Shown: positions 1 through 56,456, counted from the stretch's first letter. The stretch: DNA of 56,456 nucleotides from Frankiales bacterium (GCA_025965475.1 JAOPWV010000168.1:1-56456); one strand, 5' to 3'. A program made the numbers and translations. The notes: generated by a model from the sequence alone, not told the origin.

Positions 1-10
1 TGCGTTTCCG

Positions 11-565
11 GTGCCGCCCGTCGACCAGGAGGCGGCCGCCCGGGCCGTGCGCCAGCTGCTCGTCGCACTCGGACAGGACACCGAGTCGGAGTCGCTGGCC
101 GACACGCCTGCCCGCGTGGCCGCGACCTATGCCGAGCTGCTCGCCCCCCGCGAGTTCGACCTCAAGACGTTCCCGAACGACGAGGGGTACGACGAGCTCG
201 TCGTCGCCCGCGACATCCCCTTCTCGTCACTGTGTGAGCACCACCTGCTCCCCTTCGTGGGCGTCGCGCACGTGGCCTACATGCCCGGCGACCGGATCCT
301 GGGGCTGTCGAAGCTGGCCCGCGTCGTCGAACTGTTCGCACGCCGGCTGCAGGTACAGGAGCGGCTCACCAAGCAGGTCGCGTCCTGGTTGCAGGAACAG
401 CTCTCCCCGCGGGGAGTGGGTGTGGTGCTCGAAGCGGAGCACATGTGCATGAGCATCCGCGGGGTGCGGGCGACGGGGGCCAGGACGGTCACCTCGACGC
501 TCTACGGCTCGTTGCGCAACGACCCGCGGACCCGCAGCGAGTTTCTCTCCCTCACCTCGCGGTGA
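11..565 (+). CDS. folE: GTP cyclohydrolase I
   Basis: Cytosolic enzyme that converts GTP to 7,8-dihydroneopterin triphosphate, the first step of folate/pterin synthesis. The 184-residue product shows the family zinc site: Cys75 in the motif CEHH (residues 75-78) and Cys146 in EHMCMSIRG. The core SSLCEHHLLPFVG and the C-terminal GARTVTS block are typical and the length is normal. The GTG at position 11 is taken as start, but the frame is open to the window edge, so a start upstream of the window is possible. The stop overlaps or abuts the next gene within 2 bp, so the DyP peroxidase is probably co-transcribed. Confidence 0.95.
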   Translation: MPPVDQEAAARAVRQLLVALGQDTESESLADTPARVAATYAELLAPREFDLKTFPNDEGYDELVVARDIPFSSLCEHHLLPFVGVAHVAYMPGDRILGLSKLARVVELFARRLQVQERLTKQVASWLQEQLSPRGVGVVLEAEHMCMSIRGVRATGARTVTSTLYGSLRNDPRTRSEFLSLTSR

Positions 566-567
566 GG

Positions 568-1515
568 ATGGTCGCCGTGCACCCGCAACCCGGAATCTTC
601 GCGCTCGGGACGATCGAGCACTCCTACGTCGAGTTCGACCTTGCTCCCGGAGCGGACCCGGCGGCCCTGGTGGCGGCGCTGGCCGCGCTGACCGGGCCGG
701 AGACGACGATCGGGGGTGTCAACGCCGTCATCGGCTTCCGCCCGGAGCTCTGGGCGCGGGTCGCGCCAGACGAGGCGATGCCGCGGGTGCGGTCGTTCGG
801 CGAGGACATCGTCGGCCCGGACGGCAACCGGATGCCGAGCACCCAGCACGACGCGTGGCTGTGGATCGCCGGCGGCGCCCGGGACGTCGTCTTCGACAGC
901 ACCCTCACCGTCGTACGCCGGCTCGCCGGGCTCGCCACGATGGCGAGCGAGGTGAACGGCTGGCTCTACCGGCACGACCGGGACCTCACCGGCTTCATCG
1001 ACGGGACGGAGAACCCGTCGATGATCGAGGCCCCTGACGTGGCTGTGGTCCCGGAGGGAAAGGGTGCCGGTGCCAGCATCCTGCTGGTGCAGCAGTGGCG
1101 GCACCTGCAGACATTCGAGACGTTGTCGGAGCCTGAGCAGGAGAAGGTCATCGGGCGGACGAAACCCGACAGCGTGGAGCTCGACGAGCACGCCATGCCC
1201 GCCGATTCGCACGTCTCCCGGACCGCGGTCGAGTTCGGCGGCCGCGAGCTGCAGATCTACCGGCGGAACACGGCGTACGGCAGTCCCACCGACTACGGCA
1301 CCATGTTCGTCGCGTTCTGCGCCGAGCAGCGGCCCTTCGAGGTGATGCTCAGGAGCATGGCCGGCCTCGGGGACGGCGTACGGGACGCCCTGACCCGCCA
1401 CACGACCCCGCTGACCGGGGCGTACTACGTCATCCCCTCCCTGCGGGCGCTGGCCCGGTTCGCGCCCGAGCAGGCTCCGGCGGAGGACGCCGCGGCACCC
1501 TCGTCGGGCTCGTAG
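568..1515 (+). CDS. DyP-type haem peroxidase (YfeX/DypB-like)
   Basis: Dye-decolorising peroxidase, a haem enzyme that oxidises bulky phenolic or dye substrates with H2O2. The hallmark GxxDG motif is present as GFIDG at residues 142-146. A His in the segment ADSHVSR is the likely proximal haem ligand, and an Arg follows in the YRRNTAYG stretch. The 315-residue length fits the compact bacterial class (YfeX/DypB) without a Tat signal, so it should be cytosolic or encapsulated. ATG 568 is chosen because homologous sequence begins at VHPQPGIFALG; GTG 562, which overlaps the folE stop, is an alternative. No encapsulin gene is next to it. Convergent with the downstream signalling gene (22-bp gap). 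Confidence 0.9.
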   Translation: MVAVHPQPGIFALGTIEHSYVEFDLAPGADPAALVAALAALTGPETTIGGVNAVIGFRPELWARVAPDEAMPRVRSFGEDIVGPDGNRMPSTQHDAWLWIAGGARDVVFDSTLTVVRRLAGLATMASEVNGWLYRHDRDLTGFIDGTENPSMIEAPDVAVVPEGKGAGASILLVQQWRHLQTFETLSEPEQEKVIGRTKPDSVELDEHAMPADSHVSRTAVEFGGRELQIYRRNTAYGSPTDYGTMFVAFCAEQRPFEVMLRSMAGLGDGVRDALTRHTTPLTGAYYVIPSLRALARFAPEQAPAEDAAAPSSGS

Positions 1516-1537
1516 CCCCGGGAGACGCCGGCAGTGC

Positions 1538-4168
1538 TCAGGTCCGGCATCCGGCGACGACGGGGCCCCGGATCTCGGCCGCGGGCCGAGGCCGGCTGAA
1601 CAGGTAGCCCTGCGCCAGGGCGCAGCCGGCCGCCCTCAGCCACGCCTGCTGCTCGGGAGTCTCGACACCCTCGGCGACGACGCTGAGCCCCAGCGCGTCG
1701 GCCAGGCGCAGGACGGCTGTGACGATCGCGGCGTCGTCAGGGTCGGTCGCGACACCGGCGATGAACGACCGGTCGATCTTCAGCGTCGTGATGCCGCTGA
1801 GGCGCTTGAGGCGGGCCAGGGACGAGTGCCCGGTGCCGAAGTCGTCGATGGCCACGCTCACCCCCAGCCGCCGCAGCCCGCCCAGCACCCCGCCGACGTC
1901 GTCGGCGTCCATCACGGCGGTCTCGGTCAGCTCGAGCTGCAGGTACGCCGGGTCGAGTCCCGTCTCGGTGAGGGCGGTCGCCACGTCGGTGAGGAAGGCC
2001 AGGTGGCTGAGCTGCCGCGGGGAGACGTTCACGGCGACCCGCAGGGGCCGGCCCGCGGCGGCCCAGGCCGCGGCCTGCCGGACGGCGGCCTGCAGCACCC
2101 ATCGCCCGAGCGGCACGATGAGCCCGGTGTCCTCAGCGAGAGCGATGAACTCCAGGGGTGGGACCAGCCCGTGGCCGGGCCGCTGCCAGCGCACCAGCGC
2201 CTCGACCGCGACGGTGCGGCCGTCCTCGAGGGTGACCACCGGTTGGTAGTGCAGGACCAGCTCGTCGTCCTCGATCGCGTGACGGAGCGACTGGGACAGC
2301 TCCAGCCTGCTGCGGACGCTCGCGCCGGCCTTCGCGTCGAACAGCGCGTGCCGGGCCCGGCCCCTGGCCTTGGCCTCGAACAGGGCGGTGTCGGCGTCCG
2401 CGAGGAGGCCGTGGCCGATCGCGTGAAGGTCGTCGTCGAGGGCGATGCCGACGCTGACCGTCAGCGCCACCTCGATGCCGGCCACGATGTACGGCGCGTC
2501 GAACGCGCCGAGAATGGCCTCGGCGATCCCGACCGCGTGCACCTCGCCGAGCACGGTGTGGCAGACGACGACGAACTCGTCGCCGGCGAACCGGACCAGC
2601 TGGTCACCCGGCCGCACGCACGCACGCAGCCGGTCCGCGACGGCGACGAGCAGTTCGTCACCGACCCGGTGCCCATAGCTGTCGTTGACGAGCTTGAACT
2701 GGTCCAGGTCGAGGAACAGCAATGCGCGACGGCCCCGTACCGAGGGGGCCGCGGGCGCCGTCAACAGGCCGTCGAGAAAGGCCCGGTTGGGCAGTCCGGT
2801 GAGCGAGTCGTGGGTCGCCGCATGTGCCAATCGGCTCTCGACCGCCTTGCGGTCGGTGATCTCACTGACGGTCAGGACGGCTCCGTCCACGGCGGCGAGC
2901 GCGGAGACCTGGACGGTGAACCAGCGGGTGTCCCCTTGCTGGATGGCGAAGTCGCCCCGCCACAGCGGCTCCTCGCCGTCGAGCACCTCCTGCAGGACCC
3001 GGCCCAGCGCCCGGGCCGGGGTCCGATACAGGGTTCCCGGGAGAGGCTCGGCCGTCAGCAGCTCCCGCAGCAGGTCGGCTCCCGGTGCGAACTGCTCGGG
3101 AGGCACGGTGAGTCCGGCCAGCAGCGTCCGCCACGCCTCGTTGGCCGAGGTGATGCGTCCCGCGCGGTCGACGACGACCATGGCGATCGGCAGCGACTCG
3201 ACGACGTCGGCGTGGAACCGTTCGCCGGCGGCCACGCGGTCGTCCGCCCGGTGCGCGGCCACGCTGGCGCCGACGCGGTGGGCCAGGTCACGGACGAACT
3301 CCACCTCGTCCTCGGCGTACGCCGGTCCTTCCCGGCCGAGGGTCATGACGCCGGTGACCACGCCGTCGTCCTTGAGCGGGACGGCGACCATGGCCGACAT
3401 GTCGAAGCGGCTCAGCCACGGCAGGTAGGCCGCGTGCAGGTGCTCGTCCGCGTGCCAACCCTGCTCCCGGCTCACGACGAGCGGTTCGCCGGTCAGGGCG
3501 ACCCGCCCGGTGACGCCCTCGCCGAGCGGGACGGGTGCGGTCGCCAGCTGCTGGAGGAACGCACGCGTCTGCTCGTCGTCGTGCCAGACCGCAACCGAGA
3601 ACAGCTGCCCGGTCGCGTCGTCCAGCAACCAGATGACGGCTGCGTCGCCCGCTGCTTGTGCCGCCACCCGGGCGGCCTCCTCGAGCTGCTGGGGCGTACG
3701 GGCGGCGCCGAGGCTGTCCTGCAGCGCCAGCAGCGCGCTGGTGCGGGCGGACCGGCGCTCCAGCGTCGCGCGGGCGCGCTTCTCCTCGGTGACGTCGACC
3801 ATGTGCGCGAGGACGAAGGCCGGCCGGCCGTGCTCGTCGGGGATCACGGTGGCAGTCCGCAGCGCGTGCACCGTCGTGCCGTCCGGCCTGAGGTACCGCT
3901 TCGGGCCGGTCACGCCCTGTCGCTCGCCGGTGCGCAGCGCCCGGACCACCGCCGTACCGTGCTGGCGGTCGTCCGGGTGGGTCGCGAACGTCGTGAGTTG
4001 CCCGACCAGATCCTCCGCGGCTCGTCCCAGCAGCCGGCAGAGGGCGGGGTTGACGGCGACGTACCTCCCGTTCAGATCGACGACAGCCATCGCCGTCGGT
4101 GCGTCCGCGAACACCGCGGCCGTCTGTGCGTCGCTCAGGTCCAGGCCGAGCCGAGGGCTGCCCGCCAT
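1538..4168 (-). CDS. PAS-GAF-PAS-GGDEF-EAL c-di-GMP turnover protein
   Basis: Soluble 876-aa signalling protein predicted both to make and to break down cyclic di-GMP. Domain order: PAS (about 15-130), GAF (about 140-310), second PAS (about 325-440), GGDEF (about 455-610), EAL (about 625-870). The GGDEF signature is the AGDEF variant (RFAGDEFVV), still seen in active cyclases. The EAL domain retains EAL (VEALVRW), [18 protein letters not shown] and EGVET, so phosphodiesterase activity is plausible. There is no membrane segment, so sensing is probably of a cytosolic ligand through PAS/GAF. The start at 4168 is preferred over one at 4285 because a G-rich ribosome site lies a few bases upstream and the PAS homology begins just after it. 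Confidence 0.88.
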
Positions 4169-4272
4169 GTGCCCCCCGTCCGGTACCTGCAGGTGCCACC
4201 CAGAGGGGCGACCGGCCCCCCTTCGTGCCCTTCGGCGTTCTTCGGCCGTTCCTGGACCCGTACCAGGGCTCG

Positions 4273-4297
4273 TGATCCGAATCATGCGAACGGATCA
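4273..4297. promoter_or_regulatory. Inverted repeat upstream of the GGDEF-EAL gene
   Basis: Perfect 7-bp arms TGATCCG (4273-4279) and CGGATCA (4291-4297) separated by 11 bp, in the 170-bp gap between the ABC permease end and the signalling gene start. The two-half-site spacing suits a dimeric regulator. Seen directly; function is inferred. Confidence 0.3.
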
Positions 4298-4338
4298 TGC
4301 TCGGGTAGCCCGCTGTGACCAGGCGGGGCGGCGCGGGA

Positions 4339-5151
4339 TCAGCTGTCGCGGCGACGCAGCGCGAACGCGGCCGGCACGAGGACCACCGCCGTGTAGAGGC
4401 AGAGGAGGCCGAACCCCGTCCAGGGTGCCAGCGCGTGCGGATCGGGGCGGACGGTCGTGAGCGCCTGTCCGGCGTTGCTCGGCAGGTACCGGCCCACCGT
4501 CCTCGACCAGCCGCCGGGCAGGAACAGGACGATCACGGGGAGCACCAGCAGGACGCCGAACAGCGTCGAGAGGGTGGCGGCGGTGTTGCGGAGCAGCGCT
4601 CCAAGGCCGAGGCCGAGCAGCCCGACGAGCGTGAGGTAGAGCGCCGTGCCGAGAACGGCCCGCAGCACGCCGGGAGCCGCCAGGTCGGTGGCGATGCCCT
4701 TCGAGGACAGCAGCGACTGGCCGATGAGGAACGCGATGAGCGTGGCCGGAACCGTCACCACGAGGGACACCACGGCGAACACCACGGCCTTGGCCCACAG
4801 CACCGGCAGTCGCCGGGGGACCGCCGCGAAGGTGGCCCGGATCATCCCGGTGGCGTACTCACCGGTGATGAACAGGACGCCCAGGACGCCGATGGCGAGT
4901 TGAGCCAGGAAGACGCCGGCCAGGCTCGCCGACGTCGGGTCGAAGCCGGCCCGGTCGGCGGGGTTTCGCGGCGGCCAGTTCGCGGCGATCACGGCCGGCA
5001 GGAGGATGCCGAAGCCGATGATGAACACGACCGCGACGAGCAGTGAGAACAGCGAGGACCGCAGCGAGCGCAGCTTGGTCCACTCCGAGTGGATCACGCG
5101 GGCCTGCGTGACCTTCTGGGCCGGTGCGCTCCCGGTCACCGTGGCCGTCAC
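4339..5151 (-). CDS. ABC-2 type exporter permease
   Basis: Membrane subunit of an ABC-2 exporter, 270 aa, with about six hydrophobic segments (for example LVAVVFIIGFGILL near residue 40 and LLVLPVIVLFL near 200). The N-terminal HSEWTKLRSLRSS is the characteristic amphipathic start of actinobacterial ABC-2 permeases. Its GTG start overlaps the stop of the ATPase gene (GTGA), so the two are translationally coupled and form one transporter. Such pairs usually export drugs or hydrophobic peptides; the substrate cannot be told from sequence. Confidence 0.85.
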   Translation of the reverse strand: MTATVTGSAPAQKVTQARVIHSEWTKLRSLRSSLFSLLVAVVFIIGFGILLPAVIAANWPPRNPADRAGFDPTSASLAGVFLAQLAIGVLGVLFITGEYATGMIRATFAAVPRRLPVLWAKAVVFAVVSLVVTVPATLIAFLIGQSLLSSKGIATDLAAPGVLRAVLGTALYLTLVGLLGLGLGALLRNTAATLSTLFGVLLVLPVIVLFLPGGWSRTVGRYLPSNAGQALTTVRPDPHALAPWTGFGLLCLYTAVVLVPAAFALRRRDS

Positions 5152-6077
5152 TGCTGTTCTCCCGGTCCGGCGGTGCTCGTGACGCCCTCGTACTCCACGG
5201 AGTCGTGCGTGAGATCCATGAACGCCTGCTCCAGGGAGGCCTGCTGCGGTGCGAGTTCGAGCAGCGTCAGGCCGGCCCCGGCTGCGGCCGTACCGATCTG
5301 GTCGCTGCTGAGACCCGTGACGTGCAGCGCCCCGTCGACGTCGGTGATGACGACATCGGGACCGGCGAGCAGGCTGCGCATCGCGTCGGGCGCGGGCGTG
5401 CGCACGCGGACCACGTTGCCGGACGCGTCTGCGATGAACTGCTCGACGCTCGTGTCGGCGATGAGCCGTCCGCGTCCGACGACGATGAGGTGCTCGGCGG
5501 TCTGGGCCATCTCGCTCATCAGGTGCGAGGACACGAACACCGTGCGCCCCTGGTCGGCCAGGCTCTTGAGGAGCTCGCGGATCCAGCGGATGCCCTCGGG
5601 ATCCAGCCCGTTGACCGGCTCGTCGAGCACGAGGGTCTGCGGGTTGCCGAGCAGGGCAGTCGCGATCCCCAGCCGCTGCCCCATGCCGAGGGAGAACGCG
5701 CCGGCGCGCTTCCTGGCGACGTCCTGAAGCCCGACGATCTCGATGACCTCGCCGACGCGCCGGCGCGGGATGCCGGAGGTCTGGGCGAGCGCGAGCAGGT
5801 GGTTGTACGCGGAGCGGCCGGTGTGCACGGCGCGCGCCTCGAGCAGGGCCCCGACCTCGTGCAGCGGCGCGGTGTGTTCCCGGTACGGCTTGCCGTTGAC
5901 CGTGACCGACCCGCTGGTCGGTGCGTCCAGGCCGAGGATCATGCGCATGGTCGTGGACTTGCCGGCGCCGTTCGGGCCGAGGAAGCCCGTGACGGTGCCG
6001 GGCCGGACCGTGAAACTGAGGTCGTCGACGGCGAGTTTGTCGCCGTAGCGCTTCGTGAGCCCGTGGGCCTCGATCAC
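5148..6077 (-). CDS. ABC transporter ATP-binding protein (ABC-2 exporter)
   Basis: Cytosolic ATPase of 309 aa that pairs with the permease downstream. Walker A is GPNGAGKST near residue 40, the signature region is SLGMGQRLGIA, and Walker B is LVLDEPVNGLDPEG. A C-terminal extension of about 90 residues is typical of the DrrA/bacitracin-exporter type. The start is the GTG at 6077 because homology (IEAHGLTKRYGD) begins there; the longer reading frame upstream runs through the next gene and is not coding. Upstream gene ends 22 bp away, so all three minus-strand genes may be one operon. Confidence 0.88.
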   Translation of the reverse strand: MIEAHGLTKRYGDKLAVDDLSFTVRPGTVTGFLGPNGAGKSTTMRMILGLDAPTSGSVTVNGKPYREHTAPLHEVGALLEARAVHTGRSAYNHLLALAQTSGIPRRRVGEVIEIVGLQDVARKRAGAFSLGMGQRLGIATALLGNPQTLVLDEPVNGLDPEGIRWIRELLKSLADQGRTVFVSSHLMSEMAQTAEHLIVVGRGRLIADTSVEQFIADASGNVVRVRTPAPDAMRSLLAGPDVVITDVDGALHVTGLSSDQIGTAAAGAGLTLLELAPQQASLEQAFMDLTHDSVEYEGVTSTAGPGEQQ

Positions 6078-6099
6078 GCCCGGCCCCCGCCTACGGGGG

Positions 6100-6666
6100 T
6101 CACGCCTGCGTGAGCCGCTCGGGGATGACCTCCGGGACGCGGGTGCGGCGCGGCCGGATGGCCTTCTCGAGGAACGCGCCCAGGCTGGCGTCCTCCACCG
6201 ACTGGCGCAGCGCGTCGAGGACGACCAGTCGCTTGGCCTGTTCCTCACGGCGCTCGTTGAGTTCGAGCACGAGTTCGTCGATCTGCTCGCTGAGGGCGCT
6301 GACCTCGCGGACCTCGCTCTCGACCGACGTGAGCAGGCGCCGCAGTCCGGCTGCCAGATCGATGCTGCCGGGAGCCGATGCCAGCTTGCCCGGTGCCGCC
6401 GTCCCCGTCGTTCCTGCCGCGCTGGTCGTCGCCACCGGTGCCTCCGCCCCCGCGGCCGGCTGCGCCTTGCGAGGCGCGCCACGCCGGGCCTTGCGGGGCT
6501 GGACCTTCTTCGCCGCGACTCGCGCCACAGGTGCTCCCTTCGACTGATTCGGGTGGGCGTCGACGTACTGCTGCACCAGTGCGGAAGGAAGGGGTCCCCG
6601 GACGTTCACGGCAGTGCCGCGGCTGCGCGCCCACGCCCGTACGTCGGCCGGTCTGGGGTCTGCCAT
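6100..6666 (-). CDS. Lsr2-like DNA-binding module with coiled-coil tail
   Basis: 188-aa protein. Residues 5-40 (ADVRAWARSRG ... VNVRGPLPSALVQQY) resemble the C-terminal DNA-binding domain of Lsr2, the actinobacterial xenogeneic silencer. In Lsr2 an RGR loop enters the AT-rich minor groove; here it reads RGP. A long Lys/Ala/Pro-rich linker follows (about 45-100, with KKVQPRKARRG), then a predicted coiled coil (about 105-165). The order is the reverse of Lsr2, which has its oligomerisation domain first. Probably nucleoid-associated or regulatory. Alternative: a histone-H1-like basic protein. The family assignment rests on one motif. Confidence 0.6.
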   Translation of the reverse strand: MADPRPADVRAWARSRGTAVNVRGPLPSALVQQYVDAHPNQSKGAPVARVAAKKVQPRKARRGAPRKAQPAAGAEAPVATTSAAGTTGTAAPGKLASAPGSIDLAAGLRRLLTSVESEVREVSALSEQIDELVLELNERREEQAKRLVVLDALRQSVEDASLGAFLEKAIRPRRTRVPEVIPERLTQA

Positions 6667-6779
6667 GTTTCCACCTGTCAGCTACGTCGGTTTACCTCGT
6701 ACCGAGCGTAGCGCCGCAAGGTCACGTCCTGGTGGCCCCTGATGGGACGACTGCCCGGACGACTCCATGACGCAACGGG

Positions 6780-7151
6780 CTACAGGACCAGCGCGTCCCG
6801 CAGCCGGGCGAGTTCGGTCGCCGGGTCGTCGGCGAACCCGACGTGGACGGGGCCGGCCTGGACGACGGTGCTGCGGGGAGCCGTGAGCCAGCGGAACCGT
6901 TGCCCCAGCGACGTCGTGCCCGCAGGGCCGTCACCGTCGCAGGTGCGGCGGATCGCCTCGAGTGCGTCCCGGACGGACTCGACGTCCGCGTCGGGGTGCA
7001 GTGCGCGCAGCCGGGTCTCGTCCACGGAGACGAGCGCGCCGAGAAAGTCCCGGTCCTGGCAGTACAGGAGCACGCCGGTGTTGACGTACTCGCCGCGTTC
7101 GATCCGCGGTACGACGCGCAGGACGGCGTACTCGAACAGGCTGGCGGTCAT
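6780..7151 (-). CDS. DUF3037 domain protein
   Basis: 123-aa protein matching the DUF3037 family (FEYAVLRVVPRIERGEYVNTGVLLYC at the N terminus is the family hallmark, followed by a region rich in Asp/Arg). The function is unknown. Its ATG overlaps the stop of the HipA-like gene by ATGA, so it is translationally coupled to that gene. The recurrent pairing of DUF3037 with a HipA-family kinase suggests they act together. No membrane segment or signal peptide is seen. Confidence 0.8.
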   Translation of the reverse strand: MTASLFEYAVLRVVPRIERGEYVNTGVLLYCQDRDFLGALVSVDETRLRALHPDADVESVRDALEAIRRTCDGDGPAGTTSLGQRFRWLTAPRSTVVQAGPVHVGFADDPATELARLRDALVL

Positions 7152-7894
7152 GGTCGCCACCGGTCGCGCACGGCCAGCCGGCGGGTGAGGTGGTCGACGT
7201 ACGCGGCGCGAACGTCGTCGGCGGTCGCGAAACCGGGCTCGTCCGCCAGCCAGGGCGACGGGACCAGTGCGAGAACCTCGCGCAGCAGATCCGGGGTGAC
7301 CGCTGCGGACATCGCCGTGTCGGCCTCCGCGCGGGAGGTGGCGGCGTCGCTGAGGACGTGGTCGGCCACGTCGTACGGCCGTGCGATGGAACCCTCCGCC
7401 CGACTCCAGCCGTGGTGGAAGATCAGGGCAGCCCCGTGGTCGATCAGGTACAGGCGGCGGTGCCACATCAACAGGTTGGGGTTGCGCCAGCTGCGGTCGA
7501 CGTTGCTCACCAGCGCGTCGAACCAGAGCACCCGGCTCGCGAGGGCGGGCTCGACGGTGTGGGCGACCGGGTCGAAACCCAGCGAGCCGGGCAGGAAGTC
7601 CAGCCCGAGGTTGAGGCCACCGCTGCCCTTGAGAAGGTCCTGCACCTCCTCGTCGGGTTCGGAGCGGCCGAGCAGGGGATCGACCTCGACGAGGACGATC
7701 TCGGGCACGGGCAGGTCGAGGCGGCGCGCGAGTTCGCCGCACGCGAGTTCGGCGATGAGCGCCTTGCGGCCCTGACCCGCGCCCCGGAACTTCACGACGT
7801 ACGTGCCGAGATCGTCGGCCTCCATGAGTCCCGGCAATGAGCCGCCCTCGCGCAACGGGGTCACGTAGCGCGTCGCCGTCACCGTCCTGAGCAC
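7148..7894 (-). CDS. HipA-family (HipA_2-like) kinase
   Basis: 248-aa HipA-fold protein related to the Ser/Thr kinase of the HipBA toxin-antitoxin system but without the full-length HipA N-terminal lobe. A likely ATP-binding Lys is in TYVVKFRG (about residue 35), the catalytic loop is LVSNVDRSWRNPNLL (about 130), and a metal-binding DFG-equivalent is LIDHGAALIF (about 150). There is no HipB-type HTH gene beside it; instead the overlapping partner is DUF3037. The substrate is unknown. The role as kinase is an inference from the conserved loop. Confidence 0.78.
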   Translation of the reverse strand: MLRTVTATRYVTPLREGGSLPGLMEADDLGTYVVKFRGAGQGRKALIAELACGELARRLDLPVPEIVLVEVDPLLGRSEPDEEVQDLLKGSGGLNLGLDFLPGSLGFDPVAHTVEPALASRVLWFDALVSNVDRSWRNPNLLMWHRRLYLIDHGAALIFHHGWSRAEGSIARPYDVADHVLSDAATSRAEADTAMSAAVTPDLLREVLALVPSPWLADEPGFATADDVRAAYVDHLTRRLAVRDRWRP

Positions 7895-7957
7895 CCGGCC
7901 ACCCTACGGACCCGGACCGCTGCCGGGCAGACTCGGCGCGCGGCCGGACCGGCCCGC

Positions 7958-8184
7958 GTGCACAGGGAGGTCGCCCAGTTCGGAGGCGGGGCCTCGAACC
8001 TGACCTCCCTGTTGCGCTACCCCGGCCGCTACCCGGCCGCGACCTCGTCCTGCGCAGGCCACCGACCGGGCGGAAGGCCGCCTCGGCCCACGGCCTGGCC
8101 CGCGAGTGCCGGGTTCAGCTGCACCCAGTAGGCCAGCGCACCTCCGAGATCCATCAGCGATCGCCGAGGGTGGCCATCTCCTAG
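7958..8184 (+). pseudogene. Remnant of an APH/ACAD10-type phosphotransferase, frameshifted
   Basis: Reading forward from about 7958, one frame encodes QFGGGASNLTSLLRYPGR and, after a shift of frame at about 8038, the next encodes RDLVLRRPPTGRKAASAHG. Together these give the N-terminal ATP-binding part of the APH-like phosphotransferase family related to ACAD10. The break coincides with a tandem-like duplication of about 11 bp (CCCGGCCGCTA then CCCGGCCGCGA), which is not a multiple of three. The second frame stops at TAG 8182-8184 after about 48 codons, whereas intact family members have about 340 residues. It is a dead gene fragment. Confidence 0.65.
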
Positions 8185-8650
8185 CCCAGGCCGACGACGA
8201 CGACATGATGCGCCTGTCGAAGCGCCAGCCCACCTGGGTGTCGCAGATCTACGACCGGTTCCACCACGGCCAGACCCGCAATCGGCGTTGATCCGCATGC
8301 AGATGGGTTGGGTGAGGCCCCGCGGGGCGGCTGAGGCGGAAACCGACACGCAATCGAAACGCAAAGCTTCTCGACGGGACCTTGGCCAGGCCCTTTGATG
8401 GCGGGGCTCCCCGAGGCGCCCTCCGCGCGTCTCGGCCGAGGCGGAACGTGGGGGGCCGCCGCCGGCAGATCTCTGGAGAGCGTTCCCCGGCCGTCGTACC
8501 GCGAGCCGCCCTGTCCCGGGTCCGCGTGCGATCTGCCGGCGCCGGTCGACGGCGGACCGTCACCCCTGCGCTCATCCATCCCTTCAGAGCAGTCATCCAG
8601 AAACGCTGTCCCAACAGACCGTCCGGAAAGAACTATCAGAAGGAGCACAC
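8185..8650. other. Non-coding stretch after the pseudogene
   Basis: A short forward frame (about 8185-8291, including MMRLSKRQPTWVSQIYD) looks protein-like and may be another gene remnant, but I do not recognise it. From 8292 to the ribosome site of the next gene I see no convincing gene, repeat or RNA. The last 60 bp are locally less GC-rich and probably hold the promoter of the YaaH-type gene; no clear -35/-10 pair can be assigned. Confidence 0.5.
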
Positions 8651-9292
8651 ATGACCGTCACGGAGACCGTCGCTGAACCGACGCAGCCGGCCGCGGCCGC
8701 GCCGCCGCCCGGACCGCTGGGCGGCGACCCGACGCTCCTCGGCGTGCCCATGTTCGTCGTGGGGACGTTCGCTCTCGGGCTGGCGCAGGCCGGTTACCTG
8801 CCCGCGGCGGCGTCGGGAGCTCCACTGGCCATCCTGCTCACGGCCACCGGGCTGGGCCTGCTCATCGCGACCGTCTGGGCGGCGGCCCTGGGGCAGAGCG
8901 CCCTCGCCAGCGTCTTCGGCATCTTCGGCACGTTCTTCGTCAGCTACTCGGTGCTGGTGCTCGGGCTCGTCCACGGCTGGTGGGGCGTGACGCCGGAGGA
9001 CGTCGGCGCGGTCGTGAAACTGTTCGTCATCTCGTGGCTCGTGACGGTGCTGCTGCTCACCGTCAGCACCCTGCGCCTGCCGTCCATCTTCACGTTCCTG
9101 TTCGGGCTGGTCGACCTCGCGCTGGTGCTCCTGCTCCTGGGTGCCATCCGGCAGTCGGCCGGGCTCGGCAAGGCCGCCGGTTTCGTCATCCTGCTGGTCT
9201 CCCTGACCTGCTGCTACGTCTACGCGAGCGTGGCCTCGGCGGCCACCGGCGGGAAGCTCTTCTCGCTCGGGAAGCCGGTGCTGAGCAGCTAG
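8651..9292 (+). CDS. GPR1/FUN34/YaaH-family acetate or organic-acid transporter
   Basis: Inner-membrane protein of 213 aa with six hydrophobic segments. The N-terminal part GDPTLLGVPMFVVGTFALGLAQAGY replaces the usual NPAPLGL-type motif but the rest aligns with the SatP/YaaH acetate carrier family. Expected to move acetate, succinate or a related small acid by proton symport. A strong ribosome site (AGAAGGAG) precedes ATG 8651. It is followed by a strong hairpin and then pobA, so it is probably a single-gene transcript. The first 25 residues are Pro/Ala-rich and cytosolic. Confidence 0.85.
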   Translation: MTVTETVAEPTQPAAAAPPPGPLGGDPTLLGVPMFVVGTFALGLAQAGYLPAAASGAPLAILLTATGLGLLIATVWAAALGQSALASVFGIFGTFFVSYSVLVLGLVHGWWGVTPEDVGAVVKLFVISWLVTVLLLTVSTLRLPSIFTFLFGLVDLALVLLLLGAIRQSAGLGKAAGFVILLVSLTCCYVYASVASAATGGKLFSLGKPVLSS

Positions 9293-9327
9293 CTGGGTGT
9301 TCCAGGAACCGGTGTTCCAGAGAGCCG

Positions 9328-9385
9328 GCCGGCCACCCGAAGCCCTTCCACGCAGTGGAAGGGGGCTGGACCCCGGGTGGCCGGC
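9328..9385 (+). terminator. Long stem-loop after the YaaH-type gene
   Basis: Nested inverted repeats: outer arms GCCGGCCACCCG (9328-9339) and CGGGTGGCCGGC (9374-9385), inner arms CCCTTCCAC (9343-9351) and GTGGAAGGG (9355-9363) with a 3-nt loop. The arms are perfect. The run of T afterwards is short, as usual for actinobacterial terminators. It separates the transporter from pobA. Confidence 0.75.
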
Positions 9386-9442
9386 GGGGTTCCCTTGTCG
9401 CCGGCCGGGCCGTTCCGCGCCGACGGGTGAAGGAGTCGGCGC

Positions 9443-10624
9443 GTGCGTACCCAGGTCGGCATCGTGGGGGCCGGTCCGGCCGGGCTCCTCCTGTCCCATC
9501 TGCTCGCCCGGCAGGGCATCGAGTCGGTGGTCCTGGAGAACCGGAGCCAGGAGTACGTCGAGGCGCGGGTGCGGGCCGGCGTCCTGGAGCACGACACGGT
9601 GCAGTTGCTCACCGACGTCGGGCTCGGCGACCGCCTGCACCGGGAGGGGCTGCGCCATGACGGCATCCACCTGCAGTGGCCCGGTACCCGCGCCCACATC
9701 GACTTCCCGGGACTGACCGGGGGCCGCTCGGTCTGGGTCTACGGGCAGACGGAGGTGGTCAAGGACCTGATCCGGGCCCGTCAGGCAGCCGGGCAGCAGC
9801 TGTTCTTCGACGTCAGCGGAACCGCCGTCTGCGACATCGACTCGGCGCAGCCCGCGATCCGGTTCGTCGACGCCGACGGGTCCGAACAGGTCGTCGCGTG
9901 CGATGTCATCGCGGGCTGCGACGGGTTCCACGGCGTGAGCCGGCCGCGGATCCCGGCCGCCGCCTCCCGCACCTGGGAGCGGCAGTACCCCTTCGCCTGG
10001 CTGGGTGTCCTTGCCCAGGTGGCGCCCTCGACCGACGAGCTGATCTACGCCTGGCATCCGCGTGGCTTCGCGATGCACAGCATGCGCTCCACGCGGGTCA
10101 GCCGGCTCTACCTGCAGGTGGACCCGGCAGAGGACATCGGCGCCTGGCCGGACGAGCGCATCTGGGACGAGCTCGACACACGCCTCGCGCTCGACGGCTG
10201 GACGCTGGGGCGGGGTCCGGTGCTGGAGAAGAGCATCACGCCGATGCGGAGCTTCGTGAGCGCGCCGATGCGGTTCGGCAACCTCTTCCTCGCCGGGGAC
10301 GCCGCGCACATCGTGCCGCCGACCGGGGCCAAGGGGCTGAACCTGGCGGTTGCCGACGTACGGCTGCTCGCCGAGGCGCTGACGGCGAAGTACCGCCGGG
10401 GCGACACGAACGGGCTGGACGGCTACAGCGACTCGGCGCTGCGGCGGGTCTGGCGCAAGACGCACTTCTCGTGGTGGATGACGTCGATGCTCCACACGAC
10501 GTCGGGAGACGAGTTCGAGCACCAGCTCCAGCTCTCCCAGCTGAAGTACGTGACGTCCTCGCCGGCCGCGGCGACCTCGCTCGCCGAGAACTACGTCGGC
10601 CTGCCGCTGGACGCAACCCGCTGA
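9443..10624 (+). CDS. pobA: 4-hydroxybenzoate 3-monooxygenase
   Basis: FAD enzyme that hydroxylates 4-hydroxybenzoate to protocatechuate with NAD(P)H and O2. The 393-aa product has the FAD fingerprint GIVGAGPAGLLL at residues 6-17, the PobA block RVRAGVLEHDTVQLL (about 42-56), YGQTEVVKDLI (about 99) and the second FAD motif FLAGDAAHIVPPTGAKGLNLA (about 283-303). Length and order match the family throughout. GTG 9443 is the start, with GAAGGAG upstream. Its position next to the phospho-activation genes suggests that 4-hydroxybenzoate, or its 3-hydroxylated product, lies downstream of that route. No pob-type regulator is immediately upstream; the IclR at 12234-13034 is the likely one. Confidence 0.93.
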   Translation: MRTQVGIVGAGPAGLLLSHLLARQGIESVVLENRSQEYVEARVRAGVLEHDTVQLLTDVGLGDRLHREGLRHDGIHLQWPGTRAHIDFPGLTGGRSVWVYGQTEVVKDLIRARQAAGQQLFFDVSGTAVCDIDSAQPAIRFVDADGSEQVVACDVIAGCDGFHGVSRPRIPAAASRTWERQYPFAWLGVLAQVAPSTDELIYAWHPRGFAMHSMRSTRVSRLYLQVDPAEDIGAWPDERIWDELDTRLALDGWTLGRGPVLEKSITPMRSFVSAPMRFGNLFLAGDAAHIVPPTGAKGLNLAVADVRLLAEALTAKYRRGDTNGLDGYSDSALRRVWRKTHFSWWMTSMLHTTSGDEFEHQLQLSQLKYVTSSPAAATSLAENYVGLPLDATR

Positions 10625-10637
10625 GGCGTCCCGCATA

Positions 10638-10653
10638 GGAGAACGGTTTCTCC
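10638..10653. promoter_or_regulatory. GGAGAA-N4-TTCTCC palindrome upstream of the Rieske oxygenase
   Basis: Perfect 6-bp arms GGAGAA (10638-10643) and TTCTCC (10648-10653) around CGGT, 14 bp after the pobA stop and about 100 bp before the Rieske gene start. The size and symmetry fit a regulator half-site pair. The neighbouring IclR protein is the obvious candidate; this is inference. Confidence 0.35.
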
Positions 10654-10749
10654 ACCGGAGATCGCCGCGCGTCTAGCGTCCGGAATGTTGCGGCCAGGTT
10701 CACGCCGTCGGGCGTGGGGCGCGAGGCCGCCGGGAGGAGTGCCCAGCGG

Positions 10750-12015
10750 ATGCTCACGGCGGAGAAGAACGAGAGGCTCACCCGGGTCGGACCGGGCACT
10801 CCCATGGGGACGCTGTTGCGCCGGTACTGGTGGCCGATCGCCCCCAGCGCGATGGTCGGACTCCAACCGGTAACGCGCCGGCTGCTCGGCGAGGACCTCG
10901 TGCTGTTCCGGGACGGGGAGGGGCGCCTCGGCCTGCTCGCCGAGCAGTGTCCGCACCGCCGGGCGTCCCTCTCGCTGGGCTGCATCGAGCGCGAGGGCCT
11001 GCGCTGCGGCTACCACGGCTGGATGTTCGACACGACCGGCCAGTGCATCGAGCAGCCCGGCGAACCGGTGGAGAGCGAGTTCAAGGACCGCATCCGTACG
11101 ACGGCCTACCGCGTCCAGGAACTCGGCGGCCTGGTGTTCGCCTACCTCGGGCCGGACACGTCCGAGCAGCCGGCGCCGCTGCTGCCGCGCTACGACCTGT
11201 TCGTCTGGGACGACGTCTGGCGCGACATCGGGCACGCTGTTGTGCCCTGCAACTTCCTGCAGATCATGGAGAACTCCGTCGACCCGCACCACGTGGAGTG
11301 GCTGCACGGCCGGTACGGCTCCTTCCTCAAGGAGCTGGCCGGCGAGCAGGAGTTCGAGGTCCTGCGCAAGAAGCACGTGAAGGTCGCGTTCGAGGTGTTC
11401 GAGCACGGCATCCTCAAACGCCGCATGCTCGAAGGCCAGACCGAGGAGGACGAGGACTGGAAGACCGGCCACCCGCTGGTGTTCCCGGGGATGCTGCGGA
11501 TCGGCGGGGGCGGGCTGTCCTTCTTCCAGATCCGCGTGCCCATCGACGACGAGAACACCTGGCACGTCTGGTACCAGACCTACCGGCCCGAGGGTGGACA
11601 GGTGCCGCCGCAGGCCGAGATCCCGGTCTACGAGGTGCCGTTGAAGGACGGGAACGGCGACTGGATCCGCGACTACGTCGACGGCCAGGACGTCACCGCC
11701 TGGGTGACCCAGGGGCGGATCGCGGACCGGACGCAGGAGCACCTCGGCACGTCCGACCTCGGCGTCATGGTGCTGCGGCGGCTGTTCCAGGAGCAGATGG
11801 ACCTCGTCGAGGACGGGCTCGACCCGATCTGCACGTACCGCGACCCGGCGAGGAACGTCTGCATCGACCTGCCGCAGGAGAAGGAGAAGTTCGGCGGCGG
11901 CCAGGCCTTCCGGCGGGAGTTCCTGCCTCATGGTCAGACCCGCTACAGCCCCATCGTGGACGAGGTGGCCGGCCTGTTCGGGGACCCGACGCTCGTGGAA
12001 CTCGCGGCGCGCTGA
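10750..12015 (+). CDS. Rieske [2Fe-2S] aromatic oxygenase, phthalate-dioxygenase-type alpha subunit
   Basis: Terminal oxygenase of 421 aa. The Rieske cluster motif is CPHRRASLSLGC followed by CGYHGW (about residues 60-85). The mononuclear iron site is in the segment NFLQIMENSVDPHHVEWLH (about 165-183), giving the bridging Asp and the two His ligands, and a later acidic ligand region. It belongs to the alpha-only class (phthalate 4,5-dioxygenase, vanillate and toluenesulfonate oxygenases), which works with a reductase like that at 15986-16924. ATG 10750 is chosen, with GGGAGGAG upstream; an earlier frame start at 10714 lacks homology. Its stop overlaps the next start (TGATG). No beta subunit gene is present, as expected for this class. 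Confidence 0.9.
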   Translation: MLTAEKNERLTRVGPGTPMGTLLRRYWWPIAPSAMVGLQPVTRRLLGEDLVLFRDGEGRLGLLAEQCPHRRASLSLGCIEREGLRCGYHGWMFDTTGQCIEQPGEPVESEFKDRIRTTAYRVQELGGLVFAYLGPDTSEQPAPLLPRYDLFVWDDVWRDIGHAVVPCNFLQIMENSVDPHHVEWLHGRYGSFLKELAGEQEFEVLRKKHVKVAFEVFEHGILKRRMLEGQTEEDEDWKTGHPLVFPGMLRIGGGGLSFFQIRVPIDDENTWHVWYQTYRPEGGQVPPQAEIPVYEVPLKDGNGDWIRDYVDGQDVTAWVTQGRIADRTQEHLGTSDLGVMVLRRLFQEQMDLVEDGLDPICTYRDPARNVCIDLPQEKEKFGGGQAFRREFLPHGQTRYSPIVDEVAGLFGDPTLVELAAR

Positions 12016-12221
12016 TGACCGCGGTCGGCCGCGGGGTGGCGGCCGGGGTGCGCGCGCGGTTCTGCCCGCTGTGCGGCGCCGACCTCGACCAACCGCGCGG
12101 GTTCTGCCACGAGTACTGGGCCGGGACGGATCGGCGCTTCCTGCTCTGGTGCCCCGACTGCGGCGGTACGACGTTGGCGACGATCCCCGCCCGGCTGACG
12201 TCGTACGAGCCGGAGCACTGA
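12015..12221 (+). CDS. Small zinc-ribbon protein coupled to the Rieske oxygenase
   Basis: 68-aa protein whose ATG shares its A with the TGA of the Rieske gene (TGATG), so it should be made in step with the oxygenase. It has two Cys pairs, CPLC (about residue 18) and CPDC (about 46), spaced like a rubredoxin-type or zinc-ribbon fold, and a conserved-looking patch of aromatic residues between them (GFCHEYWAG). There is no known family I can name. It might be a maturation factor, a small electron carrier (rubredoxin-like, although the usual CxxCG spacing is only partly met) or a subunit. Function unassigned. Confidence 0.65.
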   Translation: MTAVGRGVAAGVRARFCPLCGADLDQPRGFCHEYWAGTDRRFLLWCPDCGGTTLATIPARLTSYEPEH

Positions 12222-12233
12222 GCCCGGCGTCGG

Positions 12234-13034
12234 CTACTGCCGGCTGTAGCCGAGTCTCCGGGAGACCACGGCGGCCGCCTCGGTGACGATGCCTGCGAGA
12301 GCCGGCACCGTGGACGGGGCCAGGCGGACGGTCGGCCCGACGAGGGAGATCGCCGCGAGCGCGCCGCCGTCCGAGGTACGGATCGCGGCGGCGACGCTCG
12401 TCACGCCGTCCTCCGATTCGCCGAGGTTGACGCCGTAGCCCTGCGTCCGGACGCGGACGACCTCCCTGCGGAGCGCGGGCAGGTCGCGGATCGTGCGCTG
12501 GGTGCGCACCGGCAGCTCCCAGTCGGCGAGCAGGTCGTCGACGGCGTCGTCGGCCAGCTCGGCGAGCAGCACCTTGCCGGTGGAGGTGCAGTGCACCCAG
12601 TTGCGGTGGCCGACCCGGCGGAAGATCTGCAGGGCGTGCAGCGACTCGAGGCGCTCGACGTACACGACCTCGCGACCGTCCCGCACGGCGATCTGCACCG
12701 ATTCGCGGGTCTTCTGCCGTAGCGACTCGAGCACCGGCATGGCCGCCTCGTGCAGCTGCTTGTGTATCGGTACCGCGGTGCCGAGGTCGTACAGGCTCAG
12801 GCCCAGCCGGTACTGGCCGGTCTCGGCGTTCTGCTCGAGGAACCGCTCACCGACGAGGGTCGACGCGAGCCGGTGCACGGTGCTCTTGCCCAGCCCCAGC
12901 CGCCGGGCGAGCTCCGAGATCCCGAGCTCGGTCGGCCCTCCGCGGAACTCCTTGAGCAGGCGCGCGGCGTTGGTGACCGAGCCCAGTGGAGGGGTGCCCG
13001 ACGCTCTCGGGCGACGGGGGCCCGGGGTCGGCAT
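12234..13034 (-). CDS. IclR-family transcriptional regulator
   Basis: 266-aa regulator. The N-terminal winged helix (about residues 20-85) includes LGISELARRLGLGKSTVHRLASTLV, and the C-terminal effector domain (about 95-265) includes VQIAVRDGREVVYVERLES and the usual small-molecule pocket region with TSTGKVLLAEL. It is divergent from the phosphotransferase operon (121-bp gap) and convergent with the Rieske/zinc-ribbon pair, so it most likely controls one or both. IclR proteins in aromatic clusters usually bind an intermediate. The start at 13034 places the HTH at the usual distance; an upstream start at 13169 would invade the next gene. Confidence 0.9.
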   Translation of the reverse strand: MPTPGPRRPRASGTPPLGSVTNAARLLKEFRGGPTELGISELARRLGLGKSTVHRLASTLVGERFLEQNAETGQYRLGLSLYDLGTAVPIHKQLHEAAMPVLESLRQKTRESVQIAVRDGREVVYVERLESLHALQIFRRVGHRNWVHCTSTGKVLLAELADDAVDDLLADWELPVRTQRTIRDLPALRREVVRVRTQGYGVNLGESEDGVTSVAAAIRTSDGGALAAISLVGPTVRLAPSTVPALAGIVTEAAAVVSRRLGYSRQ

Positions 13035-13078
13035 GCCGTGACGGTACCCGGGGACCGTCCCGCATGGGGGAACGCATG

Positions 13079-13106
13079 CTTGTGGGGGGACGGGCCGCCC
13101 CACAAG
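13079..13106. promoter_or_regulatory. Candidate IclR operator between iclR and the phosphotransferase operon
   Basis: Perfect 9-bp inverted repeat CTTGTGGGG (13079-13087) / CCCCACAAG (13098-13106), centre spacing 10 bp, located in the 121-bp divergent intergenic region. The placement 50 bp ahead of the operon start and 45 bp ahead of the regulator start suits autoregulation plus control of the operon. Seen directly; protein assignment is inferred. Confidence 0.5.
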
Positions 13107-13155
13107 GTGCTCGCAACGGCGGCGCAATGGTGCGGCGCTTCTCCTTGGAGGACAC

Positions 13156-14934
13156 ATGGCCACGGTCATCCCGGTGGACGACTACGTCACCGACGAGTGG
13201 TATCCCGGCTTCCGGCCGGCCTTCGACCACGCGCCGTTCGTGATCGAGCCGTTCCGGACCTTCTCCAAGGCTGACGAGGAGCGCTTCTGGTTCCTGGACT
13301 TCCACTGGCCGCGTGGCCTCACCCCCCTCGGGCTCATCTGGAACGAGGACGGCTACGGCTGGGGCACCCAGCTGGCCGCCGAGAACATGCCCCTGCCTCC
13401 CGGCCGCGGCATCACCCAGCGCATCGCCGGCACCCACACCTACGCGGCGGCCATCGCGGTCGAGACCGAGGCCGAGATGGGTCTGCGCGCCGCGCGACTC
13501 ACCGGCTACCTGCCCGACTTCCTCAACCGCTTCGACGAGATCTGGGCCGAGCGGGTCGCCGAGGTGGACCGCTCCTGGCAGTTCTTCCGGGCCGTCGACT
13601 GGTCGGTGCCGGACCTGCCGGCGCTGGGCCAGCTCGCCCGGCAGGCCCGCGCGTTCCACAAGCGGGCCTTCGAGATCCACTTCGAGGTGATGTACCCGCT
13701 GCTCGCGAACTACCTGGGCTTCTACGGGGTCTGCGTCGAGTTGGGCGTCGACACCACGCAGATCGGCAAGTTCCTCCAGGGCTACGACACCAAGATCATG
13801 GAGACCGACCGTGAGCTCGGCCGCCTGACGAAGGAGGCCCGGGACCACGGGCTCGGCGAGCTGTTCGCGGTGACCGAGGCCACCCTGCTCTGGAGCACCC
13901 TGGAGGCCGACCCGGCCGCGAGCGCCTTCGTCGCAAGCTTTCGCGACTTCCTCGACGTGTACGGCTACCGCACGGAGGGCTCCTGCGACATCGCCCTGCC
14001 GAGCTGGATCGAGGACCCGACGCCCGCCCTCGGCATGATCAAGACCTTCCTGCAGAAGGAGGAGGACCACGACTTCTCCGTCGCCCTGACCGCCGCCAGG
14101 CAGGAGCGGGCGGACGCCATCGCCGCCGCCCGGTCCGGGCTCACCACGGAGGAGCAGGCCGTCTTCGACGCCGGCCTCGCCTCGTGCCAGGCCGCGAACT
14201 TCCCGTGGTGGCAGGACGACCACAACTACTACATCGACCTGCGGGTCTCGCTGCCGATGCGCTGGGCCTGCCTGGAGATCGCGAAGCGGATCGGCGCCGA
14301 GCGGCCGGACGACACCATCTTCCTGTTCTGGCCGGAGCTGATGGACGTGGCGGACGGCGTCCGTCCCTACGACGAGGAGCTGCGGGAGCTGGTCGTGCGG
14401 CGCCGCGCGTACTTCGACCACTGGCTGGCCAAGCGGCCCACCATGCCGAAGGTCCTCGGCACCATCCCCGAGGCGGTCGACGACCCGATCCTCATCGAGA
14501 TCTTCGGTCTCAACTCGCACTTCCTCAACGCAGTCAAGGCGGCCGGCTCCGGCGCCGAGATCAAGACCCTGACCGGCGTGGCCGCCGCGAAGGGCAAGGC
14601 GCGGGGCATCGCGCGCGTGCTGAACAATGCAGACGAACTGCATCGGATCCAGCCCGGGGAGGTGCTCGTGTGCGAGTCCACGTCGCCCAACTGGACGCCG
14701 GCGTTCGCCAAGATCGCGGCCTGCGTCTGCGACGGCGGCGGCACGCTGTCGCACGCCGCCATCGTCGGCCGCGAGTACGGCGTGCCCACGGTCACCGCGG
14801 TCGGCCTGGCGACGATGGTGATCAAGGACGGTGACGAGGTCGAGGTGGATGGGACGGCCGGCGTGGTCACGGTGCTGAAGGCGACGACGGCGGAGGTGCC
14901 ACACCAGAGTCCGCCCGTTCCCGTGGCGACATGA
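13156..14934 (+). CDS. Phosphohistidine subunit of a phenylphosphate-synthase-like dikinase (PpsA/CreH-HpeH type)
   Basis: 592-aa protein whose C terminus is the swivelling phosphohistidine domain of PEP-utilising enzymes: GGGTLSHAAIVGREYGVPTV with the carrier His at residue 533 (codon 14752-14754). The N-terminal 450 residues are the substrate-binding part found in phenylphosphate synthase alpha (PpsA, about 70 kDa), which transfers phosphate to a phenol. The next, overlapping gene supplies the separate ATP-binding subunit, so the enzyme is split exactly like PpsAB of Thauera, CreHI of Corynebacterium and HpeHI of Rhodococcus. GGAGG lies just before ATG 13156. First gene of a four-gene operon. 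Which protein binds phenol is known for the family; the actual phenol here is not known. Confidence 0.8.
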   Translation: MATVIPVDDYVTDEWYPGFRPAFDHAPFVIEPFRTFSKADEERFWFLDFHWPRGLTPLGLIWNEDGYGWGTQLAAENMPLPPGRGITQRIAGTHTYAAAIAVETEAEMGLRAARLTGYLPDFLNRFDEIWAERVAEVDRSWQFFRAVDWSVPDLPALGQLARQARAFHKRAFEIHFEVMYPLLANYLGFYGVCVELGVDTTQIGKFLQGYDTKIMETDRELGRLTKEARDHGLGELFAVTEATLLWSTLEADPAASAFVASFRDFLDVYGYRTEGSCDIALPSWIEDPTPALGMIKTFLQKEEDHDFSVALTAARQERADAIAAARSGLTTEEQAVFDAGLASCQAANFPWWQDDHNYYIDLRVSLPMRWACLEIAKRIGAERPDDTIFLFWPELMDVADGVRPYDEELRELVVRRRAYFDHWLAKRPTMPKVLGTIPEAVDDPILIEIFGLNSHFLNAVKAAGSGAEIKTLTGVAAAKGKARGIARVLNNADELHRIQPGEVLVCESTSPNWTPAFAKIAACVCDGGGTLSHAAIVGREYGVPTVTAVGLATMVIKDGDEVEVDGTAGVVTVLKATTAEVPHQSPPVPVAT

Positions 14935-15989
14935 CCGATCTGATCGCCTGGATGGACCAGGTCGCCCCGGACGCCGCGCTCGCGGTGGCCGGGCCGAAGA
15001 TGGGCCGGCTCGCCGAGCTCGGGCAGGCCGGGGTCCGGGTGCCCTACTCCTTCGCGGTCACCGTCGACGCCTTCCGCGCGCACTGCGACGAGCACGGGCT
15101 GGCCCAGAAGGCCGACGACATCCTGTCGGCGGTGGACGCGGCCGACAGCGCAGCCGTGGAAGCCGCGGCGCTGCGGGTGCAGGACGTCTTCCTCGCGGCG
15201 CCGCTGTCGGAAGCGCTCCGGCGCGGCATCGTCGAGGCGTACGACGAGCTGTCCGACCGCTGCGTCGACCTGAACGCCCCGGTCGCGGTGCGGTCCTCGG
15301 CGACGGGCGAGGACAGCGGTGCGGCCAGCTTCGCCGGAGCATTCGACACCTACCTCGGTGTCTCCGGACCGGACCGGGTCGTGGACGCCGTACGACGTTG
15401 CTGGGCGAGCCTGTTCACCCCCCGGGCCACCGCCTACCGCCTGCAGCAAGGGATCGACCATCGCGCCATGCCGATGGCCGTCGGGGTGGTGGAGCTCGTG
15501 CACGCCCGCTCTTCCGGGGTCGCGTTCTCGATCCACCCGGTGACCGGCAAGCGGGACCGACTGGTGATCGAGGCCAACTGGGGCTGGGGCGAGGCCGTCG
15601 TGCAGGGTCTGGTGACGCCCGACCACGTGGAGGTCGGCAAGGCGGACCGGCGGGTGCTGCGCTACGACGTGGCCGACAAGCGGGTCGTCTCCGCCTTCGA
15701 CTACGCGGTGGGGGCGGTCACGGAGGTGGCCATGCCGGAGCGGCTGCGGGAGCGGCAGGTGCTCGACGACGACGAGGTCGCCCAGGTCGTGGCGGCGGTG
15801 CTGCGGATCGAGGAGCACTACGGCTACCCCGTCGACGTCGAGTGGGTCGTCGACCGGCACCGGCGCTCGGGCGAAGCGGTCAGCATCGTGCAGACCCGCC
15901 CGGTCACGGTGGTCGCGGCTCCCGAACCGCCCAAGGTCTGGGACCCGACGGCGTTCGCGGCGAAGTACGCCCACGGCGGCGGCCGGTGA
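14931..15989 (+). CDS. ATP-binding (PEP synthase N-domain) subunit of the phenylphosphate-synthase-like enzyme
   Basis: 352-aa ATP-grasp protein with the pyruvate-phosphate-dikinase N-terminal fold. It has VRSSATGEDSGAASFAGAFDT (about residues 121-141, the nucleotide/phosphoryl region of PEP synthase) and ends with VQTRPVTV, the typical end of this domain. Its role is to use ATP to charge the His of the partner protein. The size fits PpsB (about 40 kDa). It lacks both the swivelling and the PEP-binding domains, so it cannot act as PEP synthase or rifampicin phosphotransferase alone. ATG 14931 overlaps the preceding stop by ATGA. No PpsC-like CBS subunit is seen in the window. Confidence 0.82.
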   Translation: MTDLIAWMDQVAPDAALAVAGPKMGRLAELGQAGVRVPYSFAVTVDAFRAHCDEHGLAQKADDILSAVDAADSAAVEAAALRVQDVFLAAPLSEALRRGIVEAYDELSDRCVDLNAPVAVRSSATGEDSGAASFAGAFDTYLGVSGPDRVVDAVRRCWASLFTPRATAYRLQQGIDHRAMPMAVGVVELVHARSSGVAFSIHPVTGKRDRLVIEANWGWGEAVVQGLVTPDHVEVGKADRRVLRYDVADKRVVSAFDYAVGAVTEVAMPERLRERQVLDDDEVAQVVAAVLRIEEHYGYPVDVEWVVDRHRRSGEAVSIVQTRPVTVVAAPEPPKVWDPTAFAAKYAHGGGR

Positions 15990-16924
15990 GCACGCCCCTG
16001 GAACTGCTCGTCAGGCAGATCCGCTGGGAGTCCGAGGGTGTGGTCTCGCTGGTCCTGGAGGACCGGGCTGGTGCCGAGCTGCCCCCGTGGTCTCCCGGTG
16101 CGCACATCGACGTCGAGCTGCAGCCCGGGCTGGTACGGCACTACTCCCTGCTGGGCTCGCCGCGGGACAAGGGGGAGTACCGCATCGCGGTGCTCGCCGA
16201 GCCGGCCGGACGCGGCGGCTCGCGCTACGTGCACGAGAGCCTGCGGCCGGGTCACGTCGTGGCGGTGCGCGGTCCGCGGAACCACTTCGCCCTCGAGGAC
16301 GCGCCGGCGTACACGTTCATCGCCGGTGGCATCGGCATCACGCCCATCCTCCCGATGCTGCAGGCCGCGGAGGAGCGGGGCCGCCCCTGGCGCCTGCTGT
16401 ACGGCGGGCGGAGCCGCCGCAGCATGGCCTTCCTCGCGCTGCTGGAGAGGTACGGCCCGCGGGTCGACGTCGTCCCGCAGGACGAGCTTGGGCTCCTCGA
16501 CCTCGACACTGCACTGGGTGACCTGGGTGACGGCGAGCAGGTGTACTGCTGCGGGCCGGAGCCGCTGCTCGCGGCGGTGGAGGCCGGATGCGCGCCGCTC
16601 GGCGACGTGCTCCGCGTCGAGCGGTTCGCTGCACCTGAGTCGACCGCGCCGGTAACCGCCGGTGCCGTGGAGGTCGAGCTCGCCCGGGCAGGGCGGACGT
16701 TCACCGTCGCGCCGGACGAGTCCATCCTCGACCGTGTCCTCGCCCAGGGCGTCGACGTGCCCAACGACTGCCGCGAGGGGATCTGCGGCAGCTGTGAGAC
16801 CACTGTCCTGCAGGGGACTCCCGAGCATCACGACTACGTGCTCACCGCGAAGGAACGGCAGGCCGGGCGGTCGATGATGCTCTGCGTCTCCAGGGCCTGC
16901 GACCGGCTGGTACTGGACCTGTGA
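15986..16924 (+). CDS. Phthalate-dioxygenase-type [2Fe-2S] flavin reductase
   Basis: 312-aa electron-transfer protein: flavin-binding barrel first (about 1-105, with HYSLLGSP), NAD-binding domain (about 106-215, FIAGGIGITPILPML and YCCGPEPLL), and a plant-type [2Fe-2S] domain at the C terminus (CREGICGSC followed about 30 residues later by LC). This order is that of VanB, TsaB and phthalate dioxygenase reductase, which feed alpha-only Rieske oxygenases. The Rieske gene at 10750-12015 is the natural partner, although it lies on the other side of the IclR gene. GTG 15986 overlaps the previous stop (GTGA). Confidence 0.9.
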   Translation: MSTPLELLVRQIRWESEGVVSLVLEDRAGAELPPWSPGAHIDVELQPGLVRHYSLLGSPRDKGEYRIAVLAEPAGRGGSRYVHESLRPGHVVAVRGPRNHFALEDAPAYTFIAGGIGITPILPMLQAAEERGRPWRLLYGGRSRRSMAFLALLERYGPRVDVVPQDELGLLDLDTALGDLGDGEQVYCCGPEPLLAAVEAGCAPLGDVLRVERFAAPESTAPVTAGAVEVELARAGRTFTVAPDESILDRVLAQGVDVPNDCREGICGSCETTVLQGTPEHHDYVLTAKERQAGRSMMLCVSRACDRLVLDL

Positions 16925-17622
16925 GCGCACCGGCCCAGCGGAGCTCCCTGCACGTCGCCCGGCGAGGCGGCCCGGTGACAGCTGTCGTCTTCGACTTCGG
17001 CGGCCCGGTGATCCGGCTGCCCTTCGAGTTGCAGTCGCCCCTCGAACGGCGGTTGGGTCTGGAACCCGGCAGCCTCCGGTGGGGTGGTCCGTTCGACCCG
17101 GCGTCAGATCCGTCGTGGCAGGAAGTCCTGTCCGGCAGGGGTTCCGAGCGGGCGTACTGGGCCGACCGGGCCCGCGAGGTCGCGCCGTACATGGGCGGCG
17201 ACGGGATCCGCGACCTCTTCCAGGCGGTGTACGGCGGTACGCCGGCGCATCAGGTGGTCCGCGCCGAGGCCTTGCTCGCCCTCGCTGCCGCCCAGCGGGT
17301 CGGACTGCGCACGGCGGTGCTCACCAACGACATCGCGCACTTCCACCCGCAGTGGCACGAGACCATCTCGTTCCTGTCGCTGGTCGACGTCGTCGTGGAC
17401 GGCTCGCTGACCGGCGTACTCAAGCCCGATCCGGCCGCCTATCGGCTGGTGCTGGACGAGCTCGGTACCTGCCCGGAGCAGACCGTGTTCCTCGACGACC
17501 AGCCTGCGAACGTCGAGGGCGCGCGGGCGGTCGGCCTGCCGAGTGTGCTGTTCGACCTGACCGACGTGACCGGGAGCTATCAGGAGCTGGCCGCGCTGGC
17601 CGGCCTGCCCGCCGCCTTCTGA
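16921..17622 (+). CDS. HAD-family phosphatase (likely aryl-phosphate hydrolase)
   Basis: 233-aa haloacid-dehalogenase-fold hydrolase. Motif I is VFDFGGPV (nucleophile Asp; Gly replaces the second Asp, as in the YihX-like branch), motif II is LTND, motif III is LKPDP and motif IV is FLDDQPANVEGA. All catalytic positions expected for this branch are present. GTG 16921 overlaps the reductase stop (GTGA), and a start at GTG 16975 is possible because homology begins at VTAVVFDFGG. As last gene of the phosphotransferase operon it is the likely phosphatase that removes the phosphate after ring or side-chain oxidation, as CreD and HpeD do. Substrate inferred from context. Confidence 0.8.
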   Translation: MSAPAQRSSLHVARRGGPVTAVVFDFGGPVIRLPFELQSPLERRLGLEPGSLRWGGPFDPASDPSWQEVLSGRGSERAYWADRAREVAPYMGGDGIRDLFQAVYGGTPAHQVVRAEALLALAAAQRVGLRTAVLTNDIAHFHPQWHETISFLSLVDVVVDGSLTGVLKPDPAAYRLVLDELGTCPEQTVFLDDQPANVEGARAVGLPSVLFDLTDVTGSYQELAALAGLPAAF

Positions 17623-18428
17623 GCGTCGTCCGGTCGTGGTCGCGCCGGCTGCGCGGGGCCGGCGATGCGCAGGTCCGCCTCGATGCCGGCGGCGGCTTCG
17701 AGCAGTGGTGGCAGCAGTTGCTTGCGGATCGCCGCCAGGGGCGTCCGGCTCGCGTGCACCGAGATGTTCGCGGCCGCGATCACCTGTCCGTCCCGGTCGT
17801 GGATCGGCACCGCGACCGAACGCAGGCCCTCCTCCAGTTCCTGGTCGAGGATGGCCCAGCCCTGCCGTGCGACCCGCGCCAGTTCGACCCGCAGCACCTT
17901 CTCGTCGGTGACGGTGCGTGCGGTGTGCGGCCTCAGAACGGCCTCGGCGAAGTACCGGTCCAGCTGCTGGGCCTCCAGCCCACCCAGCAGTACCCGCCCC
18001 ATCGACGTCGCGTGCGCCGGGAACCGGGTCCCCACGTTGATGGCCACGGTCATGATGCGTGCCTTCGGGATGCGGGCCACGTAGACCACGTCGGTCCCGT
18101 CGAGGACCGAGACGGACGACGACTCCTGCACCTGGCTGACCAGGCGCTCGAGGTGCGGGGCGGCGACCTCCGGCAGCGTCTGGCTGGCCAGGTACACGTA
18201 GCCGAGCTCGAGCACCCGCGGCGTCAGTGAGAACAGCCGGCCGTCGGTGCGGGCGTAGTTCAGGTCCACGAGGGTCAGCAGGAACCGCCGGGCGGCGGCG
18301 CGGGTGAGTCCGGACTCGCGTGCCACGTCGCTGAGGCTGAGCTGGGGCCGCTCCGAGGAGAAGGCCTTGATGACGGCCAGGCCGCGTTCGAGCGACTGGA
18401 CGAAGTGCGGGCCCCGCTCGGCACCCAT
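17580..18428 (-). CDS. IclR-family regulator, PcaR-like
   Basis: 282-aa regulator resembling PcaR/PcaU. HTH about residues 20-75 (LSLSDVARESGLTRAAARRFLLTL), ligand domain about 85-255 (SSVSVLDGTDVVYVARIP, SMGRVLLGG). The start at 18428 has a GGGGAGG ribosome site. It is divergent from the 18639 ABC-importer/CoA-transferase operon (210-bp gap containing a promoter and a palindrome), and its 3' end overlaps the convergent HAD gene by 43 bp. Likely an activator or repressor of the downstream catabolic operon, with 3-oxoadipate or an aromatic acid as effector (known for the subfamily, inferred here). The C-terminal 20 residues are low-complexity Ala/Pro/Arg. Confidence 0.9.
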   Translation of the reverse strand: MGAERGPHFVQSLERGLAVIKAFSSERPQLSLSDVARESGLTRAAARRFLLTLVDLNYARTDGRLFSLTPRVLELGYVYLASQTLPEVAAPHLERLVSQVQESSSVSVLDGTDVVYVARIPKARIMTVAINVGTRFPAHATSMGRVLLGGLEAQQLDRYFAEAVLRPHTARTVTDEKVLRVELARVARQGWAILDQELEEGLRSVAVPIHDRDGQVIAAANISVHASRTPLAAIRKQLLPPLLEAAAGIEADLRIAGPAQPARPRPDDAQKAAGRPASAASS

Positions 18429-18510
18429 CCACGCCTCCCCATCGACGGCGCTCGTACGGCGCCCGCGCACTCTAGGTGACCGTGCCGTTGGCACCGGCTG
18501 CAACGGATCC

Positions 18511-18539
18511 TTGACACAGCCGTCGCGTATCACCATGGT
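18511..18539 (+). promoter_or_regulatory. Putative promoter of the importer/catabolic operon
   Basis: A perfect -35 hexamer TTGACA (18511-18516) with CATGGT 17 bp downstream (18534-18539) as a weak -10. The -35 match is good and rare in this GC-rich DNA. Transcription would start just before the palindrome at 18551-18568. Confidence 0.45.
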
Positions 18540-18550
18540 GTGGATCACTA

Positions 18551-18568
18551 TGCGGACACATGTTCGCA
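18551..18568. promoter_or_regulatory. Candidate operator TGCGGACACATGTTCGCA
   Basis: Imperfect 18-bp palindrome: 14 of 18 positions are symmetric (TGCG-N-ACA ... TGT-N-CGCA). It lies just past the candidate -10 and midway between the PcaR-like regulator and the operon. Size and position suit an IclR-family dimer site. Function inferred. Confidence 0.45.
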
Positions 18569-18638
18569 CAGCGCACATTACAGCAGATGCTGCGTGACGA
18601 ACAGGCCGGCGATTTCCCTCTCCGATCGGAGCCAGGAC

Positions 18639-20015
18639 ATGACCGACGACGTGCCCCTCAGCCCTGCCGACGACAGTGGCGCGCCGCCCCTGTTCTCCGA
18701 TGTCTCCCGCCGCAACGTGTTGCGTGGCGCGGCCGGTGGCGCGTTCGCGCTCGGCGCCGCCGGCGTGCTGTCCGCGTGCGGCGGTGGGCTCAAGGGGACC
18801 TCCAGCCCGGGAGCGGGAAGTAGCGCCGGCAATGGCCGGAAGAAGATCACCATCGGCTTCATCACGCCGCTGACGGGTCCGGTGGCCTCGTTCGCGGTCT
18901 CGGACCAGTTCGTGATCGACACCATCCGCAAGACGCAGAAGTTCTCCGGCGGCATCACGTCGGGCGCGAAGACGTACGACGTCGAGATCGTCGTCAAGGA
19001 CAGCCAGTCCGACCCGAACCGCGCGACCCAGGTCGCCCGCGAGCTGATCAGTCAGAACAACGTCGACATGATTCTCGTGACCTCCACGCCCGAGGTGACC
19101 AACCCGGTGGCCACGGTCTGCGAGGCGCAGGCGGTGCCGTGCGTGTCGACGATCGTTCCCTGGGAGGCCTGGTACTTCGGCCGGGGCGCCAAGCCGGGCA
19201 GCGAGTTCCAGTACACGACGATGTTCTTCTTCGGCATCGGCGAGTTCGGCGAGTGCTTCATTCCGATGTGGAACCGCATCTCGAACGACAAGACTGTCGC
19301 GCTGATGTACCCGAACGACGTGGACGGCAACGCGTTCCGGAAGGCGTTCCCGCCGTTGATGCAGAAGGCCGGGTACAAGACCGTCGACGGCGGGGCCTAC
19401 ACCGACGGCACGACCGACTACAGCGCGATGATCGCCACGTTCAAGTCCGCCGGCGCCGACATCTACTCCAACGCCCCGATCCCGCCGGACTTCAACACGT
19501 TCTGGAAGCAGGCGTTCCAACAGGGCTACCGGCCCAAGCTCGCCACCGTCGCCAAGGTCCTGCTCTTCCCGTCGGACGTCGAGGCGCTCGGCCCCCTCGC
19601 GGAGAACGTCGCCACTGACGCCTGGTGGACCCCGCACCACCCGTTCTCCTCGTCTCTCGACGGGACGACCTCGAAGGGCATCGCCGACGCGTTCCAGAAG
19701 GCCACCGGCAAGCAGTGGCTGCAGTCGATCGGGACGTCGTACGCGCTGTTCGAGGTGGCGCACAACGCGTTCAGCTCGGTCGACGACCCGCACGACCGCA
19801 AGGCCGTCGCGGCGGCGCTGCGCGGGATGAAGTACACCGGCATCTGTGGTCAGCTCGACTTCACCGCGGGCCCTGTGCCCGGCGTCGCCATCATCAAGCC
19901 GGTCGGTGTGCAGTGGAAGAAGGGCAAGGACTTCCCGTACAGCCTCGAGGTCGTGGACAACTCGGCGAACAAGGCGGTCCCGTTGACCGCGGACCTGAAG
20001 CCGACCCGCGCCTGA
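18639..20015 (+). CDS. ABC importer substrate-binding lipoprotein (branched-chain-amino-acid type)
   Basis: 458-aa periplasmic-binding-fold protein, Peripla_BP_6 (LivJ/LivK) type. It has a twin-arginine-like leader (SRRNVLRGAAGGAFALG) and a lipobox LSAC followed by Gly residues, so it should be exported and lipid-anchored outside the membrane. Core motifs: ITIGFITPLTGPVASF and NNVDMILVTSTPEVT. In actinobacterial aromatic clusters this family often binds aromatic acids, which fits the neighbouring genes. The start at ATG 18639 is supported by GGAG-like CCAGGAC upstream and by the complete signal peptide. First gene of the operon; stop overlaps the next start (TGATG). Confidence 0.88.
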   Translation: MTDDVPLSPADDSGAPPLFSDVSRRNVLRGAAGGAFALGAAGVLSACGGGLKGTSSPGAGSSAGNGRKKITIGFITPLTGPVASFAVSDQFVIDTIRKTQKFSGGITSGAKTYDVEIVVKDSQSDPNRATQVARELISQNNVDMILVTSTPEVTNPVATVCEAQAVPCVSTIVPWEAWYFGRGAKPGSEFQYTTMFFFGIGEFGECFIPMWNRISNDKTVALMYPNDVDGNAFRKAFPPLMQKAGYKTVDGGAYTDGTTDYSAMIATFKSAGADIYSNAPIPPDFNTFWKQAFQQGYRPKLATVAKVLLFPSDVEALGPLAENVATDAWWTPHHPFSSSLDGTTSKGIADAFQKATGKQWLQSIGTSYALFEVAHNAFSSVDDPHDRKAVAAALRGMKYTGICGQLDFTAGPVPGVAIIKPVGVQWKKGKDFPYSLEVVDNSANKAVPLTADLKPTRA

Positions 20016-20767
20016 TGCCTGTGCCCATCCTGCTGGAGCTGGACCGCGTCTCCAAGAGGTTCGGGCAGGTCGTCATCGCCGACGACCTGTCCCTGACGCT
20101 CGAGGCCGGCTCGACGCTGGGCGTCGTCGGGCCCAACGGGGCAGGCAAGTCGACCCTGTTCGGGATGGTCTCCGGCGACGTGGCACCCGGCTCCGGCGAG
20201 GTGCGCTTCGCCGGACGCTCGCTGCACCGGGTGGACGCGGCGGCGCGGTGCCGGCTGGGCATCGGTCGGACCTATCAGGTGCCGCGGCCGTTCGTCGGGA
20301 TGACGGTGTTCGAGAACACTCTTGTCGCCGCCCAGCAGGGCGGGCGGCTGCACCGGCAGGCCGCCACCGACCGGGTTCTCGACGTGTTGTCGGAGACCGG
20401 ACTGCTGGCGTCGGCCAACACCCCTGCCGGACGGTTGGGGCTGCTGGCCCGCAAGCGCCTCGAGGTGGCCCGGGCTCTGGCGACCGGGCCCAAGCTCCTC
20501 CTCCTCGACGAGGTCGCCGGTGGCCTGACTGAGCCCGAGGTCGTCGAGCTCGTCGGGATCATCCGCGCGGTCAATGCGCGTGGCGTGGCGGTGGTGTGGA
20601 TCGAGCACGTCGTGCGCGCCCTGCTGTCGACGGTCGACCGGCTGATCTGCCTCGCGGGCGGTGCGGTGATCGGTGACGGCCGGCCCGAGGACGTGCTCGC
20701 GCTGCCCCAGGTCCGGCAGATCTACCTCGGTTCGGCCGGCAGTGGACCTGGCGGTCCGGAACTGTGA
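20015..20767 (+). CDS. ABC importer ATPase, LivG-like
   Basis: 250-aa cytosolic ATPase. Walker A GPNGAGKSTL (about residues 36-45), Walker B LLLLDEVAGGL (about 160). The signature region reads LLARKRLEVARAL instead of LSGGQ; this variant is common in LivG of this transporter class. The ATG at 20015 shares a base with the previous TGA. Works with the LivF-like protein next to it and the two permeases to import one solute. Confidence 0.9.
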   Translation: MPVPILLELDRVSKRFGQVVIADDLSLTLEAGSTLGVVGPNGAGKSTLFGMVSGDVAPGSGEVRFAGRSLHRVDAAARCRLGIGRTYQVPRPFVGMTVFENTLVAAQQGGRLHRQAATDRVLDVLSETGLLASANTPAGRLGLLARKRLEVARALATGPKLLLLDEVAGGLTEPEVVELVGIIRAVNARGVAVVWIEHVVRALLSTVDRLICLAGGAVIGDGRPEDVLALPQVRQIYLGSAGSGPGGPEL

Positions 20768-21486
20768 CCGCCGTACCCGCCCTCGAGGTCCGGGCTCTCA
20801 CCGCCCGGCACGGTCAGCTCACGGCTGTGGACGGCGTGGGCTTCTCCGTGCCCGCCGGCTCGGTCTTCGCCCTGGTCGGCGCCAACGGCGCCGGCAAGTC
20901 CACCTTGTTGCGGACGATCGCCGGGCTGCACCGGCCCGTTGCCGGATCGGTCCACCTGCACGGCGACGACGTGACGGCCACCGGCCCGGAGCGGCGGGTG
21001 GGCCGCGGGCTGGTGCTGGTGCCGGAGGGGCGCCGGCTGTTCCCTTCGCTCAGCGTCCACGAGAACCTCCGGGTGGGCCTGGCCCGCAGGCGTCCCGGAC
21101 AGTGGGACATCGACCGGGTGCTCGACCTGTTCCCGTGGATGAAGGAGCGCCGCAACCAGCCGGCCGGACAGCTCTCCGGCGGTGAGCAGCAGGCCGTCGC
21201 GATCGGGCGTGCGCTCGTGGCCAATCCGAGCGTCCTGCTGCTGGACGAGATCTCCCTGGGCCTCGCGCCGGTCGTCGTGCAGCGCATCTACGGGCTGCTG
21301 CCCGCTCTGCTGACGACCGGCATGACGGTGGTGCTCGTCGAGCAGGACGTCAGCCAGGCGCTGGCCGTCGCCGACCAGGTGCAGTGCCTGCTGGAGGGAC
21401 GGACCGTGCTGGACGGGGTGCCGGCGCAGCTCACCGGCCCGCAGATCGAGGCCGCCTACTTCGGACTGGCAGGTGCGGGGCGATGA
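20764..21486 (+). CDS. ABC importer ATPase, LivF-like
   Basis: 240-aa ATPase. Walker A GANGAGKSTLL (about residues 40-50), signature LSGGEQQAVAIGRAL (about 140-154), Walker B LLLDEISLGL (about 163). GTG 20764 overlaps the previous stop (GTGA) and the next gene starts inside its stop (ATGA). Second ATPase of the importer. Confidence 0.9.
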   Translation: MTAVPALEVRALTARHGQLTAVDGVGFSVPAGSVFALVGANGAGKSTLLRTIAGLHRPVAGSVHLHGDDVTATGPERRVGRGLVLVPEGRRLFPSLSVHENLRVGLARRRPGQWDIDRVLDLFPWMKERRNQPAGQLSGGEQQAVAIGRALVANPSVLLLDEISLGLAPVVVQRIYGLLPALLTTGMTVVLVEQDVSQALAVADQVQCLLEGRTVLDGVPAQLTGPQIEAAYFGLAGAGR

Positions 21487-22352
21487 ACTGGGTCAACGCT
21501 GTCGTCCAAGGGCTGCTGCTCGGGGGCCTTTTCGCGCTGTTCGCCTGCGGTTTGTCGCTGCTGTTCGGTGTGGTCGGCGTCATCAACCTGGCGCATGGCG
21601 ACTTCGCCGTCCTGGGCGCGTACGTCGCGGTCCTGCTGCTGCCCAGCACGGCCACCAACGCGCTGTGGGCGCTGCTGTTCGTCCCGCCGCTGTTCGGCTT
21701 CTTCGGCTACCTCCTCCAGCGGACCCTGCTGCAGCGAAGCCTGGAGATCAGTCCGCTGACCACGCTGCTCGTCACGTTCGGGTTGTCGGTCGTCGTCCAG
21801 AACGGGCTGCTCGAGGCCTTCTCGGCCGACAGCCACTCGTTCAACGTCGGCTCCCTCGTGACCAGCTCGTTCAAGGTCGATGAACAGTTGCAGGTGTCGT
21901 ACCTGCGCCTGGGCGTGCTGCTCGTGGCGATCGCGGTGCTCAGCGTCCTGTCGCTGTTCCTCGCCCGGTCGCGGACCGGCATCCAGATCCGCGCCGTCGC
22001 GGACGACCGCGAGGCCGCGCAGATGTCGGGTGTGAACACCCGGCACATCGTCGGCGTCGCCGCAGCCATCGCCTTCGCCACGGTCGCGCTGGCCGGGCTG
22101 GCGTACGGGATGACCGCGCAGTTCGCGCCGTACAGCGGCAGCGCGTTGCTGCTGTTCGCCTTCGAGGCAGTCGTGATCGGCGGCATCGGCTCGCTGTGGG
22201 GGACCCTCGGCGGCGGACTGATCCTCGGCCTGGCCCAGTCGATCGGCTTCCAGATCGACCCGAGCCTCGGGGTGCTGGCCGGGCACCTGGTGTTCCTCGG
22301 GGTCCTCGCCTTCCGGCCCACCGGGCTCGTGCCGGCCAGGGCGGCGGCATGA
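21483..22352 (+). CDS. ABC importer permease, LivH-like
   Basis: 289-aa integral membrane protein with about eight hydrophobic helices. The start MNWVNAVVQGLLLGGLFALFA and the motif INLAHGDFAVLGAY are typical of LivH. The cytoplasmic EAA-like loop is SGVNTRHIVGVAAAIAFATVA (about residue 185-205). ATG 21483 overlaps the LivF stop. Forms the channel with the LivM-like protein. Confidence 0.88.
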   Translation: MNWVNAVVQGLLLGGLFALFACGLSLLFGVVGVINLAHGDFAVLGAYVAVLLLPSTATNALWALLFVPPLFGFFGYLLQRTLLQRSLEISPLTTLLVTFGLSVVVQNGLLEAFSADSHSFNVGSLVTSSFKVDEQLQVSYLRLGVLLVAIAVLSVLSLFLARSRTGIQIRAVADDREAAQMSGVNTRHIVGVAAAIAFATVALAGLAYGMTAQFAPYSGSALLLFAFEAVVIGGIGSLWGTLGGGLILGLAQSIGFQIDPSLGVLAGHLVFLGVLAFRPTGLVPARAAA

Positions 22353-23407
22353 CCGCGCCGACCGGTGCGTCCACCGGCTACCGCGTCCGGCGGTTGCGGC
22401 GGTCTGCGCTGTGGACCGCCCTGCCGTCGGCCGGGGTCGTCGCGCTGCTGGCGTACGTCCCGTACGTGCTGGAGCGCAAGGTCACCGACACCCTCGTCGA
22501 CTTCTTCATCCTGCTCGTGCTCGCCACCACCTGGAACATGCTGGCCGGGTTCGCCGGGTTGGTGTCCGTCGGGCAGCAGGCCTACATCGGGGTCGGCGCC
22601 TACGCGGTCCTCGTCCTCGCCCAGCAGGGGGTGAACCCGTTCGCGGCCATCCCGCTGGCCGCGCTGGTCTGTGCCGCGGTCTCGCTGCCCGTCTCCTGGC
22701 TGGTGTTCCGGTTGCGGGGCGGCTACTTCGCAATCGGCACCTGGGTGGTGGCCGAGGTGTTCGCACTGCTGGTGATCCGGTTCGAGTCGCTGGGCGGCGG
22801 CACGGGCGCCAACCTGCCGGGCCTGGACGGCTTCGACGCGGTGCTGCTCGGTGCCATGACGTACTGGGCGGCGCTGTCGGTGGCGGTCCTCACGCTGCTC
22901 GGCGCGTACCTCCTGCTCCGCAGCCGGACCGGGCTCGCCCTGACGGCCGTACGCGACAACGAGTTGGCCGCCCGGAGCGTCGGGGTGCGGGTGCCGCGGG
23001 CCAAGCGAATGGTCTACCTCGCGGCGGCCGCCGGGGCCGGTGCGGCCGGTGCGGTACTCGTCATCACCCAGCTCAACGTCCAGCCGGGCAACGTGTTCAG
23101 CGTCAAGTGGTCGGCGTACATGGTCTTCGTCGTGCTGATCGGTGGTGTCGGCTCGTTGGAGGGGCCGATTCTCGGGGCCATCGTCTTCTTCGTCCTGCAG
23201 CGCGCGCTGGCGGACTACGGCGCCTGGTACCTCATCGTCCTGGGCGCGGTCGCGGTCGTCATGGCGGTCTGGGTGCGCCGCGGACTGTGGGGTCTGCTCG
23301 AGCGTTTCGACGTGCGGGTCTTCCCGACCGGTTTCTGGCTGCAGGCACCCGGCGGTGACGTCGCCCGCCCACCCAGGGACGACCCGCCGCCGGCCCCCCG
23401 GCACTGA
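22349..23407 (+). CDS. ABC importer permease, LivM-like
   Basis: 352-aa membrane protein with about ten hydrophobic helices. Motifs [21 protein letters not shown] and the loop [22 protein letters not shown] are characteristic of LivM. The last 40 residues are a cytosolic Pro/Arg-rich tail. Overlaps the LivH stop by ATGA; the CoA-transferase genes follow after 29 bp, so co-transcription continues. Confidence 0.88.
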
Positions 23408-23436
23408 CACCCGTTCGTCGAACCCGGAGAGGAAGC

Positions 23437-24192
23437 GTGCAGGTGCTCGACAAGACCATCCCCAGCGCGGCGGAGGCCGTGGCCGACGTGCCGGCCGGCG
23501 CGTCGCTCGCGGTGGGGGGGTTCGGGCTGTCCGGGGTGCCGATCACGCTGATCGAGGCGCTGCTCGCGGGTACGGCCACCGACCTCGAGATCGTCAGCAA
23601 CAACTGCGGGGTCGACGGCTGGGGGCTGGGGCTGCTGCTCGCCGCCGGGCGCATCCGCCGGGTACTCGGCTCGTACGTCGGCGAGAACAAGGAGTTCGCC
23701 CGCCAGTTCCTCGATGGGGAGCTGGAGGTCGAACTGATGCCCCAGGGGAGCCTGGCGGAGCGCCTGCGCGCCGGCGGCGCCGGCATCCCGGCCTTCTACA
23801 CGCCGGCGGGGGTGGGCACCCAGATCGCGGATGGCGGGGTCCCGCAACGCTACGACGGCAACGCCGGCATCCTGCTGGCCTCGTCGCCGAAGGAGGTGCG
23901 CTCCTTCGACGGCCGGGACTACGTGCTGGAGCGCGGCATCGTCACCGACGTGGCCCTCGTCCATGCCTGGCGGGGCGACCGGGTGGGCAACCTCGTCTAT
24001 CGCAAGTCCGCGCAGAACTTCAACCCGCTCTGTGCGGCCGCCGGTCGGCTCACGATCGCCGAGGTGGAGGAGCTCGTCGAGCCGGGGGAGCTCGACCCCG
24101 CGCACGTGCACACGCCGGGGATCCACGTGCAGCGCGTCGTACACGTCGCGGATGCGGAGAAGCGGGTGGAGAAGGCGATGGTGCGCCCATGA
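23437..24192 (+). CDS. pcaI: 3-oxoacid CoA-transferase subunit A (PcaI-like)
   Basis: 251-aa alpha subunit of a class I CoA-transferase. The N-terminal block has [23 protein letters not shown] (family fingerprint, about residues 20-42), followed by [14 protein letters not shown]. The partner B gene overlaps by ATGA. In the beta-ketoadipate pathway this pair transfers CoA from succinyl-CoA to 3-oxoadipate; acetoacetate as substrate (ScoAB) cannot be excluded by sequence alone. Context (intradiol dioxygenase in the same operon, PcaR-like regulator) favours 3-oxoadipate. GTG 23437 is preceded by GGAGAGGAAG. Confidence 0.85.
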
Positions 24193-24842
24193 CCCTGTCC
24201 AGGGCGGACCTCGCCGAGCGGGTGGCCCTTGAGCTGCGGGACGGGCAGTACGTCAACCTCGGCATCGGCCTGCCGACGCTGATCCCGAACCACCTGCCCC
24301 CGGACGTCTCCCTCGTGCTGCACAGCGAGAACGGGATCCTCGCGGTCGGGCCGTACCCGAACCGCGACGAGCTGGACCCGGATCTGATCAACGCGGGCAA
24401 GGAGACGGTGACCGTCCTGCCCGGCGCCAGCTTCTTCGACTCCGCGGCCTCCTTCGGGATGATCCGCGGCGGCCATGTCGATGTCGCGGTGCTCGGCGCG
24501 ATGCAGGTGAGCGCCCGCGGGGACCTCGCGAACTGGATGATCCCGGGGAAGATGGTCAAGGGCATGGGCGGCGCGATGGACCTCGTCCACGGCGCCAAGA
24601 GGGTCATCGTGATGATGGAGCACGTCGCCCGGGACGGGTCGCCGAAACTGCTGGAGCGGTGCACCCTGCCGTTGACGGGCGCCGCCTGTGTCGACCGGGT
24701 CATCACGGACCTGGCCGTCATCGACATCACGCCGTTCGGCCTGGTCCTGCGCGAGACGGCACCCGGGGTGACGGCCGCCGAGGTCCGCGCGGCCACCGCG
24801 GCCGAGCTGACGGACGCGACACGGCCGCCGGTGCTGCCGTGA
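24189..24842 (+). CDS. pcaJ: 3-oxoacid CoA-transferase subunit B (PcaJ-like)
   Basis: 217-aa beta subunit. The catalytic Glu is in [13 protein letters not shown] (about residue 50), which forms the enzyme-CoA thioester in this family. Also typical are [13 protein letters not shown] and the end [27 protein letters not shown]. Full length for the family. Overlaps subunit A by ATGA and the amidase by GTGA. Confidence 0.87.
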
Positions 24843-26239
24843 CGGTGGCGAGCACGCGGCTCGACGGGCTGACCGCGCTGACGCTGACCGAGGTCGCCGG
24901 GCAGATCGCGAGCGGCGCGCTGTCGCCCATCGAGATCACGGACGCCTACCTGGCGCGCATCGACCAGGTCGAGCCGCAGGTGAACGCCTACGTCACGGTG
25001 TGCCACGAGCGGGCGAGGGCGGATGCCCGGCGCGCCGTCGAGGAGCGGGCGCGGGGCCTGGACCGCGGACCGCTGCACGGCGTCCCGCTGGGCATCAAGG
25101 ACCTGTTCGACACGGCAGGGGTTCGTACGACGGCCGGCTCGGGCCTGCGCAGGGACACCGTCCCGGCCCGTGACTCCGCGGTCGCGGCGCGCCTGCGTGC
25201 GGCCGGTTCCGTGTTGCTGGGCAAGCACGGGATGCATGAGCTCGCGTGGGGCGGCACCAGCGACAACCCTCACTTCGGGGCCGTCCGCAACCCGCACGAC
25301 CCGGCGCGCATCCCGGGCGGCTCGTCCGGTGGCTCGGCGGCGTCGGTGGTGGCGGGGACCGCGGTGGCGAGCGTCGGGACCGACACCTGCGGGAGCGTCC
25401 GCATCCCGGCCGCGCTGAGCGGCTGCGTGGGACTCAAACCGACGTACGGGCGGGTGAGCATGGCCGGCGCGGTGCCGCTCTCGGTGTCGCTCGACCACGC
25501 CGGGCCGATCACCCGCACGGTCGCGGATGCCGCGCTGCTGCTGGGGGTGCTCGCCGGACCGGACCCGGACGACCCGCGCACCCTGCACGAGCCGGTGCCA
25601 GACCTGCTCGGCCCGCTCGACGGGGAGGTCCGGGGACTGCGGATCGGCCGGCTGCGCGGCTGGTTCGAGCAGGTGCTCGACCCGGAGACAGGAGCCGCCC
25701 TCGACCGGGTCGCGGAGGTCCTGCGGGAGCTCGGCTGTCAGGTCATCGACCTCGTCGCACCCGATCCCGGTCCCGTCGTCGACCTGGTGTTCCGCCTGGT
25801 GGCGGCCGAGGCGGAGCCGGTCCACCGGGACCAGTTCGCCACGCGGCCGGAGGGCTTCGGTGAGGATCTCCGGCTGCACCTGTCGCGCCCGGCTCCTACG
25901 TCGGCGGAACTGGCCGAGGCGCGTGCGGTGCTGGCGGTCACGACCGACTGGTTGGACGCCGCCCTGCGCGAGGTGGACCTGCTGACCAGTGCCACCGTGC
26001 CCGCACCGGCCCCGCAGATCGGCGAGATGTCACTGCGGCTGGCTGATCAGGAGCTCCACGTCGAGTGGGTGCTCACCCGGCTGACGTCGATCTTCGACGT
26101 CGCAGGCCTGCCCGCGCTGTCCGTCCCCTGCGGCCGGTCCGCGCGCGGCCTGCCGCTGGGCCTGCAGGTGATCGGCCGGCGCCTCGACGAGGTCACGGTG
26201 CTCCGCCTCGGGCACGCGTACGAGACCGCTGGTGCGTGA
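24839..26239 (+). CDS. Amidase-signature hydrolase
   Basis: 466-aa amidase of the GatA/AtzE class. The Ser-cisSer-Lys triad is intact: Lys in [10 protein letters not shown] (about residue 86), cis-Ser in [10 protein letters not shown] (about 161) and nucleophile Ser in [12 protein letters not shown] (about 185). It hydrolyses an amide to acid and ammonia; the substrate is not evident. In an aromatic operon it may release an aromatic acid from its amide. GTG 24839 overlaps the CoA-transferase stop. Confidence 0.82.
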
Positions 26240-26291
26240 TCGTTCTACCGTGCTCCCACCGCCACCTCCCGACACCACGTACGGAGGCACC

Positions 26292-27149
26292 GTGACCACA
26301 CCCGGGACCCTGCTCTCCCAGGTCCTCGCCCAGCTGCAGGCCTCGCCCGAGCCGCGCATGCGCGAGGTGATGACCAGCCTCGTCCGTCACCTGCACGAGT
26401 TCGCGGCGGAGGTGCGCCTGACCGACCGTGAGTGGGCGGCCGCCGTCGGGTTCCTCACCGAGACGGGCCGGCTGCCCGAGCGCGACGAGTTCATCCTCCT
26501 GTCGGACACCCTCGGCCTGTCGATGCTCGTCGACCTGCTCGGCGGCCACGCTGCCGAAGGCGCCACCGAGACCACCGTGCTCGGGCCCTTCTACGTCCCG
26601 GACAGCCCGCGGCGCGGGAACGGCACAAGCACGGCCGAGCGGCCGAGCGGCGATCCCGCCTTCGTGAGCGGCCGGGTGCTGGGCACCGATGGCACGTCGA
26701 TCACCGGGGCCGAGGTCGACGTCTGGCAGAACGGCGCCGACATGATGTACGCGGTCCAGGACAAGACCATGCCGCCCGGCAACCTCCGCGGGCTGTTCAC
26801 CACGGACGACGAGGGACGGTTCTCCTTCCTCGGCGTCCGGCCGGTGGACTACCCGGTTCCCGTCGACGGCCCGGTGGGCCGGCTGCTCGAGGCCACCGGG
26901 CGCCATCCGTGGCGTGCCGCGCACCTGCACGCCATCGTGCGCGCCGACGGCTACCACCCGGTCACGACGCACCTGTTCGACGACGAGAGCCGCTACCTCG
27001 ACAGTGATGTCGTCTTCGGGGTGAAGCCCTCGCTCATCAAGCACTTCACGCCGCACGAGCCCGGGCAGCCGGACCGGCCGGCCGGTATCGGGCCGGCCGA
27101 GCGCTGGTACTCGCTCGACCACGACTTCGTACTCGTCCGCGCGACCTGA
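26292..27149 (+). CDS. Intradiol ring-cleavage dioxygenase, hydroxyquinol 1,2-dioxygenase-like
   Basis: 285-aa non-haem Fe(III) dioxygenase. The N-terminal helical domain (about 1-95) and ETTVLGPFYVPDSP (about 97-110) are typical of the hydroxyquinol/chlorocatechol 1,2-dioxygenase branch. The iron ligands expected are Tyr in PVDYPVP (about 200), Tyr earlier and His-x-His in AHLHAIV (about 220). Ring cleavage of hydroxyquinol gives maleylacetate, which is reduced to 3-oxoadipate and then activated by the CoA-transferase in the same operon. No maleylacetate reductase is present in the window, so it must lie elsewhere or the substrate is a catechol. GTG 26292 has GGAGG upstream. Confidence 0.85.
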   Translation: MTTPGTLLSQVLAQLQASPEPRMREVMTSLVRHLHEFAAEVRLTDREWAAAVGFLTETGRLPERDEFILLSDTLGLSMLVDLLGGHAAEGATETTVLGPFYVPDSPRRGNGTSTAERPSGDPAFVSGRVLGTDGTSITGAEVDVWQNGADMMYAVQDKTMPPGNLRGLFTTDDEGRFSFLGVRPVDYPVPVDGPVGRLLEATGRHPWRAAHLHAIVRADGYHPVTTHLFDDESRYLDSDVVFGVKPSLIKHFTPHEPGQPDRPAGIGPAERWYSLDHDFVLVRAT

Positions 27150-27173
27150 CCCGACCACACCGAGGAGAAGCCC

Positions 27174-28292
27174 ATGGCCCCCCGCACCGCGCCACCGTTC
27201 CGTGCCGACCACGTCGGGAGCCTGCTGCGTCCAGCCCGGCTGCTCGAGGCCCGCCAGCAGCACGCGGACGGCGCGATCACCGCCGACCAGCTACGGGAGA
27301 CGGAGGACGACGCGATCCGCGACGTGGTCCGGATGCAGGAGGACGTCGGGCTGCAGTCCTCGACGGACGGCGAGTTCCGGCGTACGTCCTGGCACATGGA
27401 CTTCATCTACCGGCTCGGCGGGGTCGGCCGGACCGACGAGAAGCTCACGGTGCACTTCCGCAACGAGCAGGGAGAGCTCGACTTCGAGTCGGCCGCCCTG
27501 CGGGTGCACGATCGGGTGACGCTGCAGGAGACGATCTTCGCGGAGGCGTTCTCGTTCCTGAAGGACACCGTGAAGACGGCGACCCCGAAGCTGACGATCC
27601 CCTCGCCGAACATGCTGCACTACCGCGGCGGCCGCGCGTCCATCGACGAGCAGGTCTACCCGGAGCTGGAGGCGTTCTGGGAGGACCTCGCGGCGGCGTA
27701 CGCCGAAGAGGTCCGCCGGCTGGGCGAGCTCGGCTGCACCTACCTCCAGCTCGACGACACGAGCCTGGCCTACCTCAACGACCCCAAGCAGCGGGACATC
27801 GTCCGCTCGCAGGGCGGCGACGCGGAACACCAGCACGAGCGCTACATCCAGCAGATCAACGCGTCGCTGGCCGGGCGTCCGGAGGGCATGAACGTCACCA
27901 CCCACATGTGCCGCGGCAACTTCCGCTCGTCCTGGGCGGCCGAGGGCGGCTACGACTTCGTCGCCGAGGCGTTGTTCTCGGAGCTGGACGTCGACGGGTT
28001 CTTCCTCGAGTACGACGACAGCCGTTCCGGGGGCTTCGAGCCGCTGCGGTTCGTGCCGCCAGGCAAGACGGTGGTGCTCGGCCTGGTGACCACCAAGCGC
28101 GGCGGGCTGGAGGACAAGGACACCCTCAAGCGCCGGATCGACGAGGCCAGCCAGTACGTCCCGCTCGACCAGCTGGCCCTCTCGCCGCAGTGCGGGTTCT
28201 CGTCCACCGTCGAGGGCAACGCGCTGACCTTCGACGAGCAGGTGGCCAAGCTCAGCCTGATCGTCGAGACCGCCGCGGAGGTCTGGGGCTAG
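27174..28292 (+). CDS. MetE-like cobalamin-independent methyltransferase family protein
   Basis: 372-aa protein of the short core-MetE type (YxjG/YxjH-like), half the length of MetE. The zinc-binding residues are visible: His and Cys in THMCRGN (about 243-249), Glu in FLEYDD (about 277) and Cys in SPQCGFSS (about 338-345). The N-terminal half of MetE that binds polyglutamyl folate is absent. It may transfer a methyl group to or from a small thiol. In this operon it could serve a demethylation step, but this is a guess. It overlaps the convergent RpiR gene end by 4 bp. Confidence 0.85.
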   Translation: MAPRTAPPFRADHVGSLLRPARLLEARQQHADGAITADQLRETEDDAIRDVVRMQEDVGLQSSTDGEFRRTSWHMDFIYRLGGVGRTDEKLTVHFRNEQGELDFESAALRVHDRVTLQETIFAEAFSFLKDTVKTATPKLTIPSPNMLHYRGGRASIDEQVYPELEAFWEDLAAAYAEEVRRLGELGCTYLQLDDTSLAYLNDPKQRDIVRSQGGDAEHQHERYIQQINASLAGRPEGMNVTTHMCRGNFRSSWAAEGGYDFVAEALFSELDVDGFFLEYDDSRSGGFEPLRFVPPGKTVVLGLVTTKRGGLEDKDTLKRRIDEASQYVPLDQLALSPQCGFSSTVEGNALTFDEQVAKLSLIVETAAEVWG

Positions 28293-29164
28293 TCCGTGGT
28301 GGCGCCCTGGAACGTGAGGTCGATCGCCTCCATACGCGCGGTGGCCTGCGGGCCCAGGCGTTCCAGGACGCCGGCCAGCACGGTCTCCACCACTGCTGTT
28401 GCCGGGACCAGGCTGTCGAACGGGCTGGCGCCCTCCACCCGGGACGGCAGGACGACGTCGGCCACCTCGGCGACGGGCGACAGCCAGGGGTCGGTGAACA
28501 GCACCACGGTCGCGCCGCGACGTTTGCTCTGCCGCGCCAGCTCGACGATGTCGCGCTGGTAGCGGCGGACGTCGAAGACGACGCAGACGTCGCGCCGGCC
28601 GAGGTCGGCGAGGAACGGCGCAGTCACCGAAGGCTGCACGTCCAGGGTCCGGGTCCCCGGCCGCAACAGCCGCAGGTGGAGGTCGAGGTAGTGCGCGAGC
28701 ACGTAGGAGAACCGGCCGCCGAAGCTGGTGATGCGGAGCCGGGGGTCGGTCAGCAGAGTGACGGCCGCCTGCAGTTCGTCCTCCGGCAGGGCATCCAGGG
28801 AGTTCTCCACCTGGCGGCCGAGCAACCGGCCGGCCGAGGTTCGCAGGTCCTCGCCCGCCCGGCTGCCCGAGGCGTCCTCCGGCTGTCCGGTCAGGGGCGA
28901 GAAGCTGCGCAGGGCCAGCTCCGCGCGCAGGGCGTCCTGGAACTCCCGGAAGCTGGCGTAGCCCAGTGAGGCCACGTAGCGCACGACTGTCGCCGTGCTG
29001 ACGTTCGCCTGGGTGCCCAGGCTGCTGGCCGTGTCCAGGCCGGCCGACGGGTAGCTGGCGAGCAGGGCCCGGGCGATCCGGCGCTCGGAGGCGGAAGCGC
29101 GCGTCAGCCCGTCCCGGACCCGGCCGGCCACCGAGACGAACCCGCTGTCCTGAGGGTCCTGCAT
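28289..29164 (-). CDS. RpiR-family transcriptional regulator
   Basis: 291-aa regulator: N-terminal HTH_6 domain (about 10-80, with ANVSTATVVRYVASLGYASFREF) and a C-terminal sugar-isomerase (SIS) domain (about 130-260, VCVVFDVRRYQRDIVELARQSKRRGA). The SIS domain binds a phosphosugar or related metabolite in known members. Start at ATG 29164 with GGAGGG ribosome site. Divergent from the GS-like operon, across a symmetrical element (29196-29250), so control of that operon is likely. Confidence 0.9.
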   Translation of the reverse strand: MQDPQDSGFVSVAGRVRDGLTRASASERRIARALLASYPSAGLDTASSLGTQANVSTATVVRYVASLGYASFREFQDALRAELALRSFSPLTGQPEDASGSRAGEDLRTSAGRLLGRQVENSLDALPEDELQAAVTLLTDPRLRITSFGGRFSYVLAHYLDLHLRLLRPGTRTLDVQPSVTAPFLADLGRRDVCVVFDVRRYQRDIVELARQSKRRGATVVLFTDPWLSPVAEVADVVLPSRVEGASPFDSLVPATAVVETVLAGVLERLGPQATARMEAIDLTFQGATTD

Positions 29165-29195
29165 GCCTGCACCCTCCGGGGACGGACTTTCCTGC

Positions 29196-29250
29196 TGAAA
29201 CAGACCATTCACGTGCCGGAGATTGACCGGCACTGGCAACGACTGTTTCA
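29196..29250. promoter_or_regulatory. Nested dyad element between rpiR and the GS-like operon
   Basis: Two concentric perfect inverted repeats share the centre 29223: outer TGAAACAG (29196-29203) / CTGTTTCA (29243-29250) and inner GTGCCGG (29213-29219) / CCGGCAC (29227-29233). TGAAA..TTTCA half-sites are usual for RpiR proteins (known for the family). The position between the two divergent starts suits an operator for the RpiR-like regulator. Confidence 0.55.
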
Positions 29251-29294
29251 TTGCGGCCGCGGGCCCCGCAAGCGGGTCGGAGGAGGAGACTCGT

Positions 29295-30623
29295 GTGACC
29301 GGCGAGCTGCGGGGCGCATCGGGTCCTGAGGATCCGGCTCCAGGCCTGCTGTTCGCGGCGACCTGCGACCTGGTGGCGATCGTGCGCGGCCGGGCGGTGC
29401 CCGCCACTGCCGAGAAGGCCTTTCTCGATCGCGGCGTCGGCTGGGTGCCGGCCGACCTGGCCATGACCGGATTCGGCCACATCGCCGATGACAACGTCTT
29501 CGGCGCGGCCGGCGACCTCCGGCTGCTGCCCGACTCCGCCAGCGCCGTCGACATCGCCCCGGACGGGGAGGTCCCCGGCATGCGGGTGTTCCTCGCCGAT
29601 CAGGTCGAGGTGGACGGCAGCCCCTGGCCAGGCTGTCCGCGCGGCTTCCTGCGCACTGCCCTGCAGCGCCTGTACGAGGAGTACGGCCTGCGCGTGCTGG
29701 CCAGCTTCGAGCACGAATTCGTCGTGCACGGTGCCGGCGGCGACGCCTTCTCCCTGCAGAGGCTGCGGGGTGCCGAGCCGTTCGGCAGTGACCTGGTGGC
29801 CTGCCTCGAGCAGGCGGGCTTCGGGCCGGAGAACTGGCTGCCGGAGTACGGCAGTCAGCAGTTCGAGATCACGCTCGCCCCGGCGGACGGGCTGGTCGCA
29901 GCCGACCGCGCGATCCTGCTGCGCGAGCTCGTGCGCGACCTCGCGCGCCGGCGGGGACTGCGGACCAGCTTCGCCCCGATCCTGGAGCCGGGTGGGACGG
30001 GTAACGGCGTCCACGTCCACCTGTCGTTGATCGATGACGTGGGCGAGCCCGTACTCGCCGCACCCGGGCGGCCGGGTGGGCTGTCCGCGCTCGGCCAGGC
30101 CTTCTGTGACGGCATCGTCGCGCACGCCCCCGCGCTGTCCGCCATCGCGGCGCCGAGCGTGAACAGCTACCTGCGGTTGCGCCCCCACACCTGGAGCGCA
30201 GGCGGTGCGTTCCTCGCCGAGCGGAGCCGCGAGGCGTTGCTCCGGATCTGCCCCGGCCAGGGTCACCCGGCTGCGGCGGGCGGCGGGTTCAACCTCGAGT
30301 ACCGCGCAGCTGACGCCACCGCGAACCCGTGGCTCGTCCTCGGTGCCCTGGTCCACGCCGGGCTGGCCGGTCTGTCGGGGGAGTGCGTACCGACCCGGGT
30401 GTGGCCGCCAGAGGTCGACGTCGACCAGGCCGGGGCGGCCATCGCGCCGCTGCCGTCCTCCCTCGGCTCCGCGCTGGACGCGCTGGAGCGCGACGAGGTC
30501 GCCGTCGAGTGGTTCCCGCCGGTCCTGCTCACCACCTTCCTGTCCGTCAAGCGCGCTGAGCTCGACGAGTTGAGCGGCCTTGATGACGCGGCGCTCTGCC
30601 GGCGGGTGTCCGATGTCTACTGA
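29295..30623 (+). CDS. Glutamine-synthetase-like ligase (gamma-glutamyl amide synthetase candidate)
   Basis: 442-aa type-I GS-fold enzyme. Visible active-site pieces are the ExE motif FEHEFVVHG (about 130-140), the Glu region LPEYGSQQFEITLAP (about 182-196), the His region GNGVHVHLSL (about 235-245) and the NSYLRLRPHTWSAG loop (about 290). It is far from housekeeping GlnA in sequence and sits in an operon with an amidohydrolase and a glutaminase-type hydrolase. The likely reaction is ATP-dependent gamma-glutamylation of an amine, as in PuuA, IpuC and aniline TdnQ/AtdA1. GTG 29295 has the perfect site AGGAGGAG 6 bp upstream. Confidence 0.82.
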   Translation: MTGELRGASGPEDPAPGLLFAATCDLVAIVRGRAVPATAEKAFLDRGVGWVPADLAMTGFGHIADDNVFGAAGDLRLLPDSASAVDIAPDGEVPGMRVFLADQVEVDGSPWPGCPRGFLRTALQRLYEEYGLRVLASFEHEFVVHGAGGDAFSLQRLRGAEPFGSDLVACLEQAGFGPENWLPEYGSQQFEITLAPADGLVAADRAILLRELVRDLARRRGLRTSFAPILEPGGTGNGVHVHLSLIDDVGEPVLAAPGRPGGLSALGQAFCDGIVAHAPALSAIAAPSVNSYLRLRPHTWSAGGAFLAERSREALLRICPGQGHPAAAGGGFNLEYRAADATANPWLVLGALVHAGLAGLSGECVPTRVWPPEVDVDQAGAAIAPLPSSLGSALDALERDEVAVEWFPPVLLTTFLSVKRAELDELSGLDDAALCRRVSDVY

Positions 30624-31758
30624 CCTGGCGGAGGTGGTCGAGCACCTGCCGCTGGTGGACCACCACGTGCACGGCGCCAGCCGCTGCGACCTCGCTCGCG
30701 ACGAGCTGGCGTCCCACCTCACCGAGGCCACGCTGCCACCGCCGGCCGGCACCAGCCAGTTCGAGTCCCAGGTCGGGTTCGCGCTCCGGCGCTGGTGCGC
30801 ACCGCTGTTGGATCTGCCGGCGCACGCCGAGGTCGAGGCGTACGTGGCCCGCCGGGCCGAACTCGGTGCGGCGGAGGTCAACCGCAGACTGCTGGTCGCC
30901 AGCGGCATCGACCACTTCCTGGTCGAGACCGGCTACCGCGCGGACGAGATCTACGGCCCGGCCGAGATGGCGGCGGCGGCCGGCGCCCGGGCCGGCGAGC
31001 TGGTCCGCCTGGAGAGCGTCGCCGAGGAGCTGTCCCGCACCGGGGTCGGCGCCGGCGAGTTCGCCAGCCGCTACGTCGAGGAACTCTGGACGCGGACGAC
31101 GGCCGCCGTCGGGTTGAAGTCGATCATCGCCTACCGCCACGGCCTGGACTTCGCGCCCGAGCGGCCGGCACCGGACGCGGTGCGTACGGCGGCGGGCGCG
31201 TGGCTGGCCGAGATGGAGCGCACCGGCCAGGCCCGGATCAGCGACCCGGTGCTGTTGCGTCACCTGCTCTGGGCGGGCGTGGACCGCGGGCTGCCGCTGC
31301 AGTTCCATGTCGGCTACGGCGACCCCGACCTGGAGTTGCACCGATGCGACCCGCTGTTGATGACCGGGTTCCTCCGGGCGATCCAGCCTCGCGGGATCCC
31401 GGTCCTGCTGCTGCACTGTTACCCGTTCCACCGCCAGGCGGGCTACCTGGCGCAGGTCTTCCCTGACGTGTACCTCGATGTGGGGCTGGCCGTGAACTAC
31501 ACGGGCGCCCGGTCGGCAGCGGTGGTCGCCGAGTCGCTGGAGCTCGCGCCCTTCTCGAAACTGCTGTTCTCCACGGACGCGTGGGGGCCCGCGGAACTGC
31601 ACTACCTGGGCGCCCGCCTGTGGCGCCGCGCGTTCACCCGCGTCGTACAGCGGTGGATCGACGACGGCGATTGGTCGCCGGCGGACGCGGTGCGGGTGGC
31701 CGAGCTCGTCGGCTTCCGCAACGCGGAACGCGTCTATCAACTGGACGGCCCGCCATGA
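30613..31758 (+). CDS. Metal-dependent amidohydrolase (amidohydrolase_2 type)
   Basis: 381-aa TIM-barrel hydrolase. HxH is in VDHHVHGAS (about residue 17), a metal-binding His is in LQFHVGYGD (about 235), another is in LLHCYPFH (about 275) and the catalytic Asp is in LFSTDAWGP (about 328). The combination of such a hydrolase and a GS-like protein is like the two halves of fungal FluG. It overlaps the GS-like gene by 11 bp. Substrate unknown; it may cleave a gamma-glutamyl or ring amide. Confidence 0.8.
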   Translation: MSTDLAEVVEHLPLVDHHVHGASRCDLARDELASHLTEATLPPPAGTSQFESQVGFALRRWCAPLLDLPAHAEVEAYVARRAELGAAEVNRRLLVASGIDHFLVETGYRADEIYGPAEMAAAAGARAGELVRLESVAEELSRTGVGAGEFASRYVEELWTRTTAAVGLKSIIAYRHGLDFAPERPAPDAVRTAAGAWLAEMERTGQARISDPVLLRHLLWAGVDRGLPLQFHVGYGDPDLELHRCDPLLMTGFLRAIQPRGIPVLLLHCYPFHRQAGYLAQVFPDVYLDVGLAVNYTGARSAAVVAESLELAPFSKLLFSTDAWGPAELHYLGARLWRRAFTRVVQRWIDDGDWSPADAVRVAELVGFRNAERVYQLDGPP

Positions 31759-31798
31759 CCCGGGACGTCCTGAACGCCGTCGAAGGGGTGTGACGCCG

Positions 31799-32533
31799 AT
31801 GTGCCGGCTGCTGGGATGGGCCTCGCCCGAGCCCCTGAGCGCGACGGAGGTGGTGGGGGAGGACGCCGGCCGGCTGCACGCGCTGTCCCGGCTGCACCAG
31901 GACGGCTGGGGGGAGGCCTGGTACGAGCAGGGCGAGGTACGGCGGCGCCGCGAGATCGACGCCGCGCACGCCAGCAGCGTCTTCGCCTCGACGATCGAGC
32001 AGGTCCGGTCGCCGGTCGGGCTGGTCCATCTGCGGTGGGCCACCGACCACATCGCCCGCCGGCTCCCGAACACCCATCCGTTCGTCCACGACGGTGTGGC
32101 GTTCGCGCACAACGGGGCACTCAGGCGCGGCCCGCACCTCGACGCGCTGGTCGACGAGGACCTGCTGGCCGGCGCGGAAGGGGACACCGACAGCGAGCGC
32201 TTGTTCCTGGCGATCCTCACCGCGCGGCGTCGGACGGGATCCCTCGAAGGAGCCGTCGCGGACGTGATCGGGAGGCTCGACCCGGACTCGTGGAACTCGC
32301 TCAACTTCGTCCTGCTCGAGCCGGGCCGTCTGCACGCGCTGTGCTGCAACGACGCGGCCCGTCGTCCGGAGGACTCAGCACCGGACTACTTCCGGATGTT
32401 CTTCGAGACCACGCGCGCCTGCACCTCCGTGTGGTCGTCCGGCGTCCGCAAGCACACGGCCAGCGAGCTACCGAACCGGCACCTGCTCGGCGTCGACGTC
32501 ACGACGGGGGAGGTGCGACTCAGACCCGTCTGA
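31799..32533 (+). CDS. Class II glutamine amidotransferase
   Basis: 244-aa Ntn-hydrolase of the GATase_4/EgtC type. The start at ATG 31799 is chosen because it makes MCRLLGWAS the N terminus, so that Cys2 becomes the catalytic nucleophile after Met removal; a longer start would bury it. HLRWATDHIA (about 75) and HNGALRRG (about 100) are typical of the family. Known relatives include EgtC, which removes a gamma-glutamyl group. It probably hydrolyses a gamma-glutamyl amide made by the GS-like enzyme. A 12-codon reading frame (31755-31793) between the upstream stop and this start may help translational coupling. Confidence 0.85.
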   Translation: MCRLLGWASPEPLSATEVVGEDAGRLHALSRLHQDGWGEAWYEQGEVRRRREIDAAHASSVFASTIEQVRSPVGLVHLRWATDHIARRLPNTHPFVHDGVAFAHNGALRRGPHLDALVDEDLLAGAEGDTDSERLFLAILTARRRTGSLEGAVADVIGRLDPDSWNSLNFVLLEPGRLHALCCNDAARRPEDSAPDYFRMFFETTRACTSVWSSGVRKHTASELPNRHLLGVDVTTGEVRLRPV

Positions 32534-32595
32534 GCACCACGTCGGCCCGACCGGTCGACCCGCCCGCAGTCCTCCACCTTCATGAGGAGCACTCC

Positions 32596-34104
32596 ATGGC
32601 CCACCAACCCGTGCCGCAGCAAGGCGGCACCCTCCGTCGCGAACTGAAGATGTGGGAGGCCATCGGCATCTCCCTGGCGCTCATGGCCCCGTCGATGGCG
32701 GCGAACATCAACCCGCAGGGGACGGCCGGCACCGTGGGCCGGGCGGTCCCGCTCGCGTTCGCCCTCGCGACGGTCGGGGTGCTGCTGATCGCGTACACGT
32801 TCGTCCGGCTCTGCCAGCGGTTCCATCACGCTGGCAGCGTGTACGGCTTCGTCGGGGCGACCCTCGGGCCGCGAGCCGGTGTGGTCGCGGGGTTCGGCCT
32901 GCTCGGTACGTACATCTTCTACGGCGTCGTGACGTCCACGGCCGCCGGGATCTTCGGAGCGACGTTCCTCGACTCGCTGGGGATCTGGACACATCAGCCG
33001 GGGTGGGCGCCGTTCCTGATTTCGGCGATCGCACTGCTGGGCGTGTTCTACCTGGCCATCTCGCCGGTCCGCGGCGGCACCCGCATCCTGCTCGCGATCG
33101 AGGGCGTGACGGTCGTGCTCATCCTGATCGTCAGCGTGGTCATCCTGGTGCGCCTGCTGGCCGGGAACGCCCCGGGTGGCCACACGGTGGACTTCTCGGT
33201 CTTCTCGGTGCCGTCCGGCACCGGTGCGTCCGCGGTGTTCCTCGGCGTCGTGTTCGGGTTCCTCTCGTTCGCCGGGTTCGAGGCAGCGGCGACCCTCGGC
33301 GAGGAGGCGAAGGAGCCACGCAAGGACATCCCGCGCGCGATCCTCGGGACGGCGATCTTCGGCGGCATCTACTTCGTGTTCGTCACCGCCGTCGAGATGT
33401 GGGGCTTCGGCACCGACCAGAAGGGCGTCGAGGCCTTCATCGCGTCCGGGTCGTTGCTCGGCGACCTCGGCAGCGCGTACGTCGCGTCGTGGGTGGGCGA
33501 TGTGATCACCATCGGCGCCGCCATCAGCGCCTTCGGATGTGCCCTCGCGTGCGCGGTCGGAGCATCCCGGCTGCTGTTCGCGCTGTCCCGTGACGGGGTG
33601 GGTGCGGCGTCGCTCGGCACGCTGTCGCCGACCCGCGGCACCCCGGCCCGTGCCGCGGCCGCGGTTGTCGGCGCGATGTACGCCATCATCGCCGTCGCCT
33701 GGTTCGTCCTGCGCGCCAAGCCGTTCGACCTGTTCGTCGCCTCCGGCACGATCGGCACGCTGATCCTTCTGGTGGCGTACGCGCTGGCCACCATCGGCGC
33801 CGCCCGGCTGCTGTTCTTCTCCGGTCAGCGGGTGGTCGCGGCCTGGGAGGTCGTGATCCCGGGCCTCGCGCTGCTGTTGCTGGGCTACACGTTGTTCCGC
33901 AACGTCTGGCCCTATCCGTCCGCGGCCGCGGCCTGGTATCCCGCGCTGGCCGCGGCGTGGCTGGTGGTCGCCGTTCTTCTCGTCCTGGCCCGTCCGGCCG
34001 CGACCCGGCGGGCGGGTGAGCTGCTGACCGCGGACGAGGGGCTCCGGCCGGCCGGCCCGGATGGGCGCGGGCCGGTGGGAGCGCAGCCCGAGGCCGCGCT
34101 GTGA
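32596..34104 (+). CDS. APC-superfamily amino acid/amine permease
   Basis: 502-aa membrane transporter with about twelve helices. The first helix has ISLALMAPSMAANINPQGTAG, the usual APC start, and the sixth helix region has FLSFAGFEAAATLGEEAKEPRKDIPRA, the family signature. Likely imports an amine or amino acid that the upstream enzymes process. GAGGAG precedes ATG 32596. The C terminus overlaps the next gene by GTGA. Confidence 0.85.
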   Translation: MAHQPVPQQGGTLRRELKMWEAIGISLALMAPSMAANINPQGTAGTVGRAVPLAFALATVGVLLIAYTFVRLCQRFHHAGSVYGFVGATLGPRAGVVAGFGLLGTYIFYGVVTSTAAGIFGATFLDSLGIWTHQPGWAPFLISAIALLGVFYLAISPVRGGTRILLAIEGVTVVLILIVSVVILVRLLAGNAPGGHTVDFSVFSVPSGTGASAVFLGVVFGFLSFAGFEAAATLGEEAKEPRKDIPRAILGTAIFGGIYFVFVTAVEMWGFGTDQKGVEAFIASGSLLGDLGSAYVASWVGDVITIGAAISAFGCALACAVGASRLLFALSRDGVGAASLGTLSPTRGTPARAAAAVVGAMYAIIAVAWFVLRAKPFDLFVASGTIGTLILLVAYALATIGAARLLFFSGQRVVAAWEVVIPGLALLLLGYTLFRNVWPYPSAAAAWYPALAAAWLVVAVLLVLARPAATRRAGELLTADEGLRPAGPDGRGPVGAQPEAAL

Positions 34105-34826
34105 CTGCGACGGCCACGGACGTCGCGGCCGTCTTGGCTGGGCTGACGGTCGTCGACCTGACCCAGCCGTTGGGGCCGGACACGGTCCTGTGGCCGGGTG
34201 CGCCCAAGCTCGCCGCGGACGACGTCATCACCCGCGACGCGCACGGCTACTTCGCCCGGCTGGTCCACGTCTTCGAGCACGCGGGCACGCACTTCGACGC
34301 CCCGATCCACATGGTGGAGGGAGCGGCCCCGGTCGAGGAGGTGCCGGCGAGCACGTTGTTCCTGCCGGTGCGCTGCATCGACATCAGCGGCGACATCGCC
34401 GACGACGCGGACGCCGTGCTGACCGCCGGGCAGGTCCACCGGCACGAGGCGGAACACGGCCCGGTGCCGCCAGGTTCCGCCGTCTTCCTGCGGACCGGAT
34501 GGGAGACCCGGAACCGCGACGAGGCCGCCTACACCGGCGGTGCCGACGGCCTGCACTTCCCGGGCTTCGGGCTGGAGTCGGCGGAGCTGCTCGTCGCCGG
34601 CCGCGGTGTGGTCGGGCTGGGCATCGACACCCTCGGCATCGACGCCGGGTGCGCCCCGGAGTTTCCGGTGCACAAGAAGGTCTCGCACCCGCGGGGCGTC
34701 TGGCACGTGGAGAACCTCACGAACCTGTCGGCGCTGCCCGCGTCGGGGGCGTGGGTGTTCATCGGGGTGCCCGCGATCGTCGGCGCCTCGGGTTTCCCGG
34801 CGAGAGTGCTCGCCCTGGTGCCCTGA
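34101..34826 (+). CDS. Cyclase-family hydrolase (kynurenine formamidase-like)
   Basis: 241-aa metalloenzyme with the motif HAGTHFDAPIH (about 53-63), which is the HxGTHxDxPxH metal site of KynB and isatin hydrolase. A second conserved stretch is GIDTLGIDAG. It hydrolyses an amide or lactam ring in known members. GTG 34101 overlaps the permease stop. Its position at the end of the amine operon suggests that it acts on the imported compound. Confidence 0.82.
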   Translation: MTATATDVAAVLAGLTVVDLTQPLGPDTVLWPGAPKLAADDVITRDAHGYFARLVHVFEHAGTHFDAPIHMVEGAAPVEEVPASTLFLPVRCIDISGDIADDADAVLTAGQVHRHEAEHGPVPPGSAVFLRTGWETRNRDEAAYTGGADGLHFPGFGLESAELLVAGRGVVGLGIDTLGIDAGCAPEFPVHKKVSHPRGVWHVENLTNLSALPASGAWVFIGVPAIVGASGFPARVLALVP

Positions 34827-34845
34827 TCCGCTCCACCCTGCGTCG

Positions 34846-34891
34846 TGATCGTGGGCTTGCTGGGGCCGTGGACCCAGCAAGCCCATGATCA
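34846..34891 (+). terminator. Hairpin terminator or REP-like palindrome
   Basis: Arms 34846-34864 (TGATCGTGGGCTTGCTGGG) and 34873-34891 (CCCAGCAAGCCCATGATCA) pair over 19 bp with one G-T wobble and an 8-nt loop. It lies between the cyclase stop and the convergent decarboxylase stop, which suits a bidirectional terminator. The sequence looks like a dispersed repeat unit, but I see only one copy here. Confidence 0.65.
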
Positions 34892-34996
34892 GGGGGGCGG
34901 TCGTTGTGCGGGGGCCGTGGTGCGTCCGCCGCTTCTTCGTCCGGTATCCCGACGGTCATGTCATCAACGTCGTGAGCCACGCATAGCCGTGCGGCG

Positions 34997-36436
34997 TCAG
35001 CGCAGGGTCGCCACCCGCAGCGTGGCCAGACCCGGATCGGCGGCGTACGCGACCCGGACGCCGTGTGCCCGCGCGGTGAGGAGCGCGTCGAGGACCTGCT
35101 CCGTGATGCGCTCGCCGGGAGCGAGCACAGGGACGCCCGGCGGGTACAGCGCGACGAGCTCGGCCGATACCTCGCCGACGGCGTCCCGGACCGCCACGGT
35201 GCGGGACGGCGAGAAGTAGGCGGTTCGCGGGTCGAGGACCTGCTCGGGCCGCAGGTCCCAACTGATGCTCGGCGCCACGTCACGCGGCGTACCCGCATGC
35301 CTGCGCAGTGAGGGGATCAGGACGTCGAGGAAACGCCCGGTGGTGTCCGCGTCGTCGGCGACGGTCACCATCGGCACGATGGTGTCGCGGTCGGCCATCT
35401 CCACCGGGACGCCGGCGGCGATGAGTTCCGCTTCGACGAGGACGCCGTCGGCGCCCGTGCCCGGCAGTACGAGGACGAGTTTGCAGGGATCACACCGACC
35501 GGCTCCGAACAGCTGCGCATCCGGGACGACCAGTCCTGGTACCTCGGCCAGCAACCGCCGGCGCATGCCATCCACGAGGTCGAGCAGCCGGCCGAGCAGT
35601 TCCGGTCCCCGCGTCTCCAGCAGGGCCCGGCAGGCGTCGATGCTGGCGAGTACGGATCCGGCAGGGCTCGTGGTGTGACCGGCTTCGAACGCCGTCTCCA
35701 GACGCTGCGGGTCGAGCAGCTCCGTGCGCGCCAGGACCAGGGCGCCCTGGCTGTACGCGGGTAGCGCCTTGTGCGCGGACGTGACGGCCGCGTCGGCCCC
35801 GAGGGCCAGCGCATGCGGCGGGAGGCCGGGGTGGAAGCCCAGGTGCGCGCCCCACGCCTGGTCGACGACGAGGGGGACGCCGTGCAGGTGGGCGAGCGCG
35901 GCGATCCGTGAGATGTCGGAGATCGCACCGAGGTACCCCGGTTCGGTGAGGAGTACGGCGCGCGCCGCGGGATGGGCGTCCAGAGCGGCGGCGACGTCGC
36001 CGATCGCGACCCCCAGCGGAAGCGCGGTTGCGGGATGGATCCGTGTCGGCAACCACACCGGCACGAGGCCGGCCAGCACCAGACCGAGCAGGGTCGACCG
36101 GTGCAGGCTCCGGGCCACGATGACCTCGTCGCCGGGACGGCCCAGAGCCAGACAGAGGGCCTGATTCCCGTGGGTGGAACCGCCACAGGAGAAGCGGCAC
36201 CAGTCGGCACCCCAGAGCCGGCCGGCCCGGGCCTCGGCGTCCGCCAGCCGGCCGCGGGAGAGCTTCGTCGTGTCGAGGCCGCCGTACAGCGGGACGTCCC
36301 CGTCGACCACCTGACCGAGACCCTGATCGAGCCGTCCGGCCCGGCGCTTGTGCCCGGGAATCGTGAAGGGCGCCGCGTCCGAGCGCAACGCGTCCAGGTA
36401 GGACGCGAGAAGCGGGGCGTCGTCACGCAGTGACAT
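34997..36436 (-). CDS. Orn/Lys/Arg decarboxylase family PLP enzyme
   Basis: 479-aa fold-type I PLP enzyme. The cofactor Lys is in TSAHKALPAYSQGA (about residue 221-234), and the N-terminal PGHK and the block GSTHGNQALCLAL (about 88-100) are family marks. The length is short for the inducible E. coli-type decarboxylases (about 715 aa) but normal for the Bacillus SpeA-like group. It would decarboxylate arginine, lysine or ornithine to a polyamine precursor. It is 25 bp after the GGDEF gene on the same strand, so it may be in its operon. Confidence 0.85.
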   Translation of the reverse strand: MSLRDDAPLLASYLDALRSDAAPFTIPGHKRRAGRLDQGLGQVVDGDVPLYGGLDTTKLSRGRLADAEARAGRLWGADWCRFSCGGSTHGNQALCLALGRPGDEVIVARSLHRSTLLGLVLAGLVPVWLPTRIHPATALPLGVAIGDVAAALDAHPAARAVLLTEPGYLGAISDISRIAALAHLHGVPLVVDQAWGAHLGFHPGLPPHALALGADAAVTSAHKALPAYSQGALVLARTELLDPQRLETAFEAGHTTSPAGSVLASIDACRALLETRGPELLGRLLDLVDGMRRRLLAEVPGLVVPDAQLFGAGRCDPCKLVLVLPGTGADGVLVEAELIAAGVPVEMADRDTIVPMVTVADDADTTGRFLDVLIPSLRRHAGTPRDVAPSISWDLRPEQVLDPRTAYFSPSRTVAVRDAVGEVSAELVALYPPGVPVLAPGERITEQVLDALLTARAHGVRVAYAADPGLATLRVATLR

Positions 36437-36461
36437 GGCGCGAGGTTACTGAGCGGTGCTG

Positions 36462-37256
36462 TCAGCAGACGTGCACCGGGCGGTCGTCCTGCCGCGGGAG
36501 CCGCAGGTCGATGGGCACGGGCGTGTGCTCGTCGAAGAGGGCGACCCGGGCCCGGCCGAGCTGCTTGGCGGCGTACATGGCCGCGTCTGCCTGGCGGAGC
36601 AGGGTCGCCGGCACCTCGTCGCCGCCCGTACTCAGGGCCACGCCGATGCTGGCCGTGACGACAACCGGGTCCCCGGCGATGAGGAAGGGCTCGGCGAGCA
36701 CGGTGAGCACGCGATCCGCGATCCGCCGTGCCTCGTCGCGCCCGGCCACGTCCTCGCAGAGCAGGACGAACTCGTCGCCGCCCAGCCGCGCGACGGTGTC
36801 GCCCGGCTTGAGACACCGGCGCAGCTGTCGTGCCACATGGATGAGCAGCTGATCGCCGGCGCTGTGGCCGAGCGAGTCGTTGACGGTCTTGAACCGGTCC
36901 ACGTCGACGAACATCACGGCGAGCCGGCCCTGGTGGCGCCGGTTCGTCACCAGCGCGTGTTCGATCCGGTCGTTCAGCAACCGGCGATTCGGGAGATCGG
37001 TCAGCGGGTCGTGCAGGACCAGTCGCTGCAGTTCGTCGGTTGCCGCCTCCAGGGCCAGCGTCCGCTCCTGCACCCGCCGCTCGAACTCCCGATGCGTCCC
37101 CTGCAGCTCCTCGGCGAGCATGTTGAGGCCCACCGTGATGGCGTCGATCTCGTCGCCGGCCCCCGATGGCTCGAGCCTCGTGTCGAGCCGGCCGGCGGCC
37201 AGCGCGATGACGGTCTCCACCAGCTGGTCGAGCCGGGGGTCGCGGTCCGGCGTCAC
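36462..37256 (-). CDS. GGDEF diguanylate cyclase with HAMP-like N terminus
   Basis: 264-aa soluble cyclase. The first 60 residues look like a HAMP/coiled-coil unit without a membrane helix (ALAAGRLDTRLEPSG ... LNMLAEELQGTH), and the GGDEF domain follows (about 90-250) with an intact LGGDEFVLL active site. The inhibitory I-site is degenerate: KPGD instead of RxxD. GTG 37256 overlaps the STAS-like gene stop (GTGA). It likely makes c-di-GMP under the control of its coupled partner. Confidence 0.88.
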   Translation of the reverse strand: MTPDRDPRLDQLVETVIALAAGRLDTRLEPSGAGDEIDAITVGLNMLAEELQGTHREFERRVQERTLALEAATDELQRLVLHDPLTDLPNRRLLNDRIEHALVTNRRHQGRLAVMFVDVDRFKTVNDSLGHSAGDQLLIHVARQLRRCLKPGDTVARLGGDEFVLLCEDVAGRDEARRIADRVLTVLAEPFLIAGDPVVVTASIGVALSTGGDEVPATLLRQADAAMYAAKQLGRARVALFDEHTPVPIDLRLPRQDDRPVHVC

Positions 37257-37663
37257 GGCAGGTACCCGCGCAGCCAGCGGACGGCCTCCTCGTCGTCGGC
37301 GAAGAACCGCGAGGGCACGGCCGGCCGGGTGACGCTGAGACTGAAGTTGGCGATCACCCGCACCATCGGCGTCTGGCCGACCAGCGCCAGGGCCGCGATC
37401 GAGCTGTCCCCGTCGTAGACACCGCGGGCCGCCCGGGTGAGTCCGTTGATCCCGCTGATGTCCACGAGCAGGGGCAACCGCCGGCCGCCGCCGACTTCGG
37501 CCACGACCTCGACGCTCCTGCGGGCGTACTCCTGCGTGATGGTGGTCCCGGCGGCCCACCGCAGGCGGACGATCCCGTCCGGGTCGACGCCGACGGTCAT
37601 GAGGGGCTCGGGGGCGATGGTGTCGCCGGTAACAGCCTCGCCCGGAGCATGGGGGGAGTTCAT
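37253..37663 (-). CDS. STAS/SpoIIAA-like domain protein
   Basis: 136-aa cytosolic protein. The segment VRLRWAAGTTITQEYARRSVEVVAEV followed by LPLLVDISGINGLTRAAR resembles the STAS/SpoIIAA-like (DUF7793-type) fold found beside signalling genes in actinobacteria. No phosphorylatable Ser is obvious. It is the first gene of a minus-strand operon with the GGDEF protein. A binding role that switches the cyclase is likely but inferred. Confidence 0.65.
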   Translation of the reverse strand: MNSPHAPGEAVTGDTIAPEPLMTVGVDPDGIVRLRWAAGTTITQEYARRSVEVVAEVGGGRRLPLLVDISGINGLTRAARGVYDGDSSIAALALVGQTPMVRVIANFSLSVTRPAVPSRFFADDEEAVRWLRGYLP

Positions 37664-37688
37664 GCCATTTGTCTCGGCAACGATTGCC

Positions 37689-37702
37689 GGCCTGCGCAGG
37701 CC
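37689..37702. promoter_or_regulatory. Perfect 14-bp palindrome in the STAS/gntR divergent gap
   Basis: GGCCTGCGCAGGCC is fully symmetric. It lies 26 bp upstream of the STAS-like gene start, within the 193-bp gap to the divergent GntR gene. A short GGCAA-CGA-TTGCC repeat is next to it (about 37677-37689). Possible regulator site; high GC makes chance possible. Confidence 0.3.
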
Positions 37703-37856
37703 CGAACGGAGTATCTCGTCCGCGTCCGTCCTGACGGCGGACCCGTGCTGCAGCTGGTCCAGCCCGCTCGGCAGATGCCCACGTCGGGGCCCCTCGCCCC
37801 CCAACCGGCCGGTGCGTCGCGGACCGCTCCTCGGCGCCTCGTGACACGGTGGACAC

Positions 37857-38510
37857 ATGACGCTGCCACACGAGAACCTGTCGGAGAAGGTGAAACAGGT
37901 GATCCTGGAGCGCGTCGTCGACGGGACGTACCCGCCCGGCACCCGGCTCATCGAGCTGCAGCTCGCCCGTGAGTTCGGGGTGAGCCAGGCGCCGGTGCGG
38001 GAGGCCCTGCGCGAGCTGGCCGTGACGCGCCTGGTCGAGAGCGCCCCCCGCCGGGGCACGTTCGTCCGGGCGGCCAGCCAGGAGGACCTCGCGGAGGTGT
38101 ACCTGGTCCGCATGGCGCTGGAGGAGACCGCCGGCCGCTACGCCGTGGAGGCGCTGCATGCCGACCCGTCGCCGTTGTACCGGGCCCTGGCCCAGATGCG
38201 GGCGTCCGCGGACGCCGGAGACGTACGCGGCCTCGTCCAGGGCAGCGTCGCCTTCCACCGCGCCGTCATGATCGCCACCGGCAACCGCCTGTTGCTGGAG
38301 ATGTGGGACAGCCTGCTCGTCGAGGTCCGCACCATGGCCACGGTCGTACGGGGCCACGTCGATCTCCACCACGCCGCGGAGCTGCACGTGCCGCTCATCG
38401 AAGCCTTCGAGCGCGGCGACGGGGCGGAGTGCGCGCGGCTGCTGGCCGACCATCAGCAGGAGTACCTGAAGCTGCCCCAGGAGACGTCCCCGGAGCCGCC
38501 AGCCGGCTAG
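37857..38510 (+). CDS. GntR-family regulator, FCD (FadR) type
   Basis: 217-aa regulator. Winged helix about 7-70 (YPPGTRLIELQLAREFGVSQAPVREALREL) and FCD ligand domain about 85-205 with the metal-binding Asp/His pattern (VAFHRAVMIATGN and HVPLIEAFERGD). FCD regulators usually sense carboxylates. It is 97 bp upstream of, and on the same strand as, the FAH-hydrolase operon, whose gap contains a 10-bp palindrome. Autoregulation together with control of that operon is likely. Confidence 0.9.
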   Translation: MTLPHENLSEKVKQVILERVVDGTYPPGTRLIELQLAREFGVSQAPVREALRELAVTRLVESAPRRGTFVRAASQEDLAEVYLVRMALEETAGRYAVEALHADPSPLYRALAQMRASADAGDVRGLVQGSVAFHRAVMIATGNRLLLEMWDSLLVEVRTMATVVRGHVDLHHAAELHVPLIEAFERGDGAECARLLADHQQEYLKLPQETSPEPPAG

Positions 38511-38575
38511 CGCCGGATGGCAGCACCATCTCTGCGGCACCCCTTGTGGCCTGGATCACCTCCCGCTACGTTGCA

Positions 38576-38585
38576 TTATCGATAA
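38576..38585. promoter_or_regulatory. TTATCGATAA palindrome before the FAH operon
   Basis: A perfect 10-bp AT-rich palindrome in a GC-rich genome, preceded by ACGTTGCA (38568-38575), 22 bp ahead of the FAH gene start. AT-rich palindromes are usual targets of FCD-type GntR regulators. The gene next to it is such a regulator, so an operator is likely. Confidence 0.5.
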
Positions 38586-38607
38586 CCGATGAAACGGGGA
38601 TGTGCCG

Positions 38608-39504
38608 ATGAAGCTCGTGGGCTACCAGCACGGGGCGCGGCAGCAGGTGGGTGTCCTCGTGGGCGACGAGACCGAGATCCTGCCGCTCGGTGTGGCGCTA
38701 CCGCCCGGGGCCGCGCTGGACCTGACGTCGTTGATCGAGCAGTGGGACGTCCTGGCCGGCAAGCTCGACCTGGAGCAGCCAGGCCGGCTCCGGCTGTCGG
38801 ACGTGACGCTCACGGCCCCCATCCCGCAGCCGCGCCGCAACGTGATCTGCGTCGGCCGCAACTACGTCGAGCACGCCGCCGAGTTCGGCAGGAGCGGCTA
38901 CGACGCGACAGGGGCGAACGCGGACGCCGGTCACACGCCGGATGCGCCCGTGGTGTTCACCAAGGCACCCTCGACGGTGATCGGCCACGGCGTCGACATC
39001 GAACCCCACACCGCGGTGACGTCGGCGCTGGACTACGAGGCCGAGCTCGGCGTGATCATCGGACGGGGCGGCCGCGGCATCAGCAGGCAGCAGGCGATGG
39101 ACCACGTCTGGGGCTACACGATCATCAACGACGTCACCGCCCGCGACCTGCAGAAGAACCACAAGCAGTGGTTCCTCGGCAAGAGTCTGGACACGTTCTG
39201 CCCGATGGGGCCCTGGGCCGTGACCGCCGATGAGATCGGCGACGGACCGCTCGACCTTCTGTGCACGGTCAACGGCGAGGTGCGCCAGCGCGCCAGCACC
39301 GCCGACCTCATCTTTGACATCCCGACGATCATCGAGACGATCAGCAGAGGGATGACGCTGCAGCCCGGCGACGTGATCGCCACCGGGACGCCGAAGGGCG
39401 TCGGCCTCGGGTTCGACCCGCCGCGGTTCCTGCAACCCGGCGACGTCGTCGAGATCAGCATCAGCGGCCTGGGAACCCTGCGGAACACGGTGGGAGCGGC
39501 ATGA
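38608..39504 (+). CDS. Fumarylacetoacetate-hydrolase family protein
   Basis: 298-aa metal-dependent C-C bond hydrolase, decarboxylase or isomerase. Metal-ligand Glu residues are in LDYEAELGVIIG (about 137-148) and the end ATGTPKGVGLGF (about 258-268) is the family mark. Members work on ring-fission products such as fumarylpyruvate or oxaloacetate-like acids; the substrate cannot be told. ATG 38608 is preferred because homology starts there; GTG 38602 is in frame. Its stop overlaps the next gene start (ATGA). Confidence 0.85.
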   Translation: MKLVGYQHGARQQVGVLVGDETEILPLGVALPPGAALDLTSLIEQWDVLAGKLDLEQPGRLRLSDVTLTAPIPQPRRNVICVGRNYVEHAAEFGRSGYDATGANADAGHTPDAPVVFTKAPSTVIGHGVDIEPHTAVTSALDYEAELGVIIGRGGRGISRQQAMDHVWGYTIINDVTARDLQKNHKQWFLGKSLDTFCPMGPWAVTADEIGDGPLDLLCTVNGEVRQRASTADLIFDIPTIIETISRGMTLQPGDVIATGTPKGVGLGFDPPRFLQPGDVVEISISGLGTLRNTVGAA

Positions 39505-40277
39505 GCGTGCAGCAGATCGGTGGCAAGCAGTTGTTCGTCGAGGACACCGGCGGCGCCGGCAAGGTGGTCGTCCTGGTCCACGGTCTGGGCGGTACGACGA
39601 GCTTCTACGAGCCCCTGGTCCCCGCGCTGTCCGAGCGGTTCCGGCTCGTGCGCTACGACTTCGACGGGCACGGCCGCTCGCCCCTGACCGGCCCGCTGTC
39701 CATGCCTGCGCTCGCGGAGGACCTGGCCGCGGTGATCGCCTCGGTCGGGGCGCCCGCCCACGTGGTCGCCCACTCGATGGGGACGCTGGTCGCCCAACAG
39801 CTGGCCGCCACCCGGCCCGAGCTCATCGACGAGCTCGTGCTGCTCGGACCCGTCCGGGCCCAGGCCGAGCCGGCCAAGGAGGCCACCCGCGGCCGCGCCG
39901 CGACCGTGCGCGAGAAGGGGATGGTCGCCGTCGCCGACACGATCGTCACCGCCGGTACCGCCGAAGCCGCGCGGCAGGCGAACCCCATCCTCGCCGGCGC
40001 CGTACGGGAGATGCTCCTGGGCCAGGACGCCGAGGCGTACGCGCAGGCCTGCGAGGCGCTGGCTGCCGCAGGGAACCCCGACCTCACCGCAGTCACGGCC
40101 CGCGTGCTGCTGCTCACCGGCACCGAGGACAAGGTCAGCCCGCCCGCCACCAGCGAGGCGATGGCCCAGGAGATCAAGGACGCGACGACGGCTACCACAC
40201 CGGACACCGCGCACTGGACGGTCACGGAGGCGCCCCGGTTCGTCAGCGAACAGACGCTGGCGTTCCTGACCGCCTGA
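39501..40277 (+). CDS. Alpha/beta-fold hydrolase (PcaD-like)
   Basis: 258-aa hydrolase. The nucleophile Ser is in AHSMGTLVA (about 93-101), the acidic residue in LTGTEDKVSPP (about 209) and the His in DTAHWTVTE (about 236). The closest named type is 3-oxoadipate enol-lactonase, but other esterases of this fold look the same. It overlaps the FAH gene, so both act in one pathway. Confidence 0.82.
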   Translation: MSVQQIGGKQLFVEDTGGAGKVVVLVHGLGGTTSFYEPLVPALSERFRLVRYDFDGHGRSPLTGPLSMPALAEDLAAVIASVGAPAHVVAHSMGTLVAQQLAATRPELIDELVLLGPVRAQAEPAKEATRGRAATVREKGMVAVADTIVTAGTAEAARQANPILAGAVREMLLGQDAEAYAQACEALAAAGNPDLTAVTARVLLLTGTEDKVSPPATSEAMAQEIKDATTATTPDTAHWTVTEAPRFVSEQTLAFLTA

Positions 40278-40420
40278 CCGCGCTCCACCGCACAGCTGCA
40301 CGACGAGCGATCCACGCACGAGATACGCGCACGACCCGCTCCACCGGTGACGGCTGCAGCGCCACCGGGACCTTGCCAGGCACCTCTTGCCCGCTGTCCC
40401 GAACCGGAAGGAACACCGCC

Positions 40421-41722
40421 ATGGCCGATGCCTCGGTCCTGTTCACCAATGTCAACGTCCTCGACAGCACGGGCGAGCAGCCCTTCGCCGGCGAGGTCCT
40501 GGTCGTCGGCGACCGCATCGCCGAGATCCGCCGCCGCGCCGGCGACCTGCCCCACGAGGGCGTCAAGGTGGTCGACGGCCGCGGAGGCACGCTGATGTCG
40601 GGGCTGTGCGACGCGCACACCCACTTCACCTGGAACAACGGTGATCTCAACGCGCTGGGAACGATGGGTGTCGAGGAGCACGTGCTGCACTCGATGCGCT
40701 CGGCCAAGACCTACATCGACTACGGCTACACGATGTGTGTGGGAGCCGCCAGCGCCAAGGCACGCCTCGACGTGGTGATGCGCAACGCCATCAACGCCGG
40801 TGAGATCCCCGGCCCGCGCTACCTGGCGAACGGTATGGAGATCGCCACCACTGCAGGGGAGCTCATCGGCTCGATCACGCAGTATGCGGACGGCCCGGAA
40901 GAGATGCGCAAGGTGGTGCGGAGCACGATCGCGCTCGGGGTCGACTCGATCAAGCTCTCGATGTCGGGCGAGGAGATCACCGGCGGACAGCGTGCCGCGG
41001 ACAACTACTTCACCGACGAGGAAGTCGCGATGGCGGTGAAGGAGGCGCACAACCGCAACGTGCGGGTCTGCGTCCATGCGCGCAGCGGGGAGAGCGTGAA
41101 GATCGCCCTACGTAACGGGGTCGACATCATCTATCACGCCTCGTTCGTCGACGAGGAGGGCCTGGACATGCTGGAGGCGCAGAAGGACCGCGTCTTCGTC
41201 GCCCCCGGACTGAACTGGCTGTACGCCACCCTGAACGAGGCCGGGGGCTTCGGCTACCCGCGGGAGCTCGCGGTCGAGCACGGCTACGAGATCGAGCTCG
41301 CTGCTGCGATCCAGGGACTGAAGGAGATGAAGGCCCGCGGCATCCGGCTGCTGCCCGGCGGTGACTACGGCTTCGCCTGGACACCGCACGGCACGTACGC
41401 CCGGGATCTCGAGCACTTCGTGAAACTGCTCGGCTTCACGCCGATGGAGGCCCTCCAGGCTGCCACCGCGCTCGGCGGCGAGATCATGCTGGCACCCGAC
41501 GAACTCGGCAAGGTCCTCCCGGGTTACAAGGCGGACCTGCTGCTCGTCGACGGCGATCCGCTGGCCGACATCAGCATCCTGCAGGACATCACGAAGCTCG
41601 TCGGCGTGATGAAGGACGGGGTCTTCCACCGCGAGCCCGCCGCCCGCCGCCCGGAGGACGACGTGAAGGCCATGACCTCACTGCCGGACAGCAGTCCCCG
41701 CCAGACGCTCGTCCACCCGTAA
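40421..41722 (+). CDS. Imidazolonepropionase-like amidohydrolase
   Basis: 433-aa binuclear metal hydrolase. DAHTHFTW (about 66) holds the first two His, SIKLSMSG (about 185) the carboxylated Lys candidate, CVHARS and IYHASF the other His, and GGDYGFAW the catalytic Asp (about 310). The type acts on peptides, cyclic amides or prolidase-like substrates. AAGGA precedes ATG 40421. A 143-bp gap separates it from the hydrolase, so it may have its own promoter. A strong terminator follows. Confidence 0.82.
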   Translation: MADASVLFTNVNVLDSTGEQPFAGEVLVVGDRIAEIRRRAGDLPHEGVKVVDGRGGTLMSGLCDAHTHFTWNNGDLNALGTMGVEEHVLHSMRSAKTYIDYGYTMCVGAASAKARLDVVMRNAINAGEIPGPRYLANGMEIATTAGELIGSITQYADGPEEMRKVVRSTIALGVDSIKLSMSGEEITGGQRAADNYFTDEEVAMAVKEAHNRNVRVCVHARSGESVKIALRNGVDIIYHASFVDEEGLDMLEAQKDRVFVAPGLNWLYATLNEAGGFGYPRELAVEHGYEIELAAAIQGLKEMKARGIRLLPGGDYGFAWTPHGTYARDLEHFVKLLGFTPMEALQAATALGGEIMLAPDELGKVLPGYKADLLLVDGDPLADISILQDITKLVGVMKDGVFHREPAARRPEDDVKAMTSLPDSSPRQTLVHP

Positions 41723-41733
41723 GCCTGTCGTCG

Positions 41734-41765
41734 CGGAGGCGCCGTCCCGTGGGACGGCGCCTCCG
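41734..41765 (+). terminator. Strong stem-loop terminator after the amidohydrolase
   Basis: Perfect 15-bp arms CGGAGGCGCCGTCCC (41734-41748) and GGGACGGCGCCTCCG (41751-41765) with a two-base loop as drawn. It starts 12 bp after the stop and ends the 38.6-41.7 kb transcript. Confidence 0.85.
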
Positions 41766-42058
41766 TCGTGCCAGAGGGGCGGATGCCCGAGCCCGGTAGG
41801 GGTGGGTCGGGTGGCGGGTCGGTCGGCGATGGCACCGGCGGTGCGCCCGGGTCGCGGGGCTCCGGTTCGGGCCAGGGATCCGTCCGGTGGGTGTTCCTGC
41901 GCAGAGCCCAGGTGGTCATGTCGGCACCTCGCGATACACCGGCCTGGACGTGTCATCCAGGAAGAGGTTCCGCGCCACAGATCCCTTGCGGAGGTGGACT
42001 GTGGCGCCCCATCAGCGTAGAGAGTGAAGTGCTGGCCGTCCCGGCACGGAGGTCGAAG
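41766..42058. other. Non-coding stretch before the zinc-finger gene
   Basis: The first half is G/S-rich low-complexity sequence with no gene I can support. The second half holds an inverted repeat (41972-42007) and the ribosome site GGAGG of the following gene. No clear promoter hexamers are visible. Confidence 0.5.
41972..42007. promoter_or_regulatory. Inverted repeat GCGCCACAG / CTGTGGCGC
   Basis: Perfect 9-bp arms (41972-41980 and 41999-42007) with an 18-bp spacer, 52 bp before the C2H2 protein gene. It could be an operator or an RNA hairpin in the leader. Confidence 0.4.
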
Positions 42059-42268
42059 ATGACGGTTCATCAGTGCCCCGATTGCATCCTTCGGTTCCTC
42101 ACGAAGAGTGAGCTGGAGTTCCACCTGCGCGAGGAGCACCCCGCCTTCCGGCACGACTACCCGGCGCGGGTCCACGAGCACCCGGCGCCCGAGGTCATCC
42201 GGGCAGGGAGCCCGTGGGCGAGGGTGAAGAACGCCGGCTACGACCTCCTCTTCTACTTCAAGCGCTGA
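42059..42268 (+). CDS. Small classical C2H2 zinc-finger protein
   Basis: 69-aa protein that has one zinc finger, CPDCILRFLTKSELEFHLREEH in full, described in parts: C-x2-C, then 12 residues containing Phe at +4 and Leu at +10, then H-x4-H (residues 6-27). This is the classical eukaryote-like pattern, not the Ros/MucR one with 9 residues between C and H. The remainder is basic and aromatic, ending NAGYDLLFYFKR. The strong ribosome site GGAGG before ATG 42059 supports this start over longer ones. It may bind nucleic acid or protein. The function is unassigned. Confidence 0.7.
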   Translation: MTVHQCPDCILRFLTKSELEFHLREEHPAFRHDYPARVHEHPAPEVIRAGSPWARVKNAGYDLLFYFKR

Positions 42269-42308
42269 GACAGCCTCTCAAGACCGAGGAGGTGTCCTAG
42301 TTCGCCGT

Positions 42309-42320
42309 ACGTTGCAACGT
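42309..42320. promoter_or_regulatory. ACGTTGCAACGT palindrome upstream of formamidase
   Basis: A perfect 12-bp palindrome 30 bp before the fmdA start. The half ACGTTGCA occurs also at 38568-38575, before the FAH operon, so one regulator (the GntR protein) may control both. Inferred. Confidence 0.45.
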
Positions 42321-42349
42321 CCGCCGTGACCGAGGTAGAGGAGTCAGCT

Positions 42350-43597
42350 GTGCCCGACGTCGTCTTCTCCGTGGACCAGTCCAAGTCGATGCGCGATCAG
42401 GCGGTGCCGGGTCACAACCGCTGGCACCCGGACATTCCCGTCGCGGCGCAGGTGAAGCCGGGCGACGAATTCCGCGTCGAGTGCCGGGAGTGGACGGACG
42501 GCCAGCTCGGCAACAACGACTCCTCCAACGACGTCCGGGACGTCGACCTCAGCGTCGCGCACATGCTCAGCGGCCCGATCGGCGTCGAGGGCGCCGAACC
42601 CGGCGACCTGCTGGTCGTCGACATCCTCGACCTCGGGCCGGTGCCCCAGCAGGTGGGGCCGGCCCCCGGCCAGGGCTGGGGCTACACGGGGATCTTCGCC
42701 AAGACCAACGCGGGCGGGTTCCTGACCGACTACTTCCCCGATGCGTACAAGGCGATCTGGGACTTCCACGGCCAGGACGCCACCTCCCGGCACATCCCCG
42801 GCGTCCGCTACACCGGCATCACGCACCCCGGCCTGTTCGGCACCGCTCCCTCGGCCGAACTCCTCGCCCGCTGGAACCGCCGGGAGCAGGCGCTCATCGA
42901 CCGCGATCCCGACCGCGTACCGCCGCTCGCGCTGCCTCCGCTGGAGGACGGCGTGCTCGCCGGGACCCTGTCCGGAACCGAGCTGCAGAGGGTGGGGCGC
43001 GAGGGCGCTCGCACCGTGCCGGCGCGGGAGAACGGCGGCAACCACGACATCAAGAACTTCACCCGCGGCTCCCGGGTCTTCTACCCGGTGCACGTCCCCG
43101 GCGCGAAGCTGTCGGGCGGCGACCTGCATTTCAGCCAGGGCGACGGCGAGATCACGTTCTGCGGCGCCATCGAGATGGGCGGCTTCATCGACTTCCACGT
43201 CGACCTGATCAAGGGCGGGATGGAGAAGTACGGCGTCACGACGAACCCGATGTTCATCCCGGGCCGGGTCGAGCCCCGTTACGCCGAGTTCCTCACGTTC
43301 ATCGGTATCTCGGTCGACCACGACACGGACACCAACGAGTACCTGGACGCGACGCTGGCCTACAAGCGGGCCTGCCTGAACGCGATCGAGTACCTCAAGA
43401 AGTTCGGGTACACCGGCGAGCAGGCGTACCTGCTGCTGGGCTCGGCTCCCATCGAGGGCCGGATCAGCGGGGTGGTCGACATCCCGAATGCGTGCTGCTC
43501 CCTGTACCTGCCGACCGCGATCTTCGACTTCGACATCCGGCCGAACGCCGGTGGCCCGGAGAGTGCGGATCGTGGTCGCTGCGCCGTCTCCTCCTGA
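42350..43597 (+). CDS. fmdA: Formamidase/acetamidase
   Basis: 415-aa amidohydrolase of the FmdA_AmdA family that releases ammonia and formate from formamide (or short amides). The N terminus [27 protein letters not shown] is diagnostic, and the length is normal. The start at GTG 42350 has AGAGGAG 7 bp upstream; GTG 42326 in the same frame is less likely. Together with the kynurenine-formamidase-like protein and the amidase, it shows an interest of this region in formamides and amides. The VOC gene follows after 19 bp. Confidence 0.9.
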
Positions 43598-43616
43598 CCC
43601 GCCGGAGAGGAAAGCC

Positions 43617-44402
43617 ATGGCAACCCGGACGTCCTATGCCCAGGGCACCCCGAACTGGGTGGACCTGCAGACCAATGACCAGGAGGGCGCGAAGACCTTC
43701 TACGGCAACCTGTTCGGCTGGACGTACGACGACCAGCCGATGCCCCAGGGGCCGGTGTACTCGATGGCCAAGCGCGGCGACGGCAGCGTGGCCGCGATCG
43801 CTCCCCAGTCCCCGGACATGCAGGCCGCCGGCGCGCCGCCGACGTGGAACACCTACCTGGCCGTCGACTCGGTCGACGACGCCGCCAGCAGGGTGGAGTC
43901 CGCCGGAGGCACCGTGATGATGCCGCCCTTCGACGTCATGGACGCGGGCCGGATGACCTTCGTGCTGGACCCGAGCGGCGTCGCCGTCGGCCTCTGGCAG
44001 GCCAACCAGCACATCGGGGCGACGGTGGTGAACGAGCCCGGAACCGTCATCTGGAACGAGCTGATCACGACGGGCCAGGACACCGCGCTGCCCTTCTACG
44101 AGGCCGTCGTCGGCCTGACGACGACGTCGATGGACATGCCGGAGGGCGACCCCTACCGGGTGTTCCAGGTCGGCGACCAGCAGGTCGGCGGCAGCATGGC
44201 GCCGCCGGCACCCGAGGTCCCGAACCACTGGCACGTGTACTTCGCCGTCGACGATGCCGACCGCACCGCCGGCAAGGCTGCGGACCTGGGCGGCAGCGTG
44301 CTCAGGGCGCCCTTCGACACGCCGGCCGGCCGGATGGCGGTGCTCCGCGATCCGCAGGGCGGCACCTTCAGCGTCGTGCAGCCCCCGCCGCAGCAGCAGT
44401 AG
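43617..44402 (+). CDS. Two-domain VOC (glyoxalase/bleomycin-resistance fold) protein
   Basis: 261-aa protein with two tandem VOC domains (about 8-125 and 135-255). Typical parts are [23 protein letters not shown] in the first and [21 protein letters not shown] in the second. Similar two-domain proteins (for example the mycobacterial CFP30B type) have no settled activity. GAGAGGAAAG precedes ATG 43617. The Gln-rich C-terminal end has no function I can name. Confidence 0.83.
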
Positions 44403-44419
44403 CCGCCCGGCCCCTGTCG

Positions 44420-46276
44420 ATGAGCACCACCCCGATCGCGGACCTGGCCCTGCTGTCCGACCGCCATTCGGCCGCACTGGTGAACCGGACCGGGGTGGTG
44501 GAGTGGCTGTCCTTTCCGCGCTTCGACAGCCCCTCCGTGTGCGGCCGGCTGCTCGACGACGCTGCGGGTCATTGGGCGATCACGCCGACCGCGAGCTTCG
44601 ACACTGCGCGGCACTACCAGGACCGCACGATGGTGCTCGAGACCGCCTTCGTCACGCCCACCGGTCGGGTCGAACTGGTGGACGCGCTCGCCGTCGGTGC
44701 GGCCGGTGTGGGGCATGCTCTCGGCGCAGACGCGCCGCACCTGCTGCTCCGGCAGGCCACGTGCACGGCAGGGACCGTCGAGCTGGCGGTGTCGTACGCC
44801 CCGCGACCGGAGTACGGCCTCATCGCGCCGCTGCTGAGTCCCGTTGAAGGCGGGGTGTCCGCCCGAGGCGGCGCCGAGTGGTTGGTCCTGAGCTCTCCCG
44901 TCGTACTCGCCGTCGACGGTCCTACGGCGACAGGAACCCTCACACTGGAGAAGGGCCAGTCGGTGCTGTTCGGGCTGCACCGCTCGACGCTGGAGCAGCC
45001 CCCGGCGCGGGTGTGGCCACAGGCGGAGCTCCGGAAGTCCCTGGAGGACACCGTCGCTGCCTGGCGGTCGTGGTCCGCCCTGCACCAGGCGTACACGGGT
45101 CCGTGGGCCGACCTCGTCCAGACGAGTGGCCGGGTGCTGCAGGCGTTGAGCTATCAGCCCAGCGGCGCCATCGTCGCCGCCCCGACAACCTCGCTGCCGG
45201 AGGGCGTCGGGGGCGAACGCAACTGGGACTACCGCTACACCTGGGTACGGGACGCCAGCTTCACCATGAACGCGCTGTGGGTCGCGGCCTGCCCGGACGA
45301 AGCCGCCGACTTCTTCGCCTTCCTCACCACCGCGGCGGCCGGCTCGCTCGTCGGGGGTGACGCCTTGCAGATCATGTTCGGTGTCGGCGGGGAGCACGAC
45401 CTCAGCGAACGGATCCTCGACCACCTGGCCGGCTGGCGCGGTAGCCGGCCGGTACGGGTCGGGAACGGAGCCTGGCGACAGCAGCAGGTGGACGTGTACG
45501 GCGAGCTGTTGGACGCGGCCCACACACTGCGGGACCAGCTGGGACAGCTCGACGACGCCACCCGTGCGTTCCTCATCGCCTGCGCGGACGTCGCGGCGCA
45601 ACGGTGGCGGGAGGCCGACCAGGGCATCTGGGAGGTCCGCGGGGAGCCGCGGCACTTCCTGTACTCGAAGGTGATGTGCTGGGTCGCGCTGGACAGCGCG
45701 AGCCGGCTCGCCGACCTGCTCGGTGCCGAGGTGAGTCAGGCCCACCGGTGGGGGGTGACCGCCGCCGAGATCCGCGCGACGGTCCTCGAGCAGGGGTGGA
45801 GTGACAAGGCGCAGGCCTTCACCCAGTGCTTCGGGTCGGAGGATCTCGACGCCTCCGTCCTCATGATGCCGATCGTCGGCTTCCTCCCGTCCGACGATCC
45901 GCGGATGCGGGCGACCCTCCAGGCCGTCACCGACCGGCTCACCGACCAGCGCGGGCTCGTGTACCGCTACCGCACACAGGCCGGGCTGGACGGGCTGGCC
46001 GGTGAGGAGGGGACCTTCCTGCTCTGCACGTTCTGGCTCGCGCAGGCGTGGGCCATGGCCGGCGAGACCGGGCGCGCAAGGACCGTGTTCGCCCGTGCCG
46101 CCGGTTACGCCAATGACGTGGGCCTGCTCGCCGAGGAGGTCGACGCGACTACGGGCGAACTCCTCGGCAACTTCCCCCAGGCCTTCAGCCACATAGGGCT
46201 GGTCAACGCTGCCTGGGCGATCAGCGAGGCCGAGCGGGTCAGTGGAGGGCGCTCGCTGCGACCTCCAGGTCGCTGA
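44420..46276 (+). CDS. GH15 family trehalase/glucoamylase
   Basis: 618-aa alpha/alpha-barrel glycosidase of the actinobacterial trehalase-like GH15 group. The N-terminal beta domain is about 1-210 and the catalytic barrel about 230-610. GERNWDYRYTWVRDAS (about 258-273) is diagnostic; the two catalytic Glu are likely in GIWEVRGEPRHF (about 406) and LLAEEVDATTGELLGNFPQ (about 570-588). No signal peptide, so it is cytosolic and may release glucose from trehalose or maltodextrin. No ribosome site is obvious; 17 bp separate it from the VOC gene. Confidence 0.87.
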   Translation: MSTTPIADLALLSDRHSAALVNRTGVVEWLSFPRFDSPSVCGRLLDDAAGHWAITPTASFDTARHYQDRTMVLETAFVTPTGRVELVDALAVGAAGVGHALGADAPHLLLRQATCTAGTVELAVSYAPRPEYGLIAPLLSPVEGGVSARGGAEWLVLSSPVVLAVDGPTATGTLTLEKGQSVLFGLHRSTLEQPPARVWPQAELRKSLEDTVAAWRSWSALHQAYTGPWADLVQTSGRVLQALSYQPSGAIVAAPTTSLPEGVGGERNWDYRYTWVRDASFTMNALWVAACPDEAADFFAFLTTAAAGSLVGGDALQIMFGVGGEHDLSERILDHLAGWRGSRPVRVGNGAWRQQQVDVYGELLDAAHTLRDQLGQLDDATRAFLIACADVAAQRWREADQGIWEVRGEPRHFLYSKVMCWVALDSASRLADLLGAEVSQAHRWGVTAAEIRATVLEQGWSDKAQAFTQCFGSEDLDASVLMMPIVGFLPSDDPRMRATLQAVTDRLTDQRGLVYRYRTQAGLDGLAGEEGTFLLCTFWLAQAWAMAGETGRARTVFARAAGYANDVGLLAEEVDATTGELLGNFPQAFSHIGLVNAAWAISEAERVSGGRSLRPPGR

Positions 46277-46539
46277 CCAGGCCCTGGTAGGCGCTTTCCC
46301 GGTTGTCACCCGCGCGCAGCACCGCCGACGATGGGCTAGAGCCGGTTCCGAGGCGTCCACTCGTGCTGGCCCAACGCCGGCCACGAGACCGGCAGAGGAA
46401 CGTCGCGACAGGGGCAGATCAGCTCATACCCGGCAGGAGGAGTCGTGATCTCACCTTCGTAACGGCGAATTCACCACGGCGACAAAACCTGGCGCAAGAT
46501 TCAGCACCTGTTTAAGGTGTGCACAGTCGGCTTCAAGCG

Positions 46540-49278
46540 ATGGCCGCAGCGAGGAGCAGCTTGTCGACGTCTGCGTGGCCGGGTGGCGTTCCGTTGCTGC
46601 AGGGCAAGGTCGTCGTGCCACCTCTGCCCGGGCGGCTGCTGCGCCGCGCGCGGCTGTTCGCGGCGCTGGACGCGGGTGCCGCCCGAGGTGTCACTCTTCT
46701 GGTGGCGCCCCCGGGCTGGGGCAAGTCCTCGCTGCTCTGCTCCTGGCTGCACCAGCCGGACGATTCGCGGGCGGTGGCCTGGGTCTCCCTCGGTCGGGGT
46801 GACGACGACCCGGTCCGGTTCTGGACGTACGTCCTAGCCGCGCTCAGGTTCGGCTGTGCCTTGCCGGACGATCATCCTCTGGCCACGCTGCGTCCTCCGC
46901 AGGACGTGGGACGCGACATGGACGTCTTCCTACCTTTGCTCGTGAATGCCCTCGGCGACTTGCCGAAGCCCGTCGTCCTCGTCCTCGACGACGTCCACGT
47001 CCTGGCCGACGAGGGCGCGTTGGGCGGCTTGTCGTTCCTGATGCTGCACGCGCCGAGGCAGCTGCGCCTCGTCCTCGCGGGGCTGTACCCGCCCGCCCTG
47101 CCGATCGCACGCATGCGCCTCGCTGGTGAGCTCGCCGAAGTGACACCCGACGACCTGGCCTTCACGCTCGAGGAGACGCGCGAGCTCTTCGACGACGAGG
47201 ACCTGGCGCTGACCCACGGCGACCTGGCGGTCCTTCAGGCGAAGACGGAGGGCTGGCCGGCAGGCGTGCGACTGGCCAGCCTGTCGATGCGCGGTACGGA
47301 TGATCCGTCGGTCGTGGTCGCGGCATTCGCCGGCACTGATCGCACCGTCTCCGACTACCTGATCAGCGAGGTCTTCTCGCGGCAGAGCCCGGACGTGCAG
47401 GAGTTCCTGTTGCGCACGGCTGTGTGTGAACGGCTGACCGCGGACCTTGCGAACGAGCTGACGGATGGTGAGACCGGCGGCGAGATGCTCGAGCTGCTCG
47501 TGCGGACGAACGTCCTCACCGTCGCGCTGGGAACACGGCCCGCGTCCTACCGCTACCACCCGCTGTTCGCCGAGATGTTGCACAACCGGCTGCACCAGCG
47601 GGAGCCTCGCCTCGCTGCGGAGCTCCACCGCAGCGCCGCTCGATGGTTGGAATCTCGTTCTCTGTTGGTCCAGGCACTCGATCACCTTGTCGAGCTGGAG
47701 GACTGGGACGAGGCCGGGCGTGTCCTCGGCGCCTGCTGGCTCCCGCTCTACCTCGACGGCGAACTGGCCGCCCTGCGCTCCGAACTGGAACGGTTCCCGT
47801 CCCATGTCGTCACGCGGGATCCGGAGATCATCGCGATCCGTGCCGTCTCCAGGGTCACCGACGGCGATCTGGACGGAGCAGCACCGGACATTGCTTCGGC
47901 GCAGCTCGGCGCGGAAGCGCTGGAGCCCATGCGTGGCTCGCGCCAGGCAATCGCGATCTGCGTTGCGCAACTCGAGAGAGCGCGGCTCGTCGGGGACCTC
48001 CCTGCGGCACGCAGTGCGGCGGAGGTCCTTTTGGCGGCGGACTGCGAAACGCCGCAGGCGGGGGTGCGCCGGGACGAACTGCAGGCCGTCACGTTGCTGC
48101 ATCTCGGCGTCACCGAGTACTGGTCCGACGAGCGAGAGGAAGCAGAGCAGCACCTCCGTCGGGGGCTCGACCTTGCCCGGAGATCCGGCCGCGACTACGT
48201 GGCATTGGGCTGCCTGAGCCAACTCGCCGGCGTGATCACGGCACAAGACCGCCCTGTCGATGCCCTGCCGATCGCACAGGAGGCCGTGCGACTGGCCGAG
48301 AGGCGGGGCTGGTCTCAGACCGGCCAGGCCGCGGAGGCTTGGCACGCGCTGGGCTGGGTCCATACCCTGTGGAACCACCTGGAAGCCGCCGACCAGTGCC
48401 TGGACCGGGCCGAGGATGCCGTCCGTACCAGTGAGTCGGCTATCCACGGAACCATCTGGATGATCCAGGGTCTGGTGCGTTCGCTTCGCGGCGACGCCGC
48501 AGCGGCATTGGCTGCCATGGAGGCTGCCGCCGGCCTCGTTGCCCGGGTGACTGGCCCCCACGTCTTCGAGTGGTACATCCACGCCGAGCGCGTGCGCCTG
48601 CTACTCGCCGTCGATCGCGTCGATGAGGCGCGTGCGCTGGTGGAAGTACTGCAAGCCCACACCCCACACCCGGCGCATCTGCTGGTGGCGATGGCCGAAC
48701 TCGAGCTGCACGAGGGTCGAGCGCAAGCGGCGATCGACACTCTTGCTGCGGGACGGGATGGCACAGCCGCGGGTTTCCTGGACCAGAGGGTGCAGGCCTG
48801 GGCCTTGACGGCGATAGCGCTGGACAGACTCGATCAGCACGACGCCGCGGACTCTGTAGCGGCAACTGCGGTGCGGCTTGCCGCACCACAGCGCATGCGT
48901 CAGCCGTTCCTGCGCTTCGGAGCTCCGATGCGGGGCATTCTCGCCCGGCAGCTCGTGGTCGCGAAGGGCGATCTCCGCTTCGTCGAAAGCCTGTTGCCAC
49001 CCCCCGTCTCCGAGCTGCGCCACGCCGGCCAGCTGGGTGGCCACGGGAACGACCAGCTGACCACCCGTGAGGTGGAGGTCGTCCGGCGGCTGGCGAGCCT
49101 GCTGACCGTGCCCGAGATCGCGGCTGAGCTGTTCGTCTCCGTGAACACCGTGAAGGCGCACCTCAAGAGCATCTATCGCAAGCTTGGAGCCACCAGTCGG
49201 CGCCAGGCCGTTGAGAGGGCCACGGGGATCGGCCTCATAGACGCATCGGCAAGGGACGGCATCACCCGGATCGGGTAG
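46540..49278 (+). CDS. LAL-type (MalT/LuxR-family) transcriptional regulator
   Basis: 912-aa regulator: N-terminal P-loop NTPase (Walker A APPGWGKSSLL, about residues 64-74; Walker B VVLVLDDVHVL), a long TPR-like helical middle (about 350-820) that binds the inducer in MalT-type proteins, and a C-terminal LuxR HTH (about 850-905: LTTREVEVVRRLASLLTVPEIAAELFVSVNTVKAHLKSI, quoted as two parts of one helix pair). ATG 46540 is chosen; a GTG at 46519 in the same frame is possible and neither has a good ribosome site. It precedes the ribose-type importer operon by 190 bp and is its likely activator. Confidence 0.88.
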   Translation: MAAARSSLSTSAWPGGVPLLQGKVVVPPLPGRLLRRARLFAALDAGAARGVTLLVAPPGWGKSSLLCSWLHQPDDSRAVAWVSLGRGDDDPVRFWTYVLAALRFGCALPDDHPLATLRPPQDVGRDMDVFLPLLVNALGDLPKPVVLVLDDVHVLADEGALGGLSFLMLHAPRQLRLVLAGLYPPALPIARMRLAGELAEVTPDDLAFTLEETRELFDDEDLALTHGDLAVLQAKTEGWPAGVRLASLSMRGTDDPSVVVAAFAGTDRTVSDYLISEVFSRQSPDVQEFLLRTAVCERLTADLANELTDGETGGEMLELLVRTNVLTVALGTRPASYRYHPLFAEMLHNRLHQREPRLAAELHRSAARWLESRSLLVQALDHLVELEDWDEAGRVLGACWLPLYLDGELAALRSELERFPSHVVTRDPEIIAIRAVSRVTDGDLDGAAPDIASAQLGAEALEPMRGSRQAIAICVAQLERARLVGDLPAARSAAEVLLAADCETPQAGVRRDELQAVTLLHLGVTEYWSDEREEAEQHLRRGLDLARRSGRDYVALGCLSQLAGVITAQDRPVDALPIAQEAVRLAERRGWSQTGQAAEAWHALGWVHTLWNHLEAADQCLDRAEDAVRTSESAIHGTIWMIQGLVRSLRGDAAAALAAMEAAAGLVARVTGPHVFEWYIHAERVRLLLAVDRVDEARALVEVLQAHTPHPAHLLVAMAELELHEGRAQAAIDTLAAGRDGTAAGFLDQRVQAWALTAIALDRLDQHDAADSVAATAVRLAAPQRMRQPFLRFGAPMRGILARQLVVAKGDLRFVESLLPPPVSELRHAGQLGGHGNDQLTTREVEVVRRLASLLTVPEIAAELFVSVNTVKAHLKSIYRKLGATSRRQAVERATGIGLIDASARDGITRIG

Positions 49279-49468
49279 TGCCGGAACCGCGCCTCCCGCG
49301 ATGGCGGAGCCCAAGGATCACACCTTTGACGGGATGCCGCGTCCCTTCCCGCAGCCCATTGTTCCCGCTACCTCGACGTGCGCGGATCCCAGTGAGTGAC
49401 CGGACCCGGACGCGCGGCGGAGTGCGAGGGGCGACCCGCCCGGCGGTCACGACGACTTGGAGTTGCGT

Positions 49469-50632
49469 GTGCTCACGACGGCTCGGAAACTGAAAAGGCC
49501 CGGCATCTGCCTTGCGGCCGCGCTGTTCCTCGCAGGGTGTGGCGGCGCGTCGGTCAAGGCCGGCACTGCCGGCGCCACCGGTGCTCCGGAACCCCAGACG
49601 GGCGACCTGTCGTACGCGCAGGCGCAGGTCGACAAGTACTCGACGCTGCCGACGTTCCAGGCCCCCGGCGATCCGTTCGACGCGAAAACCGTGATGGCCG
49701 GCAAGAGCATCGTCAGCATCCCGGTGAACGGCGCCATCGACTTCACGCAGTTCTACAAGCAGGCGGCGGAGCGCGTCGCCACGAAGGTCGGCTTCCGCTT
49801 CACGACCTGGCAGAACCAGGGCAAGCCGACCGAGTGGGGGCAGGGCATCCAGAGCGGTGCGACGAGTGGTGCCAGCCTCATCGACCTCTTTGCGGGGATC
49901 GACCCGCAGCAGGTGCTCCCACAGATCCAGCAGGCGCGGAGCAAGAAGATCCCCCTCGTCGCGTCTGACACCTACGACATCAGTCAGCCCGCGTCGACCG
50001 ACCTGAACTCCTCGGTCAAGTGTCCGTGCGCACAGGCGAATCGCCTGATGGTGGACTGGGTCGCGGCCAAGACCGGCGGTAAGGGCAGCGTGCTGGTTCT
50101 GACCTCCAGCGACGTGAAGGCGAGTGGGGCCGGTGAAGCGGCCATGAAGGAGGAGTTCGCCAAGGTCGCGCCGGCGATGAAGGTCACCTACATCGATGTG
50201 CCTTCGTCGGACTGGGCGACCAAGATCCAGCCGCAGGTGCAGTCGGCGCTGGTCGGCGACCCCGCCATGAGCTACGTGCTGCCGGTCTACGACACCATGT
50301 CGATCTGGACGGCGATGGCCATCAAGCAGACCGGTCGCCAGGGCAAGGTGAAGGTCGTCACCTACAACGGGACGCCGTCGATCCTCAAGCTGATGAACGA
50401 GGACGACATCATCGAGATGGACGTCGGCCAGAGCAACGACTGGATGGCGCACGTGATCCTCGACCAGGAGATGCGCATCATCGGAGGGCTGAAGCCCAAC
50501 CCGGACGCGACCTGGCCGCTCTACATCTGGACCAAGGCCAACCTGGCGGGTGCAGGATCGCCGCCCTCGGACTCCCAGGGATACGGCGACGCCTACAAGA
50601 GCGGCTTCAGCACGCTGTGGGGACTCAAATAG
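49469..50632 (+). CDS. Ribose-type ABC importer substrate-binding lipoprotein
   Basis: 387-aa lipoprotein (Peripla_BP_4 fold). The signal peptide ends at the lipobox LAGC (about residues 22-25). The binding core includes VNGAIDFTQFYKQAAERV and LVASDTYDIS. GTG 49469 has GGAG 6 bp upstream and fits the signal peptide; TTG 49457 in frame is a weaker choice. The family binds sugars or other small polar molecules; here the neighbouring Rieske system suggests that the ligand may be the compound it oxidises. Last base 1 bp before the ATPase gene. Confidence 0.85.
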   Translation: MLTTARKLKRPGICLAAALFLAGCGGASVKAGTAGATGAPEPQTGDLSYAQAQVDKYSTLPTFQAPGDPFDAKTVMAGKSIVSIPVNGAIDFTQFYKQAAERVATKVGFRFTTWQNQGKPTEWGQGIQSGATSGASLIDLFAGIDPQQVLPQIQQARSKKIPLVASDTYDISQPASTDLNSSVKCPCAQANRLMVDWVAAKTGGKGSVLVLTSSDVKASGAGEAAMKEEFAKVAPAMKVTYIDVPSSDWATKIQPQVQSALVGDPAMSYVLPVYDTMSIWTAMAIKQTGRQGKVKVVTYNGTPSILKLMNEDDIIEMDVGQSNDWMAHVILDQEMRIIGGLKPNPDATWPLYIWTKANLAGAGSPPSDSQGYGDAYKSGFSTLWGLK

Positions 50633-50633
50633 C

Positions 50634-52220
50634 ATGAGTCAGGCGGCGTTGGCGCACGCTGTGTATGAGCCGGTCCTGAGGTTCTCGAGTCTGAGCAAGA
50701 CATTCGGCGGGACGCGGGCGCTGCAGTCGATCGACTTCGACGTCGCTCCCGGCGAGGTTCATGGGCTGGTCGGCCACAACGGTTCAGGCAAGTCGACCCT
50801 GATCAAGGTGCTCGCGGCGTACCACGATCCGGATGCCGGTGCGTTCCTTGCCATCGGCGGCTCCTCAGTGGCGTTTCCCGCCACTCAGGAGCAGATCCAC
50901 GCGTTGGGTGTCCGATTCGTGCACCAGGACCTGGGGCTGATCCCCACCCTGTCCGTGGCGGAGAACCTCCTCCTCGGCTCCATTGCGGCGGAGAGACGTA
51001 AGCATAGTGGGATGCGACGGCTTTGCGGCGAGGCCGCTGGGCTACTCGCCAGGTACGGCTTGGACCTCGATCCGGGCATGGCCGTCTCGACGCTGTCTGC
51101 CGTCCAACGTGCCAACCTGGCGATCGTCCGGGCGGTGGGTGGAGATCTGCGCGGCGTCTCCGACGCCGTCCGGCTCATCGTTCTCGACGAGCCCACCGCC
51201 TTCCTGCCGGCCGATGACAAGCAGCACCTGTACCAGCTGATCCGGCAGGTCGTCGCTCAGGGCTCCAGCGTGCTCTTTGTCTCGCATTTCCTCGACGAGG
51301 TGATCGAGCTCTGCGACCGTGTCACGGTGCTGCGCGACGGACACGTCGTGGCGCACGGGCTGGAGACCATGGGCATGTCGACGGACACGCTGGTCGGGCA
51401 CATAGTCGGCCACGACAACCGTCGCGAGCGGGCACTGCTCTCGGCACCCGCTCCAGGCACGTATGTCGACGTGCGCGGCCTGAACGCCGGCCGCCTCCGG
51501 GATGTGTCCTTCGAGGTCGCACGTGGCGAGATCCTCGGCGTCACGGGCCTGCTCGGTTCAGGCTTCGAGGACGTGCCGCCCGCGTTGTTCGGCGCCATCC
51601 AGGCTTCCGGGGAACTCGACGTCGACGGTCGCACCGTCGGGCTCAGGCGGCAGCAGCCGCATGCTGCCGTCGGCGCCGGGATCGCCTTCGTGCCGGCGGA
51701 CCGCAACCGGCAAGGCGTCGTCCCTACTCTCGACATCTCCGACAACCTCTCGTTGCTCGTCCTGCGCAAGTACCTCCGCGCCGCGGTTCTGCGCCGCGGG
51801 CGGATCCGGAACGACGCCGGAACGTTGCTGGACGACTTCGACGTGCGACCCCGCACGCCCTGGGCGGTCACCGCCGCCCTGAGCGGTGGCAATGCCCAGA
51901 AGGTGCTCCTGGCCAAATGGCTGCGCTGTCAGCCGAAGCTGCTGCTGCTGGTCGAACCCACCCAGGGCGTCGACGTGACCTCGCGGCTCCAGATCGAACA
52001 GATGCTGGTCACGAGGGCAGGTCAAGGCATGAGCGTCATCTGCGCAACTGCTGATCCGGAGCAGCTCGAGGCGCTGTGTCATCGGGTCCTGGTCATGCAT
52101 GAAGGTCGCATCGCGGCAGAACTGACAGGGTCCGCCGTGAACAAGCACGACATCGCCGAGGCCTGCCTGAGGTCCGGCGGCAGGCCCACGCAGCTCAAGG
52201 GATCGGAGAGTCACGCGTGA
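50634..52220 (+). CDS. Ribose-type ABC importer ATPase (tandem domains)
   Basis: 528-aa ATPase with two fused nucleotide-binding domains, RbsA/MglA-like. Domain 1 has Walker A GHNGSGKSTL (about 47-56), signature LSAVQRANLAIVRA and Walker B RLIVLDEPTAFLP. Domain 2 has the degenerate Walker A typical of the family (TGLLGSGFED) and signature LSGGNAQKVLLAKWL, but its Walker B reads LLLLVEPTQGVD, with Val in place of the usual Asp. ATG 50634 overlaps nothing; the permease gene overlaps its stop by GTGA. Confidence 0.87.
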   Translation: MSQAALAHAVYEPVLRFSSLSKTFGGTRALQSIDFDVAPGEVHGLVGHNGSGKSTLIKVLAAYHDPDAGAFLAIGGSSVAFPATQEQIHALGVRFVHQDLGLIPTLSVAENLLLGSIAAERRKHSGMRRLCGEAAGLLARYGLDLDPGMAVSTLSAVQRANLAIVRAVGGDLRGVSDAVRLIVLDEPTAFLPADDKQHLYQLIRQVVAQGSSVLFVSHFLDEVIELCDRVTVLRDGHVVAHGLETMGMSTDTLVGHIVGHDNRRERALLSAPAPGTYVDVRGLNAGRLRDVSFEVARGEILGVTGLLGSGFEDVPPALFGAIQASGELDVDGRTVGLRRQQPHAAVGAGIAFVPADRNRQGVVPTLDISDNLSLLVLRKYLRAAVLRRGRIRNDAGTLLDDFDVRPRTPWAVTAALSGGNAQKVLLAKWLRCQPKLLLLVEPTQGVDVTSRLQIEQMLVTRAGQGMSVICATADPEQLEALCHRVLVMHEGRIAAELTGSAVNKHDIAEACLRSGGRPTQLKGSESHA

Positions 52221-53239
52221 CAACCACGACCACGTCCAGGGACGCCGCCCCGGTCCACCCGGGCGCCAGGAAAGGGCCACGGCAGCCGATCGTTCGTCAG
52301 CTGGAGCGGGTGGCGCTGCCGGTGGCACTCGCTGTCCTGGCAATGATCTTCTGCGTCCTCCGCCCGGACACTTTTGCGACGGTGGACAACCTCTCGGCCA
52401 TCCTCGGATCGCAGGCTGTGCTGGTGGTGGTGGCCTTGGGGCTGCTGGTGCCGCTCCGGGCTGGCGACTTCGATCTGTCCGTCGGAGGCACGCTGACGCT
52501 GAGCGCCATGCTCGTGGCGGTGCTCAACGGCGAGCACGGAGTGCCGCTGTCCGCCACGATTTTCATCGCTTTGGGCGCGGGTGCGCTCGTGGGACTGGTG
52601 AACGGGCTGTTCGTCCTGTACTTCGGGATCAACTCGTTCATCGTGACGCTGGGTGTCGGTCAGTTGCTGTTGGGGATTGTGTCCCTGCTGAGCGGTAATC
52701 GGATCGTCTCCGGCATCGACCAGTCGCTGCTGGACGCGGTCGTCCTCCGTCGCTTTCTGGGGGTGCCGCTGGGGTTCTACTACGCGGCCTTGTTGTGTCT
52801 CCTGCTCTGGTACGTGTTCGAGTACACGACCGTCGGCCGTCGGCTCCTGTTCGTGGGAGCCGGCCGCGACGTGGCCCGGCTCAGTGGCGTCCGCGTCAAC
52901 CGGGTCCGCCTCGGGTCGCTCGTGGCAGCCGGTGTCATCGCCGCCTTGGCAGGGGTGCTCTATGCCGGGACCACCGGCTCTGCAGATCCTCGGGGAGGCA
53001 CGGCGTATCTCCTGCCTGCCTTCGCCGCCGCCTTCCTCGGCGCGACGAGCATCTCTCCTGGTCGCTTCAACCCGTGGGGCACGCTCATCGCGGCGTACTT
53101 CCTGCTCGTCGGCATCACGGGGCTGCAGATGCTCGGCGCGCAGACGTACGTACAGGACCTCTTCTACGGCGGTGCACTGGTTCTCGCCGTCGCGCTGTCG
53201 CAGCTGCTACGCGGTCGTCGCCCGCAGGAATTCAGCTGA
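52217..53239 (+). CDS. Ribose-type ABC importer permease (RbsC-like)
   Basis: 340-aa membrane protein with eight to ten hydrophobic helices. Family marks are LRAGDFDLSVGGTLTLSAM (about 92-110) and GVRVNRVRLGSLVAAGVIAALAGVLYAG (about 228-252). It imports with the lipoprotein and the tandem ATPase. GTG 52217 overlaps the ATPase stop. Its stop lies 26 bp before the reductase gene, so transporter and oxygenase genes probably share one transcript. Confidence 0.86.
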   Translation: MTTTTTSRDAAPVHPGARKGPRQPIVRQLERVALPVALAVLAMIFCVLRPDTFATVDNLSAILGSQAVLVVVALGLLVPLRAGDFDLSVGGTLTLSAMLVAVLNGEHGVPLSATIFIALGAGALVGLVNGLFVLYFGINSFIVTLGVGQLLLGIVSLLSGNRIVSGIDQSLLDAVVLRRFLGVPLGFYYAALLCLLLWYVFEYTTVGRRLLFVGAGRDVARLSGVRVNRVRLGSLVAAGVIAALAGVLYAGTTGSADPRGGTAYLLPAFAAAFLGATSISPGRFNPWGTLIAAYFLLVGITGLQMLGAQTYVQDLFYGGALVLAVALSQLLRGRRPQEFS

Positions 53240-53265
53240 ATGCCCGCGACCCTGTCGGGGGGCGT

Positions 53266-54489
53266 ATGAAGACCGTCGTCGTCGTCGGTGGAAGCGTGGC
53301 GGCTCTGCGCGCAGTCGAGACTCTCCGGCGTGACGGGTACGACGATCGTCTCGTGCTGGTGTCCGAGGAGGCACATGAGCCCTACGACCGACCCCCGCTG
53401 TCCAAACACATACTGACCGGTGAGCTCCCGGCCACGGCGCCGCTCTACCGGCCTGCCGGGTCCCTCCTGGACGCGCAGGTGGAGGTGCGGCTGGGTGCTC
53501 GCGCACTCGCGCTGGATCTCCAGCGGCGGCGCATCCTCCTGCCGGACGGTGAGCTCGCCTACGACGGCCTGATCATCGCAACCGGTGCGCGCCCCCGTCC
53601 TCTCGGAACCCAGCCCTGTCCGGAGGGGGTGCACACTCTCCGGACGATCGACGACGCGGTGACCATCCGGCGGTCCCTGGAGGCCGGGCCGAAGGTCGTC
53701 GTTGTCGGTGCCGGTTTCATCGGGGCGGAGGTCGCCTCCAGTGCTCGCGCTCGTGGTCTCGACGTCACCCTCGTAGAGGCCGCGGTGAGCCCGCTCGTGC
53801 GCGCGGTCGGCGGTGCCATGGGGGAGGCCCTCGGCCGTCTGCACATCGTGAACGGTGTGAAGCTGCGCTGTGGCAGTGGTGTGGACCGCTTCCTCGGCGC
53901 GCGGCGTGTCGAGGGAGTCCGGCTGACCGACGGCTCCGTCATTCCGGCCGATCTCGTGGTCGTGGGTGTGGGTGTGGTGCCGAACACGGAGTGGCTCCTC
54001 AGCTCCGGCCTGACGATCGAGAACGGTCTGCGGGCCGATCCGAGCCTGCACGTGCACGGAGGAACCGTCTTCGCGGCAGGTGACGTCGTCAGTTGGTACA
54101 ACGGCAGTCTCGCCCGCACCGTTCGGGGCGAGCAGTGGACGACGGCTGCCGAGCAGGGCAGCCACGCGGCGCGGGCGCTGCTCCGTGGCCCGCAGGCGGC
54201 GGGACATTTCCGCAGCTCCATGTACTTCTGGTCCGACCAGTACGGGGCGAAGATCCAATTCGCTGGCGACACCGTTGCGGACACAGTGGACGTGATCGAC
54301 GGCGACCCTGCGGAGCACCGTTTCCTCGCCGTCTACCGCCGATCCGGGCGAGGCGTCGGAGTGCTGGCGCTCAACCAGCCGAAGACCTTCTCACGGTTGC
54401 TGCGTGCTCTCGACGCCGGCACCCCGATGGAGGGCGTCGACGACCTCCTTCAGGTCCGCGCGCCAGCCGCCGGGTCCCTGCCAGCTTGA
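53266..54489 (+). CDS. FAD-dependent ferredoxin reductase (BphA4-like)
   Basis: 407-aa NADH-ferredoxin reductase. FAD site at the N terminus (VVVVGGSVAALRAVE) followed by PYDRPPLSK, NAD site VVVVGAGFIGAEVASS (about 143-158), and the second FAD motif GTVFAAGDVVSW (about 262-273). It passes electrons from NADH to the ferredoxin encoded next. ATG 53266 is preceded by GGGGGG and fits the FAD fold start. A nine-codon frame (53240-53269) overlaps the permease end and may couple translation. Confidence 0.9.
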   Translation: MKTVVVVGGSVAALRAVETLRRDGYDDRLVLVSEEAHEPYDRPPLSKHILTGELPATAPLYRPAGSLLDAQVEVRLGARALALDLQRRRILLPDGELAYDGLIIATGARPRPLGTQPCPEGVHTLRTIDDAVTIRRSLEAGPKVVVVGAGFIGAEVASSARARGLDVTLVEAAVSPLVRAVGGAMGEALGRLHIVNGVKLRCGSGVDRFLGARRVEGVRLTDGSVIPADLVVVGVGVVPNTEWLLSSGLTIENGLRADPSLHVHGGTVFAAGDVVSWYNGSLARTVRGEQWTTAAEQGSHAARALLRGPQAAGHFRSSMYFWSDQYGAKIQFAGDTVADTVDVIDGDPAEHRFLAVYRRSGRGVGVLALNQPKTFSRLLRALDAGTPMEGVDDLLQVRAPAAGSLPA

Positions 54490-54528
54490 CCCGACGCATC
54501 ACCGACCTCAGCCCACGTAGGAGCGACA

Positions 54529-54750
54529 TTGTCCGACATCAAGATCGACCTCGACCGCGGCATCTGCTGCGGGTCCGGCATGTGCGCATCCCTCGCGCCA
54601 ACGGCCTTCGGAGTCGAGGCGAGTGGCCTGGCCGCCGTGCTTCCGGGTGCCCCGACGACCGACCTGGACACGTTGGTGAAGGCAGCCAAAAGCTGCCCCA
54701 CGCTCTGCATCACCCTTCACCACCGTGGTGAAGAGATCGAGTTGTTCTGA
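54529..54750 (+). CDS. Small [3Fe-4S]-type ferredoxin
   Basis: 73-aa ferredoxin. Cluster Cys are in CCGSGMC (residues 13-19; Cys-x5-Cys as in the P450-type [3Fe-4S] ferredoxins) and KSCPTLCI (about residue 56), with an extra Cys next to the first ligand. The TTG start at 54529 has AGGAG in front. It is the electron carrier between the reductase and the Rieske oxygenase of the same operon. Which cluster is bound cannot be read with certainty because of the extra Cys. Confidence 0.85.
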   Translation: MSDIKIDLDRGICCGSGMCASLAPTAFGVEASGLAAVLPGAPTTDLDTLVKAAKSCPTLCITLHHRGEEIELF

Positions 54751-54792
54751 ACTTCACCGCGTTTGACCGACGGCTTTACAAGGAGGCTTTCC

Positions 54793-55893
54793 GTGACCGC
54801 CGACATCTACGACCTCGGTTCCAGTGCGACGCCTTGGCGATACTTCTGGCACCCGGTGTGCACGCTGAACGAGTTGCGCGAGGCCAAGCCTGGCGGCAGG
54901 GGGCCTCTCCAGAGCACTCTCCTCGGGGAGCGGATCGGCGTAGCCGAAATTGGCGGCAAGGTCGTTGCGTTTGCCGACCGCTGTCCGCACCGGGGTGCCG
55001 CGCTGACCCTCGGGTGGGCTGAGGACGACGGGCTGCGCTGCCGCTACCACGGCTGGTGCTACGACACCGAGGGCCGCTGCATTGAGGTCCCCGCTCTCGA
55101 GCCCGACACACCGATCCCGGCCCGTGCGCAGGTGACGATGTACGACTGCGAGGTCAAGTACGACCTGGTGTGGGTGCGACTCGACTCCAGGGCGGACACC
55201 TCCATCCCCGAGTTTCCGGCGTGGGAAGACGGCTCGCAGCGGTGCATCATGGGCGAGCCCTACCTGTGGCCGTGTTCCGCAGGCCGCCGCGTCGAGAACT
55301 TCATCGACACGACGCACTTCCCGTACGCACACCAGGGCACCCTAGGCGCGCCTCCGAACGTCGTATTCCCGGTGTTCCCGGTGGACCAGTTGCCGGGACG
55401 GCTGGAGTTCGAGACCGAGACCTTCCTCGCCTACAACCCGGGTGACAACACGTACGGCCCGCCGAACTCCCCGGAGTCCACCTTCCTCCCGCCGGCGACC
55501 TACGTCGTGCAGATGCCCTTCACGACGGTACTGAAGTTCACATGGAGCGAGACCTTCCAGACGCAGATCTACATGCACCCGACGCCCATCGACGGTGAGA
55601 CCTGCCGTAGCTACTGGTTCACCTGTCACAGCCATGACGGGTCGGCGGACGAGGTTCACCTGCAGCTCCAGGACATGGTGCTCGGCGAAGACCTGCCGGT
55701 GGTGGCATCGCACCTGCCGCGCAGGATCGGCGAGGCGCACGAGGAGGTTTCCGTGCCCACGGACCGGTCCTCGATCCTGTGGCGGAAGTGGCTGCGCGAG
55801 CTCGCGCACGCAGGAGAGCGGGGCCCGGAAGAGCTCATGCGGTGTCTCGACACCACCAACATCGAGTCCGAGGTAACCGCCCCGGCCTCATGA
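54793..55893 (+). CDS. Rieske [2Fe-2S] oxygenase, VanA-like (demethylase candidate)
   Basis: 366-aa alpha-only oxygenase. Rieske motif RCPHRGAALTLG and CRYHGWCYD (about 61-90) and mononuclear iron site ENFIDTTHFPYAHQG (about 165-180) with the two His. Its length and sequence type are near VanA and other demethylating monooxygenases. GTG 54793 has AGGAGG 6 bp upstream. Unlike VanA with a one-protein reductase, it has a separate ferredoxin and reductase. The first bases of a formaldehyde dehydrogenase gene follow within 400 bp, which points to release of formaldehyde from an O- or N-methyl group. Confidence 0.88.
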   Translation: MTADIYDLGSSATPWRYFWHPVCTLNELREAKPGGRGPLQSTLLGERIGVAEIGGKVVAFADRCPHRGAALTLGWAEDDGLRCRYHGWCYDTEGRCIEVPALEPDTPIPARAQVTMYDCEVKYDLVWVRLDSRADTSIPEFPAWEDGSQRCIMGEPYLWPCSAGRRVENFIDTTHFPYAHQGTLGAPPNVVFPVFPVDQLPGRLEFETETFLAYNPGDNTYGPPNSPESTFLPPATYVVQMPFTTVLKFTWSETFQTQIYMHPTPIDGETCRSYWFTCHSHDGSADEVHLQLQDMVLGEDLPVVASHLPRRIGEAHEEVSVPTDRSSILWRKWLRELAHAGERGPEELMRCLDTTNIESEVTAPAS

Positions 55894-55897
55894 TCCG

Positions 55898-55947
55898 CCG
55901 TTGCCGGGGATGCGCCCCTCCAATGACGACAGCATCCCCGGCAGCGG
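55898..55947 (+). terminator. Intercistronic hairpin after the Rieske oxygenase gene
   Basis: Arms CCGTTGCCGGGGATGC (55898-55913) and GCATCCCCGGCAGCGG (55932-55947) pair over 16 bp with one G-T wobble and an 18-nt loop. It lies between two co-directional genes, 18 bp before the NIPSNAP gene. It may be a partial terminator or protect mRNA ends. Confidence 0.6.
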
Positions 55948-55965
55948 TTCAATGGGAGGAAGCTC

Positions 55966-56283
55966 GTGATCTTCGAAGAGCAGACGTACACCATGCAGGT
56001 CGGCAAGGCGTACCTCCTGGTCGAGGCCTATGCCGCCCAGGGGCTGGAAATCCTCGAGCGGAACCTCGGCCGGCTCGTGGCGTTCTGGACGGTTGACGTC
56101 GGCGGTGACATCGATCAGATCATCCAGGTGTGGGCGTTCAGCTCTCACGAGGATCGGGCCGACTGCCGGAAGAAGCTGCTCGCCGATCCGGCGTGGATCA
56201 ACTTCGCCAAGGAGTATGGCGGCCTCATCACCAGGCGGGAGATGCGCGTCCTCGTCGGCGCAGAGTTCTCGCCCATCAAGTAG
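55966..56283 (+). CDS. NIPSNAP-domain protein
   Basis: 105-aa protein matching the NIPSNAP fold ([19 protein letters not shown] at the N terminus; [24 protein letters not shown] in the middle). The family often sits in catabolic operons but has no known reaction. GTG 55966 has GGAGG upstream (TGGGAGGAAGCTC). Co-transcription with the oxygenase is likely if the hairpin is read through. Confidence 0.83.
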
Positions 56284-56297
56284 GAAGGTCCGTCGGG

Positions 56298-56456
56298 ATG
56301 CCGCAGAAGGTTCGAGGAGTCGTCGCCAGGGCGAAGGGTGCGCCGGTGACGGTCGAGACGATCGTGATTCCCGATCCGGGGCCGGGTGAGGCGGTGGTGA
56401 GGATCGAGGCGTGCGGTGTCTGCCACACCGACCTGCATTATCGCGAGGGTGGCATC
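56298..56456 (+). CDS. mscR: S-(hydroxymethyl)mycothiol dehydrogenase (partial, 5' end)
   Basis: The first 53 residues are in the window; the gene runs past the edge. [17 protein letters not shown] and [19 protein letters not shown] are the start and zinc-binding region of the zinc alcohol dehydrogenase family member that oxidises formaldehyde bound to mycothiol. The [10 protein letters not shown] block carries the catalytic-zinc Cys. Its presence here indicates that the upstream oxygenase releases formaldehyde. ATG 56298 has AGGAAGG upstream. Confidence 0.85.

Follow-up and report, generated by a model that had tools for sequence, protein, structure and literature searches.

A putative RpiR-controlled operon of a Frankiales bacterium pairs a predicted PA5508-type gamma-glutamyl-amine ligase with an EgtC-like class II amidotransferase

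In several described systems, amines are handled as gamma-glutamyl derivatives by a glutamine synthetase (GS)-like ligase encoded with a permease and a deglutamylating partner. This is the case in the Puu clusters and in the glnA4 ethanolamine cluster of Streptomyces coelicolor (SCO1611-SCO1615; PMC6529630), where the partner is of the class I or formylglutamate-amidohydrolase type and is accompanied by genes for aldehyde dehydrogenase and SDR. A class II partner is found in the mgsABC-gmaS operon, in which MgsA is a GlxB-type amidotransferase (PMC6237917) that acts with MgsB and MgsC. Another association is that of a FluG-type amidohydrolase with a gamma-glutamyl ligase, fused in FluG of Aspergillus (PMC6478659) and encoded as the pair SCO6961-SCO6962 (glnA3) in S. 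coelicolor. Among the ligases, the gamma-glutamyl monoamine ligase PA5508 of P. aeruginosa (structure 4hpp) favours catecholamines and other bulky amines above linear amines (PMC6478659), and such enzymes have lost the formation of glutamine (PMC11335346). Finally, removal of a gamma-glutamyl group by a class II protein is known from EgtC, the ergothioneine gamma-glutamyl amidohydrolase (PMC9103826), which has EgtA as its partner.

The window, that is the whole stretch of DNA analysed, consists of 56,456 nt from a Frankiales bacterium (GCA_025965475.1 JAOPWV010000168.1:1-56456). Gene calls and Pfam place five consecutive genes with the expected domains on the + strand at 29295-34826, in agreement with the operon described in the first-pass annotation. 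The first gene encodes a putative GS-like gamma-glutamyl-amine ligase of the PA5508 type (442 aa, 29295..30623, PF00120 and Gln-synt_N_2). It is followed by those of a FluG-N-type metal-dependent amidohydrolase (381 aa, 30613..31758, PF04909), an EgtC-like single-domain class II amidotransferase with Cys2 (244 aa, 31799..32533, PF13230), an APC-superfamily amino acid/amine permease (502 aa, 32596..34104, PF00324 and PF13520), and a putative hydrolase of the cyclase/kynurenine-formamidase superfamily (241 aa, 34101..34826, PF04199, motif HAGTHFDAPIH). The overlaps of 4-11 bp reported in the first-pass annotation are present at two of the four junctions, ligase/amidohydrolase (11 bp) and permease/cyclase (4 bp). 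The other two junctions are gaps, of 40 bp between the amidohydrolase and class II genes and 62 bp between the class II and permease genes, and no terminator-like site was found in the intergenic gaps of the operon. There was no match to a sigma-70-like promoter or to an RNA family. The class II gene is taken to start at ATG 31799, as only that start yields Met-Cys, with the cysteine at position 2; with the alternative GTG 31790, the nucleophile would be internal, at residue 5. The start codon of the permease gene is ATG 32596.

Divergent from the operon, a gene on the - strand (28289..29164) encodes an RpiR/MurR-family regulator with HTH_6 and SIS domains (PF01418, PF01380). It is part of the unit and forms its upstream end. 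The genes beyond it were not counted in the operon; they form a row at 24659-28292, just upstream of the RpiR gene, encoding an AtzE-like amidase, an intradiol dioxygenase and a MetE-like protein (PRK06520), and this row stands behind ABC transporter genes and a CoA transferase gene. Farther away, the region 9443-15989 looks like an aromatic catabolism block, with an FAD monooxygenase and a Rieske oxygenase with a LigXa-type C-terminus; after the oxygenase, a split gene pair encodes a protein with a PEP-utiliser domain and a PPDK_N protein. On the other side, a short Orn/Lys/Arg-decarboxylase-like PLP protein is encoded on the - strand at 34997-36436, convergent with the operon. Though on the opposite strand, it could be a supplier of amine.

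The locus combines elements of the systems above. Like the Puu and glnA4 clusters, it contains a GS-like ligase, a permease and a candidate deglutamylating partner, but it has no PuuD-like class I protein, and neither aldehyde dehydrogenase nor SDR was detected in the operon with Pfam. Like Aspergillus FluG and SCO6961-SCO6962, it has an amidohydrolase/ligase pair. In contrast to FluG, the two are encoded by overlapping genes rather than one fusion, and class II, permease and cyclase genes are added. The GS-like ligase and class II amidotransferase within one operon recall gmaS-mgsABC.

The ligase scores 222.8 bits against PF00120 (cut-off 24) and falls under all NCBIfam equivalog cut-offs. 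Its closest solved relative is PA5508 (4hpp, E 3.8e-105), aligned over nearly the whole length of the ligase; the next match has an E-value of 1.2e-31, and true glutamine synthetases are far behind 4hpp. In the alignment, the two ammonium-binding positions that are Asp and Glu in glutamine synthetase are occupied by Val and Trp. The same replacement of both acids is found in PA5508, whereas the GlnA of the same genome retains Asp and Glu. The second ammonium site is Trp or Phe in every alignable GS partner of the class II family, as read with the L060 row left out. Loss of both ammonium-site acids supports the earlier proposal that the enzyme is GS-like without being a glutamine synthetase. 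This loss, together with the properties of the characterised enzymes (PMC6478659, PMC11335346), makes a ligase acting only with ammonia unlikely. As PA5508 prefers bulky aromatic monoamines, a bulky monoamine is a likelier substrate of its relative in the window than a polyamine. No class II partner is known to have been described for PA5508.

The class II protein consists of a single domain of the class II fold with an N-terminal cysteine, as does EgtC, and has no synthase domain. Residues C2, R79, A81, N105, G106 and D131 are invariant in 30 class II homologues, and W80 and T82 are nearly so. We take these residues to be the equivalents of the nucleophile and glutamine site of GlmS. The AlphaFold2 model (pLDDT 95.4) gave EgtC as the top match in VIA-align, with Z 26.6 and an rmsd of 2.1 over 212 aligned residues; GlmS and PurF ranked below with Z 20-24, so that EgtC stands above all synthase-bound amidotransferases. 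The EgtC-like, class II character assigned to this partner in the first-pass annotation thus holds. The protein is nevertheless not EgtC: identity is about 26%, the ligase partner has a GS fold where EgtC has EgtA, and the score against the curated EgtC model (TIGR03442) is 52.9 bits for a cut-off of 218.65, which no protein of the genome passed. With its intact glutamine site, the protein can probably hydrolyse glutamine. The simplest inference from a gamma-glutamyl pocket without a synthase domain is a gamma-glutamyl-amide hydrolase. That the class II protein instead hands an amine to a synthase, in an N-methylglutamate-type route as MgsA does, is very improbable. Such a route has the merit of a known operon in which a class II amidotransferase of the GlxB type accompanies a GS-like ligase (mgsABC-gmaS, PMC6237917), but the protein of the window is of the GATase_4/EgtC-like type, and no glutamate-synthase-like partner equivalent to MgsB or MgsC is encoded among the operon and neighbouring genes scanned.

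The linkage of ligase and class II genes was examined in genomes and contigs drawn by the class II protein alone; of the four class II members that made up the contig query (A2), two are immediate neighbours of a ligase. Of 110 loci, 79 have a GS-family gene no farther than 5.5 kb from the class II gene, as do 27 of 37 informative clusters at 60% identity. The chance expectation is about 2%, by our own arithmetic for five GS genes in a genome of 3.9 Mb, and the association is therefore not due to chance. The pairing pointed out in the first-pass annotation is thus conserved. With this linkage far above chance, and with the ammonium site of the ligase lost, a fortuitous neighbourhood or an ordinary glutamine cycle of glutamine synthetase and glutaminase is scarcely credible, even though the intact glutamine site of the class II protein would suit the latter.

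GS genes occur near the class II family in at least seven gene arrangements. They include adjacent GS and class II genes (L060, L061/L062, L074/L076, L080), the order class II-GS-amidohydrolase (L085), the order GS-amidohydrolase-SDR-class II (L051, L068, L070), and divergent GS and class II genes with RpiR and permease genes (L077, L078, L154). A search for the same five-gene order found none outside the window in the loci compared. The nearest is a four-gene unit, amidohydrolase-class II-permease-cyclase, which has no adjacent ligase (L059/L081/L082). In the genome of L059/L081, a PA5508-like ligase is encoded at another place, together with a FluG-type amidohydrolase of its own. The permease of the window is 65% and 55% identical to the class II-adjacent permeases of L059 and L060, respectively, and the cyclase is 66% and 53% identical to its counterparts. 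The class II copy of the window belongs to a clade (support 100/99) of eight representatives, six of which adjoin a GS gene. Within its own family the operon occurs only sporadically, as no class II homologue with more than 45% identity was found among 61 relatives. Other members of the class II family have different settings or lengths. The sole plasmid match, in Streptomyces sp. NBC_01176 (L079:4404-8753), follows immediately after an operon for a glutamate ABC transporter and has no ligase in its vicinity. Two homologues of 565-577 aa (L064:6778-8475, L065:8406-10139) are, from reading of the sequence, apparently transglutaminase-like fusions.

Homologues of the RpiR regulator (39-42% identity) are found beside the GS and class II genes in L077, L078 and L154. 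In the window, the 130-bp region between the RpiR and ligase genes contains a candidate operator, TGAAACAG at 29196-29203 with an inverted copy CTGTTTCA at 29243-29250, spaced by 39 bp. There are three matches to TGAAACAG in the window, for 0.29 expected, and two of the three are in this intergenic region. Within the window, the heptamer TGAAACA/TGTTTCA is found almost exclusively in the ligase promoter. It was first noticed there and then tested on other loci: L154 (Propionicicella superfundia, 18.7 kb), L077 (19.9 kb) and L078 (13.5 kb) each have a single copy, in every case between the ligase and class II genes, and L187 and L061, both with RpiR homologues, have none. Its presence in the window and these three loci supports a shared RpiR-controlled unit in four lineages, and we infer that RpiR binds the candidate operator.

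Whether the class II protein takes the place of a class I hydrolase was considered by comparison with the class I clusters. The genome of the window has five GS-family genes, one of them in a second gamma-glutamylation cluster (L173, G000:C124, 2654-9336), with genes for a PuuD-like class I hydrolase, a permease, a ligase, an aldehyde dehydrogenase, an SDR and a GntR regulator, in the layout of the glnA4 ethanolamine cluster of S. coelicolor. Given this separate cluster, the operon is not a mere displaced copy. The PuuD of this genome is on another contig, beside another ligase. A phmmer search of 30 loci of the GS/class II kind, the window among them, yielded neither a PuuD nor a GAT1 homologue.

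In the Nanopelagicaceae, a glnA4-type core adjoins a class II gene; identity to the corresponding proteins of the glnA4-type cluster of the present genome is 79% for its SDR, 73% for its aldehyde dehydrogenase and 67% for its ligase. Among 202 genomes with a glnA4-type ligase, PuuD is present in 163 of 181 outside this family, whereas in the Nanopelagicaceae PuuD is missing from 19 of 21 and the class II gene is present in 21 of 21. A clean swap of class II for class I was nevertheless rejected, as another class I protein, GAT1 (PRK07053-like), tracks the core better than class II does: it accompanies the ligase core in 30 of 30 Nanopelagicaceae loci and is lost in five of six core-less loci, in which the class II gene is retained. 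This suggests a separate role of class II in this family. Examples of the GAT1/class II setting are L144:3791-4567 and 8902-9741, and L189-L192 and L194, between trmD/desaturase and miaB. Several Planktophila genomes likewise have the class II gene without the ligase core, and the class II protein can therefore have a role without the ligase. The claim of replacement rests on the directly adjacent pairs of other lineages, and the argument is only partial.

The amidohydrolase has a full set of metal ligands (H18, H20, K169, H232, H268, D322), all invariant. The closest structure to its model (pLDDT 91.2) is LSEI_0440 (2qpx, Z 42.6; E 5e-45 by sequence), followed by uronate isomerases with Z around 25, and the enzyme may not be an amide hydrolase at all. 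LSEI_0440 can substitute for the N-terminal half of FluG (PMC6478659), and in the window an LSEI_0440-like amidohydrolase stands next to a PA5508-like ligase, as expected of a FluG-type pair. The cyclase has the HxGTHxDxPxH metal motif and belongs to the PF04199 superfamily only; with 39.9 bits for a cut-off of 223.05 against TIGR03035, it is far from KynB.

We consider it moderately probable that this is an RpiR-controlled operon handling an amine through gamma-glutamylated intermediates, with the EgtC-like enzyme doing the job of PuuD. The activities, the direction of flow and the order of steps are all predicted. After import of the amine substrate by the permease, the ligase would couple the amino group of this amine to the gamma-carboxyl of glutamate at the expense of ATP. 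Either the substrate or its glutamylated form would be the target of the amidohydrolase and cyclase. The N-terminal cysteine of the class II protein would then cleave the gamma-glutamyl amide, releasing glutamate and the product, a step performed by the class I PuuD in the putrescine pathway. According to Pfam, the operon encodes no dehydrogenase, oxygenase or aminotransferase, so that ligase and hydrolase alone would cycle futilely if neither the amidohydrolase nor the cyclase acted between them. The relatives of the amidohydrolase-class II-permease-cyclase part without adjacent ligase, in L059 and L081, speak against the proposed pathway.

Deglutamylation may instead be due to the FluG-type amidohydrolase, the class II protein being a glutaminase or having another role, which we regard as unlikely. 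In its favour, G183 (L186) and G319 (L187) pair a PA5508-like ligase with a FluG-type amidohydrolase without a class II gene, ligase and amidohydrolase correspond to the two halves of fungal FluG (PMC6478659), and the Planktophila genomes mentioned above keep class II without the ligase core. However, in L060, L061, L062, L074, L080 and L086 the class II gene adjoins the ligase gene and no such amidohydrolase was seen. The next-closest structures after 2qpx are uronate isomerases, and we know of no gamma-glutamyl hydrolase activity in the amidohydrolase family, which also counts against this assignment.

Quite unlikely, too, is that the class II protein serves as a safety valve, reversing the ligase reaction and averting the build-up of a toxic gamma-glutamyl amide rather than carrying out a forward step. 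An amidotransferase of aniline degraders converts gamma-glutamylanilide to aniline (PMC4539516), and the lack of an oxidising step between ligase and hydrolase in the operon would fit such a function. The chemistry would be the same as in the proposed pathway, only the role differing, but that the genes for transport, ligase, amidohydrolase and cyclase are constantly co-transcribed fits a forward route.

The first-pass annotation had presented the joining of GS-like ligase and class II amidotransferase as possibly new. In these general terms it has precedents, in gmaS-mgsABC (PMC6237917) and, for class II deglutamylation, in EgtC (PMC9103826). Each type of enzyme is known, from the gamma-glutamylation routes, EgtC and gmaS-mgsABC; their combination seems to make a new variant. 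No earlier description of the ligase/EgtC-like pairing was found in the literature searched, which left most subscription journals outside, and the pairing seems to recur, undescribed, across many actinobacteria. It may belong to a widespread actinobacterial branch of amine metabolism in which an EgtC-like class II enzyme replaces the PuuD-type release of glutamate and FluG-type amidohydrolases work inside the route, a generalisation that we hold as possible rather than probable. If it is true, FluG chemistry gains a bacterial model: the FluG-type amidohydrolase of the operon is accompanied by a ligase, a hydrolase, a transporter and a regulator, so that the substrate of FluG can be approached in bacteria. 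Searches based on ligase plus PuuD would overlook many actinobacterial clusters, some of them in abundant freshwater lineages, if the class II protein does deglutamylate amines.
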